Source: Pseudonocardia sp. 73-21 (GTDB lineage Bacteria > Actinomycetota > Actinomycetes > Mycobacteriales > Pseudonocardiaceae). From it: a stretch of 64,000 nucleotides of DNA. Where the stretch lies: positions 1-64,000 of the forward strand of contig NZ_MKVV01000020.1 in NCBI RefSeq assembly GCF_001899645.1, written 5' to 3'. The first letter of the stretch is position 1. Each line of letters starts with the position of its first letter. This document shows positions 1-64,000 of the stretch, one piece after another. The position numbers were made by a program, and so were the translations under genes. Below the pieces are notes generated by a model, which made no database searches, was not told the origin of the DNA, and was given only the letters and a program-made list of their open reading frames with translations.

Positions 1-60
1 AGCGATGACCGGCACAGCGATGACCGGCACAGCGATGACCGGCACAGCGATGACCGGCAC
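1..60 (+). repeat. 15-bp tandem repeat (AGCGATGACCGGCAC)x4
   Basis: Four exact copies read directly; multiple of 3, encodes SDDRH in frame 1. Confidence 0.95.
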
Positions 61-81
61 AGCGAGCCGGGGCCGGGATGA
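1..81 (+). CDS. C-terminal end of an upstream Mrp/Mnh antiporter subunit (MnhG-like by synteny only), tail ...(SDDRH)4-SEPGPG*
   Basis: Frame 1 reads AGC GAT GAC CGG CAC x4, AGC GAG CCG GGG CCG GGA TGA; stop overlaps the next ATG (78) as ATGA, typical of Mrp operons. 5' end outside the window. Confidence 0.6.
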   Translation, partial: SDDRHSDDRHSDDRHSDDRHSEPGPG

Positions 82-320
82 GCGTGTTGGCCGCTGTTGT
101 GCTGGTGCTCACCGCCGTGGGTGGCACTGCGGTGGTCGTGACCAGGGAGCCGGTGCACCAGGCGATCGTGTTGTCGGTGTTCGGGCTGGTGTTGGCAACC
201 CTGTTCGTGGTGTTGCAGGCGCCGGACGTCGGGTTGTCGCAGTTGGTCATCGGCGCCGCGGTGTTGCCGTTGATGGTGCTGTTGGCGATCGCGAAGGTCC
301 GGGGGAGGGAACGCAGGTGA
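78..320 (+). CDS. DUF4040/MbhD-like subunit of Na+/H+ antiporter (Mrp-type)
   Basis: 80 aa, hydrophobic, REPVHQAIVLSVFGLVLATLFVVLQAPDVGLSQLVIGAAVLPLM typical of MbhD/MnhB-N modules; first in B-C-D order. Confidence 0.8.
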   Translation: MSVLAAVVLVLTAVGGTAVVVTREPVHQAIVLSVFGLVLATLFVVLQAPDVGLSQLVIGAAVLPLMVLLAIAKVRGRERR

Positions 321-1105
321 CCCGCCGCGTCCGGGTCGTCGTGTTCGCGGTCGCCGCGGTGGGGATGGCGGTGCTGCTGGTGTGGGCGTTCGCCGGGGCG
401 CGGCCGTTCGGCACGTCGATCCATCCCTACGGGGATCTCGCGGTGCGGGCGGCGTTGGAGCAGCGGGCGACGGCGAACACGGTCGCGTCGGTCACCTTCG
501 ACCAGCGCGGCCTGGACACCATGGGGGAGGAGTTCATTCTGTTCGCCGCGGTGCTGGGCACGTCGATCCTGCTGCGTCGCGAACCCGACGAACTCGCCCG
601 CACCGTCGGCGAGGAGGGCACCGAGGACCGGGCGGGGTCGGGCCCGACCCCGGAGATGGTTCGCCTGTTCGGGTATGTGGTGTTGCCGTTCGTCGTCGTC
701 GTCGGGATCTATGTGGTCGCGCACGGGCATCTCTCTCCAGGAGGGGGATTCCAGGGCGGCATCGTGCTGGCCACCGGGCTGCATCTGCTCTACATCGCCG
801 GGGACTATCCGGCGCTGCGGCGGCTGCGACCACAGCGGGTGTTCGAGGTCAGCGAGGCCGCCGCGGCCGCCTCGTACGTGCTGCTGGGCCTGGCCGGGCT
901 CGCCGTGACCGGGGCGTTCCTGGCCAACGTGCTGCCCTATGGAACGCTGGGCCAGCTCGCCTCCGCGGGTACGGTTCCGCTGCTCAACACGGCCGTCGGG
1001 GTCGAGGTCGGTTCCGGGACGGTGCTGCTGCTCGCCGAATTCCTGGAACAGACCCTCGTCCTGCGCGAGCGCTCCGGGCGCCCGGACACGGGGGGATCCC
1101 GATGA
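317..1105 (+). CDS. mnhB: MnhB-domain cation/proton antiporter subunit
   Basis: GTG start overlapping previous stop (GTGA); LFGYVVLPFVVVVGIYVVAHGHLSPGGGFQGGIVLATGLHLLYIAGD is the MnhB signature. Confidence 0.85.
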   Translation: MTRRVRVVVFAVAAVGMAVLLVWAFAGARPFGTSIHPYGDLAVRAALEQRATANTVASVTFDQRGLDTMGEEFILFAAVLGTSILLRREPDELARTVGEEGTEDRAGSGPTPEMVRLFGYVVLPFVVVVGIYVVAHGHLSPGGGFQGGIVLATGLHLLYIAGDYPALRRLRPQRVFEVSEAAAAASYVLLGLAGLAVTGAFLANVLPYGTLGQLASAGTVPLLNTAVGVEVGSGTVLLLAEFLEQTLVLRERSGRPDTGGSR

Positions 1106-1464
1106 GTCCGCAGAGCCTTCTGGGTCTGCTGCCCTATCTCGTGGCCGGTTGGTTGTTCCTGATCGGTCTCTACGGCATCGTGACCAGCCGAAACCTGATC
1201 CACACGGTGGTGTCGCTGTCGGTGGTGCAGTCCTCCACCTACGTGCTGCTGCTCACCGTGGGCTTCCGCGCCGGTGCCACCGCCCCGGTGTTCTCCGACA
1301 TCGCGCCGGGCGCCATCGTGGTCGATCCGTTGGTGCAGGCGTTGGCGCTGACCGACGTGGTCGTCGGCGCCACGGTGTCGGCGTTGTTGCTGGCGCTTGC
1401 CGTCCAGTCGCACAAACGTTCCGGGACACTCGACCCGGACCAACTGCGCACCCTGTCGGGCTGA
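1102..1464 (+). CDS. mnhC: NADH-quinone oxidoreductase subunit K-like antiporter subunit MnhC
   Basis: ATG overlaps previous stop; IGLYGIVTSRNLIHTVVSLSVVQSSTYVLLL and ADP/ALTDVVVGATVSALLLALAVQ motif of MnhC/NuoK. Confidence 0.85.
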   Translation: MSPQSLLGLLPYLVAGWLFLIGLYGIVTSRNLIHTVVSLSVVQSSTYVLLLTVGFRAGATAPVFSDIAPGAIVVDPLVQALALTDVVVGATVSALLLALAVQSHKRSGTLDPDQLRTLSG

Positions 1465-1475
1465 GCGGCCCGTCG

Positions 1476-3395
1476 ATGCCCGCCACGGCGCTCACCCCCG
1501 TGATCATCGGCCTGCCGATCGGGATGGCCGCGGTCCTGGCTGCGCTGGGTGCCCGGCTGCCGCGCCGCGTCCTCGATGCCACCGCCACCGCCACCGCGGC
1601 CACGGTGACCGTCCTCGCGGTGCTCCTGCTGGTCGCGACGTCGCAGGGTCGGGTAGTCGCGTGGGCCGGTGGCTGGACCCCGCATCAGGGCGTCAGCGTC
1701 GGGATCGCCCTGGTCGCCGACCCGTTCGGCGCTGGTCTCGCGGTCGTCGCCGCTGTGCTGAGCACCGCGGTGCTGGTGTTCTCATGGCGCTACTTCCAGG
1801 CGGTCGAGGTGTTCTTCCACGCCCTGGTGCTGGTGTTCCTCGCCGCGATGTGCGGGTTCGTGCTGACCGGGGACCTGTTCGACATGTTCGTCTGGTTCGA
1901 GCTGATGAGTGCCATCGCCTACGCGCTCACCGGGTATCAGATCGAACAGGCGCAACCGCTGCAGGGCGCGGTGAACTTCGGGATCACCAACTCGATCGGT
2001 GCCTTCGCCACGCTGCTGGGCATCACCCTGCTCTATGGCCGCACCGGCGCCCTCACCTTCGCCGCACTCGGTGCCACGCTGACCGGTGCCCACCCGGACG
2101 CGGTCATCGTGGTGTCGATGGCGCTGATCCTGACCGGGTTCCTGGTCAAGGCCGCGGTGGTGCCTTTTCATTTCTGGACCGCCGACGCCGAGGCGGTCGC
2201 ACCCTCCCCGGTGTGTGCGTTGTTCTCCGGGATCATGGTCGAGCTCGGTATCTACGCGGTCGCGCGCATCTACTGGACCGTCTACGCCCCGGTGCTGCCG
2301 GTGTCGGCGTTGCGCGGTCCGCTGCTGGGGTTCGGGGTGCTCACGGCCGTGCTGGGCGCGGTGATGTGTCTGGCTCAGCGGCACATCAAACGGCTGTTGG
2401 CGTTCTCCACGATCAGCCACGTCGGGCTGTTCTTGATCGGGGTCGCGTTGCTCAGCCCGGCCGGTCTGGCCGGTACCGCGGTGTATGTGCTCGGACAAGC
2501 CGGGGTGAAGGCGGCGCTGTTCCTGCTGGCCGGGGTGATCGCCTTGCGGCTGGGCAGCGTCAGCGAGCGCGATCTGCACGGCCGGGGCCGCGACATGCCG
2601 TTGACCGCGGCACTCACGATCATCGGCGGACTCGCGCTGGCCGGGCTGCCACCCTTCGCCACCGCTCTGGGGAAAGCCATCACCGAGGACGCCGCCGCAT
2701 CCGCAGGGCTGGGCTGGCTCGTCGCGGTGTTCATCGCGGCCTCCTCGCTGACCGGTGCCGCGGTGCTGCGGATGGCCGCCCGCGTGTTCTTCGGCCTCGG
2801 CGCACCCGCCACGGCGCATCCGATCCAGCGCAGCGATGACCGCAGCGACGACCGCAGCGACGACCGCAGCGACGACCGCAGCGACGACCGCAGCGACGAC
2901 CGCAGCGACGTCGTGGGCGACGACGGCGAGCAGGACAGTGGGGAAGCTGAGGAACCGTCGCCTGCTCGGGCCCCCCGTACCATGCTGATCCCCCCCGTGG
3001 TCCTGCTCGCCGCCGCGCTCGCTCTGGGGATGCTGCCTGGCCTGCCCGCCACGATGGGCGTGGTCGCGGCCGGCTTCACCGACCAACCGTTCTACGCCGC
3101 CCAGGTCCTCGCACTGCCGCTTCCCGGGCATGCCGCGCTCCCGGCACCCGTCGACTGGTTCACCACCAGCAGCCTGGTCTACGGGCTGCTCTCGGTGGCT
3201 CTGGCCGTCCTGATCGCCGCCGCCGCGGTGCTGCGTACGAGGCTGCCCGGGTGGGCTGTCGCCGTGGCCGACGCTGGCCGACCTGCGCTGCGTGGTTTGC
3301 GCGCTCTGCACAGCGGACACATCGGGGATTACGTGGCCTGGCTCCTGGTCGGGGTCGTGTCCCTCGGCGCGGCACTCGGTGTCGCCCTACGCTGA
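1476..3395 (+). CDS. mnhD: Proton-conducting membrane transporter MnhD (NuoM/N-like)
   Basis: FVWFELMSAIAYALTGYQIE, GFLVKAAVVPFHFWTADAEAVAPSPVCALFSGIMVELGIYA typical of the proton_antipo_M family; contains an SDDR-repeat insertion. Confidence 0.9.
   Translation: MPATALTPVIIGLPIGMAAVLAALGARLPRRVLDATATATAATVTVLAVLLLVATSQGRVVAWAGGWTPHQGVSVGIALVADPFGAGLAVVAAVLSTAVLVFSWRYFQAVEVFFHALVLVFLAAMCGFVLTGDLFDMFVWFELMSAIAYALTGYQIEQAQPLQGAVNFGITNSIGAFATLLGITLLYGRTGALTFAALGATLTGAHPDAVIVVSMALILTGFLVKAAVVPFHFWTADAEAVAPSPVCALFSGIMVELGIYAVARIYWTVYAPVLPVSALRGPLLGFGVLTAVLGAVMCLAQRHIKRLLAFSTISHVGLFLIGVALLSPAGLAGTAVYVLGQAGVKAALFLLAGVIALRLGSVSERDLHGRGRDMPLTAALTIIGGLALAGLPPFATALGKAITEDAAASAGLGWLVAVFIAASSLTGAAVLRMAARVFFGLGAPATAHPIQRSDDRSDDRSDDRSDDRSDDRSDDRSDVVGDDGEQDSGEAEEPSPARAPRTMLIPPVVLLAAALALGMLPGLPATMGVVAAGFTDQPFYAAQVLALPLPGHAALPAPVDWFTTSSLVYGLLSVALAVLIAAAAVLRTRLPGWAVAVADAGRPALRGLRALHSGHIGDYVAWLLVGVVSLGAALGVALR
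2829..2912 (+). repeat. 12-bp in-frame tandem repeat (CGCAGCGACGAC)x~7 encoding (RSDD)n inside mnhD
   Basis: Seven consecutive 12-mers, first (GATGAC) and last (GACGTC) degenerate, central five exact. Confidence 0.95.
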
Positions 3396-3399
3396 CAAT

Positions 3400-3690
3400 A
3401 ATCCCCACGTCGCGTGAGCCGGTCTCGTTGGAGATCAGCGACGCTGCGCCCTTGAGGCCGTGACACCCACGTCCTCGAACACGAACGCGCCGAGCAGGAA
3501 GTTGTCCTCGTTGGCGAAGGGGTCCAACGACTGACACTTCTTGATCAGCCGCGTCGATCAGGTCGGTCTCGGGACGGGCGACCTTCGGGTTGCCCAGCGC
3601 GGCGCGGCACCGGCGCGGAGGAACTCGACTGCCACCACCCCGCGGATCACCGCGATGCTCGCGCTCCCGGATCCCGGTCGGCGCTGTCCC
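3400..3690 (-). pseudogene. Frameshifted ferritin-like (desiccation-associated type) relic
   Basis: Minus strand pieces in different frames: SIAVIRGVVAVEFLRAGAA / [19 protein letters not shown] / [25 protein letters not shown] / [11 protein letters not shown], collinear with ferritin-like desiccation proteins ([19 protein letters not shown]). Confidence 0.75.
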
Positions 3691-4266
3691 CGACCGGGGT
3701 GGGCTGGCACGACCGCCGACAGCGACTGCGTGTCTATCGGTACTGCGCGGCCTCGGCATCGCGGCATCGCGCGACATCGAGGAGGACGGCATGGCGCAGG
3801 GCAGCGTGACCCCGATGACGGCGGCGGTGGCGGCGTTTGACCCTGGCCGGGACGGCGGCGGTGCACCTTGAGCTGGAACCGTGCCACGGTGGCCGGGTCG
3901 GTCAGCCAGCCGCGCCACACCCCGACCACGGACACGGCGGTGAGCTCGAACAACCCCGCCTGCACACGTGCCGCCGTGTCCACACCCGGCAGTGTCGCTG
4001 CCCCCACCGACGACCATGTGTCGGGCTCCGCCCTCTCTCGGGTGCCGGAGGTCTGGTCCTGGCAACAGCCAGCCGGCACCACACGGTGACGAAGCCCGGC
4101 AAACCCGACCTCCCGGGCAATTCAGCACCCGCGGCCGCGGCGATCAGCGCGTCCAACGCCCGACCGCTGCCCTCCAGGTCCTCACAGGAACAGGCGAAAA
4201 GCATCCCGGCGCCTGGTCGACGTCGGAAAAGCGTGCGAGGCCGTGGCCGGACGGGTACTCCCCTGC

Positions 4267-4620
4267 ATGACCTCACCGACCGAGCACAACTCGAGCGACC
4301 ACACAGCCGGCCCGGAGCGCGTCGAGCAGCGCGCAGCGGCCGAGCGCAGCGGGGAACCGACCGTTCCGGGGGTGGCTGGCGCTACGGACAGCTCCGCTGA
4401 CGGACAACAGGGACTGCGGCTGCACGCGGGCATCGCGGTCCTCGCCACGGTACTGAGCGTCCTGGTGACGGTGGTGTTCTTCGTGCAAGGAATCTGGCCG
4501 TTGGCCGTCGTGTTCGCGGTGGTCGCACTCGCATCACTGGGCGCGCTGGGATGGGCGCTGCGGCGCCGGCGTCGGGGCCAACAACTACGGCAGTTCCGCG
4601 ACGATCAGCCGCAGCGATGA
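4267..4620 (+). CDS. Small membrane protein, unknown function
   Basis: 117 aa, charged N-terminus then two predicted TM helices (GIAVLATVLSVLVTVVFFV, WPLAVVFAVVALASLGALGWAL) and basic tail. Confidence 0.55.
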   Translation: MTSPTEHNSSDHTAGPERVEQRAAAERSGEPTVPGVAGATDSSADGQQGLRLHAGIAVLATVLSVLVTVVFFVQGIWPLAVVFAVVALASLGALGWALRRRRRGQQLRQFRDDQPQR

Positions 4621-5219
4621 GCAGCCGGCCGGTCCCACTCCGACGACGCCGCGAGATGCGGCGGGTGCGCCGAGGTGTGGACGGCGCCGCCCCGGAGATC
4701 CCCAGCCAGAGGCTGGCCCTGAGGACGAACAGGCCGCTGCACTGCGTCCGGTCAGATCTCCGTTCCACTCCCGCGACACCCACGACAACCTGAAGACCGC
4801 CGAAACGCGCGGCGACACCGCAGATGACGACCAGTGCGACAAGGACGGGCACGAGGACAGGACGATCGTGCGGTTGGGCACGACCGCCCGGCGAGCCGCG
4901 GCCGCGGTGGGGGAGCGTCCTAGACCGTATGAGGGGCTGGCCGGGCGAGGGTGTATCGGCACCTGGGCATCCCGGTCGTGGGTGACTACGGCCGATTCGG
5001 GCTGCCGGGTCAGGTTGGTCGCGCGGCTACAACCAGCGCCTGTGGAATCCTTCGGGCCGTACCCCTGACGAGGTCTTGATCGACTGGCCGAGCCCGAGCG
5101 GGACCGTCGCCGTGGCGGCGCAGCAGGCGTTGCTGAGCCACACGCACGCGCGCGGTTGCATCGGAAAGCACTTGCTGTGGCGGCGGCGCAGCTGTTGCGC
5201 CCTCGCTGAGCAGGCTCAT

Positions 5220-5586
5220 GGGTGGCTCCTCGCCGGATGTTGGTACCGATGACCCGGTGCCAGTCATCCACGGGAAGGTCGGCCAGCGGGGCCGGGACGA
5301 AGGTGCCGGCGTTGTTGTGGGCGAAGTGGAGGCCTCCGAACTGCCCGACCGTCTCATGGACGGCGGCCTCGACCGGCGCGGCGTCGGAGACGTCGAGGCG
5401 CAGGAACCGGGCCTTGCCGCCCAGCTCCTCGATCTCGCGGACGGTGTCGGTGCCGTCGAGGACGTCGCAGACCGCGACCGATGCGCCGCGCGCGGCGAAG
5501 GCCAGTGCGCTGCCGCGCCCGATCCCGCGCGCGGCTCCGGTGACGAGCGCGACCCTGCCGGTGAAGTCCTCCCGCGGGGCGCTCAC
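5220..5586 (-). pseudogene. Truncated short-chain dehydrogenase (N-terminal half only)
   Basis: VSAPREDFTGRVALVTGAARGIGRGSALAFAARGASVAVCDVLDG...HFAHNNAGTFVPAPLADLPVDDWHRVIGTNIR then loses SDR similarity (no YxxxK motif). Confidence 0.75.
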
Positions 5587-6419
5587 TTGACCGACATCCC
5601 CGCGTCGACGGGCATGGCGACGCCGGTGATGTAGCGGGCCTCGTCGGAGGCGAGGAACAGCAGCGCGTTGGCGATGTCCTCGACCTCGACCCACGGCACC
5701 GGGAGCAGGTTCAGCCCGCGGTAGAGGTCGATGACGTCGTCGAGGGTCGGCGCTTCGAGGTCGGGCCGGAAGATCCGCCAGTTGTTCTCGTTGAGCAGCA
5801 GCGGGGTGGGGACCGTGGTGGGGTGCAACGAGTTGACCCGGATCGAGTGCGGGGCCAGCTCCACGGCCAGGCTGCGCATCAGCCCGACCACGCCGTGCTT
5901 CGCCGAGACGTAGGCGGAGAAGTTGGGTGCGGCCTTGAGGGCGAGCGAGGAGCTGGTCAGGATGATCGCGCCGCCCCGGCCGCGCTCCACCAGGTGCGGG
6001 ACGGCCGCCCTGGCCGTGTTCCAGACGCCGGTGAGGTTGGTGTCGAGGACCGCGCGCCAGTCCTCCTCCTTGGTGCGGGCGGAGTCGGCGGCGATGCCCT
6101 GGATGCCGGCGTTGGCCGAGACGATGTCGACGTGACCGAGCTGCTCGACCCCGTCGTCCACGAGCTGCTGGACGGCAGCGAAGTCGCGGGCGTCGGCCTT
6201 GGCCCAGACGATCCGGCGGTCGAGCTTCTCGACGAGCGCGATGGTCTCCGCGAGGTCCTCCTCGGTCGCGGCCGGAGCGCCCTGGGCGTCGACCGGCCCG
6301 CAGACGTCGAAGGCGATGATGTCGGCGCCTTCGCGGGCGAGGCGTTCGGCGTGGGCGCGGCCCTGGCCGCGGGCGGCCCCGGAGATGAGGGCGACCTTGC
6401 CCTCGACGCGGCCGGTCAC
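5583..6419 (-). CDS. SDR family oxidoreductase, mycofactocin-coupled type
   Basis: VEGKVALISGAARGQGRAHAERLAREGADIIAFDVCGPVD...YVSAKHGVVGLMRSLAVELAPHSIRVNSLHPTTVPTPLL; long insertions and GQGR motif resemble mycofactocin-coupled SDRs. Confidence 0.85.
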   Translation of the reverse strand: MTGRVEGKVALISGAARGQGRAHAERLAREGADIIAFDVCGPVDAQGAPAATEEDLAETIALVEKLDRRIVWAKADARDFAAVQQLVDDGVEQLGHVDIVSANAGIQGIAADSARTKEEDWRAVLDTNLTGVWNTARAAVPHLVERGRGGAIILTSSSLALKAAPNFSAYVSAKHGVVGLMRSLAVELAPHSIRVNSLHPTTVPTPLLLNENNWRIFRPDLEAPTLDDVIDLYRGLNLLPVPWVEVEDIANALLFLASDEARYITGVAMPVDAGMSVK

Positions 6420-7252
6420 GCGAACACCGGCGCGATGTCGAAGTAGACGCGGTAGTCGTCGACGAGCCCGTCGTCGCGGCGCCGGATGATGGACACGACC
6501 GGGATGGTGACCTGCTTGCCGTCCTTGCGGTCGTAGGTGGTCTCGAGCTGGGCGACGCTCGCGTTGCCCTCGTGCCATTCGTGGAGGATGCGGTGGCTGA
6601 GCCCGTTGATGGTGGAGAAGAACCCGCCGACGCCCTGCTCGACCGCGGTAGGGCCGACCATCGGGTCGCCGTTGGCGAAGACCATCACGCCGTCGGGGGC
6701 GAAGATCTCGGCGAACCGCGGTGGGTCGAAGGCGTCGACGCGGGCGAAGACGTCGCGGATGAAGTCGGGTCCCGGGGTTGGCGCGTCGCCGCCGAGCGGG
6801 GTTCCGCTGGCTACGCTCTCGCGGACGGCACGGAGGGTAGTGCGGACGGCGTCGAGGTAGTCCTCCTCCATGTGTCCGGCGAACTCGTTCTCCTGCGCGC
6901 TGCCCGCCTCCACGCCGTCGATGGCGATCCGGAACGTGAAGGTGAGTGCGAGCTCCCCGTTCTTCTCGCCGATCTCGTTGTCGATCGTGCCGCGGGCCGT
7001 GCCGTGGGTGCGCTGGAAGTGCACGAGCTTCTCGGGGTGGAAGGTGATGACCTCACGGACGGGCTGGCCGGCGTGGATGATGTCGCGCACCAGCCCGCCC
7101 TCGAACCGGTCGACGATGCTGCACGAGGTGATACTGCGGACGTACTTCATCGGGTTGCCGGCCTTCTCGAGCAGACCGGCCCAGACGTCGTCGACGCTGA
7201 GGGCGGGCTCGGTGCCGTCGTTGACGACGAGTGTCCTGCTGATCTCGATCAT
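6416..7252 (-). CDS. Two-domain protein: AtaL-like/SRPBCC (DUF1857) N-terminus fused to SnoaL-like C-terminus
   Basis: N-term MIEISRTLVVNDGTEPALSVDDVWAGLLEKAGNPMKYVRSITSC; C-term FARVDAFDPPRFAEIFAPDGVMVFANGDPMVGPTAVEQGV... Confidence 0.7.
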   Translation of the reverse strand: MIEISRTLVVNDGTEPALSVDDVWAGLLEKAGNPMKYVRSITSCSIVDRFEGGLVRDIIHAGQPVREVITFHPEKLVHFQRTHGTARGTIDNEIGEKNGELALTFTFRIAIDGVEAGSAQENEFAGHMEEDYLDAVRTTLRAVRESVASGTPLGGDAPTPGPDFIRDVFARVDAFDPPRFAEIFAPDGVMVFANGDPMVGPTAVEQGVGGFFSTINGLSHRILHEWHEGNASVAQLETTYDRKDGKQVTIPVVSIIRRRDDGLVDDYRVYFDIAPVFA

Positions 7253-7279
7253 GGCTGATCTCCGTCTCTGGGGTTCCGG

Positions 7280-8383
7280 TCAGGGTCGGGCTGTGACGAG
7301 TGCGACGCGGCCGACGTTGGTGTCGGACTCCACGTGGTGGTGGGCCTCGGCGGCCTGGTCGAGCGGGAACGAGCGGTCGACGACGGGCCGGAAGCCGCGG
7401 GGGACCTCGGCCCAGGAGGCCTGGACGCTCGCCGGGTTGCCGGTGCGTACCCCGATGACCCGCTGGCACCTGGAGTACAGGCGCAGAAGGTCGACCGATG
7501 CGCCGCCGCCGAGGAACGCTCCGGAGGTCACGACGGCCCCGGCGACCGCGAGCACGTCGAGGGTGGAGGCGAACATCGCGGGTTCGCCCAGGTCGTCGAT
7601 GGCGATGTCGATGCCGTGCCCGTCGGTGATGTCCAGGACGTCGCGGGTGAAGGTGGGGCTCGTGCCGTCGAGGGTGAACTCGATGCCGGCGGCCTCGAGC
7701 CGCGTGCGCTTCTCCGCCGACCGCGACGTCGCGATGACCCGGGCGCCGAGGTGGGCCGCGAGCGTCGCAGTGGTGGAGCCCAGAGCCGAGGCCGCCCCCT
7801 GCACGAGCACCCACATGCCGGGTTCGAACCCGGCCTGCGTCAGCTGGTTCTGGGCGACCGGACCTGACAGTGCCAGCGCGGAGGCCTCGACCGGCGAGAT
7901 CCCGGCCGGGACCGCGACGGCGTTGCGGGCGGGCACCGCCACGTAGTCGGCGTAGGCGCCCTGGCGGTGGGTCCCGATGAGCTGCAGGGACTGGCAGGCC
8001 TCCGCCCGGCCCCGCAGGCAGTGCCGGCACTCGCCGCAACAGACGGACGGGAACACCGCGACCCGGTCGCCGACGCGGGCGGAGGTGACCTCGCTCCCGA
8101 CCGCCGCGACGACGCCCGCGTGCTCGGCGCCCAGGACGTGCGGCAGCACGAACTTCGCGTACGGGTGGGTCCCGGCGCGGGCCCGCAGGTCCAGCAACCG
8201 GCCCACACTGACTGCGGCGACCTGCACGAGAATCTCATCGGCCCCGGGCTCGGGGGTGGCGATCGTGGCGCGGTGCAGCACCTCCGGCGGCCCGAACTCG
8301 GAGAAGACGACAGCGCTCATCTCCGCACCGGGCGTGACGGCGGCCGGCCAGACCCCGGCCTGGACGTCGGTCGAGGCGGTCAT
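7280..8383 (-). CDS. Zinc-type alcohol dehydrogenase / quinone oxidoreductase
   Basis: HVLGAEHAGVVAAVGSEV, GDRVAVFPSVCCGECRHCLRGRAEACQ (structural Zn motif), VQGAASALGSTTATLAAHLGARVIAT. Confidence 0.9.
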   Translation of the reverse strand: MTASTDVQAGVWPAAVTPGAEMSAVVFSEFGPPEVLHRATIATPEPGADEILVQVAAVSVGRLLDLRARAGTHPYAKFVLPHVLGAEHAGVVAAVGSEVTSARVGDRVAVFPSVCCGECRHCLRGRAEACQSLQLIGTHRQGAYADYVAVPARNAVAVPAGISPVEASALALSGPVAQNQLTQAGFEPGMWVLVQGAASALGSTTATLAAHLGARVIATSRSAEKRTRLEAAGIEFTLDGTSPTFTRDVLDITDGHGIDIAIDDLGEPAMFASTLDVLAVAGAVVTSGAFLGGGASVDLLRLYSRCQRVIGVRTGNPASVQASWAEVPRGFRPVVDRSFPLDQAAEAHHHVESDTNVGRVALVTARP

Positions 8384-9273
8384 GACGCCACCACCGGGTT
8401 CACCAGGCGTCCGACCCGGTCGATCTCCACGACCACCTCGTCACCGTCGGCGAGGAACTCGTTGCGGGGCAGCCCGACGCCGGCCGGGGTGCCGGTGAGG
8501 ATGAGATCGCCGGGTTCGAGGGTGACCATCCGGCTGACGGCGGCGACCAGGTCGGCGACCGGGCTGATCATGTCGGCGGTCGAGGAATCCTGCTTGAGCA
8601 CGCCGTTGACGAACAGCCGCACGGCGAGATCGGTGGTGTCGCCCACCAGCCAGGCCGGGACCAGGCCGGGTCCGATCGGACAGAAGCCGTCCTGCGCCTT
8701 CGACCCCACCCAGTCGAAGCCGAAGGGCTCCGACACCGCGTCGGGCCGGCTGAGCCGGGACCGCGCGGAGATGTCGTTGGCGGGCAGGTACCCCGCGATG
8801 TGCGCGGCGACGTCGCCGGGTGAGAGGTCGCGGCAGCGGTCGGCGATCACCACTGTCAGCTCGGCCTCCCAGTCGATCCGGGTGTCGCCGGCCGGCAGTG
8901 GGATCGCGTCGCCGGGGCCGATCACGGTCGTCGTGGGCGGTTTGAAGAAGAAGAACGGCTCGGGCGGCGTCGCCGGCGCGGTGATGCCCATCTCAGCCAG
9001 GTGGTCGTAGTAGTTCGCGCCGGCGCAGAGGATCTTCGACGGGTAGGTGAGCGGGGCAACGAGCACCGCGTCCGGGATCACGTCGTCGGCGTCCGGGGTC
9101 CAGGCCCGCAGCAGTGGCTCGACGTCGGCCCACCGCCGCAGCAGCGACATCAGGTCGCCGGCCCCGAGCGCGGGCGGCGTCCTCACGATCTTGTCGTCGA
9201 CCAGCGCGCCGACCGAGACACCGGCCTCACCGGCGCGGGAGTACTGAACGAGCGACCATGGCGGTGCGTGCAT
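8380..9273 (-). CDS. Fumarylacetoacetate hydrolase family protein
   Basis: KILCAGANYYDHLAEMG, DWEAELTVVIADRCRDL, LTGTPAGVGLPRNEFLADGDEVVVEID. Confidence 0.92.
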   Translation of the reverse strand: MHAPPWSLVQYSRAGEAGVSVGALVDDKIVRTPPALGAGDLMSLLRRWADVEPLLRAWTPDADDVIPDAVLVAPLTYPSKILCAGANYYDHLAEMGITAPATPPEPFFFFKPPTTTVIGPGDAIPLPAGDTRIDWEAELTVVIADRCRDLSPGDVAAHIAGYLPANDISARSRLSRPDAVSEPFGFDWVGSKAQDGFCPIGPGLVPAWLVGDTTDLAVRLFVNGVLKQDSSTADMISPVADLVAAVSRMVTLEPGDLILTGTPAGVGLPRNEFLADGDEVVVEIDRVGRLVNPVVAS

Positions 9274-9288
9274 CTGGGACCTCTCCGA

Positions 9289-9298
9289 CTGTCGACAC
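9289..9298. promoter_or_regulatory. Degenerate copy of the TGTCGACA palindrome
   Basis: CTGTCGACAC 24 nt upstream of the FAH gene start; core TGTCGACA identical to the two full palindromes. Confidence 0.45.
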
Positions 9299-9348
9299 CG
9301 GGGGCCGACGAGTCGAGGAACAGTTCGTCGTCATCGGTGCCCCGTCAG

Positions 9349-9360
9349 AGTGTCGACACT
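9349..9360. promoter_or_regulatory. Perfect 12-bp palindrome AGTGTCGACACT, candidate GntR operator 1
   Basis: Self-complementary; lies between divergent FAH operon and GntR gene. Confidence 0.7.
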
Positions 9361-9433
9361 TTTTGGTCGCGTCAAGGGGCGATTCGGGGGCATCTCCCGC
9401 TACAGTTCGGTCGATCCCGACCACGGGTCGTCG

Positions 9434-10234
9434 ATGGGGGAGGTGGGCATCACGGTGTCAGAGGCGCTCGACAAGCTGCCCGGACTGCGGATCACCGACC
9501 CGCGCCGGATCAGCATGGAGGTGCACGCGCACCTGCGGGCACTGATCGTCAGCGGCGTCCTGGAGCCCGGCACGGAGCTCAAGCAGGCGGAGCTCGCACG
9601 GGTCTTCGCGGTCAGCCGGGCCCCGCTCCGCGAGGCGTTCCGGATGCTGCAGGAGGAGGGCCTCGTCGTCGGCGAGCTCAACCAGCGCAGCCGGGTCGCC
9701 GGCTTTGATCCCGACGAGCTCGAGCTCCTCTACGCCGCGCGGATCGCCCTCGATGCGCTCGGGGCCCGCCTCACGGCAGGCCGGCTGACGGCGGCGGAGG
9801 CGAAGGCGGCCGCCACGGCGCTGCGCGAGATGGACCGGGCCAACCGGGCCTCGGACATGACGAGCTGGTCGCAGGCGCACCACCGGTTCCACCGCATCGT
9901 CGTGGCCCGGTGCGGGGCGCGGGTCCTGCGCACGGTCGCCTCCTACGCGGAGCAGAGCGAGCCCTACGTGCGGGCGTTCCAGGCGCGGCACCGGGACCTG
10001 TTCCCGGACCGGCACCGCGAGCACGTCGCCATCCTCGACGCCGTCCTGGACGGCGACCGCAACCTCGCGGCCCGGCTGATGGCCGAGCACCTCGCCGGCA
10101 CCGCCCGTCGGGTCCTCTGCGACTTCACCCCCGACCGACCGGCCGGCGCGGTGGAGGAGGCGGTGGCGTACGCCAGTGCGGTCGTCCCGCTGTCGGGCCC
10201 CACTGGACATGCTGGAGAAGTGTCGACACTATGA
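9434..10234 (+). CDS. GntR family transcriptional regulator (FadR/FCD subfamily)
   Basis: wHTH ISMEVHAHLRALIVSGVLEPGTELKQAELARVFAVSRAPLREAFRMLQEEGLV plus FCD domain (HHRFHRIVVARCG...HREHVAILDAVLDGD). Start could be the upstream ATG of the same ORF (9350). Confidence 0.9.
   Translation: MGEVGITVSEALDKLPGLRITDPRRISMEVHAHLRALIVSGVLEPGTELKQAELARVFAVSRAPLREAFRMLQEEGLVVGELNQRSRVAGFDPDELELLYAARIALDALGARLTAGRLTAAEAKAAATALREMDRANRASDMTSWSQAHHRFHRIVVARCGARVLRTVASYAEQSEPYVRAFQARHRDLFPDRHREHVAILDAVLDGDRNLAARLMAEHLAGTARRVLCDFTPDRPAGAVEEAVAYASAVVPLSGPTGHAGEVSTL
10219..10230. promoter_or_regulatory. Perfect 12-bp palindrome AGTGTCGACACT, candidate GntR operator 2, embedded in the 3' end of the GntR gene
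   Basis: Identical to 9349-9360; codes for the VSTL C-terminus; 35 nt before the next gene. Confidence 0.7.
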
Positions 10235-10265
10235 CGGGAGCATCGGCGACAGAAGGAGTCAGGTC

Positions 10266-11174
10266 ATGACCACACCGGAGGCGGACTCCGCCGTCCGCGT
10301 CTCGAAGCTCGGCTACGTGGGGTTCGAGACGCCCGACATCGACCGGATGGTCGAGTACTACACGAAGGTCCTCGACTTCCACGTCGAGGAGCGATCGCCG
10401 GACGGCGCCTTCCTCACCACCGGCTCCGACCACCACTGCGTCGTGCTGACGAAGGGCAAGACCCGGGCCAGGTCGGCGGTGGGCTACGAGATCTGGGAGT
10501 CCCTCGACGACGCCGGGCGCCGGCTGCAGGAGGCGGGCTACGAGGTCGAACGCCGCAGCGACATCGGCCCGGGCACACCCGACGTGCTCGTCCTCGCCGA
10601 ACCCGGCACCGGCGTGCCCCTGCACCTGTTCAGCGCCCAGGAGCTCAGCGGCGTGCAGGACTACCCGCCGCTACGGCCCACCAAGCTCGGTCACGTCGCG
10701 GCGTTCACGCCCGAGCTGGCCTCGATGCAGAAGTTCTACCAGGACCTTCTCGGCTTCCGCTGGTCCGACACCATCGGCGACTTCTTCGTGTTCCTGCGAT
10801 GTAACGCCGACCACCACGCGGCCAACTTCATGGCCAGCACGAAGTTCGAGGGCATGCACCACATCGCCTACGAGATGCGCGACCCCAACCACCTGATCAG
10901 CATGCTCGACCACATGGGGCACAACGGAGTGCGGCTGCACTGGGGCCCGGGGCGGCACGGCCCGGGCCACAATCTGTTCACCTACCACAAGGATCCAGAC
11001 GGCAACACGATCGAGCTGTTCACGCAGATCGACGTGATCCACGACGAGGCCAAGGGGTACTGGGAGCCGCGGCCGTGGCACGAGACCCATCCGCAGGGTC
11101 CGCGCACGTGGGAGGTCGACCTGGCGACGGTCAACATCTGGGGACCGATCCACCAGGAATCGCTGGACCACTGA
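10266..11174 (+). CDS. VOC family extradiol ring-cleavage dioxygenase-like protein
   Basis: LGYVGFETPDIDRMVEYYTKVLDFHV...KLGHVAAFTPELASMQKFYQDLLGFRWSD...MHHIAYEMRD...NLFTYHKDPDGNTIELFTQ. Confidence 0.88.
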   Translation: MTTPEADSAVRVSKLGYVGFETPDIDRMVEYYTKVLDFHVEERSPDGAFLTTGSDHHCVVLTKGKTRARSAVGYEIWESLDDAGRRLQEAGYEVERRSDIGPGTPDVLVLAEPGTGVPLHLFSAQELSGVQDYPPLRPTKLGHVAAFTPELASMQKFYQDLLGFRWSDTIGDFFVFLRCNADHHAANFMASTKFEGMHHIAYEMRDPNHLISMLDHMGHNGVRLHWGPGRHGPGHNLFTYHKDPDGNTIELFTQIDVIHDEAKGYWEPRPWHETHPQGPRTWEVDLATVNIWGPIHQESLDH

Positions 11175-11178
11175 GCCG

Positions 11179-11841
11179 GTGTCCACCGCGGAGGAGCTGG
11201 TCGGAGCCGGGAGGATCCTGGCCCGGCACGAGCTGGTCACGGCCTTCGGCCACCTTTCCGTCCGCGACGGCGACACCATGGTCATCACACCACCGGTGCC
11301 GCTGCACGGCGCCGAAGCGCCTGACTGCCGGGTCGTCCGGCTGAACGCGGCGGCGCTGCCCCCGGGTGTGCCCGCCGAGGCGTGGCTGCATCTCGCCGTC
11401 TACCGCGCCCGCCCCGACGTCGGAGCCGTCTGCCGGGCCCAGCCCGATGACGCGACGGCGCTCGCCGCGGCGGGGGTCCGCATCGGACCCGTCACCGGCC
11501 ACGCGGTGCTCGCCGGTGCGCCTGTGCCGGTGTCGGGACCCGCGGTTCTCGTGCGGGACGCGGCCACGGCCGACCGAGCGGTCGCAGCTCTCGAAGGCGG
11601 CGACTCGCTCGTCCTGAGGGGGAACGGCGCGGTCACCACCGCCGATTCCCTGGGCCGCGCGGTCGCCCGGATGTGGCTGCTGGCCCGGGTGTCCCGAACC
11701 GTCGCCCTCGCGGCCGTAGCGGGCGATCCCCATGACCTGTCCGACGAGGAGATCGCGAGCTGGCGTGCGGTGTCCGGTGAGCTGCTCGACCGCATCTGGA
11801 TCTACTTGAACCTGACCGCTACAAGGGAGAATGCTCCATGA
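11179..11841 (+). CDS. Class II aldolase/adducin family protein
   Basis: GTG start; GRILARHELVTAFGHLSVRDGDTMVITPP...LHLAVYRARPDVGAVCRAQPDDA...LRGNGAVTTADSLGRAVARM. Confidence 0.85.
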   Translation: MSTAEELVGAGRILARHELVTAFGHLSVRDGDTMVITPPVPLHGAEAPDCRVVRLNAAALPPGVPAEAWLHLAVYRARPDVGAVCRAQPDDATALAAAGVRIGPVTGHAVLAGAPVPVSGPAVLVRDAATADRAVAALEGGDSLVLRGNGAVTTADSLGRAVARMWLLARVSRTVALAAVAGDPHDLSDEEIASWRAVSGELLDRIWIYLNLTATRENAP

Positions 11842-12734
11842 TCCAGCTGGAAGACGTCGCCTACGTCCGGTCCGGAACGGCCGACCTGGAGACGGCCGTA
11901 CGGTTCGCGGTCGAGGTCGTCGGTCTGGAGGAGATCGCCCGGGAGGACGGTGTCGCGTACCTGCGGGCCGACCACCGCCACCACTGCCTGGCCTTCGTCG
12001 AGGGGGAGTCCGGTGTGCTCTCGGTGGGGTTCGCGGTGCACGACTCGGCGGCCCTCGACGTCGCCGAGGTCGAGCTGGCCGCGGCCGGCTGCCGGGTGCG
12101 TCGCGGGGACGCGAAGGGGGCGGCCCACCGGCGCGTCCACGACTACCTCGAGTTCGACGATCCGTGGGGCAACCGGGTCGAGCTCGTGAGCGGGCAGGTG
12201 ACCATCCCACGTCCCGTCCGCTTCGGCCGGCCGGCCGGGATCACGGAGTTCGGGCACATCTGTCTCGACGCGCCGGACGTCCGGGAGGCGTACGCGTTCT
12301 GGTCCTCACTGTTCAACATCAGGATCTCGGACTGGATCGGGGACCGGGCCGCGCTCATGCGGTTCGATCCCGTGCACCACAAGCTGGCAGTCTTCCAGGG
12401 CGACCGGCCGGGCCTGTGCCACATGAACTTCCAGGTCGCCTCGCTCGACGACGTCATGCGCAGCTGGCACGTGCTGGAGCGGGCCGGTGTCGAGATCGAG
12501 CTGGGTCCCGGCCGGCATCCCCAGTCCACGGCGGTCTTCCTGTACTTCAAGGGTCCAGAAGGGCTGACCTACGAGTACTCGTGGGGGGTCCGGCGGATCG
12601 AGGACGACGAGGGGTGGCGTCCGCGTTACTTCGATCCCGCCGAGCCCGATGCCGTGGACCTCTGGGCAGGCCCGACCTCGAAGCCGACGCCCCAGTTCCA
12701 GGTGCGCCACCTCGATCAGGCAACCAGCGGGTGA
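11838..12734 (+). CDS. VOC family dioxygenase-like protein (second in operon)
   Basis: ATGA overlap with previous gene; TEFGHICLDAPDVREAYAFWSSLFNIRISDWIGDRAAL...LCHMNFQVASLDDV...FLYFKGPEGLTYEYS. Confidence 0.85.
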   Translation: MIQLEDVAYVRSGTADLETAVRFAVEVVGLEEIAREDGVAYLRADHRHHCLAFVEGESGVLSVGFAVHDSAALDVAEVELAAAGCRVRRGDAKGAAHRRVHDYLEFDDPWGNRVELVSGQVTIPRPVRFGRPAGITEFGHICLDAPDVREAYAFWSSLFNIRISDWIGDRAALMRFDPVHHKLAVFQGDRPGLCHMNFQVASLDDVMRSWHVLERAGVEIELGPGRHPQSTAVFLYFKGPEGLTYEYSWGVRRIEDDEGWRPRYFDPAEPDAVDLWAGPTSKPTPQFQVRHLDQATSG

Positions 12735-12966
12735 AGGCTCAGGTCGCAGTCCTGGCGACCAGTACCTCTCCCTCGAGGCCGTCAGGGTCGCGGAAGGCGC
12801 GAGAAACCGGAGCACGCAGCGCAGCATTGCCTGATGGTGCGCGACGGAGCCATGGCCTCTGCCCATCTCGACGGCGCCACCCACGTCGGCGCCGCGTTCA
12901 ACCGTGGACTCGAAGGTCTGCTCACGCTCCTTCACCGAGACGCCTGCGCGCCCAGTCTCTCACTCG

Positions 12967-14826
12967 CTACAACGCTCTGGGCGCCGTTGCAACCGGGAGG
13001 TGGTTCTCGTCGATTCCGAGAACCCGCATCTTCCGGTAGAGCGTAGAGCGAGCGATGCCGAGCCGTTCCGCGGCGGCGAGCTTGTTGCCCTGCGTCTCGG
13101 CCAGCGCCTCCAGCACGATGTCGCGTTCCGCCCGCCGTAGCGACGACCGGCCGGTGCGGCTGCTGGTGGAGCGGTACTCGGGTGGCAGGTGTCCCAGCGC
13201 GATGTCGGAGCCCATCGAGCGGGTGACGGCCGTGGCCAGTACGGCCTCCAGTTCGCGAACGTTGCCTGGCCAGTCCAGTGCCGCGAGCGCGGCGACGGTC
13301 CCGGGCAGCAGGCGGGGCACGGGCCGGTGGCGGGTGTGCGCAGCCAGCAGCGCCGGCGCGAGGTCGGGGATGTCCTCCGTGCGGAAGCGCAGGGGCGGCA
13401 CGGTGAGCGAGACCGGGAAGTGGTCCAGTACCCGGGCGGCGGCCGCGTGCGCGCCTCGGCCACGGGCCGTGGCGAACACACGGGTTCCCGACTCGGATAC
13501 CGCGTCGATCACGCCTTCGACCCGGGTGGCGACTGAGGGTACGAGCTGGTCGACGTGCCGGAGCAGGATGGTCTCTCGGCGGCTGACGGCGGAGATCAGC
13601 CGGGCGATCCACTCGGCGGGCTCGTCGTGGGACGCGAGCGCGTCGAGCACCGTCATCGGCCTGTCGCCGGACCGTCGCCGGTGCAGGTGCTTCGCGACGT
13701 GCAGCTTACCCACGCCGGGCTCCCCGCAGACCAGCAGCGGAACATCGGTACGCAGAGCGGTATCGACGTCCTCACGCAGCCGCACGCTGGCGACGCTGCG
13801 TCCCGCGAGCGCCTCCCGATCCGCGCGCAGGTGAGTCGGCCGCGGCCGGGGCCGGGCGGCCGCCGTCCGATCCGTTGGCCTGGGTTGCGGGCGCATCTCC
13901 ACCAGTACACCGGCCATCGAGCCGCGCTCTCCCACCCGCGTCGCCCGTGCCTGCACGACGACGTCACGCGCGAGTCGAACCTCGCTGACGCACTCGTCGC
14001 CGGTGCCGAGCGTGCGGCAGGCCCAGTCCCAGAGCATCGCCTGGTCGGACACGTCGAGCAGGACCGATGCTGCGGTGTTCGCCATGACCACGGTCTCGTT
14101 CAGCGACAGCACCGCCGTCGTGGCGCGCCGACTGGCCCGCAGGAAGTGCTCCAGCAACATCTGTTCACGGCGCGACGCGTCGGCGTAGATCCGCGATTCG
14201 ATCTCCCGCACCGCGGCGAGCACGACCGGTTTCAACAGCTCGTGGGAGTCGTCCACGCGACAGGTGACATCCAGGACGCCCTCGACGGACCCGGTGATCG
14301 GGTGTCGTACGGGCGAGCCGATGCACGTGAATTCCTGCAGGTTCTCCCGGAAGTGCTCAGGCCCCGAAACGATGAACGGCTTGCGTTCCTCGAGGGCGCT
14401 GCCGATCCCGTTGGTTCCGGTGAACTCCTCGGCGTAGAGGAAGCCCGGGCACACCGATGCGCGGTCGAGCGCGCGCGCGAGCTCTCGCCCGCCGGCGCGT
14501 CGATCGATGATCTGTGCGTCGGCGTCGGCCAGCAGGATCGACACCGGGCCGCCCTCCATCTGGTCGGCGAGCCGATCGATCACCGGGCCGGCGGCGCGGA
14601 GCAACCGGTTGGGGCGCTCGAACTCCGGCCGGTACGGGACGTCCTCGGAGTGCGCCGCAACACCCACGACCTGGCACCGCCGCCAGGACGAGATGATCTC
14701 CTGTCGGACCGCGGACCGCTGCTGGTCCTCCAGTGAGATGGGTCGGTTCAGCACGCGCTCGCGCTCGTCACGCGGCCCGTCAACACGTCCAGGCACAGCC
14801 GCCCCCTCACCGTCGAGGCCGGGCAT
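12967..14826 (-). CDS. GAF/AAA-like/Fis-HTH activator (AcoR/MimR-like)
   Basis: SWRRCQVVGV, GTNGIGSALEERKPFIVSGPEHF, CGEPGVGKLHVAKHLHRR, LDWPGNVRELEAVLATAV, Fis HTH AERDIVLEALAETQGNKLAAAERLGIARSTLYRKMRVLGI. Confidence 0.9.
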   Translation of the reverse strand: MPGLDGEGAAVPGRVDGPRDERERVLNRPISLEDQQRSAVRQEIISSWRRCQVVGVAAHSEDVPYRPEFERPNRLLRAAGPVIDRLADQMEGGPVSILLADADAQIIDRRAGGRELARALDRASVCPGFLYAEEFTGTNGIGSALEERKPFIVSGPEHFRENLQEFTCIGSPVRHPITGSVEGVLDVTCRVDDSHELLKPVVLAAVREIESRIYADASRREQMLLEHFLRASRRATTAVLSLNETVVMANTAASVLLDVSDQAMLWDWACRTLGTGDECVSEVRLARDVVVQARATRVGERGSMAGVLVEMRPQPRPTDRTAAARPRPRPTHLRADREALAGRSVASVRLREDVDTALRTDVPLLVCGEPGVGKLHVAKHLHRRRSGDRPMTVLDALASHDEPAEWIARLISAVSRRETILLRHVDQLVPSVATRVEGVIDAVSESGTRVFATARGRGAHAAAARVLDHFPVSLTVPPLRFRTEDIPDLAPALLAAHTRHRPVPRLLPGTVAALAALDWPGNVRELEAVLATAVTRSMGSDIALGHLPPEYRSTSSRTGRSSLRRAERDIVLEALAETQGNKLAAAERLGIARSTLYRKMRVLGIDENHLPVATAPRAL

Positions 14827-14870
14827 TGACTCGTCAGTCGTTCAGCCAACCATGCCTGTGTCCCACCGAC

Positions 14871-14880
14871 TGTCCGAAAA
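14871..14880 (+). promoter_or_regulatory. TGTCCGAAAA site 1 (candidate activator-binding element)
   Basis: TGTCCGAAAA; repeated at 15133-15142 and inverted at 15177-15186 in the same intergenic region. Confidence 0.4.
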
Positions 14881-15132
14881 CGCAACACCGTGGTGGTCAC
14901 CGCGTGCTCGGTGGCGCTTCTTGCCGAACCTCCCGACGGACGTCTCCGGTATCCGGTCGACAGACGGCATCCGATCCGGCAGCCAGAAACGCGAGAACGA
15001 ACTCGTAGCCGTCGCCGACCCGGGTCACGACCTCCATATCGCCGAAGAGCCGCTCGGCCCGCCACAGCAACCGCTTGATCAGCAACCATCGGTCCAACAT
15101 CAGGCCCGTCCATTCCCGCCTCCCCGGAGCGC

Positions 15133-15150
15133 TGTCCGAAATCCGCGACA
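15133..15150 (+). promoter_or_regulatory. TGTC-N10-GACA inverted repeat (site 2)
   Basis: TGTCCGAAATCCGCGACA read directly about 105 nt upstream of the BVMO ATG. Confidence 0.45.
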
Positions 15151-15176
15151 GGGACCGAATGCCAGCGTGTGTCGCG

Positions 15177-15188
15177 TTCTCGGACAGT
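15177..15188 (-). promoter_or_regulatory. TTCTCGGACAGT = inverted ACTGTCCGAGAA (site 3)
   Basis: Reverse complement matches sites 1 and 2. Confidence 0.4.
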
Positions 15189-15254
15189 GAACGTCCTCAC
15201 TGTGCGCTCACACTCCGGCATTCCATCCACACAGACACAGGAGCAGGAGCGGGT

Positions 15255-16874
15255 ATGAGCACGTCCGACAGCACCGTCGAGGAACTCGACGTCCTCGTGA
15301 TCGGGTCCGGTTTCGCCGGGATCTACCAGCTCCACCGGCTACGCAACCTCGGGCATTCCGTGAAGATCTTCGAAGCCGGTTCGGCGCTCGGCGGTATCTG
15401 GTACTGGAACTGCTACCCGGGCGCCCGAGTCGACACCGAGGGACCGATCTACCAGTTCGCCTACCAGGACCTGTGGAAGGACTGGGAGTATCAGGCCCTC
15501 TACCCGGACTGGAGCGAGGTCCGCGAGTACTTCGACTACGTCGACCGCAAGCTCGACATCTCCCGCGACGTCCGGTTCAACACCCGGGTCGAGTCAGCCG
15601 AATTCGACACCGAGCGCAACCAGTGGGTCGTGCGGTCCTCCGACGGCGCGACCACCCGCTGCACCTATCTGGTGCCCTGCCTCGGGTTCGCCTCCAAGCC
15701 CTACGTCCCGACGATCCCGGGGCTGGACTCCTACCGCGGGATCAGCCACCACACCGGGCTGTGGCCGCAGGACGGCGTGGACCTGACCGGGAAACGGGTC
15801 GCTGTGATCGGCACCGGTGCCAGCGGCGTGCAGGTCATCCAGGAAGCAGCCAGCGACGCCGCGGACGTGACCGTCTTCCAGCGCACCCCGAACCTCGCGA
15901 TCCCCATGGGCCAGCGCACGCTCACCCCCGCGGACCAGGCCGCGATCAAGGCCGAACTGCCCGAGCGGTTCGCCTCCCGCGCCAGCACGTTCGCCGGATT
16001 CGACTACGACTTCACACCGATCAACGCCGTCGACCTCCCCGAACAGGAGCGCACCGCCGGCTACGAGGAGCTGTGGGAAAAGGGCGGCTTCCGCTTCTGG
16101 CTCGCCACCTTCCAGGACACCCTGTTCGACCAGAAGTCCAACGACTACGCCTACACGTTCTGGCGGGACAAGGTCCGCGCCCGGATCAAGGACCCGCTGC
16201 TCGCCGAGAAACTCGCGCCGACCGACCCGATCCACCCCTTCGGCGTCAAACGGCCGTCGCTGGAGCAGAACTACTACGACGTCTACAACCAGGACAACCT
16301 CCACCTCGTCGACCTGAACGAGACGCCGATCGAGACCGTCACCGAGCGCGGCATCCGCACCGCGGACGGCACCGAGCGCGAGTTCGACGTCATCGTCCTC
16401 GCCACCGGCTTCGACTCGGTGTCCGGCGGGCTCACCCGCCTCGACATCCGTGGCACCGACGGCACCCTGCTGCGCGACAAATGGGCCGACGGGATCAGCG
16501 CACACCTCGGCGTGGCCACCGCCGGGTTCCCGAACCTGCTGTTCGTCTACGGCCCGCAGAGCCCGTCAGGCTTCTGCAACGGTCCCACCTGCGCCGAGAT
16601 CCAGGGTGAGATGATCGTCGAGATCGTCGAGCACCTGCTGTGCAACGGCCACCAGCGCATCGAGTCGACCCCCGAGGCCGACCAGGCGTGGAGCGAGCAC
16701 GTCGCCGAGCTCGTCGGCCCGACACTGTTCACCAAGGCCAAGTCCTGGTACATGGGCGCGAACATCCCGGGCAAGGCGATCCAGAGCCTCAACTACCCCG
16801 GTGGTCTCCCGCTCTACCAGGAGAAGTACGCGGAGTCGAAGGCGAACGGCTACGCCGGCTTCCGGATCTCCTGA
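15255..16874 (+). CDS. Baeyer-Villiger flavin monooxygenase (cyclohexanone monooxygenase-like)
   Basis: GSGFAGIYQLHRL, GGIWYWNCYPGARVDTE, second Rossmann VIGTGASGVQVIQE, FQRTPN; BVMO-type motif region. Confidence 0.93.
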   Translation: MSTSDSTVEELDVLVIGSGFAGIYQLHRLRNLGHSVKIFEAGSALGGIWYWNCYPGARVDTEGPIYQFAYQDLWKDWEYQALYPDWSEVREYFDYVDRKLDISRDVRFNTRVESAEFDTERNQWVVRSSDGATTRCTYLVPCLGFASKPYVPTIPGLDSYRGISHHTGLWPQDGVDLTGKRVAVIGTGASGVQVIQEAASDAADVTVFQRTPNLAIPMGQRTLTPADQAAIKAELPERFASRASTFAGFDYDFTPINAVDLPEQERTAGYEELWEKGGFRFWLATFQDTLFDQKSNDYAYTFWRDKVRARIKDPLLAEKLAPTDPIHPFGVKRPSLEQNYYDVYNQDNLHLVDLNETPIETVTERGIRTADGTEREFDVIVLATGFDSVSGGLTRLDIRGTDGTLLRDKWADGISAHLGVATAGFPNLLFVYGPQSPSGFCNGPTCAEIQGEMIVEIVEHLLCNGHQRIESTPEADQAWSEHVAELVGPTLFTKAKSWYMGANIPGKAIQSLNYPGGLPLYQEKYAESKANGYAGFRIS

Positions 16875-16904
16875 CCAACCATCACAGACCGATCGGAGCG
16901 ATCC

Positions 16905-17714
16905 ATGAGCGTCACCCTGCGCGGCGTCAATCTGGGCTACATGCAGCTTGACCTGTCGCTGCTGTCGAACCGCGAGCAGAACGTCGGGGTCACCTACCAG
17001 TGTCCGGCCCTCGCCTACATCATCGAAACCCCGGAAGGACGCATCCTCTGGGAGACCGGGATCTCCGCACAAGCACGCCAGGAATGGCTACCGGAATGGC
17101 AGGAGGCCGTCAGCCTGGCGAACCTCGCCCCCGAGGCGTTCATCGAGCGGCGACTCGCCACGATGGGCCTGGGCCCCGACGACTTCCGCTACGTGGTCCT
17201 CGGCCACCTGCACACCGACCACGCGGGCGGCCTGCGGCTGTTCGAGGACGCCGGCGCCGAGATCGTCGTCCACGAGCGCGAGTACGCCCATGTCATGGCG
17301 ATGCAGGACGCCGCCGACTTCTTCAACCCGGTCGACTGGGCCTTTCTCGGCTCGAAGAAACCCACGCTGGTCTCCGACGCCGGCACCGAGATGGCCGGTG
17401 GCATCCGCCTCGTCCACCTTCCCGGACACACCCCCGGGCAGATGGCCATGCAGCTGCAGCTGGAGAACACCGGCACCGTGCTGCTCACCTCCGACGCGCT
17501 CTACCACCACGACAACTACGCCGAACCCGTCGCAGCGCCCCAGATCTACTGGGACCTCGACCAGTGGAACTCCTCGCTGAACAAGCTGACCAAGATCGCC
17601 CAGGAGAGCGACGCCTGGGTCTTCCCAGGGCACGACGACACCGGGATCGCGCACTTCGACGGCAAACACGAACTTCGGGCCATCCAGTTCACACCGGAGC
17701 ACATCTACGCCTGA
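16905..17714 (+). CDS. MBL-fold metallo-hydrolase, N-acyl homoserine lactonase-like
   Basis: HLHTDHAGG metal motif, HLPGHTPGQMAM, VFPGHDDTGIAHF. Confidence 0.9.
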   Translation: MSVTLRGVNLGYMQLDLSLLSNREQNVGVTYQCPALAYIIETPEGRILWETGISAQARQEWLPEWQEAVSLANLAPEAFIERRLATMGLGPDDFRYVVLGHLHTDHAGGLRLFEDAGAEIVVHEREYAHVMAMQDAADFFNPVDWAFLGSKKPTLVSDAGTEMAGGIRLVHLPGHTPGQMAMQLQLENTGTVLLTSDALYHHDNYAEPVAAPQIYWDLDQWNSSLNKLTKIAQESDAWVFPGHDDTGIAHFDGKHELRAIQFTPEHIYA

Positions 17715-18436
17715 TCAACGACCTGAGGAGTCTGTGCGGCTGTCGCCGGCGCGCTCGTTTCAGCCACCACGCCCTGCTCGGCGGGGGTGGTGGCTGAATC
17801 GGGCAAGGACCGCGACGAGCACCGAACTCGACCTCGGCAACGGCAACGGCAAAGCCGAGGCCCTACGCGAACGCATCCTTGCCCTACGCGACGACATCGA
17901 GGTGGATGCCACCGTCTCCGTCAGGACCGGCACGCTCGGAATCCTCAGCGTCAGCGCACCGGGCACTCCGATGGGTGGCCAACGAGATTGATCGCCGAGT
18001 CGGCGCGGAGGTCAAAGCGAACGGGCGGGCTGGAAACCTTCCACACGTCCTGGACCGAAGCGCGAGATGCAGACGGAGGTGTCCCGACCCGGGGATGCTC
18101 CGTGCCAACCTTCCACGGATCGGCAGCGGACATGGCCGCAGTCTCCGCGTCTCACGCCGCCGTCAGGCTGCCTCAGTTCCGACCCGGCCGCTGCGACGAG
18201 CGGGCGGTGACGGTCTCCCAAGGCGCCGTTCTCGTGACAGTCCCTGTCGCGCGGGTGGGCCGATCGTGGGCTCAGCCGACGGGAAGTCGGTTCTCGGCCG
18301 CGGCGAGGGGGTCGTCGGCCGGGTGCTGCAGCATCTCGTGCAGGGAGCGGCGCCGGACGCCCGTGTTCCGCCGCGGGCACAGGGCCAGGTGCAGGCCGAG
18401 GCGCCCATCCCTTGCCCGTGATGCTTGGCTGGAAGT

Positions 18437-19348
18437 ATGCGGATCTTCTTCACCGGTGGCAGCGGCAAAGCCGGACACCACGTAGCCCCCTACCTCGCCT
18501 CGCGCGGCCACCAGGTCACCAACGCCGACCTCACCCCGCTCGGCCACGCCGACGTCACCGACCTGCGGGTCGACCTCACCAATGCAGGTGAGGTGTACTC
18601 GGCCCTGGCCGGCGTCCCGACGCAGGACGACTTCGACGACCCCGGCCCCACACCGCACGGCGGGTCGGCCTACGACGCGGTCGTCCACTTCGCCGCGATC
18701 CCCCGTCCCCTGCTCACCTCCGATCAGGCGACCTACGCGACCAACGTCCTCGCCCACTACAACGTCCTGGAGGCCGCCACCGCCCTCGGCGTCCGCAAGA
18801 TCGTGTTCGCCTCCTCGGAAACGACCTACGGCATCTGCTTCGGGCGCGGCGAGCGCAGACCCCTCTACGTCCCGGTCGACGAGGAACACCCGGTCGTCCC
18901 TGAGGACTCCTACGCGATGTCGAAGGTCGCGGGAGAGGTGACCGCGCGGTCCTTCCACGCCCGCACCGGCGCCGACGTGTACGGGCTGCGCATCAACAAC
19001 GTCATCGAACCCCACGAGTACGCCGAGCTGTTCCCGGCCTTCCTCGACGACCCGGCGCTGCGCAGGCGCAACCTCTTCGCCTACATCGACACCCGCGACC
19101 TCGGGCAGATGACGCTGCGCTGCCTGGAGACCGACGGACTCGGCTTCGAGGTGTTCAACGTCGCCAACGCCGACATGTCGGTCGCCGCGACCACGAGCGA
19201 GATCATCGACCGGTTCTACGACGGGGTGGAGGTGCGTCGCCCGATGGGCCGGGACGAGACGTTCTACAGCATCGACAAGGCCCGCAGACTGCTCGGCTAC
19301 GAGCCGGAGCACTCCTGGCGCGACGTGCTTCCCGACCCGACCACCTGA
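18437..19348 (+). CDS. NAD-dependent epimerase/dehydratase
   Basis: MRIFFTGGSGKAGHHVAPYLASRGHQV, VVHFAAIP, YAMSKVAGE. Confidence 0.9.
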   Translation: MRIFFTGGSGKAGHHVAPYLASRGHQVTNADLTPLGHADVTDLRVDLTNAGEVYSALAGVPTQDDFDDPGPTPHGGSAYDAVVHFAAIPRPLLTSDQATYATNVLAHYNVLEAATALGVRKIVFASSETTYGICFGRGERRPLYVPVDEEHPVVPEDSYAMSKVAGEVTARSFHARTGADVYGLRINNVIEPHEYAELFPAFLDDPALRRRNLFAYIDTRDLGQMTLRCLETDGLGFEVFNVANADMSVAATTSEIIDRFYDGVEVRRPMGRDETFYSIDKARRLLGYEPEHSWRDVLPDPTT

Positions 19349-19391
19349 CTGTCCACCCCCGGGACCGTCGGCAGGGCGACCTCCCGGCCTG

Positions 19392-19590
19392 TCGTGACCT
19401 GGCTCCTCAGAACAACGCGGTGGCAACGCCGCCCGCTCCGGCGGTGGTGGTCGTGGGCCAATGCAAAGCACAGGCCGGCGGAGAGCCCGGCGAGGACGAG
19501 GGCGGCGTCGGCCGCACGGTTCCACCGGCGCTCGGACCGTCGCGCGCGGCGGGCGATCGAGACGATGCGTCGGTCGCGGTCGCTGAGCAT
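19392..19590 (-). pseudogene. DUF3040-family relic
   Basis: MLSDRDRRIVSIARRARRSERRWNRAADAALVLAGLSAGLCFALA then frameshift to TTTTAGAGGVATALF*; collinear with intact DUF3040 protein at 25794-26102, with internal deletion. Confidence 0.75.
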
Positions 19591-19838
19591 GGGTGTCTCC
19601 GGCGGGTGCAGCCGCGGCTCGCCCGCGGCGGACTGTTGTTGGAACCGATGCTGCGCCGGACGACTCAGCGGGATAAGGGCCGGATGTCCCCGTGCGGTGG
19701 GCCGGATGGGCATGCGCGTCCGCTGGGCCCATCGGAGCCAGATAGGTGCCGTCCGACCCGGATCGGCACCGCCCGCGACGGCGGACCGTTGAGGGGGCCG
19801 ACCGACGGCCGGGTAGCGAGCGGGTAGGTGGGATCGCC

Positions 19839-21227
19839 ATGGGGCCAGGTCCGAGGACACGGGTTCGGTTCAGGTCCGCGCTGGTCGCGATCGCTGTGCT
19901 CGGCACCGCCGTCGCCGGTGCCCTCGTCGCGGTGTCGCCGGCCGCCGCCGCGGATCTCCCGCCGGCCCGGGCGACGGTGTTCACCCGCGGGTACGACACG
20001 TCCACGAAGCTCGTCACGCTGACGATGGACGCCGACTGGTACACCCCGGGTGACGTGCCGCGCGTGCTGCAGATCCTGCGCGACAACGGCATCACCGCCG
20101 GGTTCGCGCTGACCGGCCGCTATGCGGAGCGCTACCCCGACCAGGCACGCGCGATCGTCGCCGCCGGGCACAAGCTGATCAACCACAGCTACGACCATCC
20201 GTACTTCACGCAGCTGACCCGGGCCCAGCGGTTCTCCGAGCTCGACCGGGCCGAGGCGGCCTACAACCGCATCGGCCTCACCTCCGACGGGTGGTTCCGG
20301 GCGCCGTACCGGGACGGCTACGTCGACCCGGGCGTCACCGCCGACCTGGCCGCCCGCGGTTACTTCATCGGCTTCGACTGGACCTTCGACACCACCGGCT
20401 ACCTCGGCGTGGGCCAGGACGTGATCCTCGACCGGGTGCGCCGCTACACCGTGCCGGGCGCCACGGTGCTCATGCACCTGAGCTCCGACTCGACCGACAC
20501 CGCCGCCCTGCCCCAGGTGATCGCGACGTTGCGGTCGATGGGGTACGGGTTCACCGACCCCTACCGGACGGTGACGACGGGCTCGATCGCGGCGCACTAC
20601 GCCGCGCTGGGTGCGCAGCGCTCCGCGTTGGGGCCGCCCCGCACCGGGGAGATGGTGGCCTCGGTGGCCGGCACCGCCGTCCAGTGGTTCCGCACGGGAC
20701 GGATCTACTGGCGCGGCGACGTCGGTGCGCACGAGGTGCACGGGGCCATCGCCGGGCGCTACGTGGAGTTCGGCTCGATAGGCTCGTTCCTGGGCTTCCC
20801 GGTGACCGACGAGACGACGACACCGGACGGGCTGGGGCGGTTCAACCATTTCGTCGGCGGCGGTTCGATCTACTGGACGCCGGTCACCGGTGCGCACGAG
20901 GTGCACGGGTGGATCCGTGTCGAGTGGGCCGCGCTGGGCTGGGAGCGCGGGATCCTCGGCTACCCGGTCGGCGACGAGGTGTCCGTGGTCGGCGGCCGGG
21001 CATCGGCCTTCCAGAAGGGCACCGTCTACTGGTCGGCGGCCACCGGCGCGCACGAGGTGCACGGGGCCATCCTCGGCCGCTACCTGCAGCTCGGCGGCAC
21101 CGCGAGCAGGCTGCGGCTGCCGCTGTCGGACGAGTACACGGTCGCCGGCGGGCGGCGCAGCGACTTCCAGGGCGGGTCGCTGTCGTGGAACGCCGCGACG
21201 GGAGCGGTCACCGTGCTGTACCGGTGA
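19839..21227 (+). CDS. Secreted polysaccharide deacetylase with C-terminal LGFP repeats
   Basis: Signal peptide RSALVAIAVLGTAVAGALVAVSPAAAA; LTMDADWYTPGDVPRVLQILRDNGITAGFALTGRYAERYP...HKLINHSYDHPYFTQLTRAQ; repeated YW...TGAHEVHGAI..RY..LG....LGFPVTDE units. Confidence 0.9.
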   Translation: MGPGPRTRVRFRSALVAIAVLGTAVAGALVAVSPAAAADLPPARATVFTRGYDTSTKLVTLTMDADWYTPGDVPRVLQILRDNGITAGFALTGRYAERYPDQARAIVAAGHKLINHSYDHPYFTQLTRAQRFSELDRAEAAYNRIGLTSDGWFRAPYRDGYVDPGVTADLAARGYFIGFDWTFDTTGYLGVGQDVILDRVRRYTVPGATVLMHLSSDSTDTAALPQVIATLRSMGYGFTDPYRTVTTGSIAAHYAALGAQRSALGPPRTGEMVASVAGTAVQWFRTGRIYWRGDVGAHEVHGAIAGRYVEFGSIGSFLGFPVTDETTTPDGLGRFNHFVGGGSIYWTPVTGAHEVHGWIRVEWAALGWERGILGYPVGDEVSVVGGRASAFQKGTVYWSAATGAHEVHGAILGRYLQLGGTASRLRLPLSDEYTVAGGRRSDFQGGSLSWNAATGAVTVLYR

Positions 21228-21341
21228 CCACGGTCGGACGGCGCCCCGATGCTGTCGGCGCGCCGCGGCCCCTGCAGGACCGCCCTTCGCGGGCGGCAGG
21301 CCGATCGACGCGGCGTGGTGACGGACGACCGGGCCTGTCGG

Positions 21342-21404
21342 CGGGCCGGCGAGATGCCGATGTTCGCTGATCCGGACGGCAACCCGATCGGGCTGTTCAC
21401 ATAG
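21342..21404 (+). pseudogene. C-terminal fragment of a VOC/glyoxalase-like protein
   Basis: ...GEMPMFADPDGNPIGLFT* is the typical VOC C-terminal strand; no upstream remainder. Confidence 0.5.
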
Positions 21405-21521
21405 GCGTGATCTCCAGCGCAGACCAGCACGAGCTCGGCGGCTGGGGGCCACCGCCTCGGTGGTCGGGCCCGCGAGCCGTACATGTCAGCCGCCATGAGG
21501 AGACCGAGGGCTGAAGGTTCG

Positions 21522-21535
21522 GGGACCTTCGGCCC
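21522..21535 (+). promoter_or_regulatory. DosR-box-like site GGGACCTTCGGCCC upstream of hsp20
   Basis: Within TTCGGGGACCTTCGGCCCCGG, 72 nt before the Hsp20 ATG. Confidence 0.55.
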
Positions 21536-21606
21536 CGGTGTCGGTCGGTGGTGGAGGGGAGCCTTGGAGCTGTCCGTGTGATGCAGCTACCAGGAGGTCA
21601 CCATCC

Positions 21607-22080
21607 ATGAGTACCTTGACCCGTCGCGATCGCGGCGCCGAGATGGCCCGCCGTTTCCCGATGATGGACGGCGTGTTCGAGGAGTGGTTGCGGTCGCTGC
21701 CGATGCGGCGGCCGTTCGGGTTGGGCTGGGACTGGCCCGGCGAGGACCTGATCCGGGTGGACGAGTTCCGGGACGGTGACACCGAGGTGATCCGCGCCGA
21801 GATGCCCGGCATCGACCCCGCGAAGGATGTGGAGCTGACGGTGGCCGACGGGGTGCTTCGGATCAAGGCCGAGCGCCGCGTCGACGAGAAGTCCGAGGAC
21901 AAGGGTTACACCCGTCACGAGATGCGGTACGGCAGCATGACCCGCACGCTGCCGCTGCCGGAGGGTGTGCAGGAGAAGGACATCTCGGCCGCCTACAAGG
22001 ACGGCATCCTGGAGGTCAGGGTTCCGATCCCAGCCCGGCCGGACAAGTCCGAGCCCACGAAGATCGCGATCAAGACCTGA
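21607..22080 (+). CDS. Hsp20/alpha-crystallin family protein
   Basis: VIRAEMPGIDPAKDVELTVADGVLRIKAERR...GSMTRTLPLPEGVQEKDISAAYKDGILEVRVPIP. Confidence 0.95.
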   Translation: MSTLTRRDRGAEMARRFPMMDGVFEEWLRSLPMRRPFGLGWDWPGEDLIRVDEFRDGDTEVIRAEMPGIDPAKDVELTVADGVLRIKAERRVDEKSEDKGYTRHEMRYGSMTRTLPLPEGVQEKDISAAYKDGILEVRVPIPARPDKSEPTKIAIKT

Positions 22081-22099
22081 CGCGGTCTGAATGATGCCC

Positions 22100-22130
22100 A
22101 GTCCGGTGCACGCGCAGCGTGCACCGGACT
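22100..22130 (+). terminator. Perfect 14-bp stem, 3-nt loop hairpin after hsp20
   Basis: AGTCCGGTGCACGC-GCA-GCGTGCACCGGACT; 19 nt after the stop codon. Confidence 0.85.
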
Positions 22131-22323
22131 GTCGTGTGCGTCGCGTCTCCGCGGCTCCGGGGGAGAGCGGCGTCGCGCCCGACCATGCCACCCCTACGGC
22201 CGTCGCCCGCGACCTGGACGGCACAGCCAATGCCCTGACACCGTGCGGGAAGGTCCAGACGATCAGCGGCATCCCGAGTCGGCGGGCGTCTGCACGGACC
22301 TGCCCCACGTCGGTCGTGATGGG

Positions 22324-22790
22324 CTGACGACCGTCAGGACCGACCCGGAGACCACGGCCGCGATCGCGACGGCGTTGCCGGCCCGCTGGCCGCCGGAGAT
22401 CGCGTTGGCCGGGTCGGTGAACGGCGGGGTCGAGGTCTGGAGCGCGGCGTCGGGCACCGTGCCGAACACCGTCAGCGTGCCGAGGATGTAGACCACCGCG
22501 CAGCCGAGCGTGCCCAGCACCGTGGCGTGGCCGACGTTCTTCGCCGGGTTGCGGACGCGGCCCGCGGCCACCGACGCCGGCTCGATGCCGAGGTAGCTGA
22601 ACAGCGCGATCGCCGCTGCAGCGGAGATCGCCCGGCCACCGAGCCGCCCGTGGCGTTGAACGCGCCGAAGTTCGCGCTCTTGATGAACAGCGGTGGCCGT
22701 CGGCAGACCGAAGGTGCGCGCTTCTCCGGTGTGAATGTTCTCGAGCCCGCCCAGGCGACGTCGCGTCGGTCTCGACCAGGTCGACCAGGG
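22324..22790 (-). pseudogene. APC-family amino-acid permease relic
   Basis: LFIKSANFGAFNATGGS (frameshift) ...AAAIALFSYLGIEPASVAAGRVRNPAKNVGHATVLGTLGCAVVYILGTLTVFGTVPDAALQTSTPPFTDPANAISGG...; both ends missing. Confidence 0.75.
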
Positions 22791-22956
22791 CGGTGATGGA
22801 CCGCTGGTCGTGCGGACGGGTGCTGGCCGGGGAGCTGGCCGCCGCCGGGTGGGACCCGGACGCCCCGGAGAGGAGCCCGCAGCCGAGTGCGGAGCCCGAC
22901 ATGGAGGCGCTCATGGAGGTGGTCGAGCGCGCGATCAACGGCGTCGGGCTGCCCGA

Positions 22957-23856
22957 CTACACCGGGGTTCCGGACTCCGGGGTCGCGGCCGGACCGCCGA
23001 TCACCTCGTCGACCAGGCCGTGGGCCCCACCGGTCGGGACCGGCCGCGTGACGTCGGCCGCCTGCCCGCCCCCGGACGGTTCCGCGGCCGCGGATGCGGC
23101 CTCGCGCGCGAGGAAGGTGCCCAGCTCGCCGATGGTGCTCATCAGCGGCGCCGGGAAGACGACCGTCGAGTTCTGGTCGACGCCGATCTCCACGAGGCTC
23201 TGCAGGTTGCGCAGCTGCAGGGCCAGCGAGTGCTGCATCATGACGTCCGAGGCCTCGCCGAGGGCGGTGGCGGCGAGCGACTCGCCCTGCGCGTTGATGA
23301 TCTTGGCGCGTTTCTCGCGCTCGGCCTCGGCCTGCCGGGCCATGGCGCGCTTCATGCTGTCGGGCAGCTGGATGTCCTTGAGCTCGACCAGGGTGACCTC
23401 GACGCCCCACTCGACGGTGGTGACGTCGAGGATCTCGCGGATGTCGCCGTTGATCCGGTCGGTCTCCGACAGTGTCTCGTCGAGGGTGTGCCGGCCGACG
23501 ACCTTGCGCAGCGTGGTCTGGGCGATCTGGTCGATCGCGGCGCGGACGTTCTCGATGGCCACGACGGACTTCACGGGGTCGACGACGCGGTAGTAGGCCA
23601 CCGCGGAGACGTCGACGCTGACGTTGTCGCGGGTGATGATGCCCTGCGACTGGATCGGCACCGTCACCACCCGCAGTGAGGCCCGGTGCAGGACGTCGAC
23701 GATCGGGATGATCAGGCGCAGTCCCGGTTCGCGGACGGTCTGCAGGCGGCCGAGGCGCAGCAGCACGCCGCGTTCGTACTGCTTGACGACCCGGACCGCC
23801 GCCGCCAGCAGGAGCAGCACGACGGCGGCGACGGCGATGATGACGGTGGGGGTCAT
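22957..23856 (-). CDS. SPFH/Band 7 (slipin/stomatin-like) protein
   Basis: VKQYERGVLLRLGRLQTVREPGLRLIIPIVDVLHRASLRVVTVPIQSQGIITRDNVSVDVSAVAYYRVVDP... Confidence 0.93.
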   Translation of the reverse strand: MTPTVIIAVAAVVLLLLAAAVRVVKQYERGVLLRLGRLQTVREPGLRLIIPIVDVLHRASLRVVTVPIQSQGIITRDNVSVDVSAVAYYRVVDPVKSVVAIENVRAAIDQIAQTTLRKVVGRHTLDETLSETDRINGDIREILDVTTVEWGVEVTLVELKDIQLPDSMKRAMARQAEAEREKRAKIINAQGESLAATALGEASDVMMQHSLALQLRNLQSLVEIGVDQNSTVVFPAPLMSTIGELGTFLAREAASAAAEPSGGGQAADVTRPVPTGGAHGLVDEVIGGPAATPESGTPV

Positions 23857-24259
23857 CGGATGCTCCGCGGTTGATGGGGAGGGCCTGCCGGACCGGTCCA
23901 GACTCCGCCCGCATCCGGGAACCGGGTAGGGCACAAGGTCTCGCGTCACCGGGCCCCGATCCCGCGGCGGGGGTGCCGCGCGAGGAGGTGCCCACCTCTG
24001 CCCGGGCCTGGACGTGCGCGGGTTGGTGGAGTACCTCGTCGGCACTCTGGAGCAGCTGGGAGGCGTCGCAGCCGGCGGAGCGGCCGACGCCCCCGCCGTT
24101 CCGGGGCCGGCCAGGGCCGCCGGCTACCGGGCCACCGCGGTACGGGCCGTGGACGGATGGGCGGTAACCGGGCGCCTCGACACCGAGTACCCGATGCCCT
24201 GGGGTGCCAGCACGGGCCGGATGCTCGCGGAGTTCCTGGTGGTCGAGCAGGTCGCCCAC

Positions 24260-24762
24260 GGTGGAACCTCGCGCAGGCCACCGGCCAGTTGATCACGTGC
24301 GACGACGACGTCGTGGACTGGCGCACGATCAGCCAGATCCGCACGTCGATCTTCCAGCTCCACCAGACCTCCCACGATGCACCAGACGGGGTGCGGGCCC
24401 GACTGCTCGGCGTGGTCGCCGAGGTGACGCCGGCGCTGGGCCGCGACCCGGTGCTGCGGTTCAGTGGGTTGCTGGAGGACACGCTGCCCGCAGGGGTGGT
24501 CGAGGACCTGCTGGCGGTGCTGCGGGAGGCGTTGAGCAACGTCGCCCGCCACGCCCACGCGAGCTCCACCGAGGTCGACGTCGACGCGGGCCCCGCCGCG
24601 CTCACCCTCCAGGCCGTCGACGACGGGGTGGGTGTGCCCGACACCGGTCGCCGTAGCGGCCTGGACAACCTGCGCCGCCGCGCCGAGCACCACGGCGGCA
24701 CCCTCACCCTCACACACCGGGCGCCGAGCGGTACCCGCCTGTGCTGGACGGTCCCGATCTGA
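24260..24762 (+). pseudogene. C-terminal remnant of a DevS/DosS-type histidine kinase (HATPase retained)
   Basis: TISQIRTSIFQLHQ...VVEDLLAVLREALSNVARHAHASSTEVDVDAGPAALTLQAVDDGVGVPDTGRRSGLDNLRRRAEHHGGTLTLTHRAPSGTRLCWTVPI; no GAF domains and no recognisable phospho-acceptor His segment. Confidence 0.7.
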
Positions 24763-24960
24763 AGGGCCGATGGCCCTACGTCCCGCCCGGGACGGGCACG
24801 GAGCCTGGAGGGGGATTCCGTGCCCGTACCCGGGTTCACCAGCGGCGCCGCGACACAGCAACGGAGCTGGTTCGCGGTGTCGCGGTCGAGCCGGCCGGGT
24901 CTGCGGTGTCGCGGACCCGGCCGGCCTCCCCCCTCACCGAGCGACGGAAGGCAACCACAT

Positions 24961-25440
24961 GAGCGTCTCGCCGCGCGACGAGGCGACCGCCGCCGACGCC
25001 GTGTGCGTCGTCGACCCGAGGTGGCGATCGCTGGCCCGGCTGGTCGAGGCGGCGCTGCCGTCGATGCTGCGCGACGTGCGTGACCTGCTGGCGGTCGACC
25101 ACCCCGAGCACCCGCGCCACCGCCCGCCCCAGGACCCGGCCACGCGGCGTCGTCGTCGACGGGGCGCACGTCCCGGGCTGGATGGCGGACTGGTGCCGTC
25201 GTTCGGGCGGGGCGCTGATGCTCGGCGCCGCGGCCGGGCCGGGCGGGCCGCTCGTGGGTGGGACCAGCCTGTTCGTCGCGCGGCCACCGTGGCGGACCCA
25301 CCATGCTCGTCCTGGGTGGCACCCGCGCCGGTGCTCCCGGCCGGCTCGGGCTGGTCGCCCTCAGCGCCCGGCAGCACGCACCCTGCCCGGTGCTGCTGGT
25401 CTCCCGGTTGGACCCCGTCACCACCCCGATCTGCTCCGGG
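24961..25440 (+). pseudogene. Frameshifted universal-stress-protein-like relic
   Basis: Pieces in separate frames: MSVSPRDEATAADAVCVVDPRWRSL..., GWMADWCRRSGGALMLG, MLVLGGTRAGAPGRLGLVALSARQHAPCPVLLVSR. Confidence 0.45.
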
Positions 25441-25481
25441 CAGACCGGCCCGGCCCTGACCGCCTCGACCGCCCTGTGGCG

Positions 25482-25521
25482 CGACACGACACGACACGAC
25501 ACGACACGACACGACACGACA
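25482..25521 (+). repeat. Pentanucleotide tandem repeat (CGACA)x8
   Basis: Eight exact 5-bp units read directly. Confidence 0.95.
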
Positions 25522-25793
25522 CCCGAGGGAGTACCGCCACGATGTGTACCGGAAACGGCCGCCCGCCCACCCCGCCTCAGCCCCCGCCGTCCCCGCGCGG
25601 GGGACGCACCCGAGCGGCAAGGCCATGATCGTCAGCGCCCGCCCCGTCGACGCCGGGACGCGGCCGTCCGGTCCGTTCGGCCCGCCGATCGAGGACATCT
25701 GTCGCTGCCCACGGGTGCGCCATCCGGCGGAGCATCGGATCCCACCACCAGCCACTGCCCCACCGGGCAGCACCACCTTTCCGGAGCCGACCG

Positions 25794-26102
25794 ATGCTCA
25801 GCGAACGCGACAAGCGCATTCTCCGTGAGATCGAACAGCAGTTCACGGGCGAGGAGCGCCGCCTGGCGTCGCTCACCCGAAGCGCGCAGCGGTCCGAACG
25901 CCGGCTGCATCGGGCCGCCGATGCCGCACTGATCGTCGCTGCGCTGGCCGCCGTCCTGTGCTTCGCGCTGGCCACCGCCGTCACCGTCGGCGCGGGCGCC
26001 GTGGCGATGGTTCTGTTCGTGCTGCTCGCACTGCGCAGCGGCGGAGACCGACGCACGGCGATAGCGCGTGCCTGGCAGACGGTGACACGGACCGCGCGAT
26101 GA
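25794..26102 (+). CDS. DUF3040 domain-containing membrane protein
   Basis: MLSERDKRILREIEQQFTGEERRLASLTRSAQRSERRLHRAADAALIVAALAAVLCFALATAVTVGAGAVAMVLFVLLAL. Confidence 0.85.
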   Translation: MLSERDKRILREIEQQFTGEERRLASLTRSAQRSERRLHRAADAALIVAALAAVLCFALATAVTVGAGAVAMVLFVLLALRSGGDRRTAIARAWQTVTRTAR

Positions 26103-26134
26103 CGGGCCACCCGGGTGTCCTTCGTGGGCGTTCA

Positions 26135-26148
26135 GGGTCTTTCGGCAC
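26135..26148 (+). promoter_or_regulatory. DosR-box-like site GGGTCTTTCGGCAC upstream of the CYTH-CHAD gene
   Basis: One mismatch to GGGNCNTNCGGCCC; 56 nt before the ATG. Confidence 0.4.
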
Positions 26149-26203
26149 GGCTGCACTCCGTTCGAACCTGGTGCGGGAGGTCGCCCGCGGGGTAGGCAGA
26201 CGC

Positions 26204-27724
26204 ATGGCTGTGACCGTGCGTGAGACCGAGCGCAAGTACGACCTCGACGAGGACGCCGCGCTCCCGCCCTGGCCCGAACCGGCCGACGCGGCCGGGTCGC
26301 AGGAGTTCGTGCTCGAGGCGATCTACTTCGACACGGCGGACCTGCGGCTCGCCGCGGACGGGGTGACCCTGCGCCGGCGCCGCGGCGGTGCCGACAGTGG
26401 ATGGCACCTCAAGCTCCCTGTCGCCGCGGACTGCCGCGACGAGATCCGGGTGGGGTTCACCCGCGGTGAGGCCGGCCGCCGCAGCCCGCAGCCGCCCGAC
26501 GAGCTCGTGCGACTGGTCCACGGTTTCACCCGGGGCAGGCCCCTGGTGCCGGTCGCCGAGCTCACGACGCGTCGCCGGCAGTGGCGGTTGACCGACGACT
26601 CCGGGCGCGGCCTGGTCACGGTCGTCGACGACCACGTCACTGCGCACACGATGGGCGTCTCGACCGAGGCCCGCTCGTGGCGGGAGGTGGAGGTGGAGCT
26701 CGACGAGGCCGGTGACACGCGCCTGCTCGACCGGTTCGACCGTCGCCTGCGCAAGGCCGGCGTCCGGCGCTCCGAAGCCCCGTCCAAGCTGGCTCGTGTT
26801 CTCGGCGACCGCATCCCCGCGGCGCGCCGTCCGGGCCCGGACCGGTCGGCGACGCTCGGTGCGGTCGTGCTCGCCTACCTGGCCGAGCAGGCCCGGGTGA
26901 TCCGCACCGGCGACCCGGCCGTGCGTCGTGAGGTTCCCGACGCGGTCCACCGGATGCGGGTCGCGACCCGGCGGATGCGCAGCGCGCTGCAGGCCTTCGG
27001 CGCCGTCGTCGACCGCGACGCCACCGGTGACCTCGCCGCCGAGCTGAAGTGGCTCGCCGCCGTGCTCGGGGTCGCCAGGGACCTGGAGGTCCTCGAAGCC
27101 CGTATCCTCGCGGCCGTTGCCGCACTGCCGGACGAGCTGGTGCTCGGCCCCGTCGCGGCGCAGGTGACGCGCTACTTCACCGGGCGGCGCGTCCTGGCCC
27201 GGGACGAGGTCCTCGCCGCCCTCGACGGCGAGCGTTATCTCGCTCTGCTCACCGCGATCGACCGCCTCCTCGACACCCCTCCGCTCACCCCGGCAGCGGG
27301 CAGGCGCGCCCGACCGCGCCTCGGCGCGTTCCTCGACCGGTCCCACCGCCGGGTCGACACCCATCTGAGGGCCGCGGAGCGACGTGGCCCCGATGTGGAA
27401 CGTGACATCCAGCTGCACGACGCCCGCAAGGCGGCGAAACGGTTGCGGTACGCCGCCGAGGCCGCCGCACCTGTTCTGGGGGAACCGGCCCGTGCGCTGA
27501 TCAGGCAGGTCAGACAGGTCCAGGAACTTCTCGGTGAGCGCCAGGACGCCATCGTGGCGCTGCCCGTGCTGCGCGAACTCGGCGCCGCTGCTGCGCTCGA
27601 GGGTGGGAACGGGTTCACCTTCGGCGTGCTCCACCAGCAGGAGCACCAGGCGCTGACCGCCACGACGTGGACACCGGTGCGGCGGGCGCTCGGACGGGCG
27701 GCCCGCGGGGCCACGGCCCGGTGA
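26204..27724 (+). CDS. CYTH and CHAD domain-containing protein
   Basis: CYTH N-term VRETERKYDLDEDA; CHAD VPDAVHRMRVATRRMRSALQAFGAV...ELKWLAAVLGVARDLEVL...LHDARKAAKRLRYAAEAA. Confidence 0.93.
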   Translation: MAVTVRETERKYDLDEDAALPPWPEPADAAGSQEFVLEAIYFDTADLRLAADGVTLRRRRGGADSGWHLKLPVAADCRDEIRVGFTRGEAGRRSPQPPDELVRLVHGFTRGRPLVPVAELTTRRRQWRLTDDSGRGLVTVVDDHVTAHTMGVSTEARSWREVEVELDEAGDTRLLDRFDRRLRKAGVRRSEAPSKLARVLGDRIPAARRPGPDRSATLGAVVLAYLAEQARVIRTGDPAVRREVPDAVHRMRVATRRMRSALQAFGAVVDRDATGDLAAELKWLAAVLGVARDLEVLEARILAAVAALPDELVLGPVAAQVTRYFTGRRVLARDEVLAALDGERYLALLTAIDRLLDTPPLTPAAGRRARPRLGAFLDRSHRRVDTHLRAAERRGPDVERDIQLHDARKAAKRLRYAAEAAAPVLGEPARALIRQVRQVQELLGERQDAIVALPVLRELGAAAALEGGNGFTFGVLHQQEHQALTATTWTPVRRALGRAARGATAR

Positions 27725-27786
27725 ACCCGCACGCGGGCGCCCCGACCATCGGTCCGCTGCCCCGATCCGGGGACCGCGGGGGTCCC

Positions 27787-27800
27787 GGGTCGGAAGTCCC
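27787..27800 (-). promoter_or_regulatory. DosR-box-like site (minus strand GGGACTTCCGACCC)
   Basis: GGGTCGGAAGTCCC on plus; between the CHAD gene and the acidic ORF at 27863. Confidence 0.45.
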
Positions 27801-27862
27801 TGTGCGGCGCGCGCCGTGCTGGTGACCATGACGGGAGAAGGCGCCAACCGGAAGGTGTGATC

Positions 27863-28447
27863 ATGATGTCTGCCGTCACCCGGACCGTCCCCTCCGGCGC
27901 GGATCCCGCGCCGCCGGAGTGGGACAACTCCGGCGCACTGCTGGCCATCGCGTCGCTCTACGGCGACGACGACCTCGACGACGACCTCGACGAGGATCTC
28001 GACGACCTGCTGTCCGGCGCCGCGGTGGAGTCCAGCGGTCGCGGCTCGTGGCGTCAGCGTCGCAGCCTCGGGCGACCCGTCGGGGCCGCGTGCCGGCGGC
28101 CGGGCCTCCCGTCAGGTGTTCTGGCGGGCCCGTCCGACGCGGATGCCGGTGTGGGTGCGGACGGTGCCGTCGGCGTCCACCCGCCCGATGTGCACGCCGT
28201 GGTGGTCGTAGACCTGCCTGTCGGCGCGGATCCGCCCGATGCAGATGCCGTGGTAGTCGTCCGCCCTGGTGTCCTCGAGGTTCATGGTGGTCCTTCCGTC
28301 GCGATCGGTGCTGCCCAGCGTGGTCGGCCCGGATCGGTGGGGTCAGGGCCGAAGGGCCCGATCCCGCGGAGCCGCGCGTCGCCGGTTCCCCGTCCTCCGG
28401 GCCCATCGACTCGTCACCCGGGTGCCGTCCGGTGCTACCCGGCGTGA
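27863..28447 (+). CDS. Possible small acidic protein (only the N-terminal ~60 codons look coding)
   Basis: MMSAVTRTVPSGADPAPPEWDNSGALLAIASLYGDDDLDDDLDEDLDDLLSGAAVESSG; the rest overlaps an antisense gene and looks non-coding. Confidence 0.3.
   Translation: MMSAVTRTVPSGADPAPPEWDNSGALLAIASLYGDDDLDDDLDEDLDDLLSGAAVESSGRGSWRQRRSLGRPVGAACRRPGLPSGVLAGPSDADAGVGADGAVGVHPPDVHAVVVVDLPVGADPPDADAVVVVRPGVLEVHGGPSVAIGAAQRGRPGSVGSGPKGPIPRSRASPVPRPPGPSTRHPGAVRCYPA
28112..28285 (-). CDS. 57-aa repeat protein, beta-flower-like (not in supplied ORF track)
   Basis: MNLEDTRADDYHGICIGRIRADRQVYDHHGVHIGRVDADGTVRTHTGIRVGRARQNT*; three HGxxIGRVxADGxV repeats; RBS-like GGAAGG upstream. Confidence 0.7.
   Translation of the reverse strand: MNLEDTRADDYHGICIGRIRADRQVYDHHGVHIGRVDADGTVRTHTGIRVGRARQNT
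28346..28359 (-). promoter_or_regulatory. DosR-box-like site (minus strand GGGCCCTTCGGCCC) between the 57-aa gene and the CBS gene
   Basis: GGGCCGAAGGGCCC on plus; lies in the divergent intergenic region. Confidence 0.5.
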
Positions 28448-28517
28448 CTCCCGGACGGGGACCCTGGCGATGCGCCGCGCCGCCCGGCCGGCACCGACGA
28501 CGAAGGAGAAGACGGCC

Positions 28518-29117
28518 ATGCTGGTCCGCGACGTGATGACCCGGCCCGTGGTGACGGTCGACCCGGACACCCCGATCCGGGCGGCCGCGGCGCTGCTGAC
28601 GGGCCGCGGGTTCACCGCGCTGCCCGTCGTGGACGGCGCCGGCGAGCTCGTCGGCATCGTCACCGAGGCCGATCTGCTGCGCGGGAGGCTGCACCACGAC
28701 GCCCGCTCGCCGCTGCTGAGCGAGGAACTGACCAGGGTCGCGCCACAGCGGGTGGCCGAGGTGATGACGACCGAGGTCGTCACCGCGCTGCCCTGGACCG
28801 ACCTCGCGGACCTGGTCGAGCAGATGCGGTCGCTCGGCATCCGCTCGGTGCCGGTCGTGGACGGCGGCGTGGGGCTGGTCGGCATCGTGAGCAGGCGTGA
28901 CGCGCTGGCCACCGCGACCCGCTCGGACGTCGCGATCGAGGGCGACGTGCGGCGTCGCCTGGAGGCCTACGCAGGCCCGGGCCGGTGGCGGGTGTCCGTC
29001 GACGGGGGCCGGGTCACGCTGGCCGACGCCTTCGGCGATCCCACCGAGCAGCACGCCGCGTCGGTGGTGGCCGCCTCGGTGCGCGGGGTGCTCGACGTCC
29101 GGACGGTCACCGACTGA
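28518..29117 (+). CDS. CBS-pair protein with C-terminal BON-like domain
   Basis: VRDVMTRPVVTVDPDTPIRAAAALLTGRGFTALPVVDGAGELVGIVTEADLL...VAEVMTTEVVTALPWTDLADLVEQMRSLGIRSVPVVDGGVGLVGIVSRRD + VSVDGGRVTLADAFGDPTEQHAASVVAASVRGVLDV. Confidence 0.92.
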   Translation: MLVRDVMTRPVVTVDPDTPIRAAAALLTGRGFTALPVVDGAGELVGIVTEADLLRGRLHHDARSPLLSEELTRVAPQRVAEVMTTEVVTALPWTDLADLVEQMRSLGIRSVPVVDGGVGLVGIVSRRDALATATRSDVAIEGDVRRRLEAYAGPGRWRVSVDGGRVTLADAFGDPTEQHAASVVAASVRGVLDVRTVTD

Positions 29118-29137
29118 TCGGACGGCACTGCGGCAGG

Positions 29138-29151
29138 GGGCCGGACGTCCC
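29138..29151 (-). promoter_or_regulatory. DosR-box-like site (minus strand GGGACGTCCGGCCC) upstream of the PRTase-hydrolase gene
   Basis: GGGCCGGACGTCCC on plus, 52 nt before the ATG. Confidence 0.5.
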
Positions 29152-29202
29152 TGTCGGTGCGGCGGCTCCCGTCGAACACTGGAGGTTCCGAAGGAGGCTG
29201 CC

Positions 29203-30525
29203 ATGCCGTTCGTTGATCGTGTGGAGGCGGGTCGGCGGTTGGCCGGACGGCTGACGCATCTGCGGGACGAGGACGTCGTCGTGCTCGGGTTGCCGCGGGG
29301 CGGGGTCCCGGTGGCGTTCGAGGTCGCGCGGGTGTTGGGGGCGCCGTTGGACGTGATCGTGGTGCGCAAGCTGGGGGTGCCGTCCCTGCCCGAGCTGGCC
29401 ATGGGCGCGGTCGGCGAGGACGGGGTGCTGGTCGTCGACTCCGAGACGGTGCGTCGGGCGCACGTGGGTGAGGCGGAGCTGGCTGAGCTGGAGCGTCGGG
29501 AGCGCGTGGAGGTGCAGCGGCGGGCTCAGCTGTTCCGGGCCGGCCGGCCGCGGATCCCGTTGGCCGGACGCACCGCGGTGCTGGTCGACGACGGGATCGC
29601 CACCGGGGCCACCGCACGGGCCGCCTGCCGGGTGGCCCGTGCACACGGTGCGGCGAGGGTGGTACTCGTCGCACCGGTCTGCGCTCGCGAGACCGCGATC
29701 CGGCTCCGGGACGAGGTCGACGAGTTGGACTGCCTCGAGGTGCCCGACCTGTTCGATGCGGTCGGCCGGTTCTACGTCGACTTCACCCCGACGTCGGAGG
29801 AGGAGGTGGTGGAGCTGCTGCGCCGCGCCGCCGGCGGGACACCGGCCGGCCCCGGGTCGCAGGCCCCGCCGCCCCCCGGCCGCGATGTGGAGGTGGCCGT
29901 CCCCGGTCGGTCCCTGCACGGTCACCTCACCGTGCCGGAGGGGCCCCTGGGAGTGGTCGTGTTCGCCCACGGCAGCGGCAGCGGCAGGCTCAGCCCGCGC
30001 AACCGCCGGGTCGCGGCGGTCCTGCAGCGGGCGGGCCTGGCCACGCTGCTGCTGGACCTGCTCAGCCCGCGGGAGGAGCGGGACCGGGCGAACGTCTTCG
30101 ACGTGGACCTGCTGGCCGTCCGGCTGGCCGGGGCCACGGCGTGGGTCCGTCGTCAGCCGGGCTGCGAGGGTCTGCCGGTGGCCCTCTTCGGCGCGAGCAC
30201 GGGCGCTGCCGCGGCCCTGTGGGCGGCCGCCGACCCGGACGCCGACATCGCCGCGGTGGTGTCGCGGGGTGGGCGTCCCGACATGGCAGTGCCCCGGCTC
30301 GGGCAGGTCAGGGCGCCGACCCTGCTGATCGTCGGGGGCGCCGACACGGCGGTGCTGGAGCTCAACCGCCGCGCGCTGGCCGCGATGCGCTGCGAGGCGC
30401 GACTCGCCGTGGTGCCCGGGGCCACGCACCTGTTCGAGGAGCCCGGGACGCTGGAACAGGTCGCCGACCTCGCCCGCGACTGGTTCGTCACCCACGTCAC
30501 CCCCGCGTCCCAGCCCGTCGGCTGA
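29203..30525 (+). CDS. Phosphoribosyltransferase fused to dienelactone-hydrolase-like alpha/beta hydrolase (Rv0571c-like architecture)
   Basis: VLGLPRGGVPVAFEVARVLGAPLDVIVVRKLGVP...AVLVDDGIATGATARAACRV; C-term VVVFAHGSGSGRLSPRNRRVAAVLQRAGLATLLLDLL... Confidence 0.92.
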   Translation: MPFVDRVEAGRRLAGRLTHLRDEDVVVLGLPRGGVPVAFEVARVLGAPLDVIVVRKLGVPSLPELAMGAVGEDGVLVVDSETVRRAHVGEAELAELERRERVEVQRRAQLFRAGRPRIPLAGRTAVLVDDGIATGATARAACRVARAHGAARVVLVAPVCARETAIRLRDEVDELDCLEVPDLFDAVGRFYVDFTPTSEEEVVELLRRAAGGTPAGPGSQAPPPPGRDVEVAVPGRSLHGHLTVPEGPLGVVVFAHGSGSGRLSPRNRRVAAVLQRAGLATLLLDLLSPREERDRANVFDVDLLAVRLAGATAWVRRQPGCEGLPVALFGASTGAAAALWAAADPDADIAAVVSRGGRPDMAVPRLGQVRAPTLLIVGGADTAVLELNRRALAAMRCEARLAVVPGATHLFEEPGTLEQVADLARDWFVTHVTPASQPVG

Positions 30526-30534
30526 CGGGCGCGG

Positions 30535-32520
30535 TCACACCGCGAAGGGGTAGGTCTCGGGGACCTCGCCGGCCTCCCAGTGCACGGTCCGCTCCAACGG
30601 CTCGACCGCGCGGGTCTCGTCGATGTGGATCACCGCGTCGAACTGGTCGGACACGCGGGCGTGGAAGTAGTGGCTGGCACGCTCGCTCTCGGGCCGGTAG
30701 ACCACCCCGATCGCGCGCTCCAGCCGGGCCGCGCGCAGCACCTCCGCCGCGTGCGGTGACGTGGCGAAGGAGAGGAGGAACTCCGGCGCCCCCACCTCGT
30801 GCAGCAGCGCCTCGACGCTGCCGGGCAGGGCGGGGCGCACGTCCCGGCGCAGGGCCGGGCTGCCCCAGTCCTGGGCCGCGGTGACGGTGCCGGTGTAGGT
30901 GGTGAACCCGATGCTGCGGCAGTCCCGGCCGTGGCGCTCGCGCACCAGCTGACCGACGGTGAGCTCACCGCGGACCGCGGCCTCCGTCGCGCGGGCGTCG
31001 CCGATGTGGGAGTTGTGCTCCCACACCACGATGCGCACCGGCTCCCCGTGCCGGCGGGTGAGGTGCGCCTCCACGGCGTCGAGGGTGTCGGCCATGTGCC
31101 GGTCCCGCAGGTTCCACGACTCGGCACGGCCGGCGTACATGGTGCGGTAGTACTCGGCGGCGTTGCGGACCGTGACGGCGTTGCGTTCGGCGTGGAAGAG
31201 CGCGTCGGCGGCCGGCTGCCCGTCGCGCCGCGCATAGTCCAGCGCGTGCCGGTTCAGGTCGGCGAGCTGCTCGACCACCTCGCGCTCGCACGTCTCACCC
31301 GCTCCGAACGCGGCGGCGAAACGGTAGGCCTGACCGTCCCCGGTGCCGTGGTGGTCGAAGCAGGCGTAGCGGTCGCGGGCGCGCTGCGCGGCGTCCGGGT
31401 CCACGCCCTCCAGGTAGGAGATCACCTCGGCCATCGACCGGTAGAGGCTGTAGAGGTCGAGCCCGAAGAAGCCGACGCCGTGACCGGCGGCGAGACCGCT
31501 GTTGTGCTCCCGCAGCCAGCCGACGAACTCCAGGACGGCGGCGTTGCGCCACATCCAGGTGGGGAAGCGCTCGAACCCGCGCAGCGCCTCCTCGGCGATC
31601 CGGTCGTCGCCGACGCCGCGGACGTAGCGGTCCACCCGGTGCGCGTCGGGCCAGTCCGCCTCGACCGCGACCGCACAGAACCCCTTCTCCTCCACCAGGC
31701 GCCGGGTGATGGCGGCGCGCGCGGCGTAGAACTCGTGGGTGCCGTGGCTGGCCTCCCCGAGCAGCACGATCCGGGCGTCACCCACGAGTTCGAACAGGGC
31801 GTCGTCGGGCGGCACCCCGTCGCGGGTGGGCACCGCCGCGGCCCGCAGCACCGCCGCGGGGTCGGGCGGAGCAGGGCGGGCCGGGGCGCCGAGCAGCGCC
31901 CGCACCTCGTCGTCACCGGTCTCGGTGAAGTCCCAGTAGGACCGGCCGACGGCGTGGAAGGGCGTGGGGGTGGTGGCGCACACCAGGTCGTCGACGACCG
32001 CAGCGAGCTCGCGGCAGGTGGACTGCGGCGCGGCCGGCACGGCGACGACGATCCGGGCCGGTCCGAGCCTGCGCAGCGCCTCGACCGCCGCATACATGGT
32101 GGAGCCGGTCGCGAGGCCGTCGTCCACCACGATGACGGTGCGCCCGGCCACGTCGGGGGCGGGGCGGTCGCCCCGGTAGGCCCGCTCGCGACGCAACAGC
32201 TCCCGGCCCTCCCGCTCGGCCACCCGCCGGATGGCGTCGGTGCCGACCCGCATCCCGCGCACGACGTCGTCGTCGATCACGACCACGCCGTCACCGGCGA
32301 CGGCCCCCATCGCCAGCTCCGGGTGGCCCGGGACCCCGAGCTTGCGGGCCACCAGCACGTCCAGCGGAGCGCCGAGCGCCGTCGCGACCTCGTGGGCCAC
32401 CGGCACACCACCGCGGGCCAGTCCGAGGACCACCAGACCGGGCTCGTCGCGGTAGTGGGCCAGCAGCCCGGCCAGGACCCGCCCGGCGTCGCGGCGGTCG
32501 CGGAACACGTGGTCGGACAT
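30535..32520 (-). CDS. Phosphoribosyltransferase fused to erythromycin esterase-like domain (Rv2030c-like architecture)
   Basis: N-term [45 protein letters not shown]...[15 protein letters not shown]-term [52 protein letters not shown]... Confidence 0.93.
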
Positions 32521-32547
32521 GACGACTCCTTGCTCGGTGTACGGACG

Positions 32548-33435
32548 TCAGCCCCCGCTCACGAGGGCGACGGGGCAGTGCGCGTAGTGCAGGACGGCGT
32601 GGCCGACCGAGCCCAACGGCCCCACGGTGTCGCCGGCCCGTCCGTGCCGCCCGACGACGAGCAGCGAAGCGCCCGCGGCCGCGCCGAACAGGGCCCGGGC
32701 GGGACGGTCGAGGCACACGATGCGCCGGACCGCCAGGTCGGGATGGCGGTCGCGCGCTGTGGCGAGGTACGACTCCAGCAGGGCGTCGGCGTCCCGGCGG
32801 GCCCGAACACGGTCGATCCCCGGTGCGCCGGTCCCGGCCAGCGCGTCGAGCGGCAGGTCCGACCAGGCGTGCACGGCCACGAGCTCGCGTCCGCGCGCCG
32901 CCGCGTGGTCGGCGGCGAACCGGACGACGTGACCGGTGACCGCCGAGCCGTCCACACCCACCACGACGGGTCCGTCCGGGCCTGCGGCGCCGAGGTCGCG
33001 CACGACCACCAGCGGTGCGGTGACCCGCCGGGCCAGCTCAGCGGCGCTCGAACCCAGGAGCACCGTGGCGACCCCGCTCTGACCGGAGGCGCCGAGCACC
33101 AGTGACGCGGCGCCCTGCGCGAGCCGGTCGAGCATCTCGACCGGACGGCCCGACACCAGCTCGCCCTGGACGTCGATCCCCGGTGCGAGGACCCGGCACC
33201 GCGCGACCGCCGACTGCAGCAGCCCCGACGCCGTCGCACGCAGGTGCGCGCCGTCGATCGTGCCCGGCGGAAGCGCGAGCCCGGCGAGCTCCGGCATCGA
33301 CGGGCGCACGCAGACCGCGAGCCGCAGGGGCCGGCCGGTCGTCACCGCCTCGTCGGTCGCCCACAGTGCGGCCCGTGCGGCGGCGGCCGATCCGTCGACA
33401 CCGACCAGCACGGACCGCTGCGTCTGTTCCGCCAT
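32548..33435 (-). CDS. Universal stress protein, tandem USP domains
   Basis: SVLVGVDGSAAAARAALWATDEA...LVLGASGQSGVATVLLGSSAAELARRVTAPLVVVRD; VVVGVDGSAVTGHVVRFAADHA...LLVVGRHGRAGDTVGPLGSVGHAVLHYAHCPVALV. Confidence 0.95.
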   Translation of the reverse strand: MAEQTQRSVLVGVDGSAAAARAALWATDEAVTTGRPLRLAVCVRPSMPELAGLALPPGTIDGAHLRATASGLLQSAVARCRVLAPGIDVQGELVSGRPVEMLDRLAQGAASLVLGASGQSGVATVLLGSSAAELARRVTAPLVVVRDLGAAGPDGPVVVGVDGSAVTGHVVRFAADHAAARGRELVAVHAWSDLPLDALAGTGAPGIDRVRARRDADALLESYLATARDRHPDLAVRRIVCLDRPARALFGAAAGASLLVVGRHGRAGDTVGPLGSVGHAVLHYAHCPVALVSGG

Positions 33436-33489
33436 CGCCACCTCCCGGGGATGGGTCGTAGTCTCACTCGAGGTGTGCCTCGCGCCCCA

Positions 33490-33503
33490 GGGCCGAGAGA
33501 CCC
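33490..33503 (-). promoter_or_regulatory. DosR-box-like site (minus strand GGGTCTCTCGGCCC) upstream of the USP gene
   Basis: GGGCCGAGAGACCC on plus, 54 nt upstream of the USP ATG and in its orientation. Confidence 0.5.
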
Positions 33504-33564
33504 CTGTTGCCGGCGCCACGGCCCGCGCGCAGCCGGTCCTCCCGAGAAGGCCCCGGCGGGAGGC

Positions 33565-33843
33565 AAGTGCCGGCGCACGGCTCACCTGTGGGCCGAGGCC
33601 AGCGGAAACACCTCCCTGATCACCATCTACCAGCGGCTCATGGGCGACATGAGCCGCATCCGGGCTCTGCGGCTCACCTCGGGCCACCCGGCGGATGCTG
33701 CCGGCTCGTCGGGCCACGGGGTGCGCGACGTCCTGGACGAGTGCCACCCCGACCGGGCCGCCGCGGAGGCCCGGCGCCACATCGAGATGTCGCTGGACGT
33801 CGTCGAGCCCGAAAGTGTGGTGAGTAGCCTCGCTGCCGAGTGA
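33565..33843 (+). pseudogene. C-terminal FCD-domain remnant of a GntR regulator (no HTH)
   Basis: AHLWAEASGNTSLITIYQRLMGDMSRIRALRL...GHGVRDVLDECHPDRAAAEARRHIEMSLDVVEPE; matches FCD C-terminal pattern, N-terminal wHTH absent. Confidence 0.6.
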
Positions 33844-33892
33844 CGTCAGGTGGGTCGACGTGATGCGTCCACCCACCTCTGGGGCAGGAGCC

Positions 33893-36184
33893 CTACCGGG
33901 TCGGCACCCCTACGTGGTCGACGTGGTCGGCGGGCACGACGGCCGAGTAGACGGCTGTCCAGCAGCCGGGGCAGCAGTACTGGCGGAAGACCACCGGCGC
34001 GTCGACGTAGTCGGTCGGGTCGGCCAGGATCTGCGGTCCCGCGTCGGTCGACGGGCCTTCGTAGATCGCCAACCGGAGGGTGTCCGCCTCGCCGAGCCGC
34101 TCGCCGCAGTGCCGGCACGCGATCACGGGGCCGGCGCCGTCGGTCACCTCCACGAGGTTGTCGTCGAGCCGCCGCGCGATGGTGACGTCGAGCTTCCTGC
34201 TGCCGTCGCCCTGCACCGTGGAGCGGTCACCGCGGGCCGAGCGCCGCCGGTCGCGCTCGGCCGCCGTCGCGGGGCCGTCGACCGTGCCGTCGCCGAGGAC
34301 GACTCCGTAGACGTCACGGGCGGCCGCGGCGGTGATCTTCTCCTCGCGCAGGTCGCCGGCCACCGCCTCGGGATCGCGGCGCAGCGGGTCGCCGTAGCCA
34401 CCGCCGCCCTGCCAGGTCATCGCGAACACCTCACCGGGAGCGAGGTAGCTCGACGCGTAGTTCTGGCCGATCTCGAGGGTGTCGCTGCATTCCGCGAGCG
34501 TGGACGGCATCGTCCCGTCGGCGAGCAGCTCGGCCACCCTGCTCTGCCGGGCGACGACGTCGAGGCCGGTGTTGCCGGGGTGCCCGCCCGAGAGGCCGCC
34601 GTTCTGGGCGATGGCCTTCCCGTTCGATGCGAGCACGAGCCCCATCGGGAGCGACGTGCCGTGCGGCGTGATCGCGACCGACGCGCCGACGCCACCGCGG
34701 TGGCGGCCGGGGCCGCCGGAGTCGGGCTCCTCGCGGCGCCACAGCGTGAGCAGCGGGTAGAGGAACTCCGTCATCTCGACGTCGGGGATGCGGCCCATCG
34801 GGATGCAGAACAGGCCCCCGGTGTCGATGCCGTCGGCGTGCGGCCGTGCGCCGTACCCACCGGCCATCGGCTCCATGATGATGTTGAGGAACGGTACGGG
34901 CTGCTCGCCGCGCTGGTCGAGCCCGGCGATGACGGCCGTGTCCCAGGTGCCGCAGCACGTGGCCTGCACGTTCCTGCCCAGCTCCAGCGAGCGGTCGAGC
35001 ATCTGCGACAGGCACTCGGCCACGAGGTTGCCGGTGAGCCAGGCCGGGCCGATCGGGCCGCGGCCGACCGCGGCCGGGAACGTCGCGTTGTTGAGCGTGC
35101 CCTCCTCGGTGACCAGGTCGAAGCAGCGCATCAGGCCGCCGGCCGACCACGGGATGTCGCCGGCCAGGATCGGCAGCAGCGCCAGCATCACCCCGCCGCG
35201 CATCCCGGCGTAGGTGCAGTTGACGACGCCGGACTGTGGGCCGGTGCCGGTGAAGTCGAACGTGAGGTGGCCGCCGGTCTTGGTGGTCCGCACCGTGATC
35301 CTGTGCAGGCCGCGGTCGCCCTCGTGCGACTGGTCCTGGTAGCCGGTGGCGCTCCACGATCCGTCCGGGAGGCTCGCGAGCTTGTCGCGCAGTCGCGACT
35401 CGGCGTCGCCCATCATCCGCTTCATGACGGCCTTGACGGTGTCGGCGCCGTACTGCTCGACGAGGGCGAGGATGCGCTCGCGGCCGACGTTGTTGGCGCC
35501 CACCTTCGCCCGCAGGTCCAGCCCCACCAGCATCGGGACGCGCGAACGCCGCACCCACGCGTCGGCGACGTCGCGCTGGAGCGTGAAGTCACGCACGACC
35601 TTGATCGGCGGTGTGGGAAGGGACTCGGAGAACACGTCCTGCGCGGCGGGGGAGAAGGAGCCCAGCCCGACGCCGCCGAGGTCGGGCTCGTGGCAGATCG
35701 CGCTGGTCCAGGCGAAGAGCTTCCCCTCGTGGAAGACCGGTTGGTAGACCATCGTGTCGTTCTGGTGCAGCCCGCCGCCGACCCACGGGTCGTTGGTCAG
35801 GAACATGTCGCCCTCGGCGATGCCGGGGTTGACCGCGCGGTGGCGCAGCGTCCAGTAGATGGCCAGGTCCACGGCGCCGACGAGCATCGTGTTGTAGAGG
35901 CCCACCTGCACCTCCTGGCCCAGCTCGTCGGAGATGGCGAAGTCGAAGTCGTTCGCGTCGGTGACGATCGGCGAGCCGGACATGCGCTTGAGCGCCTCGC
36001 CCATCTCGTCGGTGACCGACCACAGCCGGTGCCGGACGACCTCGTAGGTGAGCGGGTCGAGCCCGTCGATCTGCTCCGGTGTGACGGTGTGGGTGGCGAG
36101 CGTCGAGGGCAGCGACCGGGCCAGCTCGTCCGGGTCGACGGGGCGGCTGGAGAAGATCTCCGAGCCGGGGATGGGCATGGTCAT
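33893..36184 (-). CDS. Hydantoinase B/oxoprolinase family protein
   Basis: LTYEVVRHRLWSVTDEMGEALKRMSGSPIVTDANDFDFAI...GDMFLTNDPWVGGGLHQND...; typical HyuB. Confidence 0.93.
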   Translation of the reverse strand: MTMPIPGSEIFSSRPVDPDELARSLPSTLATHTVTPEQIDGLDPLTYEVVRHRLWSVTDEMGEALKRMSGSPIVTDANDFDFAISDELGQEVQVGLYNTMLVGAVDLAIYWTLRHRAVNPGIAEGDMFLTNDPWVGGGLHQNDTMVYQPVFHEGKLFAWTSAICHEPDLGGVGLGSFSPAAQDVFSESLPTPPIKVVRDFTLQRDVADAWVRRSRVPMLVGLDLRAKVGANNVGRERILALVEQYGADTVKAVMKRMMGDAESRLRDKLASLPDGSWSATGYQDQSHEGDRGLHRITVRTTKTGGHLTFDFTGTGPQSGVVNCTYAGMRGGVMLALLPILAGDIPWSAGGLMRCFDLVTEEGTLNNATFPAAVGRGPIGPAWLTGNLVAECLSQMLDRSLELGRNVQATCCGTWDTAVIAGLDQRGEQPVPFLNIIMEPMAGGYGARPHADGIDTGGLFCIPMGRIPDVEMTEFLYPLLTLWRREEPDSGGPGRHRGGVGASVAITPHGTSLPMGLVLASNGKAIAQNGGLSGGHPGNTGLDVVARQSRVAELLADGTMPSTLAECSDTLEIGQNYASSYLAPGEVFAMTWQGGGGYGDPLRRDPEAVAGDLREEKITAAAARDVYGVVLGDGTVDGPATAAERDRRRSARGDRSTVQGDGSRKLDVTIARRLDDNLVEVTDGAGPVIACRHCGERLGEADTLRLAIYEGPSTDAGPQILADPTDYVDAPVVFRQYCCPGCWTAVYSAVVPADHVDHVGVPTR

Positions 36185-38298
36185 GACTCACTCCGGACAC
36201 TCGTGCGGATGCTGAGGTTGCCGAGACGGTCGACGGTGCCGGTGCTGCCGCCGGGGACGACGACGGTGGTGGTGGGTACCTCGACGATGGCGGGACCGGC
36301 CACGACGTGGCCCGCCCGCAGTTGCTGGTAGTCGTAGACCGGTGTGTCGACGAAACCGGTCGCGGCGTCGAGATTGACGGGCCGGCTGCCGACCAGGGCC
36401 TCGGCGGGATCGGCGGAGGACGCCGTCGGGATCTCCGGGAACTCCGGCGAGAACGGCAGCACCCCGATGCCGCGGACCCGGAAGGTGATGGCCTGGATGC
36501 CGGCCTCGCGGAACCCGGCCTCCGCGCCGTAGAGCGCCGCGTAGCGCTCCTCGAACGCGGCTGCGGCCGACTCGATCGCGGCGGTGTCGAGCGGTCCGTC
36601 CGCCACCGGTGCGGTGACCTCGGCCAGCTGCATCGTGTAGCGCATGTCGATCTCGCGGTGCAGCTCGACGGTGGCGAAGCGCACGCCCTGGCGGTCGAGC
36701 CCGTCCCGGACCCGTTTCTCCAGGTCGGCGAAGTTCCGCTCCGCGCGGGCCGGGTCGAACGGGACGAACGTCGGGTCCGAGAGCTCGGCCGCCAGCACGA
36801 TGTCCGACGACGCGAGCCCGTAGGCGGAGAACGCCGACGCCACCGGCCCGAGCGGGACGACGACCTCGGCCACGCCCACCTCGGCGGCGTAGCGGGCGCA
36901 GTGCGCGGGACCGGCGCCGCCGAACGCGTAGAGCACGAACTCGCGCGGGTCGTGTCCGGCCTCGACGACGGACTTGCGCAGCAGGTCGCCCGTCTGCGCG
37001 TTCTGCACCGCGTAGATCGCTGCGGCGGCGTCCTCGACGGACAGTCCGAGCGGCTTGGCGATCTGGGTGCCGATGGCCTCGCGCGCCAACTCCAGCGAGA
37101 GCGGCTTGCGGCCGCCGAGCAGCCCGCGCTCGGGCAGGATGCCCAGCACCAGGTTGGCGTCGGTGTTGGTCGGTTCGGTGCCGCCCTGGCCGTAGCAGGC
37201 CGGGCCGGGCACGGCCTGTGCGCTGCGCGGCCCGACGCGCAGGTTGCCGCCGGCGTCCAGCCAGGCGATCGCGCCGCCGCCGGAGCCGATCGCGTCGACC
37301 TTCAGCGTCGGCACGTTGATCGGGTGGTGGTTGATGACGGTGGTGGTGGCGCGCACCGGTTCGCCGTCGACGACGAGCCCCGCGAGGAAGGTGGTGCCGC
37401 CGACGTCGGTGGAGATGACGTTGGGGTGGCCGAGTTGGCGGCCCAGGGCGAGCGCGCCGACCACGCCGCCGGTGAGCACGGACCCGACGGTGCTGATCGC
37501 CGCCGACGGCGCCTCCGAGGCCAGCACCGCGCCGCCGTTGCTCTGCATCACCAGCAGCGGTCCGGCGAGCTTCCGCTCGCGCAGCGCGTCCTCCAGGGAG
37601 GTCAGGTAGTCGCGCAGGCCGGGGCCGATCTGGGTGCTCATGATCGTCGTGGCGTTGCGGGCGAACTCCCGGATCCGCGGGCTGACCTCGCACGACAGCG
37701 CGACGAACACTCCCGCGTCCTGCTCGGCGACCAGCTCGCGCAGGCGGTGCTCGTGCGCGGGGTTGCGGAACGACCACAGCAGCGAGATCGCGATGGCGCG
37801 CACGCCGTCGTCGAGCAGGGCGCGAATCGAGCTGCGGGCGGCGTCCTCGTCGAGGGCGACGATGACGGTGCCGTCGCGGTCGACGCGCTCGGTGACCTCC
37901 AGCGCGTGCCGCTTGGGCAGCAGGTGGTGGCCCTTGTCCTGGGCGAGCACGTGCTGCAGCTCGTGCGGAGCGCGTCCGAGGTAGCGGCCCTCGACGTTCA
38001 TGATGAAGATCGAGTCGCGGTGGCCCTTGGTGGTGAGGAAGCCGACCGGCGGGACGTTGCCCATCACCAGCGCGTTCAGCGACGACGTGGTGCCGTGGGC
38101 GATGTGGTGGGTGTCGGCGAGCATCTCGGGCAGCGTCTTCCCGACCTGCTCGGCGAGCAGCTCCAGCACGTCCAGCACTCCGCGGGAGTAGTCGGGCGGG
38201 GTGGAGGGCGACTTCGCGGCGACGACCGTCCCCGCGTCGTCGTCCAGGACGGCGTCGGTGAACGTGCCGCCCACGTCCACGCCGATGACATAGGTCAT
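36181..38298 (-). CDS. Hydantoinase/oxoprolinase A family protein
   Basis: VIGVDVGGTFTDAVLDDDAG...AHGTTSSLNALV...STDVGGTTFLAGLVVDGEPV...AFGGAGPAHCARYAAEVG. Confidence 0.94.
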   Translation of the reverse strand: MTYVIGVDVGGTFTDAVLDDDAGTVVAAKSPSTPPDYSRGVLDVLELLAEQVGKTLPEMLADTHHIAHGTTSSLNALVMGNVPPVGFLTTKGHRDSIFIMNVEGRYLGRAPHELQHVLAQDKGHHLLPKRHALEVTERVDRDGTVIVALDEDAARSSIRALLDDGVRAIAISLLWSFRNPAHEHRLRELVAEQDAGVFVALSCEVSPRIREFARNATTIMSTQIGPGLRDYLTSLEDALRERKLAGPLLVMQSNGGAVLASEAPSAAISTVGSVLTGGVVGALALGRQLGHPNVISTDVGGTTFLAGLVVDGEPVRATTTVINHHPINVPTLKVDAIGSGGGAIAWLDAGGNLRVGPRSAQAVPGPACYGQGGTEPTNTDANLVLGILPERGLLGGRKPLSLELAREAIGTQIAKPLGLSVEDAAAAIYAVQNAQTGDLLRKSVVEAGHDPREFVLYAFGGAGPAHCARYAAEVGVAEVVVPLGPVASAFSAYGLASSDIVLAAELSDPTFVPFDPARAERNFADLEKRVRDGLDRQGVRFATVELHREIDMRYTMQLAEVTAPVADGPLDTAAIESAAAAFEERYAALYGAEAGFREAGIQAITFRVRGIGVLPFSPEFPEIPTASSADPAEALVGSRPVNLDAATGFVDTPVYDYQQLRAGHVVAGPAIVEVPTTTVVVPGGSTGTVDRLGNLSIRTSVRSES

Positions 38299-38354
38299 GA
38301 CTCACGCTCCTTCGCGGCGACGGCCGCAGTGAGCTGCGGACCTGACGGTTGCGT

Positions 38355-38370
38355 AGACTATTTAACGTCT
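38355..38370. promoter_or_regulatory. Imperfect inverted repeat AGACTATTTAACGTCT between divergent operons
   Basis: AGAC...GTCT arms around an AT-rich centre, upstream of the 38417 monooxygenase. Confidence 0.4.
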
Positions 38371-38416
38371 GCGATGGTAGTCAAGGACGACGACCGACGG
38401 ATCTCAGGAGGACCGC

Positions 38417-39898
38417 ATGCAGCTACGCCGGGTGGCCGTGCTCGGAGGGGGGCCGGCAGGCCTCTACGCCGCGCGCCTGCTCAAGCTGGCCCAGCCGCAC
38501 TGCGAGGTCGTCGTGCACGAGCAGGGGGAGCGCGACACCACGTTCGGTTTCGGGGTCGGGCTCGCCGCCGGCACCCAGCGCAAGCTGGAGGCCGCCGACC
38601 CCGACACGCTGCGCGACATCCGGGCGGGCGGCTACCGCCACGACATGACGATGGACGTCGGCGGCGCGGTCGCGAGGGTGCAGAACGACAACCTCATCGG
38701 CGTCGCGCGCACCGAGTTGCTCGACGTGCTGCAGCGTCACGCCGAGAAGGCCGGGGTGCGGCTGGAGTACGGGGAGCGCCGCGTGGTCGCAGACCTGGAC
38801 GCCGACGTCGTGATCGCCGCCGACGGGGTCGGCAGTGCCACCCGCGAGGCGGGCGGGTTCGGAGCCTCGGTGGAGGTCGGCCGCGGCCTGTTCCTGTGGT
38901 GCGGTGCGGGCTTCGCGCTCGACGACGCCGTGTTCGCGCCGGTCGACACCGAGCACGGCACGTTCGTCACCCACGCCTACCCCTACGCCGCGGACCGCAG
39001 CACGTTCCTCATCGAGACCGACGAGCGGACGTGGCGCTCCGCCGGGTTCGACACGACGGTGGCGGGGGAGGAGTCGGACACCGTCTCGCTGGCCTATCTG
39101 CAGGAGGCGTTCCGCACCCACCTGCGCGGCCACGACCTGATCGGCAACCGGACGCGCTGGCAGCGCTTCCGCACCGTCGTGTGCGAGCGCTGGTCCGACG
39201 GGCGGGTCGTCCTGCTCGGCGATGCCGCCCATACGGCCCACTTCTCGATCGGCTCGGGTACGAAGCTGGCGATGGAGGACGCGATCGCGCTGGTCGGGGC
39301 CCTGGACGAGGAGCCGGATGCGGCCACGGCGTTCACCCGCTACGAGGCGGCCCGGCGCCCCGCCGTGGAGCGGCTGCAGGAGCTGGCGCGGCGCAGCCAG
39401 CTGTGGTGGGAGTCGTTCCCGTCGCGCACCCATCTCCCCGTCGAGCGGCTGATGGTGGCGTACATGACCCGCGCCGGGAACGTGCCGCTCGACCGTTTCG
39501 CCATCACCAGCCCGGACGTGGTCGGTGCCGCGCTCGGCCAGTACGCGGGTGTGCCGCCACAGGTGCCGGCGGATCTCACGGGCTGGGTCCTGCGATCGCA
39601 CGTGGTGCCCGCCGACGAGGACGCGTTCGTCGTCGACACCGTGGTGGATGACCCGTGGGGTGCCAACGCCGACGCGGTCGTCGCCGTCGCGCGCGAGACG
39701 CGGGCCGGATTGTTCCGCGTCGTCGGCCCGGCCGACCGCAGCGCCCTGCTCACGCGGCTCGATCTCGCCGAACGACTGCGCCTCGAGGCCGGTGGCACGG
39801 TGGTGGTCGAGGGACCGTCCGAGCTGCGTGACGATCTGGCGGCCGGCCTGGTCAGCGGTCGTGCCGACCTGGTCGCCTTCGGGGAGGAGCTGTCGTGA
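38417..39898 (+). CDS. FAD-dependent monooxygenase resembling aryl-CoA (salicylyl-/anthraniloyl-CoA) hydroxylases
   Basis: VAVLGGGPAGLYAARLLKLAQPHCEVVVHEQGERDTTFGFGVGLAAGTQRKLE...VVLLGDAAHTAHFSIGSGTKLAMEDAIAL. Confidence 0.8.
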   Translation: MQLRRVAVLGGGPAGLYAARLLKLAQPHCEVVVHEQGERDTTFGFGVGLAAGTQRKLEAADPDTLRDIRAGGYRHDMTMDVGGAVARVQNDNLIGVARTELLDVLQRHAEKAGVRLEYGERRVVADLDADVVIAADGVGSATREAGGFGASVEVGRGLFLWCGAGFALDDAVFAPVDTEHGTFVTHAYPYAADRSTFLIETDERTWRSAGFDTTVAGEESDTVSLAYLQEAFRTHLRGHDLIGNRTRWQRFRTVVCERWSDGRVVLLGDAAHTAHFSIGSGTKLAMEDAIALVGALDEEPDAATAFTRYEAARRPAVERLQELARRSQLWWESFPSRTHLPVERLMVAYMTRAGNVPLDRFAITSPDVVGAALGQYAGVPPQVPADLTGWVLRSHVVPADEDAFVVDTVVDDPWGANADAVVAVARETRAGLFRVVGPADRSALLTRLDLAERLRLEAGGTVVVEGPSELRDDLAAGLVSGRADLVAFGEELS

Positions 39899-41517
39899 AG
39901 GGCACCGACCCGCGCCTCGTCCCGTACCCGCCCGCGTTCGTCGCCCGCTACCGCGAGGCCGGGCTCTGGGGTGACCGGACGATCGCCGACGAGTTCCACG
40001 CCGTCGCGAAGGTGCATCCCGACCGGCTCGCCGTCGCCGGGCTCGACTCCCGCCTGAGCTTCCGCGAGCTCGACGCCCGCACCGACGTGCTCGCCGCCGG
40101 CCTCGCGGAGCTGGGCCTGGAGCCGGGCGACCCGGTGCTCTTCCAGGTCACCAACCGGGTCGGGTCCGTCGTCGCCTGGTACGGCGTGCTCAAGGCCGGG
40201 CTCGTGCCGGTGTGCACCCTGGCCGCACACCGCGGCCACGAGATCGGCGCCATCAGCAGGCGCGTCGGCGCCGTGGCGCACCTGGTGGAGGCGGGGAACC
40301 GCGGCTTCGATCTGGTCGGCTTCGCCCACGACCAGCAGGTCGGGCACCCGACGCTGCGGCACGTCCTGGTCCTCGACGAGCTGGCGACGCTCGGTGCGGA
40401 CGTCGACCCGGCCACGGCGCGGAAGGTCGTCGACGGGATCCAGCAGGGCATCGACCCCGACGACGTCGCGGTCTTCCAGCTGTCGGGCGGCACCACCGGG
40501 GTGCCCAAGGTGATCCCGCGCCTGCACGCCGAGTACTGGTACAACGCCGTCGAGTACGCCCGCTCGTGGGACTGGACACCCGACACGCGGGTCGCCCACC
40601 TCATCCCGATCATCCACAACGCCGGCATCACCTGTGCCGTGCACGCCCCGCACAGCGTCGGGGCCGCCCTGGTGCTCGGCACCGCCGATCTCGACCTGTC
40701 GTTGCCGCTGCTCGCCGAGGCCGGCGCGACGCACGTGCTGCTCGGCCACGGCCACTTCGGTGCCCCCGGGCATCCAACGTTCGACGCCGCGGCGCACTCG
40801 CTCACGCAGGTCGTGCTGTCCGGCACGAAGGTCCCGCCGGCGCTGTTCGACGGGCTGGAGCGGCGTGGTCTGTGGTCGGCGCAGCTGTTCGGGATGGGCG
40901 AGGGTCTGATGCTCACCACCCGTCCCGGCACGCCGCGCGCCGCCCGCGCCACCACCGTCGGCACTCCGATCTCCGAGCTCGACGAGGTCCGCGTCCTGGC
41001 GCCGGGCACCGAGGACGAGGTGCCCGACGGCGAGATCGGCGAGCTGTGCTGCCGCGGCCCGTACACGCTGCGCGGCTACCTCGACGCTCCCGGGCACAAC
41101 GCCCGCGCGTTCACCTCCGACGGCTTCTACCGCACCGGTGACCTGGCGGTGATCACCGGGATCGAGGGCGGGCGCTACATCGCGATCGAGGGCCGCATCA
41201 AGGACCTCATCAACCGCGGCGGCGAGAAGATCAGCGCCGAGGAGGTGGAGCTGCTCCTGCTGCGCCACCCGCGCGTCCGGAACGCCGCCGTCGTCGCCGT
41301 GCCCGACCCGCGCCTGGGCGAGCGCAGCTGCGCATTCCTGGTGGTCGACGGCGAACCGCTGACCCTGGTCGACATCCAGGAGCACTTCGCGCAGCTCCAG
41401 GTCGCGAAGTTCAAGTGGCCCGAACGCGTGGAGCACCTGGCCGAGATCCCGCGGACGCTCGTGGGCAAGGTCGACAAGAAGCACCTCCAGGCGATCGCAG
41501 CAGAGGGAGTGTCGTGA
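39895..41517 (+). CDS. AMP-dependent aryl acid ligase (DhbE/salicylate-activating-like)
   Basis: QLSGGTTGVPKVIPRLHAEYWYNAVEYARSWDW...LFGMGEGLMLTTRPG...YRTGDLAVITGIEGGRYIAIEGRIKDLINRGGEKISAEEVE. Confidence 0.9.
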   Translation: MKGTDPRLVPYPPAFVARYREAGLWGDRTIADEFHAVAKVHPDRLAVAGLDSRLSFRELDARTDVLAAGLAELGLEPGDPVLFQVTNRVGSVVAWYGVLKAGLVPVCTLAAHRGHEIGAISRRVGAVAHLVEAGNRGFDLVGFAHDQQVGHPTLRHVLVLDELATLGADVDPATARKVVDGIQQGIDPDDVAVFQLSGGTTGVPKVIPRLHAEYWYNAVEYARSWDWTPDTRVAHLIPIIHNAGITCAVHAPHSVGAALVLGTADLDLSLPLLAEAGATHVLLGHGHFGAPGHPTFDAAAHSLTQVVLSGTKVPPALFDGLERRGLWSAQLFGMGEGLMLTTRPGTPRAARATTVGTPISELDEVRVLAPGTEDEVPDGEIGELCCRGPYTLRGYLDAPGHNARAFTSDGFYRTGDLAVITGIEGGRYIAIEGRIKDLINRGGEKISAEEVELLLLRHPRVRNAAVVAVPDPRLGERSCAFLVVDGEPLTLVDIQEHFAQLQVAKFKWPERVEHLAEIPRTLVGKVDKKHLQAIAAEGVS

Positions 41518-42278
41518 CCCACCGGATCGGGCTGGTCGTACCCAGCTCCAACGTCACCGTCGAGACCGAGGTGCCCGCGCTGCTCGCCCGGCACGCCGAC
41601 GCGCGGTTCTCGTTCCACTCCAGCCGGATGCGCATGCACCAGGTCACCCCCGAGGGGTTGCGCGCGATGAACGACCAGCGCGAGCGCTGCGTCGACGAGA
41701 TCGCCGACGCCGGCGTCGACGTGGTGCTCTACGCCTGCCTCGTCGCGCTCATGGCGCAGGGGCCGGGGGAGCACCGTCGCGCCGAGGAGGCCGTCACGGA
41801 TCAGCTGGCGAAGGCCGGGCAGAGCCCGCGGGTGCTCTCCAGTGCCGGGGCCCTCGTCGACGGGCTGACGGCACTCGGCGCCCGTCGGATCGGGCTGGTC
41901 ACGCCGTACCTGCGGCCGCTGGCCGATCAGGTCGTCGGCTACCTGGAGGCGGAGGGCTTCGCGGTGCTCGACTGGGCGGCGCTGGAGGTGGGCGACAACG
42001 CCGAGGTCGGCTGCATCCCCGGTGACCGGGTGCTCGCCGCCGCCCGCGGGCTCCGTCTCACGGGTGCCGACGCGCTCGTGATCTCGGCCTGCGTGCAGAT
42101 GCCCTCGCTCGACCTCGTGGAGCCGGCGGAGGCGGAGTTCGGCCTGCCCGTGCTCTCTGCGGCCACGGCCGGGGCCTACGCCCTGCTGCGGGCGCTGGAC
42201 CTGCCGCCCGTGCTGCCCGGCGCCGGCACGCTGCTCGGGGCCGGTGCCTACGATTACGGGCATGACCGGCGCCGCTGA
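41514..42278 (+). CDS. Asp/Glu racemase superfamily (maleate isomerase / arylmalonate decarboxylase-like)
   Basis: GTG start; RIGLVVPSSNVTVETEVPALL...VLYACLVALMAQ...LGARRIGLVTPYLRPLADQVVGYLEAEGF...ALVISACVQMPSLDLVEPAE. Confidence 0.85.
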   Translation: MTHRIGLVVPSSNVTVETEVPALLARHADARFSFHSSRMRMHQVTPEGLRAMNDQRERCVDEIADAGVDVVLYACLVALMAQGPGEHRRAEEAVTDQLAKAGQSPRVLSSAGALVDGLTALGARRIGLVTPYLRPLADQVVGYLEAEGFAVLDWAALEVGDNAEVGCIPGDRVLAAARGLRLTGADALVISACVQMPSLDLVEPAEAEFGLPVLSAATAGAYALLRALDLPPVLPGAGTLLGAGAYDYGHDRRR

Positions 42279-42966
42279 CCGCAGGACCGGCCGGGGTGGC
42301 CCGCGTCGCGAGCTCGTCGAGAACGAGATGTACGAGCACGCGATCCGGCTCTTCGCCGAGCGCGGCTTCGCCGGCACCAGCCTGCAGGACATCGCCGACG
42401 CGATGGGCATCACGCGTCCGGCGCTCTACTACTACGTCAAGAGCAAGGACGAGCTGCTCGCGAAGCTCGGGGTCGACGTCGCAGGCGGGTCGGCCGCCGA
42501 GATGGCCGAGCTCGTCGCCCGTCCCGACCTCGACGCCGTCGGCAAGCTGCGCGGCATCGCCAGGCTGACGGTCCTGCGGATGGCGCGGCAGCCCGACCGG
42601 TTCCGGCTGCTGATCCGGTCGGAGGCGGAGCTGCCGCCGGAGCTCGCGGAGTCCTACGACGCCAGCAGACGCGCGGTGCTCAAGACCGTCATCGAGGTCG
42701 TCGAGCAGGGCATCGTCGCCGGTCAGCTGCGCCCGGTCGACGCGCGCGTCGCGGCGCTGGCCGTGATCGGCATGTGCAACTGGGTGGCGTGGTGGTTCCG
42801 TCCCGATCGCGACGACGTCGAGGCCGTGGCCGACCAGCTCGCCGACATGGCGCTCGCCGCGCTGCAGCGCGCCGACCACCGCACGCCCGACGGGGAGGGC
42901 CCCGCCGCGGCGCTGGCGATGCTGCGCCAGGACCTCGACCACCTGGAGCGCATCCTCGACGTGTGA
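42262..42966 (+). CDS. TetR/AcrR family transcriptional regulator
   Basis: YEHAIRLFAERGFAGTSLQDIADAMGITRPALYYYVKSKDELLAKL. Confidence 0.93.
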   Translation: MTGAADRRTGRGGPRRELVENEMYEHAIRLFAERGFAGTSLQDIADAMGITRPALYYYVKSKDELLAKLGVDVAGGSAAEMAELVARPDLDAVGKLRGIARLTVLRMARQPDRFRLLIRSEAELPPELAESYDASRRAVLKTVIEVVEQGIVAGQLRPVDARVAALAVIGMCNWVAWWFRPDRDDVEAVADQLADMALAALQRADHRTPDGEGPAAALAMLRQDLDHLERILDV

Positions 42967-42991
42967 TTGTGCGCCCGAGATTTTGCTACAG

Positions 42992-43007
42992 CGTCAAACT
43001 GTTGACG
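42992..43007. promoter_or_regulatory. Inverted repeat CGTCAA-ACTG-TTGACG
   Basis: Perfect 6-bp arms, 4-nt spacer, between the TetR gene and the VOC gene. Confidence 0.55.
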
Positions 43008-43038
43008 AGAGCGTAGACGCCCGCGTAGCGTCGCTCCC

Positions 43039-43674
43039 ATGACGAAGCTCGACCATCGCGTCCAGGGCGTCGACCACACGGCCTTCCCGACCTTCGACCC
43101 GGCCGGCACGGTCCGCTTCTACCGCGACGTCCTCGGCTTCCCCGTGGTGCACTCGATCTGCGCCGCCGGGTGGGGCCCGGAGGACCACCCCGACTTCATC
43201 CACTTCTTCTTCGACATCGGCAATGACGACCGCATCGCGTTCTTCTACTACTTCGGTCTCGAACCCGTGCACGGCCACCGACGCGGCGACGTCTACGCCG
43301 GGTTCGGCCCGGAGGTCCCGGAGTTCTTCGTCCGGTCGCGGCACCTCGCGATCCACGTGGAGAACGAGGTCGACCTGCTGGAGTACCGCAGGCGTCTGGA
43401 CGTCAGCGACTGGCCCGTCGAGATGCAGATCAAGCACGAGACCATCGAGTCGATCTACACGCACGACCCCAACGGCTACATGGTCGAGTTCACGCGCGCG
43501 ATGCGGCCGATCACGCCGCAGGAGGATCTCGACGCGAACCTCACCGTCGACGCCCTGCTGGATGTCGTCGACGAGGGCGAGCCGACCTTCGGGAAGCTGT
43601 TGGCGCGCAAGGCCGAGCTGATCGTCGAGCGGGCGGCGGAGTGGGAGCCGGCCCAGGCGGAGTCGAGGCGATGA
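43039..43674 (+). CDS. VOC family protein
   Basis: GVDHTAFPTFDPAGTVRFYRDVLGFPVVHSICA...LAIHVENEVDLLEYRRRL...SIYTHDPNGYMVEFTRA. Confidence 0.85.
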   Translation: MTKLDHRVQGVDHTAFPTFDPAGTVRFYRDVLGFPVVHSICAAGWGPEDHPDFIHFFFDIGNDDRIAFFYYFGLEPVHGHRRGDVYAGFGPEVPEFFVRSRHLAIHVENEVDLLEYRRRLDVSDWPVEMQIKHETIESIYTHDPNGYMVEFTRAMRPITPQEDLDANLTVDALLDVVDEGEPTFGKLLARKAELIVERAAEWEPAQAESRR

Positions 43675-43919
43675 CCACGCTCTACGTCCTCGACGTCCCG
43701 GAGAACACACCGCTCGCGAAGGTCGCCGCCGACGACCCGGACGTCACCGTCGGTCGGATCGGGCCGTACTTCGAGATCGTCGCCGAGGGCCCGATCGTCA
43801 TCGACCGCCGGGCCACCGGCTGTCGGCACGCCGTCTGGTACAGCTCGGTGGCCGGAGTGTCGCGGGGGAGCCGGATCGCCCAGCACGACAAGGACGCGCT
43901 GCGGGTGGAACCGGCATGA
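43671..43919 (+). CDS. Small conserved-looking protein of unknown function (82 aa)
   Basis: MTTLYVLDVPENTPLAKVAADDPDVTVGRIGPYFEIVAEGPIVIDRRATGCRHAVWYSSVAGVSRGSRIAQHDKDALRVEPA; ATGA overlaps on both sides in an operon. Confidence 0.7.
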   Translation: MTTLYVLDVPENTPLAKVAADDPDVTVGRIGPYFEIVAEGPIVIDRRATGCRHAVWYSSVAGVSRGSRIAQHDKDALRVEPA

Positions 43920-45193
43920 GCGAGCTTGCGAGCGAATCATCGGGACCGAGCACGGCCGAACGCCTGGGCGCGGGCCGCTACCTGGCCGCGGGCGCCCGTC
44001 CCGAGGTCACCCGCACCTCGGTGCACGAGCTCACGACCGCCGACGGTGCCACCGTGCGCGGGGTGCTCGCCACCGTGCCGGGGGCCACCACCGTGGTGTG
44101 TCTGATGCACCCGCGCCAGGACGTCACCCACCACCCGCTGGTTGCGGTGCTGCTGGAAGCGGGGGTTGCGGTCTGGACGCAGCAGAGCCGCTCGGTCAAC
44201 AACGACCTCACCCTGGTGCACGAGCAGACGCTGCTCGACGTGGCCGCCGGGATGGTGTTCCTGCGCGAGCGGGGCTTCGCCTCGATCGTCACGCTCGGCA
44301 ACTCCGGCGGCGGTCCCCTCTACGCGTTCTACCTCGAGCAGGCCGGTCTCGCGCCGGGCGACCGGATCGCGACCACGCCCGGCGGGCGCCCGACAGGCCT
44401 GGCCGAGGCCGAGATGCCCCACGCCGACGGGGCGGTCTTCCTGGCGCCGCACCCCGGGCAGGGGCAGCTCCTGCTCGCTTGCATCGACCCGTCCGTGGCC
44501 GACGAGTCCGACCCCCTGTCGGTGGTTCCCGAGCTCGACCCGTTCGCGCCCGCGAACGGTTTCGCCGAGCCGCCCACCAGCTCGTCGTACAGCGGGGAGT
44601 TCCTCGCCCGCTACCGGGCCGCGCAGCGTGCCCGGGTCGCACGGATCGACGCCGTCGCGCGCGGGCATCTGGCCCGCGCCGCCGAGGCGCGCGCAGCCTA
44701 CAAGCGCACCGGGGCGGCAGCCGACCGGCGGCGCGCCATCGCCCCGCGGATCATCACGGTGTTCCGTACCGACGCCGACCCGCGCACGGTCGACCTCTCG
44801 ATCGACCCCAGCGACCGCCCCTACGGGTCGTTGTTCGGCCGTCGCCCCGATCTCATCGACTACGGGCAGGTCGGCTTCGGCCGGCTCACGACGCCCGAGG
44901 CCTGGCTGTCGACGTGGTCGGGTCTGAGCTCGAACGCCGACTTCGCACGGTGTGCGCCGGGCGTCACTGTGCCGACGTTGTTCGTGGAGGTCACCGGCGA
45001 CCAGGCCGCCTTCCCGGCCGACTCGGCGCGCATGGTCGCGGCCCTCGGCGCGCGTGATCTGACCCATCAGACGGTGCGCGGACTGCACTTCGGCGGTGCG
45101 CTGGCGAAGGGCGAGCCCACGGGGAACGATGTCGCGGGGGAAGTGGTCTCAGCGTGGCTGGACAAGCGGTTCGACCTTTCGCCGCCGATCTGA
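43916..45193 (+). CDS. Alpha/beta hydrolase
   Basis: VVCLMHPRQDVTHHPLVAVLLEAGVAVWTQQSRSVNNDLTLVHEQTLLDVAAGMVFLRERGFASIVTLGNSGGGPLYAFY. Confidence 0.85.
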   Translation: MSELASESSGPSTAERLGAGRYLAAGARPEVTRTSVHELTTADGATVRGVLATVPGATTVVCLMHPRQDVTHHPLVAVLLEAGVAVWTQQSRSVNNDLTLVHEQTLLDVAAGMVFLRERGFASIVTLGNSGGGPLYAFYLEQAGLAPGDRIATTPGGRPTGLAEAEMPHADGAVFLAPHPGQGQLLLACIDPSVADESDPLSVVPELDPFAPANGFAEPPTSSSYSGEFLARYRAAQRARVARIDAVARGHLARAAEARAAYKRTGAAADRRRAIAPRIITVFRTDADPRTVDLSIDPSDRPYGSLFGRRPDLIDYGQVGFGRLTTPEAWLSTWSGLSSNADFARCAPGVTVPTLFVEVTGDQAAFPADSARMVAALGARDLTHQTVRGLHFGGALAKGEPTGNDVAGEVVSAWLDKRFDLSPPI

Positions 45194-45297
45194 GAATCAC
45201 CCGACCGCCGGAACGGGAGCTTCCCCTTCGACGTCGAGTCGACCGGCATCTGGTGATCTTCACCGCTACGGCTGGAGTAGCAGGGCAATGGCGGGGA

Positions 45298-46386
45298 TCA
45301 CAGCCCGGTGATCTCTGCAGCCCGGTTCAGCAGACCGATCGCAGCCGTGTGGAGACGAAGCCCGGTGTCCCGGTCGGCCTTCCCGGCCAGAGCCCTGGCG
45401 TGCGTGCCCTCGATGACGACCGCGAGCTTGAGTCCGGCGAGTGCCGTGTACCAGTCGATGTCGGTCAGGTCGCGATCGCTGTGGGACGCGTAGTGCGTGA
45501 CCAGCTCGTCGCGATCGGGGAGGTCGCCCAGTGCCGCGAGCGGTCCACCCGTAACCGGCTCCCACCCGTCGTCCGGCCAGGTCACCAGCAGCCAGCCGAG
45601 GTCGAGCAGCGGATCGCCGATCGTGCACATCTCCCAGTCGACGATCGCGGCGACGCGGGGTGTGTCGTGGGCGAGCAGGACGTTGTTGAGGTGGTAGTCG
45701 CCGTGCACGATTCCTGGACGCGTGTCGGCGGGCTGGTGCGCGGTCAGCCACGCGGCGAGCTCGTCGACGTGGGGGAGCGTCGGTCCGGGGTAGCCCGGCA
45801 GCCGCTCGTAGGAGGCCAGGTGGTCGAGCCAACGGGGAACCTGCCGGGTGAGGAACCCCTCGGGACGGCCGAGGTCGCCGAGCCCGACAGCGCGGTGGTC
45901 CACCGCGGCGAGCCGGGCGAGCGCGCCCGCGGTGTCCAGCGCGCCGGTGTGCCGGGCCTCGGCGCTGCCGAGGTAGGGCTCGCCCAGTTCGTCGCCGGGG
46001 TTGCTGCCCTCGACGGCGTCCATCAGGTAGAAGACAGCACCGCCCTGGACGTCCTCGTCGTCGCATCCGGCGACGAGACGGGGATGCGGGACGTCGGTGC
46101 CGGCGAGTGCGGCCAGCACTCGCATCTCGCGCCGCAGCGCGGCGTTGCTGCCGGGCCGGGGGTGTTCGGGTGGCCGGCGAAGCACGAGGTTCCGGTCACC
46201 CCAGGACATCCACAGCACGACGTTCTGGGTTCCGCCTCCGATCCGGCGGACGTCCTGGATCGGCGCGTCGGGCAGCCCGGCGGCGATGCCCCAGCGGTGC
46301 ACGGCGTCGAGGTCGACCAGGTCGGCGGCGAGCCATTCCGGCTGGGACCCTTCCGGACGGGACACGGCGCTCGACATGCCCGGCAC
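45298..46386 (-). CDS. Phosphotransferase (aminoglycoside-phosphotransferase-fold, ACAD10-like) family protein
   Basis: VVLWMSWGDRNLVLRRPPEHPRPGSNAALRREMRVLAALAGTDVPHPRLVAGC...IVHGDYHLNNVLLAHDTPRVAAIVDWEMCTIGDPLLDLGWLL. Confidence 0.92.
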   Translation of the reverse strand: MPGMSSAVSRPEGSQPEWLAADLVDLDAVHRWGIAAGLPDAPIQDVRRIGGGTQNVVLWMSWGDRNLVLRRPPEHPRPGSNAALRREMRVLAALAGTDVPHPRLVAGCDDEDVQGGAVFYLMDAVEGSNPGDELGEPYLGSAEARHTGALDTAGALARLAAVDHRAVGLGDLGRPEGFLTRQVPRWLDHLASYERLPGYPGPTLPHVDELAAWLTAHQPADTRPGIVHGDYHLNNVLLAHDTPRVAAIVDWEMCTIGDPLLDLGWLLVTWPDDGWEPVTGGPLAALGDLPDRDELVTHYASHSDRDLTDIDWYTALAGLKLAVVIEGTHARALAGKADRDTGLRLHTAAIGLLNRAAEITGL

Positions 46387-46514
46387 GGTAACGCGGGCCG
46401 GCGTAACGGCAGGTCGTCGGGAACGGCACAGAGGCCTCGGGGTTTGTAGCCCTCGACAACGGGCGCACCCGGCGGAGGATGACAGGCGCCACGCCCGCGT
46501 CCACAGTGCCGGGT

Positions 46515-47555
46515 ATGAGCAGCCAGAGCGAGACGACCACGGCAGGCCCGACCTTCGGTCTCTGGTACGACTTCCGCAACCCCGACCCGGCGCGTCCGTT
46601 CAGCGCGTTCTACCGCGAGGTGCTCGACCAGATCTCCTGGGCCGAGCAGCGTGGCATCGGCTCGGCGTGGTTGACCGAGCACCACTTCTGCGACGACGGG
46701 TACAGCCCGTCGCCGTTCGTGCTGGCGGCGGCGATCGCGCAGCGTACGAGCCGGCTGCGGATCGGCACGAACCTGATCGTCTCGCCGCTGCACAACCCGG
46801 TCCGGCTCGCCGAGGACGCCGCCACGCTCTCGCTGCTCTCGGACGGCCGCTTCGACCTCGGGGTCGGCCAGGGGTACTGGGCGCGGGAGTTCGAGGCGTT
46901 CGGCCGCAAGGTGACGCACCGGCCGAGCCTGCTGGAGGAGGGTGTGGAGATCATCCGCCGGGCCTGGTCGGGTTCCGCGGAGGGCTTCTCCGGCACGCGG
47001 TACACCCTGCCGCCCCTCGCCGTGACGCCCGTTCCGGAGCAGGCGCCGGCGTTGCTGGTCGGCGCGATGGCCGAACCGGCGATCGACCGGGCGGCGCGCA
47101 TCGCCGACGGGTTCCTCAGCACCCAGAACGCCCACCACGAGAGCTACCTCGACGCGGTGGAGCGCCACGGCGGGTCGCGGGCCGACGCGCGCATCTACGC
47201 CGGGCAGTGGGCCATCGTCGCCGACGACCCCGAGCGGGTCTGGGCGAGCATCGGGAAGCACGCGCTCTACCAGCTCAACGAGTACATCTCGTGGGGCGCG
47301 TTCGGTCCGCCGGACCAGGTGCCGCAGTTCACCGACCCGGCGCAGATCCTGGAGGCCGGCGCCTACCAGCTGATGGACGCCGAGGCCGCCGTCACCGAGC
47401 TGACCTCGATGCTGCGGGAGCGGCCCCAGATCAAGGACGTGCACTTCTGGGCCCAGCTGCCGGGGGAGCCGGTGGACAGCGGCTCGGAGCGCATCGCCTA
47501 CCTCGCCGACAAGGTCGTGCCCGCCGTGCGGGAACGGCTGCAGCAGGCCCGGTGA
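46515..47555 (+). CDS. LLM class flavin-dependent oxidoreductase
   Basis: WAEQRGIGSAWLTEHHFCDDGYSPSPFVLAAAIAQRTSRLRIGTNLIVSPLHNPVRLAEDAATLSLLSDGRFDLGVGQGY. Confidence 0.93.
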   Translation: MSSQSETTTAGPTFGLWYDFRNPDPARPFSAFYREVLDQISWAEQRGIGSAWLTEHHFCDDGYSPSPFVLAAAIAQRTSRLRIGTNLIVSPLHNPVRLAEDAATLSLLSDGRFDLGVGQGYWAREFEAFGRKVTHRPSLLEEGVEIIRRAWSGSAEGFSGTRYTLPPLAVTPVPEQAPALLVGAMAEPAIDRAARIADGFLSTQNAHHESYLDAVERHGGSRADARIYAGQWAIVADDPERVWASIGKHALYQLNEYISWGAFGPPDQVPQFTDPAQILEAGAYQLMDAEAAVTELTSMLRERPQIKDVHFWAQLPGEPVDSGSERIAYLADKVVPAVRERLQQAR

Positions 47556-47565
47556 GCGGGACACG

Positions 47566-49116
47566 GTGACCGAGCTGCTCGTCACCGAGTTCGTCGAACG
47601 CGCTCGGCGCCACCACCCGCGCCGCGCCGTAGCCTCGTACGAGCACGGCTCGGAGGTGCTGCGCTACGACTACGGCGCGCACGCCGAGCGCGTCGCCCGG
47701 CTGGCCGGGGCGCTGCGCCGGCTCGGGGTGCGCCCCGGTGACCGCGTGGCGACCCTGTGCTGGAACCACCACCGGCACCTGGAACTCTACTCGGCCGTCC
47801 CGCTGGCCGGCGCCGTGCTGCACACCCTCAACCTGCGCCTCTCCGCCGAGGAGATCGCCTACATCGTCGGGCACGCCAACGATCGGTTGATCATCGCCGA
47901 CGCCGACCTGATGCACCTCCTCGACGGGGTGCGCCCGGAGCTGGGGGTGCTCGACTCCGGGGCGACGTTCGAGGCCCTGGTCGCCGAAGGGCCCGAGTGG
48001 GCCGGGCCGCCGCCGCGCGCGGAGAGTGACCTCGCGGTGCTGTGCTACACCTCGGGTACGACGGGCCGGCCCAAGGGCGTCGGGTACTCCCACCGCGGCC
48101 TCTACCTGCACACCTTCGCCGCCTGCCTGGCGGACGGCCACGCGATCTCCGCGCGCGACACCGTGCTGCACGTCGTCCCGATGTTCCACGCCAACGGCTG
48201 GGGCATCCCGTTCGCCGCGACGATGACGGGCGCAGCGCAGGTGCTTCCCGGCCCGCACCCGACGGTCGCGGAGATCGCGCACATCATCGAGCGCGAGCGC
48301 GTGACCTACGTCGGGATGGTGCCGACGGTCGCGGTCGACCTGCTCGCACACCTGCGCCGCCACGGGGGTGACACCTCCAGCCTGCGCGCTCTGGTGCTCG
48401 GTGGCTCGACCCCCTCGATCGATCTGATCCGGGCCTGGGAGGAGCTCGGGGTGCCGGTCTTCCAGGGCTGGGGGATGACCGAGATCTCGCCGATGGCGAC
48501 GTTCACCCGCGACCCCGACCCGCCCGACGACCCCGACGAGCGGTTCCGCCGCACCCAGACCCAGGGCACGCTCCTGCCGGGACTGCGCTGGCGGATCGTC
48601 GACGACGAGGGCCGCGAGCTGCCCTGGGACGGCGAGAGTGCGGGCGAGCTGCATGTGCGCGGTCCGTGGGTGGCCGGCTCCTACTACCTCGGCGAGGCGC
48701 CGGACCGGTTCGTCGACGGCTGGCTGCGCACCGGCGACGTCGCCACGATCGGCACCGACGGCCGGCTGCGGATCGTCGACCGCACGAAGGACCTGATCAA
48801 GAGCGGCGGGGAGTGGCTCAGCTCCGTGGCGATCGAGCAGGCGCTGCTGGCCGACCCGGACGTCGCCGACGCCGCGGTGATCGCGGTGGCGCACGAGCGC
48901 TGGCAGGAACGGCCGTTCGCGGTCGCGGTGCTCCGCGACGGCGCCGCGGCGACCGGCGAGGAACTGCGGGAGCGGCTGGCGGAGCGGGTTCCGCGCTGGT
49001 GGCTGCCCGAGGAGATCGTGCTGGCGGAGTCCCTGCCGCGCACGAGCGTTGGAAAGACGGACAAACGGCGGCTGCGCGCGCAGTTCGCCGGCGTGACCCC
49101 GACCGGGAAGGAGTGA
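47566..49116 (+). CDS. Acyl-CoA synthetase (AMP-forming, medium/long-chain)
   Basis: VLCYTSGTTGRPKGVGYSHRGLYLHT...VFQGWGMTEISPMATF...RIVDRTKDLIKSGGEWLSSVAIEQALL. Confidence 0.94.
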   Translation: MTELLVTEFVERARRHHPRRAVASYEHGSEVLRYDYGAHAERVARLAGALRRLGVRPGDRVATLCWNHHRHLELYSAVPLAGAVLHTLNLRLSAEEIAYIVGHANDRLIIADADLMHLLDGVRPELGVLDSGATFEALVAEGPEWAGPPPRAESDLAVLCYTSGTTGRPKGVGYSHRGLYLHTFAACLADGHAISARDTVLHVVPMFHANGWGIPFAATMTGAAQVLPGPHPTVAEIAHIIERERVTYVGMVPTVAVDLLAHLRRHGGDTSSLRALVLGGSTPSIDLIRAWEELGVPVFQGWGMTEISPMATFTRDPDPPDDPDERFRRTQTQGTLLPGLRWRIVDDEGRELPWDGESAGELHVRGPWVAGSYYLGEAPDRFVDGWLRTGDVATIGTDGRLRIVDRTKDLIKSGGEWLSSVAIEQALLADPDVADAAVIAVAHERWQERPFAVAVLRDGAAATGEELRERLAERVPRWWLPEEIVLAESLPRTSVGKTDKRRLRAQFAGVTPTGKE

Positions 49117-49121
49117 GGGCC

Positions 49122-49931
49122 ATGGCGTTCCTCGACGTGGAGGACGGCAAGCGGGTCTACTACGAGCACCACGAAGGGCCCGGGAGGCCTGTCGTGCTGG
49201 TGCACGGGTGGGGGGCGAACGCCCACTGCTGGGACACGACGCTGCCCGCGCTCCTCGGGGCCGGCCACGCCGTCGTCCTGATCGAGCACCGTGCCTGCGG
49301 CCGCTCGGACAAGGACTTCACCGACACCTCGATCGCCGCCATCGCCTCCGACGTCGTGGCGGTCGTCGACCACCTGGGGCTTCGGTCGCCGGTGCTCAAC
49401 GGCTGGTCGCTGGGTGGGGCCGTGGTGACCGAGGCCGCGAGCCGGCTCGGCGAGCGCCTGGGCGGGCTCGTTCTGACCGGGGGGGCCACCCCGCGCTACA
49501 CGCAGGCCGAGGGCTGGCCCTACGGCGGCACTCCCGCCGACGTCGAAGGGGTGCTCGCAGGGCTGGTCGCCGACCGGGCCGCCACGTTCCGCGCGGTAGC
49601 GGGTGCGGTCTGCGTCAAGCCGGTGAGCGCCGACATCGTGGAGTCGATCTGGCTCGCGTTCATGGAGACCGGTCCCAAGGCCGATGCCACGCTGCGCGAC
49701 CTCGCGCACATCGACCAGCGCGCCATCCTGCCTGCGATCACCGCTCCGGTGCTGCTGCTGTGCGGTCGCGAGGACGGTTTCGTCTCGTTCGACGGGGTGT
49801 CCGCCTCGCGGCAGCTCTTCCCGGACGCGCGCCTCGTCGAGTTCGGCGGCTGCGGGCACGCCCCGTTCTTCGAGGACGGCGAGACCTACCGGTCGGAGCT
49901 GCTGTCGTTCCTCGCCGGACTGCCGGCCTGA
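49122..49931 (+). CDS. Alpha/beta fold hydrolase
   Basis: VVLVHGWGANAHCWDTTLPALLGAGHAVVLIEHRACGRSDK...LNGWSLGGAVVTEA...FGGCGHAPFFEDGE. Confidence 0.93.
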   Translation: MAFLDVEDGKRVYYEHHEGPGRPVVLVHGWGANAHCWDTTLPALLGAGHAVVLIEHRACGRSDKDFTDTSIAAIASDVVAVVDHLGLRSPVLNGWSLGGAVVTEAASRLGERLGGLVLTGGATPRYTQAEGWPYGGTPADVEGVLAGLVADRAATFRAVAGAVCVKPVSADIVESIWLAFMETGPKADATLRDLAHIDQRAILPAITAPVLLLCGREDGFVSFDGVSASRQLFPDARLVEFGGCGHAPFFEDGETYRSELLSFLAGLPA

Positions 49932-49935
49932 GCCG

Positions 49936-50688
49936 GTGGGCCGGACCTGGGTGGTGACCGGCGGTTCCCGCGGCATCGGGCGCGCGGTCGTCGACCGTGC
50001 GCTCGCCGAGGGCGAGACGGTCCACGTCCTGGCCCGGTCGGTCGACCGGGAGAGCTGGGCACCCGCGGTGCGTGACCGGGTCCTCCCGGTACCGGTCGAC
50101 GTCGCCGACCCGGAATCCGTCGGTACGGCGTTCGCCGCGATCGAGCGGGCCACGGGGGCGGTGGACGTGCTCGTCAACGCGGCGGGCGTGCACCGCGGGG
50201 GCCGGGTCGAGCAGCTCGGCGACGCCGCGTGGGCGGAGGTGCTGGCGACCAACCTGACGGGCGCCTTCACCACCGTCCGGGCGGTGCTCCCGCTGCTCGC
50301 CGACGGCGCGGCGATCGTCAACATCGGGGCGGTCGTCGGGCTGCGCGGCTACCCCGGCGACGTGGCCTACGGCTCGGCGAAGGCGGGCTTGTCCGGGCTG
50401 ACCCAGACGCTGGCGACGGAGCTCGCGCCCCGCGGCGTGCGGGTCAACCTCGTGGTCCCGGGCTTCGTCGACACGACGATGACGGCCGGCCTGACGGAGG
50501 CGTCGCGGGCCGCGATCGTCGACGGGATCCCGATGGGCCGGCCCGGCCGGGCCGGCGAGATCGCCGACGTGGTGTGGGCGGTGGCGGGCGCGTCGTACAT
50601 GACGGGCTCGACCGTCGCCGTCGACGGCGGGCTGATGGCCTCCTTCGGGGCGCCGGCCCGGCGTGCTCGCGGTACGGCTACGCGCTGA
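49936..50688 (+). CDS. SDR family oxidoreductase (FabG-like)
   Basis: GTG start; VVTGGSRGIGRAVVDRALAEG...VAYGSAKAGLSGLTQTLATELAPRGVRVNLVVPGFVDT. Confidence 0.92.
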   Translation: MGRTWVVTGGSRGIGRAVVDRALAEGETVHVLARSVDRESWAPAVRDRVLPVPVDVADPESVGTAFAAIERATGAVDVLVNAAGVHRGGRVEQLGDAAWAEVLATNLTGAFTTVRAVLPLLADGAAIVNIGAVVGLRGYPGDVAYGSAKAGLSGLTQTLATELAPRGVRVNLVVPGFVDTTMTAGLTEASRAAIVDGIPMGRPGRAGEIADVVWAVAGASYMTGSTVAVDGGLMASFGAPARRARGTATR

Positions 50689-51283
50689 GCTGGCGCACGA
50701 CCAGCTCGGCGTAGCTGTCGGCGATCCGGCCGATCTCCAGCCGTCCCTCAGGTCGGTACCACTCGTTCGGCCCGTTGATCATGTCGAGGATCGCCAGTGT
50801 GGCGAGGCGCGGGTCGGCGCAGACGAACTCGCCGGCGCTGACGCCCTCGGCCAGGTGCCGGGCGATGCGGTGCTGGTAACCGCGCCGGTAGCCCTGCACC
50901 GTGTCGACGTGCTCGGGCGACAGCGCCCGCAGCTCGCGGCCGGCCACCCGCCAGGCGTCGTGGTTGGCCCCGATGTGCAACACGTGGGCGTGTACGAGGC
51001 GGGCGAGGCGTTCCCGGTGGGTGCCCGGCCCGTCGAGGATCGGGAGCTGCTCGACGACCATGTCGCGGTCCACGACATAGATCGTCTCGAGCAGCAGCTC
51101 CTCCTTGTTGCGGAAGTGGTGGTAGAGCGAGGCGGCCTGGATGCCGGCCGCCTCGGCGATCGCGCGCATGCCGACACCGTGGTAGCCGCGCTCCCGGAAC
51201 AACCTCCCGGCCAGCGCGACGAGCTCCGCGCGGCGGGCGTTGCCCCGCCGGGGCGGGTCCTCCTCGCGCTGCAGGGCGGTCAT
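50678..51283 (-). CDS. TetR/AcrR family transcriptional regulator
   Basis: LVALAGRLFRERGYHGVGMRAIAEAAGIQAASLYHHFRNKEELLLETIYVVDRD. Confidence 0.93.
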   Translation of the reverse strand: MTALQREEDPPRRGNARRAELVALAGRLFRERGYHGVGMRAIAEAAGIQAASLYHHFRNKEELLLETIYVVDRDMVVEQLPILDGPGTHRERLARLVHAHVLHIGANHDAWRVAGRELRALSPEHVDTVQGYRRGYQHRIARHLAEGVSAGEFVCADPRLATLAILDMINGPNEWYRPEGRLEIGRIADSYAELVVRQLSA

Positions 51284-51377
51284 GGCGGGGTCCTTCTCGT
51301 CTCGGATGCGTGGACCGCCAGGTTCCCACCCGCCGGGGCGCGATCAGCGGTGACCCGCCGACCGCGCCCCGGACCCA

Positions 51378-52469
51378 TCAGGCGGGGACCGCCGTCTTCA
51401 CACCCATCTTGTGCAGCTCGGGCACGACCTTCTCGCCGAACAGCTTGAGGCTCGCCCGGACCTTGTCGAACGGCAGGCCGGCGAACGAGGGCGCGATGTT
51501 GGGCTGGTGGTCGCCGAACAGCTCCACGCGATGGCGGTACTTCTCGATGATCTGCTCGGGTGTGCCCCAGATCTGGGTGTCGGCGTAGCCCGCGCCCGCG
51601 GCCTCCATGCCCGCCTCGCGGATCATGTCGGCGCCCTGCTGATAGGCCTCGTAGCCCTTGGTCTCGCGCCAGTGCGAGCCGGCGAAGTCGTAGTGCTTGA
51701 TGACCGAGAGGAAGTAGCGGCTCAGGTACTCCCGCGCCGTGGCCTCCGCCTCGGCGGCGTCCTCGTGGCAGTACACGAAGTCCTGCGTGAGGATCGGACC
51801 GGGCTCGCGGTGGTGGGTCTCGCGGTAGATCTCGCGGTAGCGCTCCATCGCCGGGACGTGCATCTCGGCCGGGTACTGCATGAACGTCATCATCCGCGCG
51901 CCGACCTTCGCGACCGCAGGCACGGAGTCCGGGGACATCGCCACACCGTAGAGCCGGTCGGACCAGTCGGTGCCCGGCTCCGGGCCCGGACGGACCGTGG
52001 CGCGAGCCTGCTTGTAGATGGGGCCGTCGTTCTCGACATAGCCGTTCCTGAGGCCAGCGATGATCATCGGTGCGGCCTCGTCGAACATGCCGCGCGAGGC
52101 GTTCATGTCCACGCCGAAGGCCTCGTACTCCATCTTCGCCAGGCCGCGGCCCATGCCGAAGATGGCCCGCCCCTGGGACAGGATGTCGAGCATCGTGACC
52201 TTCTCCACCACGCGCAGCGGGTTGTTCCACGGCAGGATCACCGCGCCGGTGCCCAGCTTGACCCGGCTGGTGCGCGCCGCGAGGTAGCTCATCAGCTGCA
52301 GGTTGTCCGGGCACATCGAGTAGTCGTCGAAATGGTGCTCCGCAGCCCATACGGAGTCGAATCCGTACTCCTCGGCGAGCACGCCCAGCTCGGTCTCCTG
52401 GCGGAACATCTCGCCGTCGCTGAGGTTCTCGTGCCAGTTCTGGAAGACCAGCAGCACACCGACGTCCAT
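51378..52469 (-). CDS. LLM class flavin-dependent oxidoreductase
   Basis: ELGVLAEEYGFDSVWAAEHHFDDYSMCPDNLQLMSYLAARTSRVKLGTGAVILPWNNPLRVVEKVTMLDILSQGRAIFGMGRG. Confidence 0.94.
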   Translation of the reverse strand: MDVGVLLVFQNWHENLSDGEMFRQETELGVLAEEYGFDSVWAAEHHFDDYSMCPDNLQLMSYLAARTSRVKLGTGAVILPWNNPLRVVEKVTMLDILSQGRAIFGMGRGLAKMEYEAFGVDMNASRGMFDEAAPMIIAGLRNGYVENDGPIYKQARATVRPGPEPGTDWSDRLYGVAMSPDSVPAVAKVGARMMTFMQYPAEMHVPAMERYREIYRETHHREPGPILTQDFVYCHEDAAEAEATAREYLSRYFLSVIKHYDFAGSHWRETKGYEAYQQGADMIREAGMEAAGAGYADTQIWGTPEQIIEKYRHRVELFGDHQPNIAPSFAGLPFDKVRASLKLFGEKVVPELHKMGVKTAVPA

Positions 52470-52506
52470 GTGGGTGACCCCTTCGTGGGAGTGGTTTCAG
52501 GTCTTG

Positions 52507-52522
52507 CCTAACGAACGTTAGG
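52507..52522. promoter_or_regulatory. Perfect palindrome CCTAACG-AA-CGTTAGG (candidate TetR operator)
   Basis: 7-bp arms, 2-nt spacer, in the divergent LLM / PucR-type intergenic region. Confidence 0.65.
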
Positions 52523-52584
52523 GCTGCAACGGTAGTGGCGCAGTTCACATGCGGTCAAGGCGGAAACGGAGGTGACGGGACGTC

Positions 52585-54249
52585 ATGGCGAGTCCGATCA
52601 CTGTCGACGTGACCAGCCCGGTCGGCCTTCCCGACGAGCGTGGCGGCCCGTCGTCGAGGCTGTCGGGTCCCGGTCCGGCCCCGTCGACGGCGGGGGACCT
52701 GCTCGCCCTCGTCGTGCGGGCCGCGCAAGAGGAGCTGGGCGCCACCCGCTGCTCGGTCCGCCTGCTGCGGCCCGCCACGACCGCGCACCGCGTCGCCACC
52801 GCGGCAGCGCTCGGTGCCGCTCCACCCGGCGGGTGCGGTTCCCGACTCGTCGCGCCGCTCACCGTCGACGGAGACGTGGTCGGGGTCCTCGAGGTGGAGC
52901 ACGACAGCCTCGCGGATCCGGCCTGCGACGAGCGACTGCTCGCCCGCTTCGCCGCGCTGGCCTCGGCGGTGCTCGCCGGGACCGGCGGCGCCGCGGCCCG
53001 ACGGGACCGTGCTCTCGCCGAGGTCGACCAGCTCCAGCACCTGCTGCGGGGACTCGCCGGCGCGGTGCTGGAGGGCGCCGAGATCGACGGCGTCGTCGCC
53101 CGGCTCTCGGAGCTCTCCGGCCGGCCGGTCGCGGTGCTGGACACCGACCTGCGCCTGCGGACCTGGGCTGCGCCTCCCGGGCTGCGCCTGACGACCGCAC
53201 CGGAGCTGTCGGGGGGAGTCCGCGACCTGCTCGAGGGCCTCGGTCCGGACCGTCCGTCCGTCCTGGTCCCCGCCGACCGCGGCCGGGGGGTCACCCGACG
53301 GCACCTGGTCGCCGCCCTGGTCGTGGAGGGTGCACTCGCGGGCTATCTCGACGTGATCGAGATGGGCAGACCGTTGGGATCTGCGGACCTGCCCGCCGTC
53401 GAGCAGGCCGCCGCGGTGATCTCGGTGCAGCTCCTGGGCGAGGCCAGGGCGGCCCGCTCGGCCGCCCGCGGCCGCGACGACGTCGTCGCGGATCTGCTCC
53501 ATGGCTCGCGGACCGCCGACGATCTGCACCGCCTCGCCCGGCACGTGGGCCTGGATCTGCGGGGGCCACGGCTGCTCGTGCGGCTGCCGGTGGCGCCGGG
53601 GCGCTCGGCGGCCGCCTGCCGCGCCGGCGTGCTCGTCGTCCTCGAGGAGCTCCTCGGCGGCCCGCCGCTCCTGTTCGCCGAGCCCGACGCCCTCGTGGCG
53701 CTGGTGCTGCTGCCCGACGACCCCGGGCCGCCCGCGCTCCGCGGTGTTCACCGCGCACTCGGCGAGGGAATGGATGCGCTCTCGGGGCTCACCGGGCTGC
53801 GCCGCGCCGTCGTCTCCGGGGTGTGCCATGACGTCGCCGACTTCCCGGGCGCGCTGGCCGAGACCCGCGACGTCGACGGCCTCGTCGTCGCGCTGGGCGG
53901 GCGCACCGAGGTCGTCCCGGTGACCGAGCTGAACACGCTGCGCCTGGTGGTCAACGGTGACCGCGCGGACGTCGCGCTCCGGTTCGCCGAGCAGTGCATC
54001 GGGCCGCTGCGCCGCAGCGACGAGTCCACCGGCGGCGACCTCGTCGAGACCCTCCGCAGGTATCTGGCCGCCGGGGCCCAGGTGCGCGCCACGGCCAAGG
54101 TGCTCGGCGTGCACGAGAACACCGTGCGGTACCGCCTCGGCCGCATCGAACACGTGACAGGACTGGACATGCGCCGCTTCGACGCCCTGCTCGCCGCCCA
54201 GCTGGCCTTCCAGGTCGACGGTCTCGCCGCCGTTGAGGAGAAGCGCTGA
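52585..54249 (+). CDS. PucR/CdaR-type helix-turn-helix regulator with GAF-like N-terminus
   Basis: C-term LVETLRRYLAAGAQVRATAKVLGVHENTVRYRLGRIEHVTGLDMRRFDALLAAQLAFQV; N-term GAF-like LVAPLTVDGDVVGVLEVEHDS. Confidence 0.9.
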   Translation: MASPITVDVTSPVGLPDERGGPSSRLSGPGPAPSTAGDLLALVVRAAQEELGATRCSVRLLRPATTAHRVATAAALGAAPPGGCGSRLVAPLTVDGDVVGVLEVEHDSLADPACDERLLARFAALASAVLAGTGGAAARRDRALAEVDQLQHLLRGLAGAVLEGAEIDGVVARLSELSGRPVAVLDTDLRLRTWAAPPGLRLTTAPELSGGVRDLLEGLGPDRPSVLVPADRGRGVTRRHLVAALVVEGALAGYLDVIEMGRPLGSADLPAVEQAAAVISVQLLGEARAARSAARGRDDVVADLLHGSRTADDLHRLARHVGLDLRGPRLLVRLPVAPGRSAAACRAGVLVVLEELLGGPPLLFAEPDALVALVLLPDDPGPPALRGVHRALGEGMDALSGLTGLRRAVVSGVCHDVADFPGALAETRDVDGLVVALGGRTEVVPVTELNTLRLVVNGDRADVALRFAEQCIGPLRRSDESTGGDLVETLRRYLAAGAQVRATAKVLGVHENTVRYRLGRIEHVTGLDMRRFDALLAAQLAFQVDGLAAVEEKR

Positions 54250-55544
54250 TGTGGGACTTCGAGACCGAACCCGAGTACCAGGAGCAGCTCGACTGGGTCG
54301 ACGCGTTCGTCCGGACCGAGGTGGAACCGCTCGACCTCGTCCTGGGTGACCCCTACGACAAGGCCGACGAGCAGGCGCGCCGACTGGTCCGGCCACTGCA
54401 GCAGCAGGTCCGCGACCGCGGGCTGTGGGCCGCGCACCTGGAGCCCGAGCTCGGCGGGCAGGGGTACGGGCAGGTCCGGCTCGCGCTGCTGAACGAGCTG
54501 CTGGGCCGCTCGCGATGGGCGCCGTCGGTGTTCGGCTGCCAGGCACCCGACTCGGGCAACGCCGAGATCCTCGCGCGCTTCGGCACGCCGGAGCAGCGGC
54601 ACCGGTACCTCCAGCCGCTGCTCGACGGCGAGATCTCCTCCTGTTACTCGATGACCGAACCGCTCGCCGGGGCCGACCCGACGCTGTTCACCACCCGCGC
54701 GGTGCGCGATGGCGACAGCTGGGTGATCGACGGCGAGAAGTGGTTCTCCTCCAACGCCCGGCACGCCGCGTTCCTGATCGTGATGGTCGTGACGAACCCC
54801 GAGGTCGACCCGCACCACGGGATGTCGATGTTCATCGTTCCGTCGGGCGCACCCGGTCTGGAGATCATCCGCGACGCGGGCATCGGCACGGAGTCGCCCG
54901 AGCACTCGAGCCATGCCTACCTGCGCTACACCGGGGTGCGGGTTCCCGCCGACCACCTCCTCGGCGAGGAGGGTGCGGCCTTCGCGATCGCCCAGACCCG
55001 GCTCGGCGGAGGCCGGATCCACCACGGGATGCGCACGATCGCGCAGATGCGCCGGGCGTTCGACCTCATGCTCGAACGAGCGGTGTCACGCAGGACCCGC
55101 ACCGGTCGGCTGGCCGACATGCAGTCCACCCAGGACAAGATCGCCGAGAGCTGGCTCGACATCGAGCAGTTCCGGCTGCTCCTGCTCCGCACGGCGTGGC
55201 TGATCGACCGGCACCAGGACTACCGGGCTGTCCGCAAGGACATCGCCGCCGTGAAGGTGGCGATGCCGCGCGTCTACCACGATGTGGTGCAGCGGTCGAT
55301 GCACCTGCACGGCGCGCTGGGCATCTCCAACGAGATGCCGTTCTCGGCGATGATGGTCGACGCGCAGGTCATGGCCATCGCGGACGGCCCGACCGAGGTC
55401 CACCGGCAGACCCTGGCCCGCCAGCTCGTCCGCGACGTGGCCCCCGGCGAGCCGCTGTTCGGCTCGGGCCACCTCCCGACCCGCGCCGCCGCTGCCCGCG
55501 CCCACCTCGCCGCCCGCCTGGAGCGCGACGTCGCCGCGCTCTGA
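54249..55544 (+). CDS. Acyl-CoA dehydrogenase
   Basis: ISSCYSMTEPLAGADPTLFTTRAVRDGDSWVIDGEKWFSSNA...MHLHGALGISNEMPFSAMMVDAQVMAIADGPTEVHRQTLAR. Confidence 0.94.
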   Translation: MWDFETEPEYQEQLDWVDAFVRTEVEPLDLVLGDPYDKADEQARRLVRPLQQQVRDRGLWAAHLEPELGGQGYGQVRLALLNELLGRSRWAPSVFGCQAPDSGNAEILARFGTPEQRHRYLQPLLDGEISSCYSMTEPLAGADPTLFTTRAVRDGDSWVIDGEKWFSSNARHAAFLIVMVVTNPEVDPHHGMSMFIVPSGAPGLEIIRDAGIGTESPEHSSHAYLRYTGVRVPADHLLGEEGAAFAIAQTRLGGGRIHHGMRTIAQMRRAFDLMLERAVSRRTRTGRLADMQSTQDKIAESWLDIEQFRLLLLRTAWLIDRHQDYRAVRKDIAAVKVAMPRVYHDVVQRSMHLHGALGISNEMPFSAMMVDAQVMAIADGPTEVHRQTLARQLVRDVAPGEPLFGSGHLPTRAAAARAHLAARLERDVAAL

Positions 55545-55573
55545 ACGTCGTCGACGATGCCCGCCGCCCTACC

Positions 55574-56254
55574 TCACGGCAACGAACCCGATCGTGGTCC
55601 CAGGCGGCCGGCTGACGTGCGAAGCGGATGCACGTCCTCGGTGCCGGAGCGGTGGCCGCCGCGCTGCGCGGGGACGTCCGCGGTCGTCGTGTTCCCGCCG
55701 CGTGCGTCGGGTGCCGACCTGGCGGGGAGGTGACCGGCGGGATCGGGCTCGGGGTCGGGATCCATGCTGCCGCTGATCATGTGCGTGGCCACCCACTGGC
55801 ACACCGCGATCCACGCCGAGCTCAAGGAGCCCGACCACTGCGCTCCGGTCAGGTCGCGAACCGCCCTGGTCAGGGCGTGCCCGACGTAGACGTAGTGGTC
55901 GGTCTCGACGCCGTAGTGCGACCGGTGCTGGGCCCCGAGGCGACGCAGTGCCGCCTCCAGCTCCTCGGTGTCCTGGCCGGCCAGGGACGTGATCGCGGTG
56001 AGCAGGGTGTCGCTCATCTTCTGCATCTGTCCGGTCATGTCCGCCGGGAACATCGCCCGGACGTGCGGGGCCATGAGGAACAGCTGCTGGTAGAACGTCT
56101 CGGCCAGCAGCACCGGCCGGGCGGCCACCAGCTCGCACGACCGTCGCACCTGCTCGATCACGGCGCGCGAGGGACGCGGCGAGGTGCTCGGGCCGGGGTC
56201 GCTCGCCGCGGGCGCCGCCGGATGGGGCGAGCCGTGCGACTCCGCCATTCCCAT
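55574..56254 (-). CDS. Globin-domain protein with disordered C-terminus
   Basis: VRRSCELVAARPVLLAETFYQQLFLMAPHVRAMFPADMTGQMQKMSDTLLTAITSL...LGAQHRSHYGVETDHYVYVGHALTRAVRD. Confidence 0.9.
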   Translation of the reverse strand: MGMAESHGSPHPAAPAASDPGPSTSPRPSRAVIEQVRRSCELVAARPVLLAETFYQQLFLMAPHVRAMFPADMTGQMQKMSDTLLTAITSLAGQDTEELEAALRRLGAQHRSHYGVETDHYVYVGHALTRAVRDLTGAQWSGSLSSAWIAVCQWVATHMISGSMDPDPEPDPAGHLPARSAPDARGGNTTTADVPAQRGGHRSGTEDVHPLRTSAGRLGPRSGSLP

Positions 56255-56524
56255 GGTTGACCTTCCTTCGTCCTTCGTCCGTCGAATGCCGTGGCCGGGT
56301 GGGACCCGGTATTCGTGCGGCCGCGTGGCGCGCCGGCGAACCCGGGGCCCGTTGCGGCCTACTGGACCTCATCGTGTTGATCACGCCGGGTGTTGCGCAC
56401 AGACGGGACACGCTCGAGATGGACGATCGCAGTTCGCGATCGGCGGGCCGTGACGCGGCCCCGCCGGAGGGCCGTCGCTGCCCGGAGAGCAGCCGGTCAG
56501 GGACAACGGTTGCCTGTTCCAGGG

Positions 56525-56536
56525 TTATTGTTATCA
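56525..56536 (-). promoter_or_regulatory. TGATAACAATAA (minus) candidate shared operator
   Basis: TTATTGTTATCA on plus; similar 12-mers at 61331 and 63464. Confidence 0.35.
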
Positions 56537-56582
56537 TGCATTCGAACCGTGAACGCACACTCGTCGACGTGGATGGAGCGCC

Positions 56583-56708
56583 ATGAAGCTCGGTCTCGCC
56601 CTCCCTGCGATGAGCTTCCCGCGCATCGTCGGTGATGTGACGCTCCAGGACCACCGGACCGACGTGGAGCGCTCCGGGCCGCAGGTCGTCCCACTCCTGC
56701 GGGCCTGA
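56583..56708 (+). other. 41-aa leader ORF, LLM-oxidoreductase-like N-terminus
   Basis: MKLGLALPAMSFPRIVGDVTLQDHRTDVERSGPQVVPLLRA*; starts like LLM proteins then stops; 4 nt before the CMD gene. Confidence 0.35.
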
Positions 56709-56712
56709 CGCG

Positions 56713-57324
56713 ATGGCCAGGATCCGGATGCTCGCCGCCGAGGAGTTCCCCGCCGCGCTGCGCACCCAGCTCGGTGCCGACGACAAGACCCCGCTCGAGC
56801 TGGGCAACCTGCGCATCTACGCGCACCGGCCCGCGCTCGCACAGGCCTACGCGACCTACATGGCCGAGCTGCGCAGGCCCGGGTTGCTCAGCCGCCGACT
56901 CGTGGAGCTGGTGCGCCTGCGCGTGGCGTTCCACAACCAGTGCCGGAGCTGCATGGCGGTCCGCTACCGCGACGGCGCCGCGGACGGCGTGGACGAGGGC
57001 CTGGTCTGTCAGCTCGCGAGTCCCGACGAGGCGCCCGACCTCAGTGACGCGGAACGCAGCGCTCTGCGCTTCGCCGACCGGATGGCGACCGACCACCTGA
57101 GCATCGACGACGCCCTGTTCGCCGATCTTCGCTCGCACTTCTCGGAGGCCGAGATCGTGGAGCTGGGCATGAACGTGGCCGCCTTCGTCGGGTACGGGCG
57201 GTTGTCGATGGCCATCGACATGGTCGACGAGTTGCCCGAGCGGTTCCGTTCGGCCGCGGACGCGGTCGTCACGCCGTGGAACCCCGACGGCGATCCCGAC
57301 GCCGTACCGGTCGGGGCGCCATGA
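56713..57324 (+). CDS. Carboxymuconolactone decarboxylase family protein
   Basis: RRLVELVRLRVAFHNQCRSCMAVRYRDGAADGVDEGLVCQLASPDEAPDLSDAERSALRFADRMATDH (CxxC ... AhpD-like). Confidence 0.92.
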   Translation: MARIRMLAAEEFPAALRTQLGADDKTPLELGNLRIYAHRPALAQAYATYMAELRRPGLLSRRLVELVRLRVAFHNQCRSCMAVRYRDGAADGVDEGLVCQLASPDEAPDLSDAERSALRFADRMATDHLSIDDALFADLRSHFSEAEIVELGMNVAAFVGYGRLSMAIDMVDELPERFRSAADAVVTPWNPDGDPDAVPVGAP

Positions 57325-57540
57325 CTGGGGACGGCCGACGTCCTCGTCGGCGGCGCGGCCACCCGTGGCCCGGGCGTCCGTCGCCGAGCGCGTCGGGATC
57401 GCCGACTGTGCGGACGACACGCTGCCTACATCGCCGCGGCCGCCTCGCGTGATGTGGCCACGCCGGCGATCACCGGCTGAGCGGACCGTCAGCGCTGCTC
57501 CGCGACGCGGGACAGCGACGACGGTCCGCCTACCGTGCGG

Positions 57541-59898
57541 TCACGCCTTCTCGATCACCCCGAGCAGTTCCAGCATCCGCGTCGGGGTGACCGGCGTGGC
57601 CATCACCCGGCCGCGGCCGACCTGCGCGAGCGCGTCGTCGATCGCGTTGAGCAGCGCGGCCGGCGCGAGCACCGTGCCACCCTCGCCCACGCCGCGCGAG
57701 CTGATCACCTTGTCCGACTCGAACTCGAGGTGCTCGATCTCGACCTCGGGCACCTCGGGCGCCGAGGGCATCAAATAGTCCATGAACGTCGCCGAGAGGA
57801 ACTGGCCCTCCGCGTCGTAGGCGGAGTGCTCCAGCAGCATCCCGCCCAGACCCATGGCGACACCGCCCACGACCTGGCCCTCGACGACCGCCGGGTTGAT
57901 CATGCGCCCGCAGTCCTCGACGACGAGGAAGCGCGTGACCTCGACCTTGCCGGTCTCCTGGTCGATCTCCACCCAGCAGGCGTGGCTGGCCTGGGAGAAC
58001 CCGCCGCCCTCGCCGTCGTAGCTGGCGACGTACTCCAGCTCGGTGTTGGTGCCCTCCGGCATCTGGTCGGGGGCGAGCCAGCACCCCATCGCGATCTGGC
58101 CCAGGGGCACCGAGGCGCCCGGCGCGCCCTTCACCGAGACGATCCCGTCGACGATCTCCAGGTCATCGACGCTCGCCTCCAGCAGGTGCGAGGCGATGTC
58201 GAGGACGCGGGTGCGCAGCTCGCGCGCCCCGTAGACCGCGGCACCGCTGGCCATCGTCGCGGCGCGGCTGCCACCGGTGCCCAGCATCGAGAACGGGGTG
58301 GCGTCGGTGTCGCCGTACACGATGCGGATGTCGTCCATCCCGACGCCGAGCTCGTCGCCGATGAGCTGCGAGAGCGTGGTCTCGTGGCTCTGGCCGTGCG
58401 GGGTCTGCGGGGTGAACGCCGTGACCTTGCCGTCGATCTCGATCCGGATGCGGAGCGGTTCGGCACCGAACGGGAAGCCGACGGCGGCCCAGAACTCCTG
58501 GGTGCCGGGCGCCGGCTCGATGAACGTGCCGACCCCGAACCCGAGCAGCCTGCCCTCGGCGCGCGCCGCCTCCTGCTCGCGGCGCACCTCGTCGAGGTCG
58601 ACCATCCCGATCATCTTCTCGAACGTCTCGGCCGCGGTGACGCACTCCAGTGTCACGTTCGTGACCATCTTGGTCGGCTGGTCGTCGAGCGTGATGAGGT
58701 TCCGGCGCCGTACCTCCACGGGTGAGATCCCGCAGGTCGAGGCGATCTTGTCCATCAGCCGCTCGCGCACCAGCGTCTCGACGGCCCAGGGCCCGCGCAG
58801 CGAGATGTAGGACGCCTTGTTCGTCGCCACGATCTTGTGGCTGAACTGGTAGGCGGGCAGCTTGTACGGGCCGGGCAGGGTGGTGCGGACGAGGCCGGCG
58901 TAGACCGTGGCCGGCGGGTTGATCGGATAGGCGCCCGCGTCGAGCAGCATCGTCACGCGCAGGCCGAGCAGGGTGCCGTCGGCCTTGACCGCGGCCTCGA
59001 GCGTGAGCTGCTCCTCCCGGGCGGCGCCGGCCGCGACGAGGTGTTCGTTGCGGTCCTCGATCCACTTGACGGTGCCGCCGATGGCCTTCGCGGCGGCGCA
59101 CAGCGCCACGTCCTCGCGGTAGATCGAGAACTTCAGGCCGAAGCCGCCGCCGATGTTGTTGGCGGTGACGCGCAGCTGGTGGATCGGCTGCCGGATCCAC
59201 CCGGCGAGCAGGAACCGCAGCGTGTGGGTCGTCTGGGTCGACGCCTCGTAGGTGAGCTGTCCGCTGCCCCGGTCGTAGGTGGCGACGCCGCCCCGGGTCT
59301 CCATGGGGTTGCAGGCCCAGCGGTGCTGGTCGAGGGAGTCGGTGACCACGTGGTCGGCCTGCGCGAAGGCGGCCTCGATGTCGCCGAAGAGCTGCTCGTC
59401 GGCGTGCACGACGTTGCCGGGGACGTCCTCGAACAGCTGGGGCGCACCGTCGGCGAGTCCGGCGGTGGTGCTGACCACCGGGTCGAGCAGGTCGTACTCG
59501 ACCTCGATCAGCGCTGCGGCGTCCTCGGCGAGGTAGCGGCTCTCCGCCACGATCAGCGCCACCGGCTCGCCGACGTACCGCACGACGTCGTGGGCGATGG
59601 CCGGGTAGGCCGGGCTGTGGAGCCCGGGGATGGGCTGGGCGAAGTTGAGGTCCTCGGTGATGGCGCTCATGTCGGCGCCGGTGAAGACCCGGACGACACC
59701 CTCCAGCCCGCGCGCCGCCTCGACGTCGATGCCCGTGATCCGGGCGTGCGCCACGGTGCTGCGCAGGAAGTGGCAGTGGAGCATGCCGCGTTCCTGCACG
59801 TCGTCGACGTAGCGGCCGGCACCGGTGAGGATGGTGCGGTCCTCCTTGCGGTGGACCCGGGCTCCGACGAGCCCCGAGATCGCGCTTCCGCCGGCCAT
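57541..59898 (-). CDS. Xanthine dehydrogenase family molybdopterin-binding subunit (CoxL-like)
   Basis: GLVGARVHRKEDRTILTGAGRYVDDVQERGMLHCHFLRSTVAHARITGID...NNIGGGFGLKFSIYREDVALCAAAKAIGG...RGVGEGGTVLAPAALLNAIDDAL. Confidence 0.93.
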   Translation of the reverse strand: MAGGSAISGLVGARVHRKEDRTILTGAGRYVDDVQERGMLHCHFLRSTVAHARITGIDVEAARGLEGVVRVFTGADMSAITEDLNFAQPIPGLHSPAYPAIAHDVVRYVGEPVALIVAESRYLAEDAAALIEVEYDLLDPVVSTTAGLADGAPQLFEDVPGNVVHADEQLFGDIEAAFAQADHVVTDSLDQHRWACNPMETRGGVATYDRGSGQLTYEASTQTTHTLRFLLAGWIRQPIHQLRVTANNIGGGFGLKFSIYREDVALCAAAKAIGGTVKWIEDRNEHLVAAGAAREEQLTLEAAVKADGTLLGLRVTMLLDAGAYPINPPATVYAGLVRTTLPGPYKLPAYQFSHKIVATNKASYISLRGPWAVETLVRERLMDKIASTCGISPVEVRRRNLITLDDQPTKMVTNVTLECVTAAETFEKMIGMVDLDEVRREQEAARAEGRLLGFGVGTFIEPAPGTQEFWAAVGFPFGAEPLRIRIEIDGKVTAFTPQTPHGQSHETTLSQLIGDELGVGMDDIRIVYGDTDATPFSMLGTGGSRAATMASGAAVYGARELRTRVLDIASHLLEASVDDLEIVDGIVSVKGAPGASVPLGQIAMGCWLAPDQMPEGTNTELEYVASYDGEGGGFSQASHACWVEIDQETGKVEVTRFLVVEDCGRMINPAVVEGQVVGGVAMGLGGMLLEHSAYDAEGQFLSATFMDYLMPSAPEVPEVEIEHLEFESDKVISSRGVGEGGTVLAPAALLNAIDDALAQVGRGRVMATPVTPTRMLELLGVIEKA

Positions 59899-60410
59899 CA
59901 GGACTCCTTCCCCGCGCCCGCGGCGAGTGCCGCCTCGGCGCCGTCGATGATCGACTGGTAGCCGGTGCACCGGCAGATGTTGCCCGAGAGCTCCTCGCGG
60001 ATCTCCGCGCGCGAGCAGGGCGACGGGCGCCCCGCCTTCTTCTCCTCGACCATGCCGTGGATCGCCATCACGAAGCCGGGGGTGCAGAAGCCGCACTGGA
60101 ACGAGTGGTGGTCGCGCAGCGCCTCCTGCACCGGGTGCAGCTCGCCGTTCGGCCCGTTGAGGCCCTCGACGGTGGTCACCTCGCGGCCGTCGGCCTGCAC
60201 GGCGAGCTGGGTGCACGAGCGCTCGGTGGCGCCGTCGACGATCACGGTGCACGCCCCGCAGACGCCGTGCTCGCAGCCGAGGTGCGTGGCGGTGAGGCCC
60301 AGGTCCTCGCGCAGGAAGTCGGCCAGCGTGCGCCGCACCTCGATGGTGACGGTCCGCTTCCGGCCGTTGACGGTGAGGGTGATCTCCCGTGTGGTGTTCC
60401 CGTTGTTCAT
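59898..60410 (-). CDS. (2Fe-2S)-binding protein (CoxS-like)
   Basis: GCEHGVCGACTVIVDGATERSCTQLAVQ...FQCGFCTPGFVMA...ISGNICRCTGYQSIIDG. Confidence 0.95.
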   Translation of the reverse strand: MNNGNTTREITLTVNGRKRTVTIEVRRTLADFLREDLGLTATHLGCEHGVCGACTVIVDGATERSCTQLAVQADGREVTTVEGLNGPNGELHPVQEALRDHHSFQCGFCTPGFVMAIHGMVEEKKAGRPSPCSRAEIREELSGNICRCTGYQSIIDGAEAALAAGAGKES

Positions 60411-61282
60411 CGGCTCTCCCGGGCTCGCTGGGCGGCGGTGCGCACGGCCTTGCGGATCAGGACGCCCGCGAGGTGCTTGCGGTAGGGGGCGGACCCGTGC
60501 AGGTCCGCCGAGGGGTGCAGGTCGGCGACGCCCGCCTCGGCGGCCGCCACGAGCGTGGGCTCGTCGACGACGCGGCCGACGAGCGCGGCTTCGGCCTTGC
60601 CCGCACGGACCGGAACGAGGTCCACACCGGAGATCGCGATGCGGGCCTCCGCGACGACGTCGCCGTCGAGGCGGACGACGGCGGCGACACCCGCCATGGC
60701 GAAGTCGCCGTGTCGGCGCGACACCTCCTCGTAGGCGGCGCCGGTGCCCGGGGCCGCCGAGCGGATCCGCACCGCGGTGAGGATCTCGTCCTCGGCGAGG
60801 GCGGTGGTGAAGAAGCCGGTGAAGAACTCCGCGGCCGGGATGACCCGCTCGCCGCGCGGACCCCGGGCCACCAGCTCCGCGTCGAGGCAGGCCGCGACGG
60901 TGGGCAGCTCGGCGGCGGGATCGGCGTGGGCGATGCTGCCGCCGACGGTGCCGCGGTTGCGGATCGCGGTGTGGCCGATGTGCGGGAGCGCCTCGGCCAT
61001 CAGCGGGCACGCGCGGCGCACCACGTCGGAGTGCTCGGCGCTCCGCTGCCGGACCAGCGTGCCGATCGTCAGCACGCCGCCGGACTCGGTGATCTCGCCG
61101 AGCCCCGGGATGCGGTTGATGTCGACGATCCGGGCCGGCTGGGCGAGTCGCAGGCTGAGCAGGGGCACCAGGCTCTGACCGCCGGCGAGGACCTTGGTGT
61201 CGCCGTCGTCAGGGTCGGTCAGCGCCTGCACGGCCTCCTCGATCGAGGTCGGTGACAGGTACTCGAACGCGGCGGGTTTCAT
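60407..61282 (-). CDS. FAD-binding subunit (CoxM-like)
   Basis: FEYLSPTSIEEAVQALTDPDDGDTKVLAGGQSLVPLLSLRLAQPARIVDINRIPGL...TIRNRGTVGGSIAHADPAAELP. Confidence 0.95.
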   Translation of the reverse strand: MKPAAFEYLSPTSIEEAVQALTDPDDGDTKVLAGGQSLVPLLSLRLAQPARIVDINRIPGLGEITESGGVLTIGTLVRQRSAEHSDVVRRACPLMAEALPHIGHTAIRNRGTVGGSIAHADPAAELPTVAACLDAELVARGPRGERVIPAAEFFTGFFTTALAEDEILTAVRIRSAAPGTGAAYEEVSRRHGDFAMAGVAAVVRLDGDVVAEARIAISGVDLVPVRAGKAEAALVGRVVDEPTLVAAAEAGVADLHPSADLHGSAPYRKHLAGVLIRKAVRTAAQRARESR

Positions 61283-61330
61283 GGGCGCCACTCACCTCTC
61301 CGGGAGCACGGCCGTTCACGATGTGGAGGG

Positions 61331-61342
61331 CAATTGTTATCA
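61331..61342 (-). promoter_or_regulatory. TGATAACAATTG (minus) candidate shared operator
   Basis: CAATTGTTATCA on plus in the divergent coxM / 61451 intergenic region. Confidence 0.4.
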
Positions 61343-61450
61343 GAGATCGGAGGAACGGACCAGGGTTGACACGGGTACGGCGGCAGAGTGGTCGACCGTC
61401 CGCGCCTGCGGCAGGGCATCCGGAGTATCAATGCGTACTATCATCAGAGA

Positions 61451-62281
61451 ATGGACCTGCAGACCGTCATGGTCGACGACCCGCGGGGCCGGGTCGTCGC
61501 GATCGACTCGGCGTACCACGTCGACGAGCGCAACACCGGCCGCGACGTCGTCGTCAGCGCCTCCTACTCCGGCGTGCTGCCCGCGCGGTTCGTCGCCGAC
61601 CGGCGGCCGCGGGCGGCCATCGGCCTCGACTGCGGCATCGGCCCGGAGGGCGCGGGCATCGCGGGACTGTGGTTCTACGAGGCGCTCGGCATCCCCGCCG
61701 CCACCGCCGACGTCGCGACGATCCTGCTCGGCGACGGGGTCGACGTCGTCGAGCACGGGGTGGTCAGCCGGGTCAACGCGATCGCCGCCGCCTGCGGGGT
61801 GGCGGCCGGGATGACCGTCCGGGACGCGGCACTCGTGCTCCTGCGCACCGACCCGGTGCTCCGCGCACCCGACGAGGTGACCAACCGGACCGTGGTGGAG
61901 GAGGGCCCGGCCGGTCGGGCCGTCGTGTGCACCGACTCGATCGCCTTCGGCACCGAGGCCGACCGCGACCGCACCGTGCTGGTCACCGCGGGGCACACCG
62001 GGCGCAGCGCCGTCCCCTACCTGCGCTCGGTGCACCCGTGGGGTTTCATCTGCTCCGACGGCGGCCGCGGGCGCGACGACTCCGGCATGGCCGGGCTCGC
62101 CGTCGTCGAGGCCGACGGGCTGGCGGGAGCCACCGTCGACGCGCGCACCGCACGCATGGGGGACGGCCTCTCCAGCTACCACGACGGCGTGATCAGCGCG
62201 GTCAACCGGCCCGCCCACCACCGCGGGGTCGAGATCGGCATGCCCGCGAAGCAGGCAGCCCACCTGCTGCTCCAGGGATGA
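61451..62281 (+). CDS. Protein of unknown function (family not recognised)
   Basis: 276 aa; MDLQTVMVDDPRGRVVAIDSAYHVDERNTGRDVVVSASYSGVLPARFVADRRPRAAIGLDCGIGPEGAGIAGLWFYEALGIPAATADVATILLGDG...; good coding context and ATG overlap with the next gene. Confidence 0.8.
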   Translation: MDLQTVMVDDPRGRVVAIDSAYHVDERNTGRDVVVSASYSGVLPARFVADRRPRAAIGLDCGIGPEGAGIAGLWFYEALGIPAATADVATILLGDGVDVVEHGVVSRVNAIAAACGVAAGMTVRDAALVLLRTDPVLRAPDEVTNRTVVEEGPAGRAVVCTDSIAFGTEADRDRTVLVTAGHTGRSAVPYLRSVHPWGFICSDGGRGRDDSGMAGLAVVEADGLAGATVDARTARMGDGLSSYHDGVISAVNRPAHHRGVEIGMPAKQAAHLLLQG

Positions 62282-62895
62282 TCACGCGCTTCGGGCTCGC
62301 GCCGCGGCTGCCCGGCCTCTCGGTCGGGACGTTCCAGGAGCACTGGCGTGACCGGCACGGGCCGCTGATCGGCGAGCTCCCCGGGCTCGTGCGGTACTGG
62401 CAGAACCATGCGCTGCCGGACTCGCTGCCGTGGCCGGGTTTCGACGCCTGCTCGGAGTTCGACGCCGCCGACCGGTGCGCGTTCGACGCGGCGTTCGCCA
62501 CCGAGCACTACCTGGACCAGGGCCGGGCCGACGAGCGGCGCTTCGTCGACCGCACCCGCGGCGGGGCCCTCTACACGCGCCGGATCGGCCAGCCGGTGCC
62601 GCTGCGGCCCGGGTGCGTCCGGCTGCTCACGTTCCTGCGCGGCGACCCCGAGGCCCTCGCGTCCGTGCTGGCCGAGCCGGGGCGCGGCGGTGCCGCCGAG
62701 GCCGTCGAGGCCTTCGTGCGGCTCACGGACGTCCCGGGCGTGTTCGACGCCGTCGAGGCGCTCTGGTTCCCCGACGAGACCACCGCCCGCGCCCACCTGG
62801 TCTCGGCCGCCGCGGAGCGCGACCGCGCGGCCCTGGCGGGCCTGGTCTTCGGCACGGAGCGCGTGCTCGCGCGCGTGCACGTCGTGCGTGGATGA
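62278..62895 (+). CDS. EthD domain-containing protein
   Basis: RLPGLSVGTFQEHWRDRHGPLIGELPGLVRYWQNHALPDS; dimeric alpha-beta barrel pattern. Confidence 0.85.
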   Translation: MITRFGLAPRLPGLSVGTFQEHWRDRHGPLIGELPGLVRYWQNHALPDSLPWPGFDACSEFDAADRCAFDAAFATEHYLDQGRADERRFVDRTRGGALYTRRIGQPVPLRPGCVRLLTFLRGDPEALASVLAEPGRGGAAEAVEAFVRLTDVPGVFDAVEALWFPDETTARAHLVSAAAERDRAALAGLVFGTERVLARVHVVRG

Positions 62896-62899
62896 CCGG

Positions 62900-63427
62900 T
62901 CAGCCCACGTAGGCCTTCCAGGTGTCGAGGTTCTCCGGGATGTCGGCCCCGGTGGGCTCGGTGCCGGGCCAGCGGCGGCGCTGCGTGGTGGCGAGGACGT
63001 CCGGCAGCTCGGCCAGCGGCGCCGCGTAGAGCTGCAGGGCCCGCCGGCTCACGAACTTCCAGCGCCCCTCCTCGCGACGGTAGGCGTCGACGTAGCGCAG
63101 CGCCACGACGAACGGGGTGGGCAGGATCGCGAGCTCCGCGTGCGCGGACACGACACCCGTGGCGGTGTCGGGCCCGGTGAACTCGATCGTGTGGCTGTGC
63201 GGGTAGTGGTAGGTCATCCCGTAGCGGTCCAGCTGGCGGCGGTAGTAGGCGATGACGGGCTCGCGGCCGGAGATCGGGCCGTCGGTGGAGTCGAACATCG
63301 CGTCCTCGGTGTACAGGTCGGCGATGCCCTCGATGTCGCGGTCGTCGATCCGGCGACCGTAGACGGCCACGAGCTCCTGCAGCTCCGCGCGGTCCTCGAG
63401 CCGCCTGATCCGCTGTTCCAGGTCCAT
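62900..63427 (-). CDS. SnoaL-like / nuclear transport factor 2 family protein
   Basis: MDLEQRIRRLEDRAELQELVAVYGRRIDDRDIEGIADLYTEDAMFDSTDGPISGREPVIAYYRRQ. Confidence 0.92.
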   Translation of the reverse strand: MDLEQRIRRLEDRAELQELVAVYGRRIDDRDIEGIADLYTEDAMFDSTDGPISGREPVIAYYRRQLDRYGMTYHYPHSHTIEFTGPDTATGVVSAHAELAILPTPFVVALRYVDAYRREEGRWKFVSRRALQLYAAPLAELPDVLATTQRRRWPGTEPTGADIPENLDTWKAYVG

Positions 63428-63463
63428 GGGTTCCTCCACGTCGTTGTCGCCGGCAATCCAGGG

Positions 63464-63475
63464 TGATAGTAATCA
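63464..63475. promoter_or_regulatory. TGATAGTAATCA near-palindrome, candidate shared operator
   Basis: Directly precedes the enoyl-CoA hydratase ATG and faces the divergent SnoaL gene. Confidence 0.4.
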
Positions 63476-63478
63476 GGT

Positions 63479-64000
63479 ATGGACGACGATGTGGTCACCG
63501 AGCGGCGCGGCGACGTCGCCTGGATCCGGCTCAACCGGCCGGACCGGATGAACGCCTACGACGCCGCGATGGGTGCCGCCGTCACCCGCTCGGTGAAGGA
63601 CGCCGCGGACGCGGGCGTCATCGTGATCACCGGGACGGGGCGGGCGTTCTGCGCGGGCGGTTATCTCGCCAACCTCGCCGACCCGGACCCCGGCGAGCTG
63701 CGGGGCATGTTCTTCGCCTCGCTGGACCTGTTCGAGGCGATCCGCACCTCGCCGAGACCCGTCATCGCCGCCGTCAACGGCGCCGCGGCCGGCGGTGGCA
63801 ACGAGCTGGTGGTGGCGTGCGACCTGGCGATCGCCGCGCGCAGCGCCAAGTTGGGCCAGACCGGGCCCCGCGTGGGCAGTGCGCCCGTGCTCGGCGGCAC
63901 CAACCTGCTGGCGATCTCGGTGGGGGAGAAGCGGGCCAAGGAGGTGTCGATGATGTGCCGCCGCTACACCGCCGACCAGGCGGCGGAGCTGGGCTGGATC
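63479..64000 (+). CDS. Enoyl-CoA hydratase/isomerase family protein (3' end outside window)
   Basis: MDDDVVTERRGDVAWIRLNRPDRMNAYDAAMGAAVTRSV...GTGRAFCAGG...RPVIAAVNGAAAGGGNELVVACDLAIAARSAKLGQTGP; no stop in window, hence missing from the ORF track. Confidence 0.93.
   Translation, partial: MDDDVVTERRGDVAWIRLNRPDRMNAYDAAMGAAVTRSVKDAADAGVIVITGTGRAFCAGGYLANLADPDPGELRGMFFASLDLFEAIRTSPRPVIAAVNGAAAGGGNELVVACDLAIAARSAKLGQTGPRVGSAPVLGGTNLLAISVGEKRAKEVSMMCRRYTADQAAELGWI

Follow-up and report, generated by a model that had tools for sequence, protein, structure and literature searches.

Does the 12-kb run of stress genes in this DNA (21.5-33.5 kb of the 64,000-nt window, by which we mean the whole stretch analysed) belong to a DosR-type dormancy regulon, and which of its genes are members? 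The host genome is that of a Pseudonocardia-like actinomycete (7.09 Mb, 72% GC), which we take to be a bacterium of soil. In the open-licence literature that we searched, no paper deals with DosR/DevR in Pseudonocardia; outside mycobacteria, a regulon of DosR type has been described for OsdR (SCO0204) of S. coelicolor (PMC5069765). Because it carries at least five copies of a DosR-type box, the cluster is, judging from its sequence, very probably part of the known DosR (OsdR) dormancy programme, and we put the probability that it is one among several DosR/OsdR regulon clusters in the host genome at roughly 0.87. Its genes and boxes are listed in Table 1.

Table 1. Genes and box-like sites of the island, in window coordinates; distances run from box to start codon.
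Feature	Position	Strand	Evidence and remarks
Box GGGACCTTCGGCCC	21522..21535	+	71 bp 5' of hsp20; scores 13.7 (OsdR) and 13.3 (genus)
Hsp20/alpha-crystallin small heat shock protein (MSTLTRRDRG...)	21607..22080	+	Pfam HSP20 6.3e-18
SPFH/Band-7 protein	22957..23856	-	Pfam Band_7 2.3e-39; regulon membership unsupported
DosS/DosT-type kinase, truncated to its ATPase domain (GAF domains and H-box absent)	24157..24762	+	phmmer to DosT/DevS ATPase domains 3zxq, 3zxo
Candidate extra box-like site TGGCCCTACGTCCC	24771..24784		Precedes USP remnant; genus 13.0, dosR-only 14.4
Probable universal stress protein (USP) gene remnant, broken frame	24960..25420	+	C-terminal USP-like peptide GRLGLVALSARQHAPCPVLLV
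Extra box GGTCCGTTCGGCCC	25670..25683	+	110 bp 5' of DUF3040 gene; OsdR 11.2, genus 12.7
DUF3040 protein	25794..26102	+	Pfam DUF3040 3.2e-11
Box GGGTCTTTCGGCAC	26135..26148	+	55 bp 5' of CYTH-CHAD; genus 13.2, OsdR 4.7; orthologues without conserved box
CYTH-CHAD protein	26204..27724	+	Pfam CHAD 6.1e-59, CYTH 3.6e-15
Box GGGACTTCCGACCC	27787..27800	-	62 bp 5' of small acidic ORF; genus 12.0, OsdR 5.7
Small acidic ORF (MMSAVTRTV...WDNSGALLAIASLYGDDD...)	27863..28110	+	Homologous ORF in C12
57-aa protein, three ~17-aa repeats, consensus VxDHSGVRIGxVxxDGxV	28112..28285	-	Sequence alignment of relatives
Box GGGCCCTTCGGCCC	28346..28359	-	Common to divergent 57-aa (60 bp) and CBS-BON (158 bp) genes
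CBS-pair protein with C-terminal BON-like domain	28518..29117	+	Pfam CBS 7.8e-31; BON below cut-off
Box GGGACGTCCGGCCC	29138..29151	-	51 bp 5' of PRTase-hydrolase; OsdR 17.0 (window best), genus 15.3
Phosphoribosyltransferase (PRTase)-hydrolase fusion (Rv0571c type)	29203..30525	+	Pfam Pribosyltran, Hydrolase_4
PRTase-erythromycin esterase (Ere) fusion (Rv2030c type)	30535..32520	-	Pfam Erythro_esteras 4.5e-130, Pribosyltran 4e-18
Tandem-domain USP	32548..33435	-	Pfam Usp 1.1e-35, two stretches
Weak box GGGTCTCTCGGCCC	33490..33503	-	54 bp 5' of USP gene; OsdR 4.4, genus 6.0

To our knowledge, CHAD, DUF3040 and the 57-aa protein lie outside the mycobacterial DosR set. The remaining cargo bears out the first-pass annotation, which had likened it to the M. 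tuberculosis regulon: the island encodes counterparts of Rv2031c, Rv2030c, Rv2623, Rv2626c and Rv0571c, all counted as DosR-regulon genes in PMC2275270. The start codon of hsp20 was inferred from conservation with a second copy on contig C23. The 3' end of the small acidic ORF, for which a Pfam search gave no match, is uncertain because its frame continues to 28447; its C12 homologue stops after about 60 codons.

Several of these features would also suit a decaying relic, in which boxes persist while the cluster loses function. The DosS-type kinase is truncated (a 67% identical paralogue lies within a 598-aa open frame on contig C6), and beside it lies the probable USP remnant, recognised from one short peptide (most other hits of the same search are low-complexity noise), whose frame holds a stop and of which 63 bp are 86% identical to C6 DNA. 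Further, the C23 copy of hsp20 is 95% identical, and C12 carries part of a second 57-aa gene. However, the frames of hsp20, CBS-BON, both PRTase fusions, USP, CHAD and the 57-aa gene are all open and intact, and we consider decay unlikely.

The case for a functioning regulon turns on the boxes. The first-pass annotation had reported six matching 14-mers; all six are where it placed them, and five fit its consensus, GGGNCNTNCG(G/A)C(C/A)C, while GGGTCTCTCGGCCC at 33490 falls outside it because of a C at position 7 and scores at chance level, with 3.7 equally good sites expected per 12.2 kb. In 64 kb there are 7 matches to that consensus, where shuffled sequence gives 0.81, but the consensus was defined post hoc; it also matches 19677 and 29854, the latter within the PRTase-hydrolase gene and scoring -6 by the OsdR matrix. 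For the strict palindrome GGGWCNNNNGNCCC the window shows no clear excess (11 copies, 7.5 in shuffles), and a weighted matrix is therefore needed.

We scored the 64,000 window positions by the OsdR matrix published for S. coelicolor (PMC5069765), taking as background stretches sampled from the host genome, 658 kb in all. The three best sites in the window are those at 29138, 28346 and 21522, in that order, and at a score of at least 13 there are 3 sites in the 12.2-kb island, against 0.61 per 100 kb of background. A genus matrix, built solely from promoters of other Pseudonocardia genomes (hsp20 and 57-aa orthologues, the host genome left out), finds 10 island sites scoring at least 11 where 0.33 are expected from the background. 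By a dosR-only matrix, which avoids training on hsp20 and 57-aa promoters, the island holds 7 of the window's top 8 sites, and box 21522 drops to 16th. Box 28346 is the top site in the window by both the genus (17.4) and the dosR-only (18.3) matrices; boxes 26135 and 27787 score low with the OsdR matrix but high with the genus matrix. The string GGGNCYTTCGGCMC has only 8 copies in the whole genome, 3 of them in the island. Thus five of the six boxes are OsdR-type palindromes above background upstream of genes, placed 51-71 bp 5' of start codons.

We then asked how often a site scoring at least 9 lies upstream of Pseudonocardia orthologues, given that 0.95% of random 130-bp stretches carry one. 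Such a box precedes 10-11 of 15 hsp20 orthologues and 8-11 of 15 orthologues of the 57-aa gene, with box 21522 kept in most of the former, as well as in the C23 copy, and box 28346 conserved in front of the latter; among PRTase-hydrolase orthologues in the genus the count is 2-3 of 8 (3/8 by the dosR-only matrix). Binomial P values for this conservation are overstated, because orthologues within the genus share kinship. Box 27787 lies within an identical block of the otherwise diverged C12 copy. The PRTase-Ere gene shares an operon with USP behind the weak box 33490; its orthologues, drawn from many actinomycetes, seldom have boxes close upstream and exceed chance only slightly. CHAD and SPFH had both been put forward as new regulon members, a proposal that finds no backing in relatives: an upstream box occurs in just 1 of 13 CHAD orthologues and, by the OsdR matrix, in 0 of 4 close SPFH orthologues (81-83% identity), the 1-2 of 6 SPFH homologues that have one all being more distant.

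These counts also bear on whether, at 72% GC, the boxes are simply palindromes that arose by chance or hairpins of a terminator-like kind. Strings of GGGNCNNNNGNCCC type are indeed common because of the high GC (11 in the window, 7.5 in shuffles), and one box in six is at chance level, but the large excess over same-genome stretches and the conserved position upstream of orthologues speak against it, and we found no terminator-like site across the island region. Chance is contradicted for 21522, 28346 and 29138 and could account only for the unconserved boxes (33490, 26135); as an explanation of the whole we regard it as very improbable.

The genome also encodes the cognate regulators. A DosR orthologue on contig C47 (103678-104322) is 58% identical to M. 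tuberculosis DevR (E 2.4e-74; the next best match reaches 42%), and its gene has the box GGGACCTCCGGCCC about 114 bp upstream, an arrangement shared across the genus, in which 17-23 of 29 dosR genes have an upstream site scoring at least 9, mostly near -97. The kinase beside it, DosS (601 aa), is a predicted heme-GAF sensor: its GAF domain matches the DosT/DevS crystal structures 2vzw (3.9e-57) and 2w3d and includes the segment GFPxHHPPMRTFLGVPVR, and the H-box peptide RDLHDHVIQRLF is readable. Two nitroreductase genes and cydA adjoin the pair.

The palindromes could nevertheless serve as operators for a different regulator, of NarL/LuxR type or of another stress-related kind, their overlap with OsdR sites being a coincidence among GC-rich palindromes. 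DevR has 64 matches in the genome, mostly other NarL-type regulators, among which one might share its specificity, and one regulator gene (L009) has an upstream site with a genus score of 12.8. Against this, the same motif precedes dosR itself, in the host and across the genus, whereas most other regulator genes checked lack a site; and all 17 genomes that carry the 57-aa gene have dosR, while none of the 12 dosR-less genomes carries it (P = 0.013, kinship ignored). We therefore think another regulator quite unlikely and infer that the boxes belong to DosR. Independent matrices, conservation in the genus, the DosR orthologue and the heme-type DosS together support the original reading of a DosR-type cluster with real DosR-like boxes.

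Under DosR control, DosS would sense oxygen loss or NO and in turn phosphorylate DosR, which would then bind GC-rich palindromes of 14-16 bp about 50-75 bp 5' of start codons. Bound DosR~P would activate hsp20, the divergent 57-aa/CBS-BON pair and the PRTase-hydrolase fusion, and probably also the small acidic ORF, CYTH-CHAD and DUF3040.

The likeness to the OsdR regulon (PMC5069765) extends to the GC-rich palindrome AGGGCCGATCGGCCCT, predicted autoregulation, USP-rich clusters and a two-component pair (OsdK/OsdR there), and the 14-mer of box 21522 is identical to predicted OsdR sites of narG2, SCO0167 and SCO5979. Unlike in that regulon, dosR and dosS sit on a different contig from the island, no nitrate reductase is seen in the cluster, and the cargo adds both PRTase fusions, CBS-BON and the 57-aa repeat protein. 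With the M. tuberculosis DosR (DevR) regulon the system shares, besides its cargo types, a DosR orthologue and a DosS of heme-GAF type. The boxes differ from the mycobacterial form in having neither the centre TWWA nor the outer TTS/SAA: the core GGGACTWWAGTCCC of the strict M. tuberculosis box TTSGGGACTWWAGTCCCSAA occurs in 0 of 6, which take the GC-rich OsdR form instead. Because C6 holds a larger USP-rich cluster, also with boxes, and dosR/dosS lie outside the island, the cluster is not unusual within its own genome. The regulon type being already known, the novelty is probably the small repeat-protein family as a conserved member.

This 57-aa protein, one of the new members first proposed, is likely the one that holds up. 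Of 62 genomes of the genus, 17 encode it, and its AlphaFold2 model is all-beta (pLDDT 89.5); a fold search of the model against the PDB gave nothing convincing (best E 0.13). The 5-fold beta-flower family PF21785 (Bflower_2) matches it and 14 aligned relatives weakly (best 6.2e-07), the window protein scoring 27.5 bits, below the curated cut-off of 38. It has three repeats and about half the length of the profile, and we treat the relationship as a lead only. An order-wide search of 399 genomes returned three weak hits, rejected as homologues, in reading frames unlike family members; within this order, the only one sampled, the family thus seems confined to Pseudonocardia. We moderately favour the reading that these very small beta proteins of three repeats form a family not described before, dedicated to the DosR regulon in Pseudonocardia, encoded near dosR in several genomes under the control of a conserved box, and active in dormancy, possibly via oligomers.

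These findings would add Pseudonocardia to the range of the oxygen-linked DosR/OsdR dormancy programme, through a cluster with much cargo of mycobacterial type (Hsp20, PRTase-Ere, PRTase-hydrolase, CBS, USP). They drop CHAD and SPFH from the well-supported candidates and single out a small protein family that is likely to be a conserved part of the regulon, and poorly understood genes of mycobacterial type become testable in a non-pathogen.

The stress-gene island at ~21.5-33.5 kb of contig C20, in a genome of 7.09 Mb and 72% GC, encodes Hsp20, an SPFH protein, a truncated kinase, a DUF3040 protein, CYTH-CHAD, a small acidic ORF, a 57-aa repeat protein, CBS-BON, PRTase-hydrolase and PRTase-erythromycin esterase fusions, and tandem USP. 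Its flanks are unrelated in content (epimerase and LGFP-polysaccharide deacetylase on one side, hydantoinase A/B on the other). The island is very probably a genuine DosR/OsdR regulon cluster, a type already known, and carries predicted boxes. Six DosR-type 14-mers had been proposed here by the first-pass annotation, and all six lie where it placed them (see table); the spacing from box to start codon is regular, as would be expected of activator sites.

Predicted boxes and other features
Feature	Position	Strand	Gene start downstream (bp) or content	OsdR-matrix score
Box 21522	21522	+	hsp20 (71)	13.7
Box 26135	26135	+	CHAD (55)	4.7
Box 27787	27787	-	small acidic ORF (62)	5.7
Box 28346	28346	-	divergent: 57-aa gene (60), CBS-BON (158)	15.1
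Box 29138	29138	-	PRTase-hydrolase (51)	17.0
Box 33490	33490	-	USP (54)	4.4
Additional site	24771		before probable USP remnant	
Additional site	25670		before DUF3040	
Truncated DosS/DosT-type kinase	24157-24762		ATPase part only	
Broken frame	24960-25420		USP-like C-terminal peptide at end	
Tandem repeat	25478-25520		short, CACGA-type	
Second hsp20	C23 (L105) 6941-7503			
61-aa ORF	C96 (L107) 9674-9932			
dosR/dosS locus	C47 (L109) 8529-14805		nitroreductase - dosR - nitroreductase - dosS - cydA	

The OsdR palindrome of S. coelicolor is AGGGCCGATCGGCCCT, published with a table of predicted sites, and the predicted narG2 and SCO0167 site, AGGGACCTTCGGCCCC, includes the 14-mer of the window's hsp20 exactly (PMC5069765). 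By a matrix built from 26 of those predicted sites, boxes 29138, 28346 and 21522 are the top three in the window, and 26135, 27787 and 33490 score low; sites scoring at least 13 number 3 in the 12.2-kb island versus 4 in 658 kb sampled elsewhere in the genome. A genus matrix, refined on dosR, hsp20 and 57-aa orthologue promoters from other genomes of the genus, gave 10 island sites of at least 11 versus 0.33 expected. Five of the six boxes (28346, 29138, 21522, 26135 and 27787) score 12.0-17.4 by this matrix and stand; we reject 33490 as a DosR/OsdR site; it is low by both matrices (genus, 6.0) and mismatches the consensus proposed with it. With a matrix trained on dosR promoters alone, so that orthologues of window genes stay out of training, 7/8 top window sites fall inside the island, 28346 exceeds all sites of a random set, and 21522 drops to 16th in the window. 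Two additional sites score well.

Genome-wide, GGGNCYTTCGGCMC matches eight times in 7.09 Mb, three of these in the island, versus two matches for the reversed control pattern; a related pattern matches ~114 bp upstream of dosR. Genes downstream of boxes elsewhere include an aldehyde dehydrogenase and a second hsp20, whose protein is 95% identical to the window copy and which carries the same GGGACCTTCGGCCC box upstream; the two copies are a recent duplication. A second copy of the 27787 region, on C12, is 84% identical overall and holds the box within an unbroken identical block. The 61-aa ORF on C96 (MNTTATATATVLDRLIQSGITEERARHHL...) lies 60 bp downstream of a strong box (genus score 18.0) and has no match in Pfam.

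The truncated kinase, absent from the first-pass annotation, is 67% identical to a paralogue with a full-length frame on C6. The broken frame, preceded by box-like site 24771, is probably a dead regulon gene, a USP remnant; the tandem repeat lies between it and the DUF3040 gene. Pseudonocardia bannensis and P. acidicola top the named relatives of the PRTase-erythromycin esterase (71-77% identity). Both P. bannensis (L016, L019, L021) and P. acidicola (L017, L018) encode several such fusions per genome, often with a second PRTase gene downstream of the fusion.

We scanned related genomes for sites scoring at least 9, ~40-160 bp upstream of orthologues, with shared ancestry ignored in the statistics; by the OsdR matrix, 0.95% of random 130-bp stretches reach this score. 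Sites precede hsp20 in 10/15 orthologues by the OsdR and 11/15 by the dosR-only matrix, the 57-aa gene in 11/15 and 8/15, and PRTase-hydrolase in 2/8 and 3/8; distantly related Hsp20 paralogues serve as a natural control, and most of them have no box. Conserved membership is unsupported for two proposed candidates, CHAD (1/13 by either matrix) and SPFH (1/6 and 2/6, with none of the four closest orthologues, at 81-83% identity, carrying a site by the OsdR matrix).

The small repeat protein, also put forward as a candidate, is a probable new regulon member. It comprises three ~17-residue repeats (VxDHSGVRIGxVxxDGxV), and its relatives span 52-68 aa. Across the genus set (the window genome and 61 further genomes), its gene occurs in 17/62, all 17 with a dosR orthologue, and in none of the 12 dosR-less genomes (P = 0.013, uncorrected for ancestry); in two of the genomes, G046 and G061, the gene sits no more than ~5 kb from dosR. 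AlphaFold2 gives an all-beta model (pLDDT 89.5). PF21785 matches weakly in 15/15 family members, the window protein falling under the cut-off. From its control region, a dormancy role may be proposed.

The genome's best DevR homologue lies on C47 (58% identity; next best, 42%), where its neighbours are a pair of nitroreductase genes, the gene for a DosS of 601 aa, and cydA; this locus is likely the regulon's control centre. The DosS GAF domain aligns over its full length with DosT/DevS heme-GAF structures, including the HHPPMRTFLGVPVR stretch, suggesting that it may bind heme. Two further full-length DosS-like frames lie on C6 and C47. Contig C6 (L104, L118, L119; 57 kb), where many USP genes lie alongside a full DosS-like frame and several boxes of the DosR type, is a dormancy cluster larger than the island.

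What the window genome and its relatives show is the set of components, the sites, and the conservation of those sites. By analogy with DosR/OsdR biology, the DosS heme GAF would sense loss of oxygen or NO, DosS would phosphorylate DosR, and DosR~P would bind the palindrome upstream of each transcription unit and activate it.
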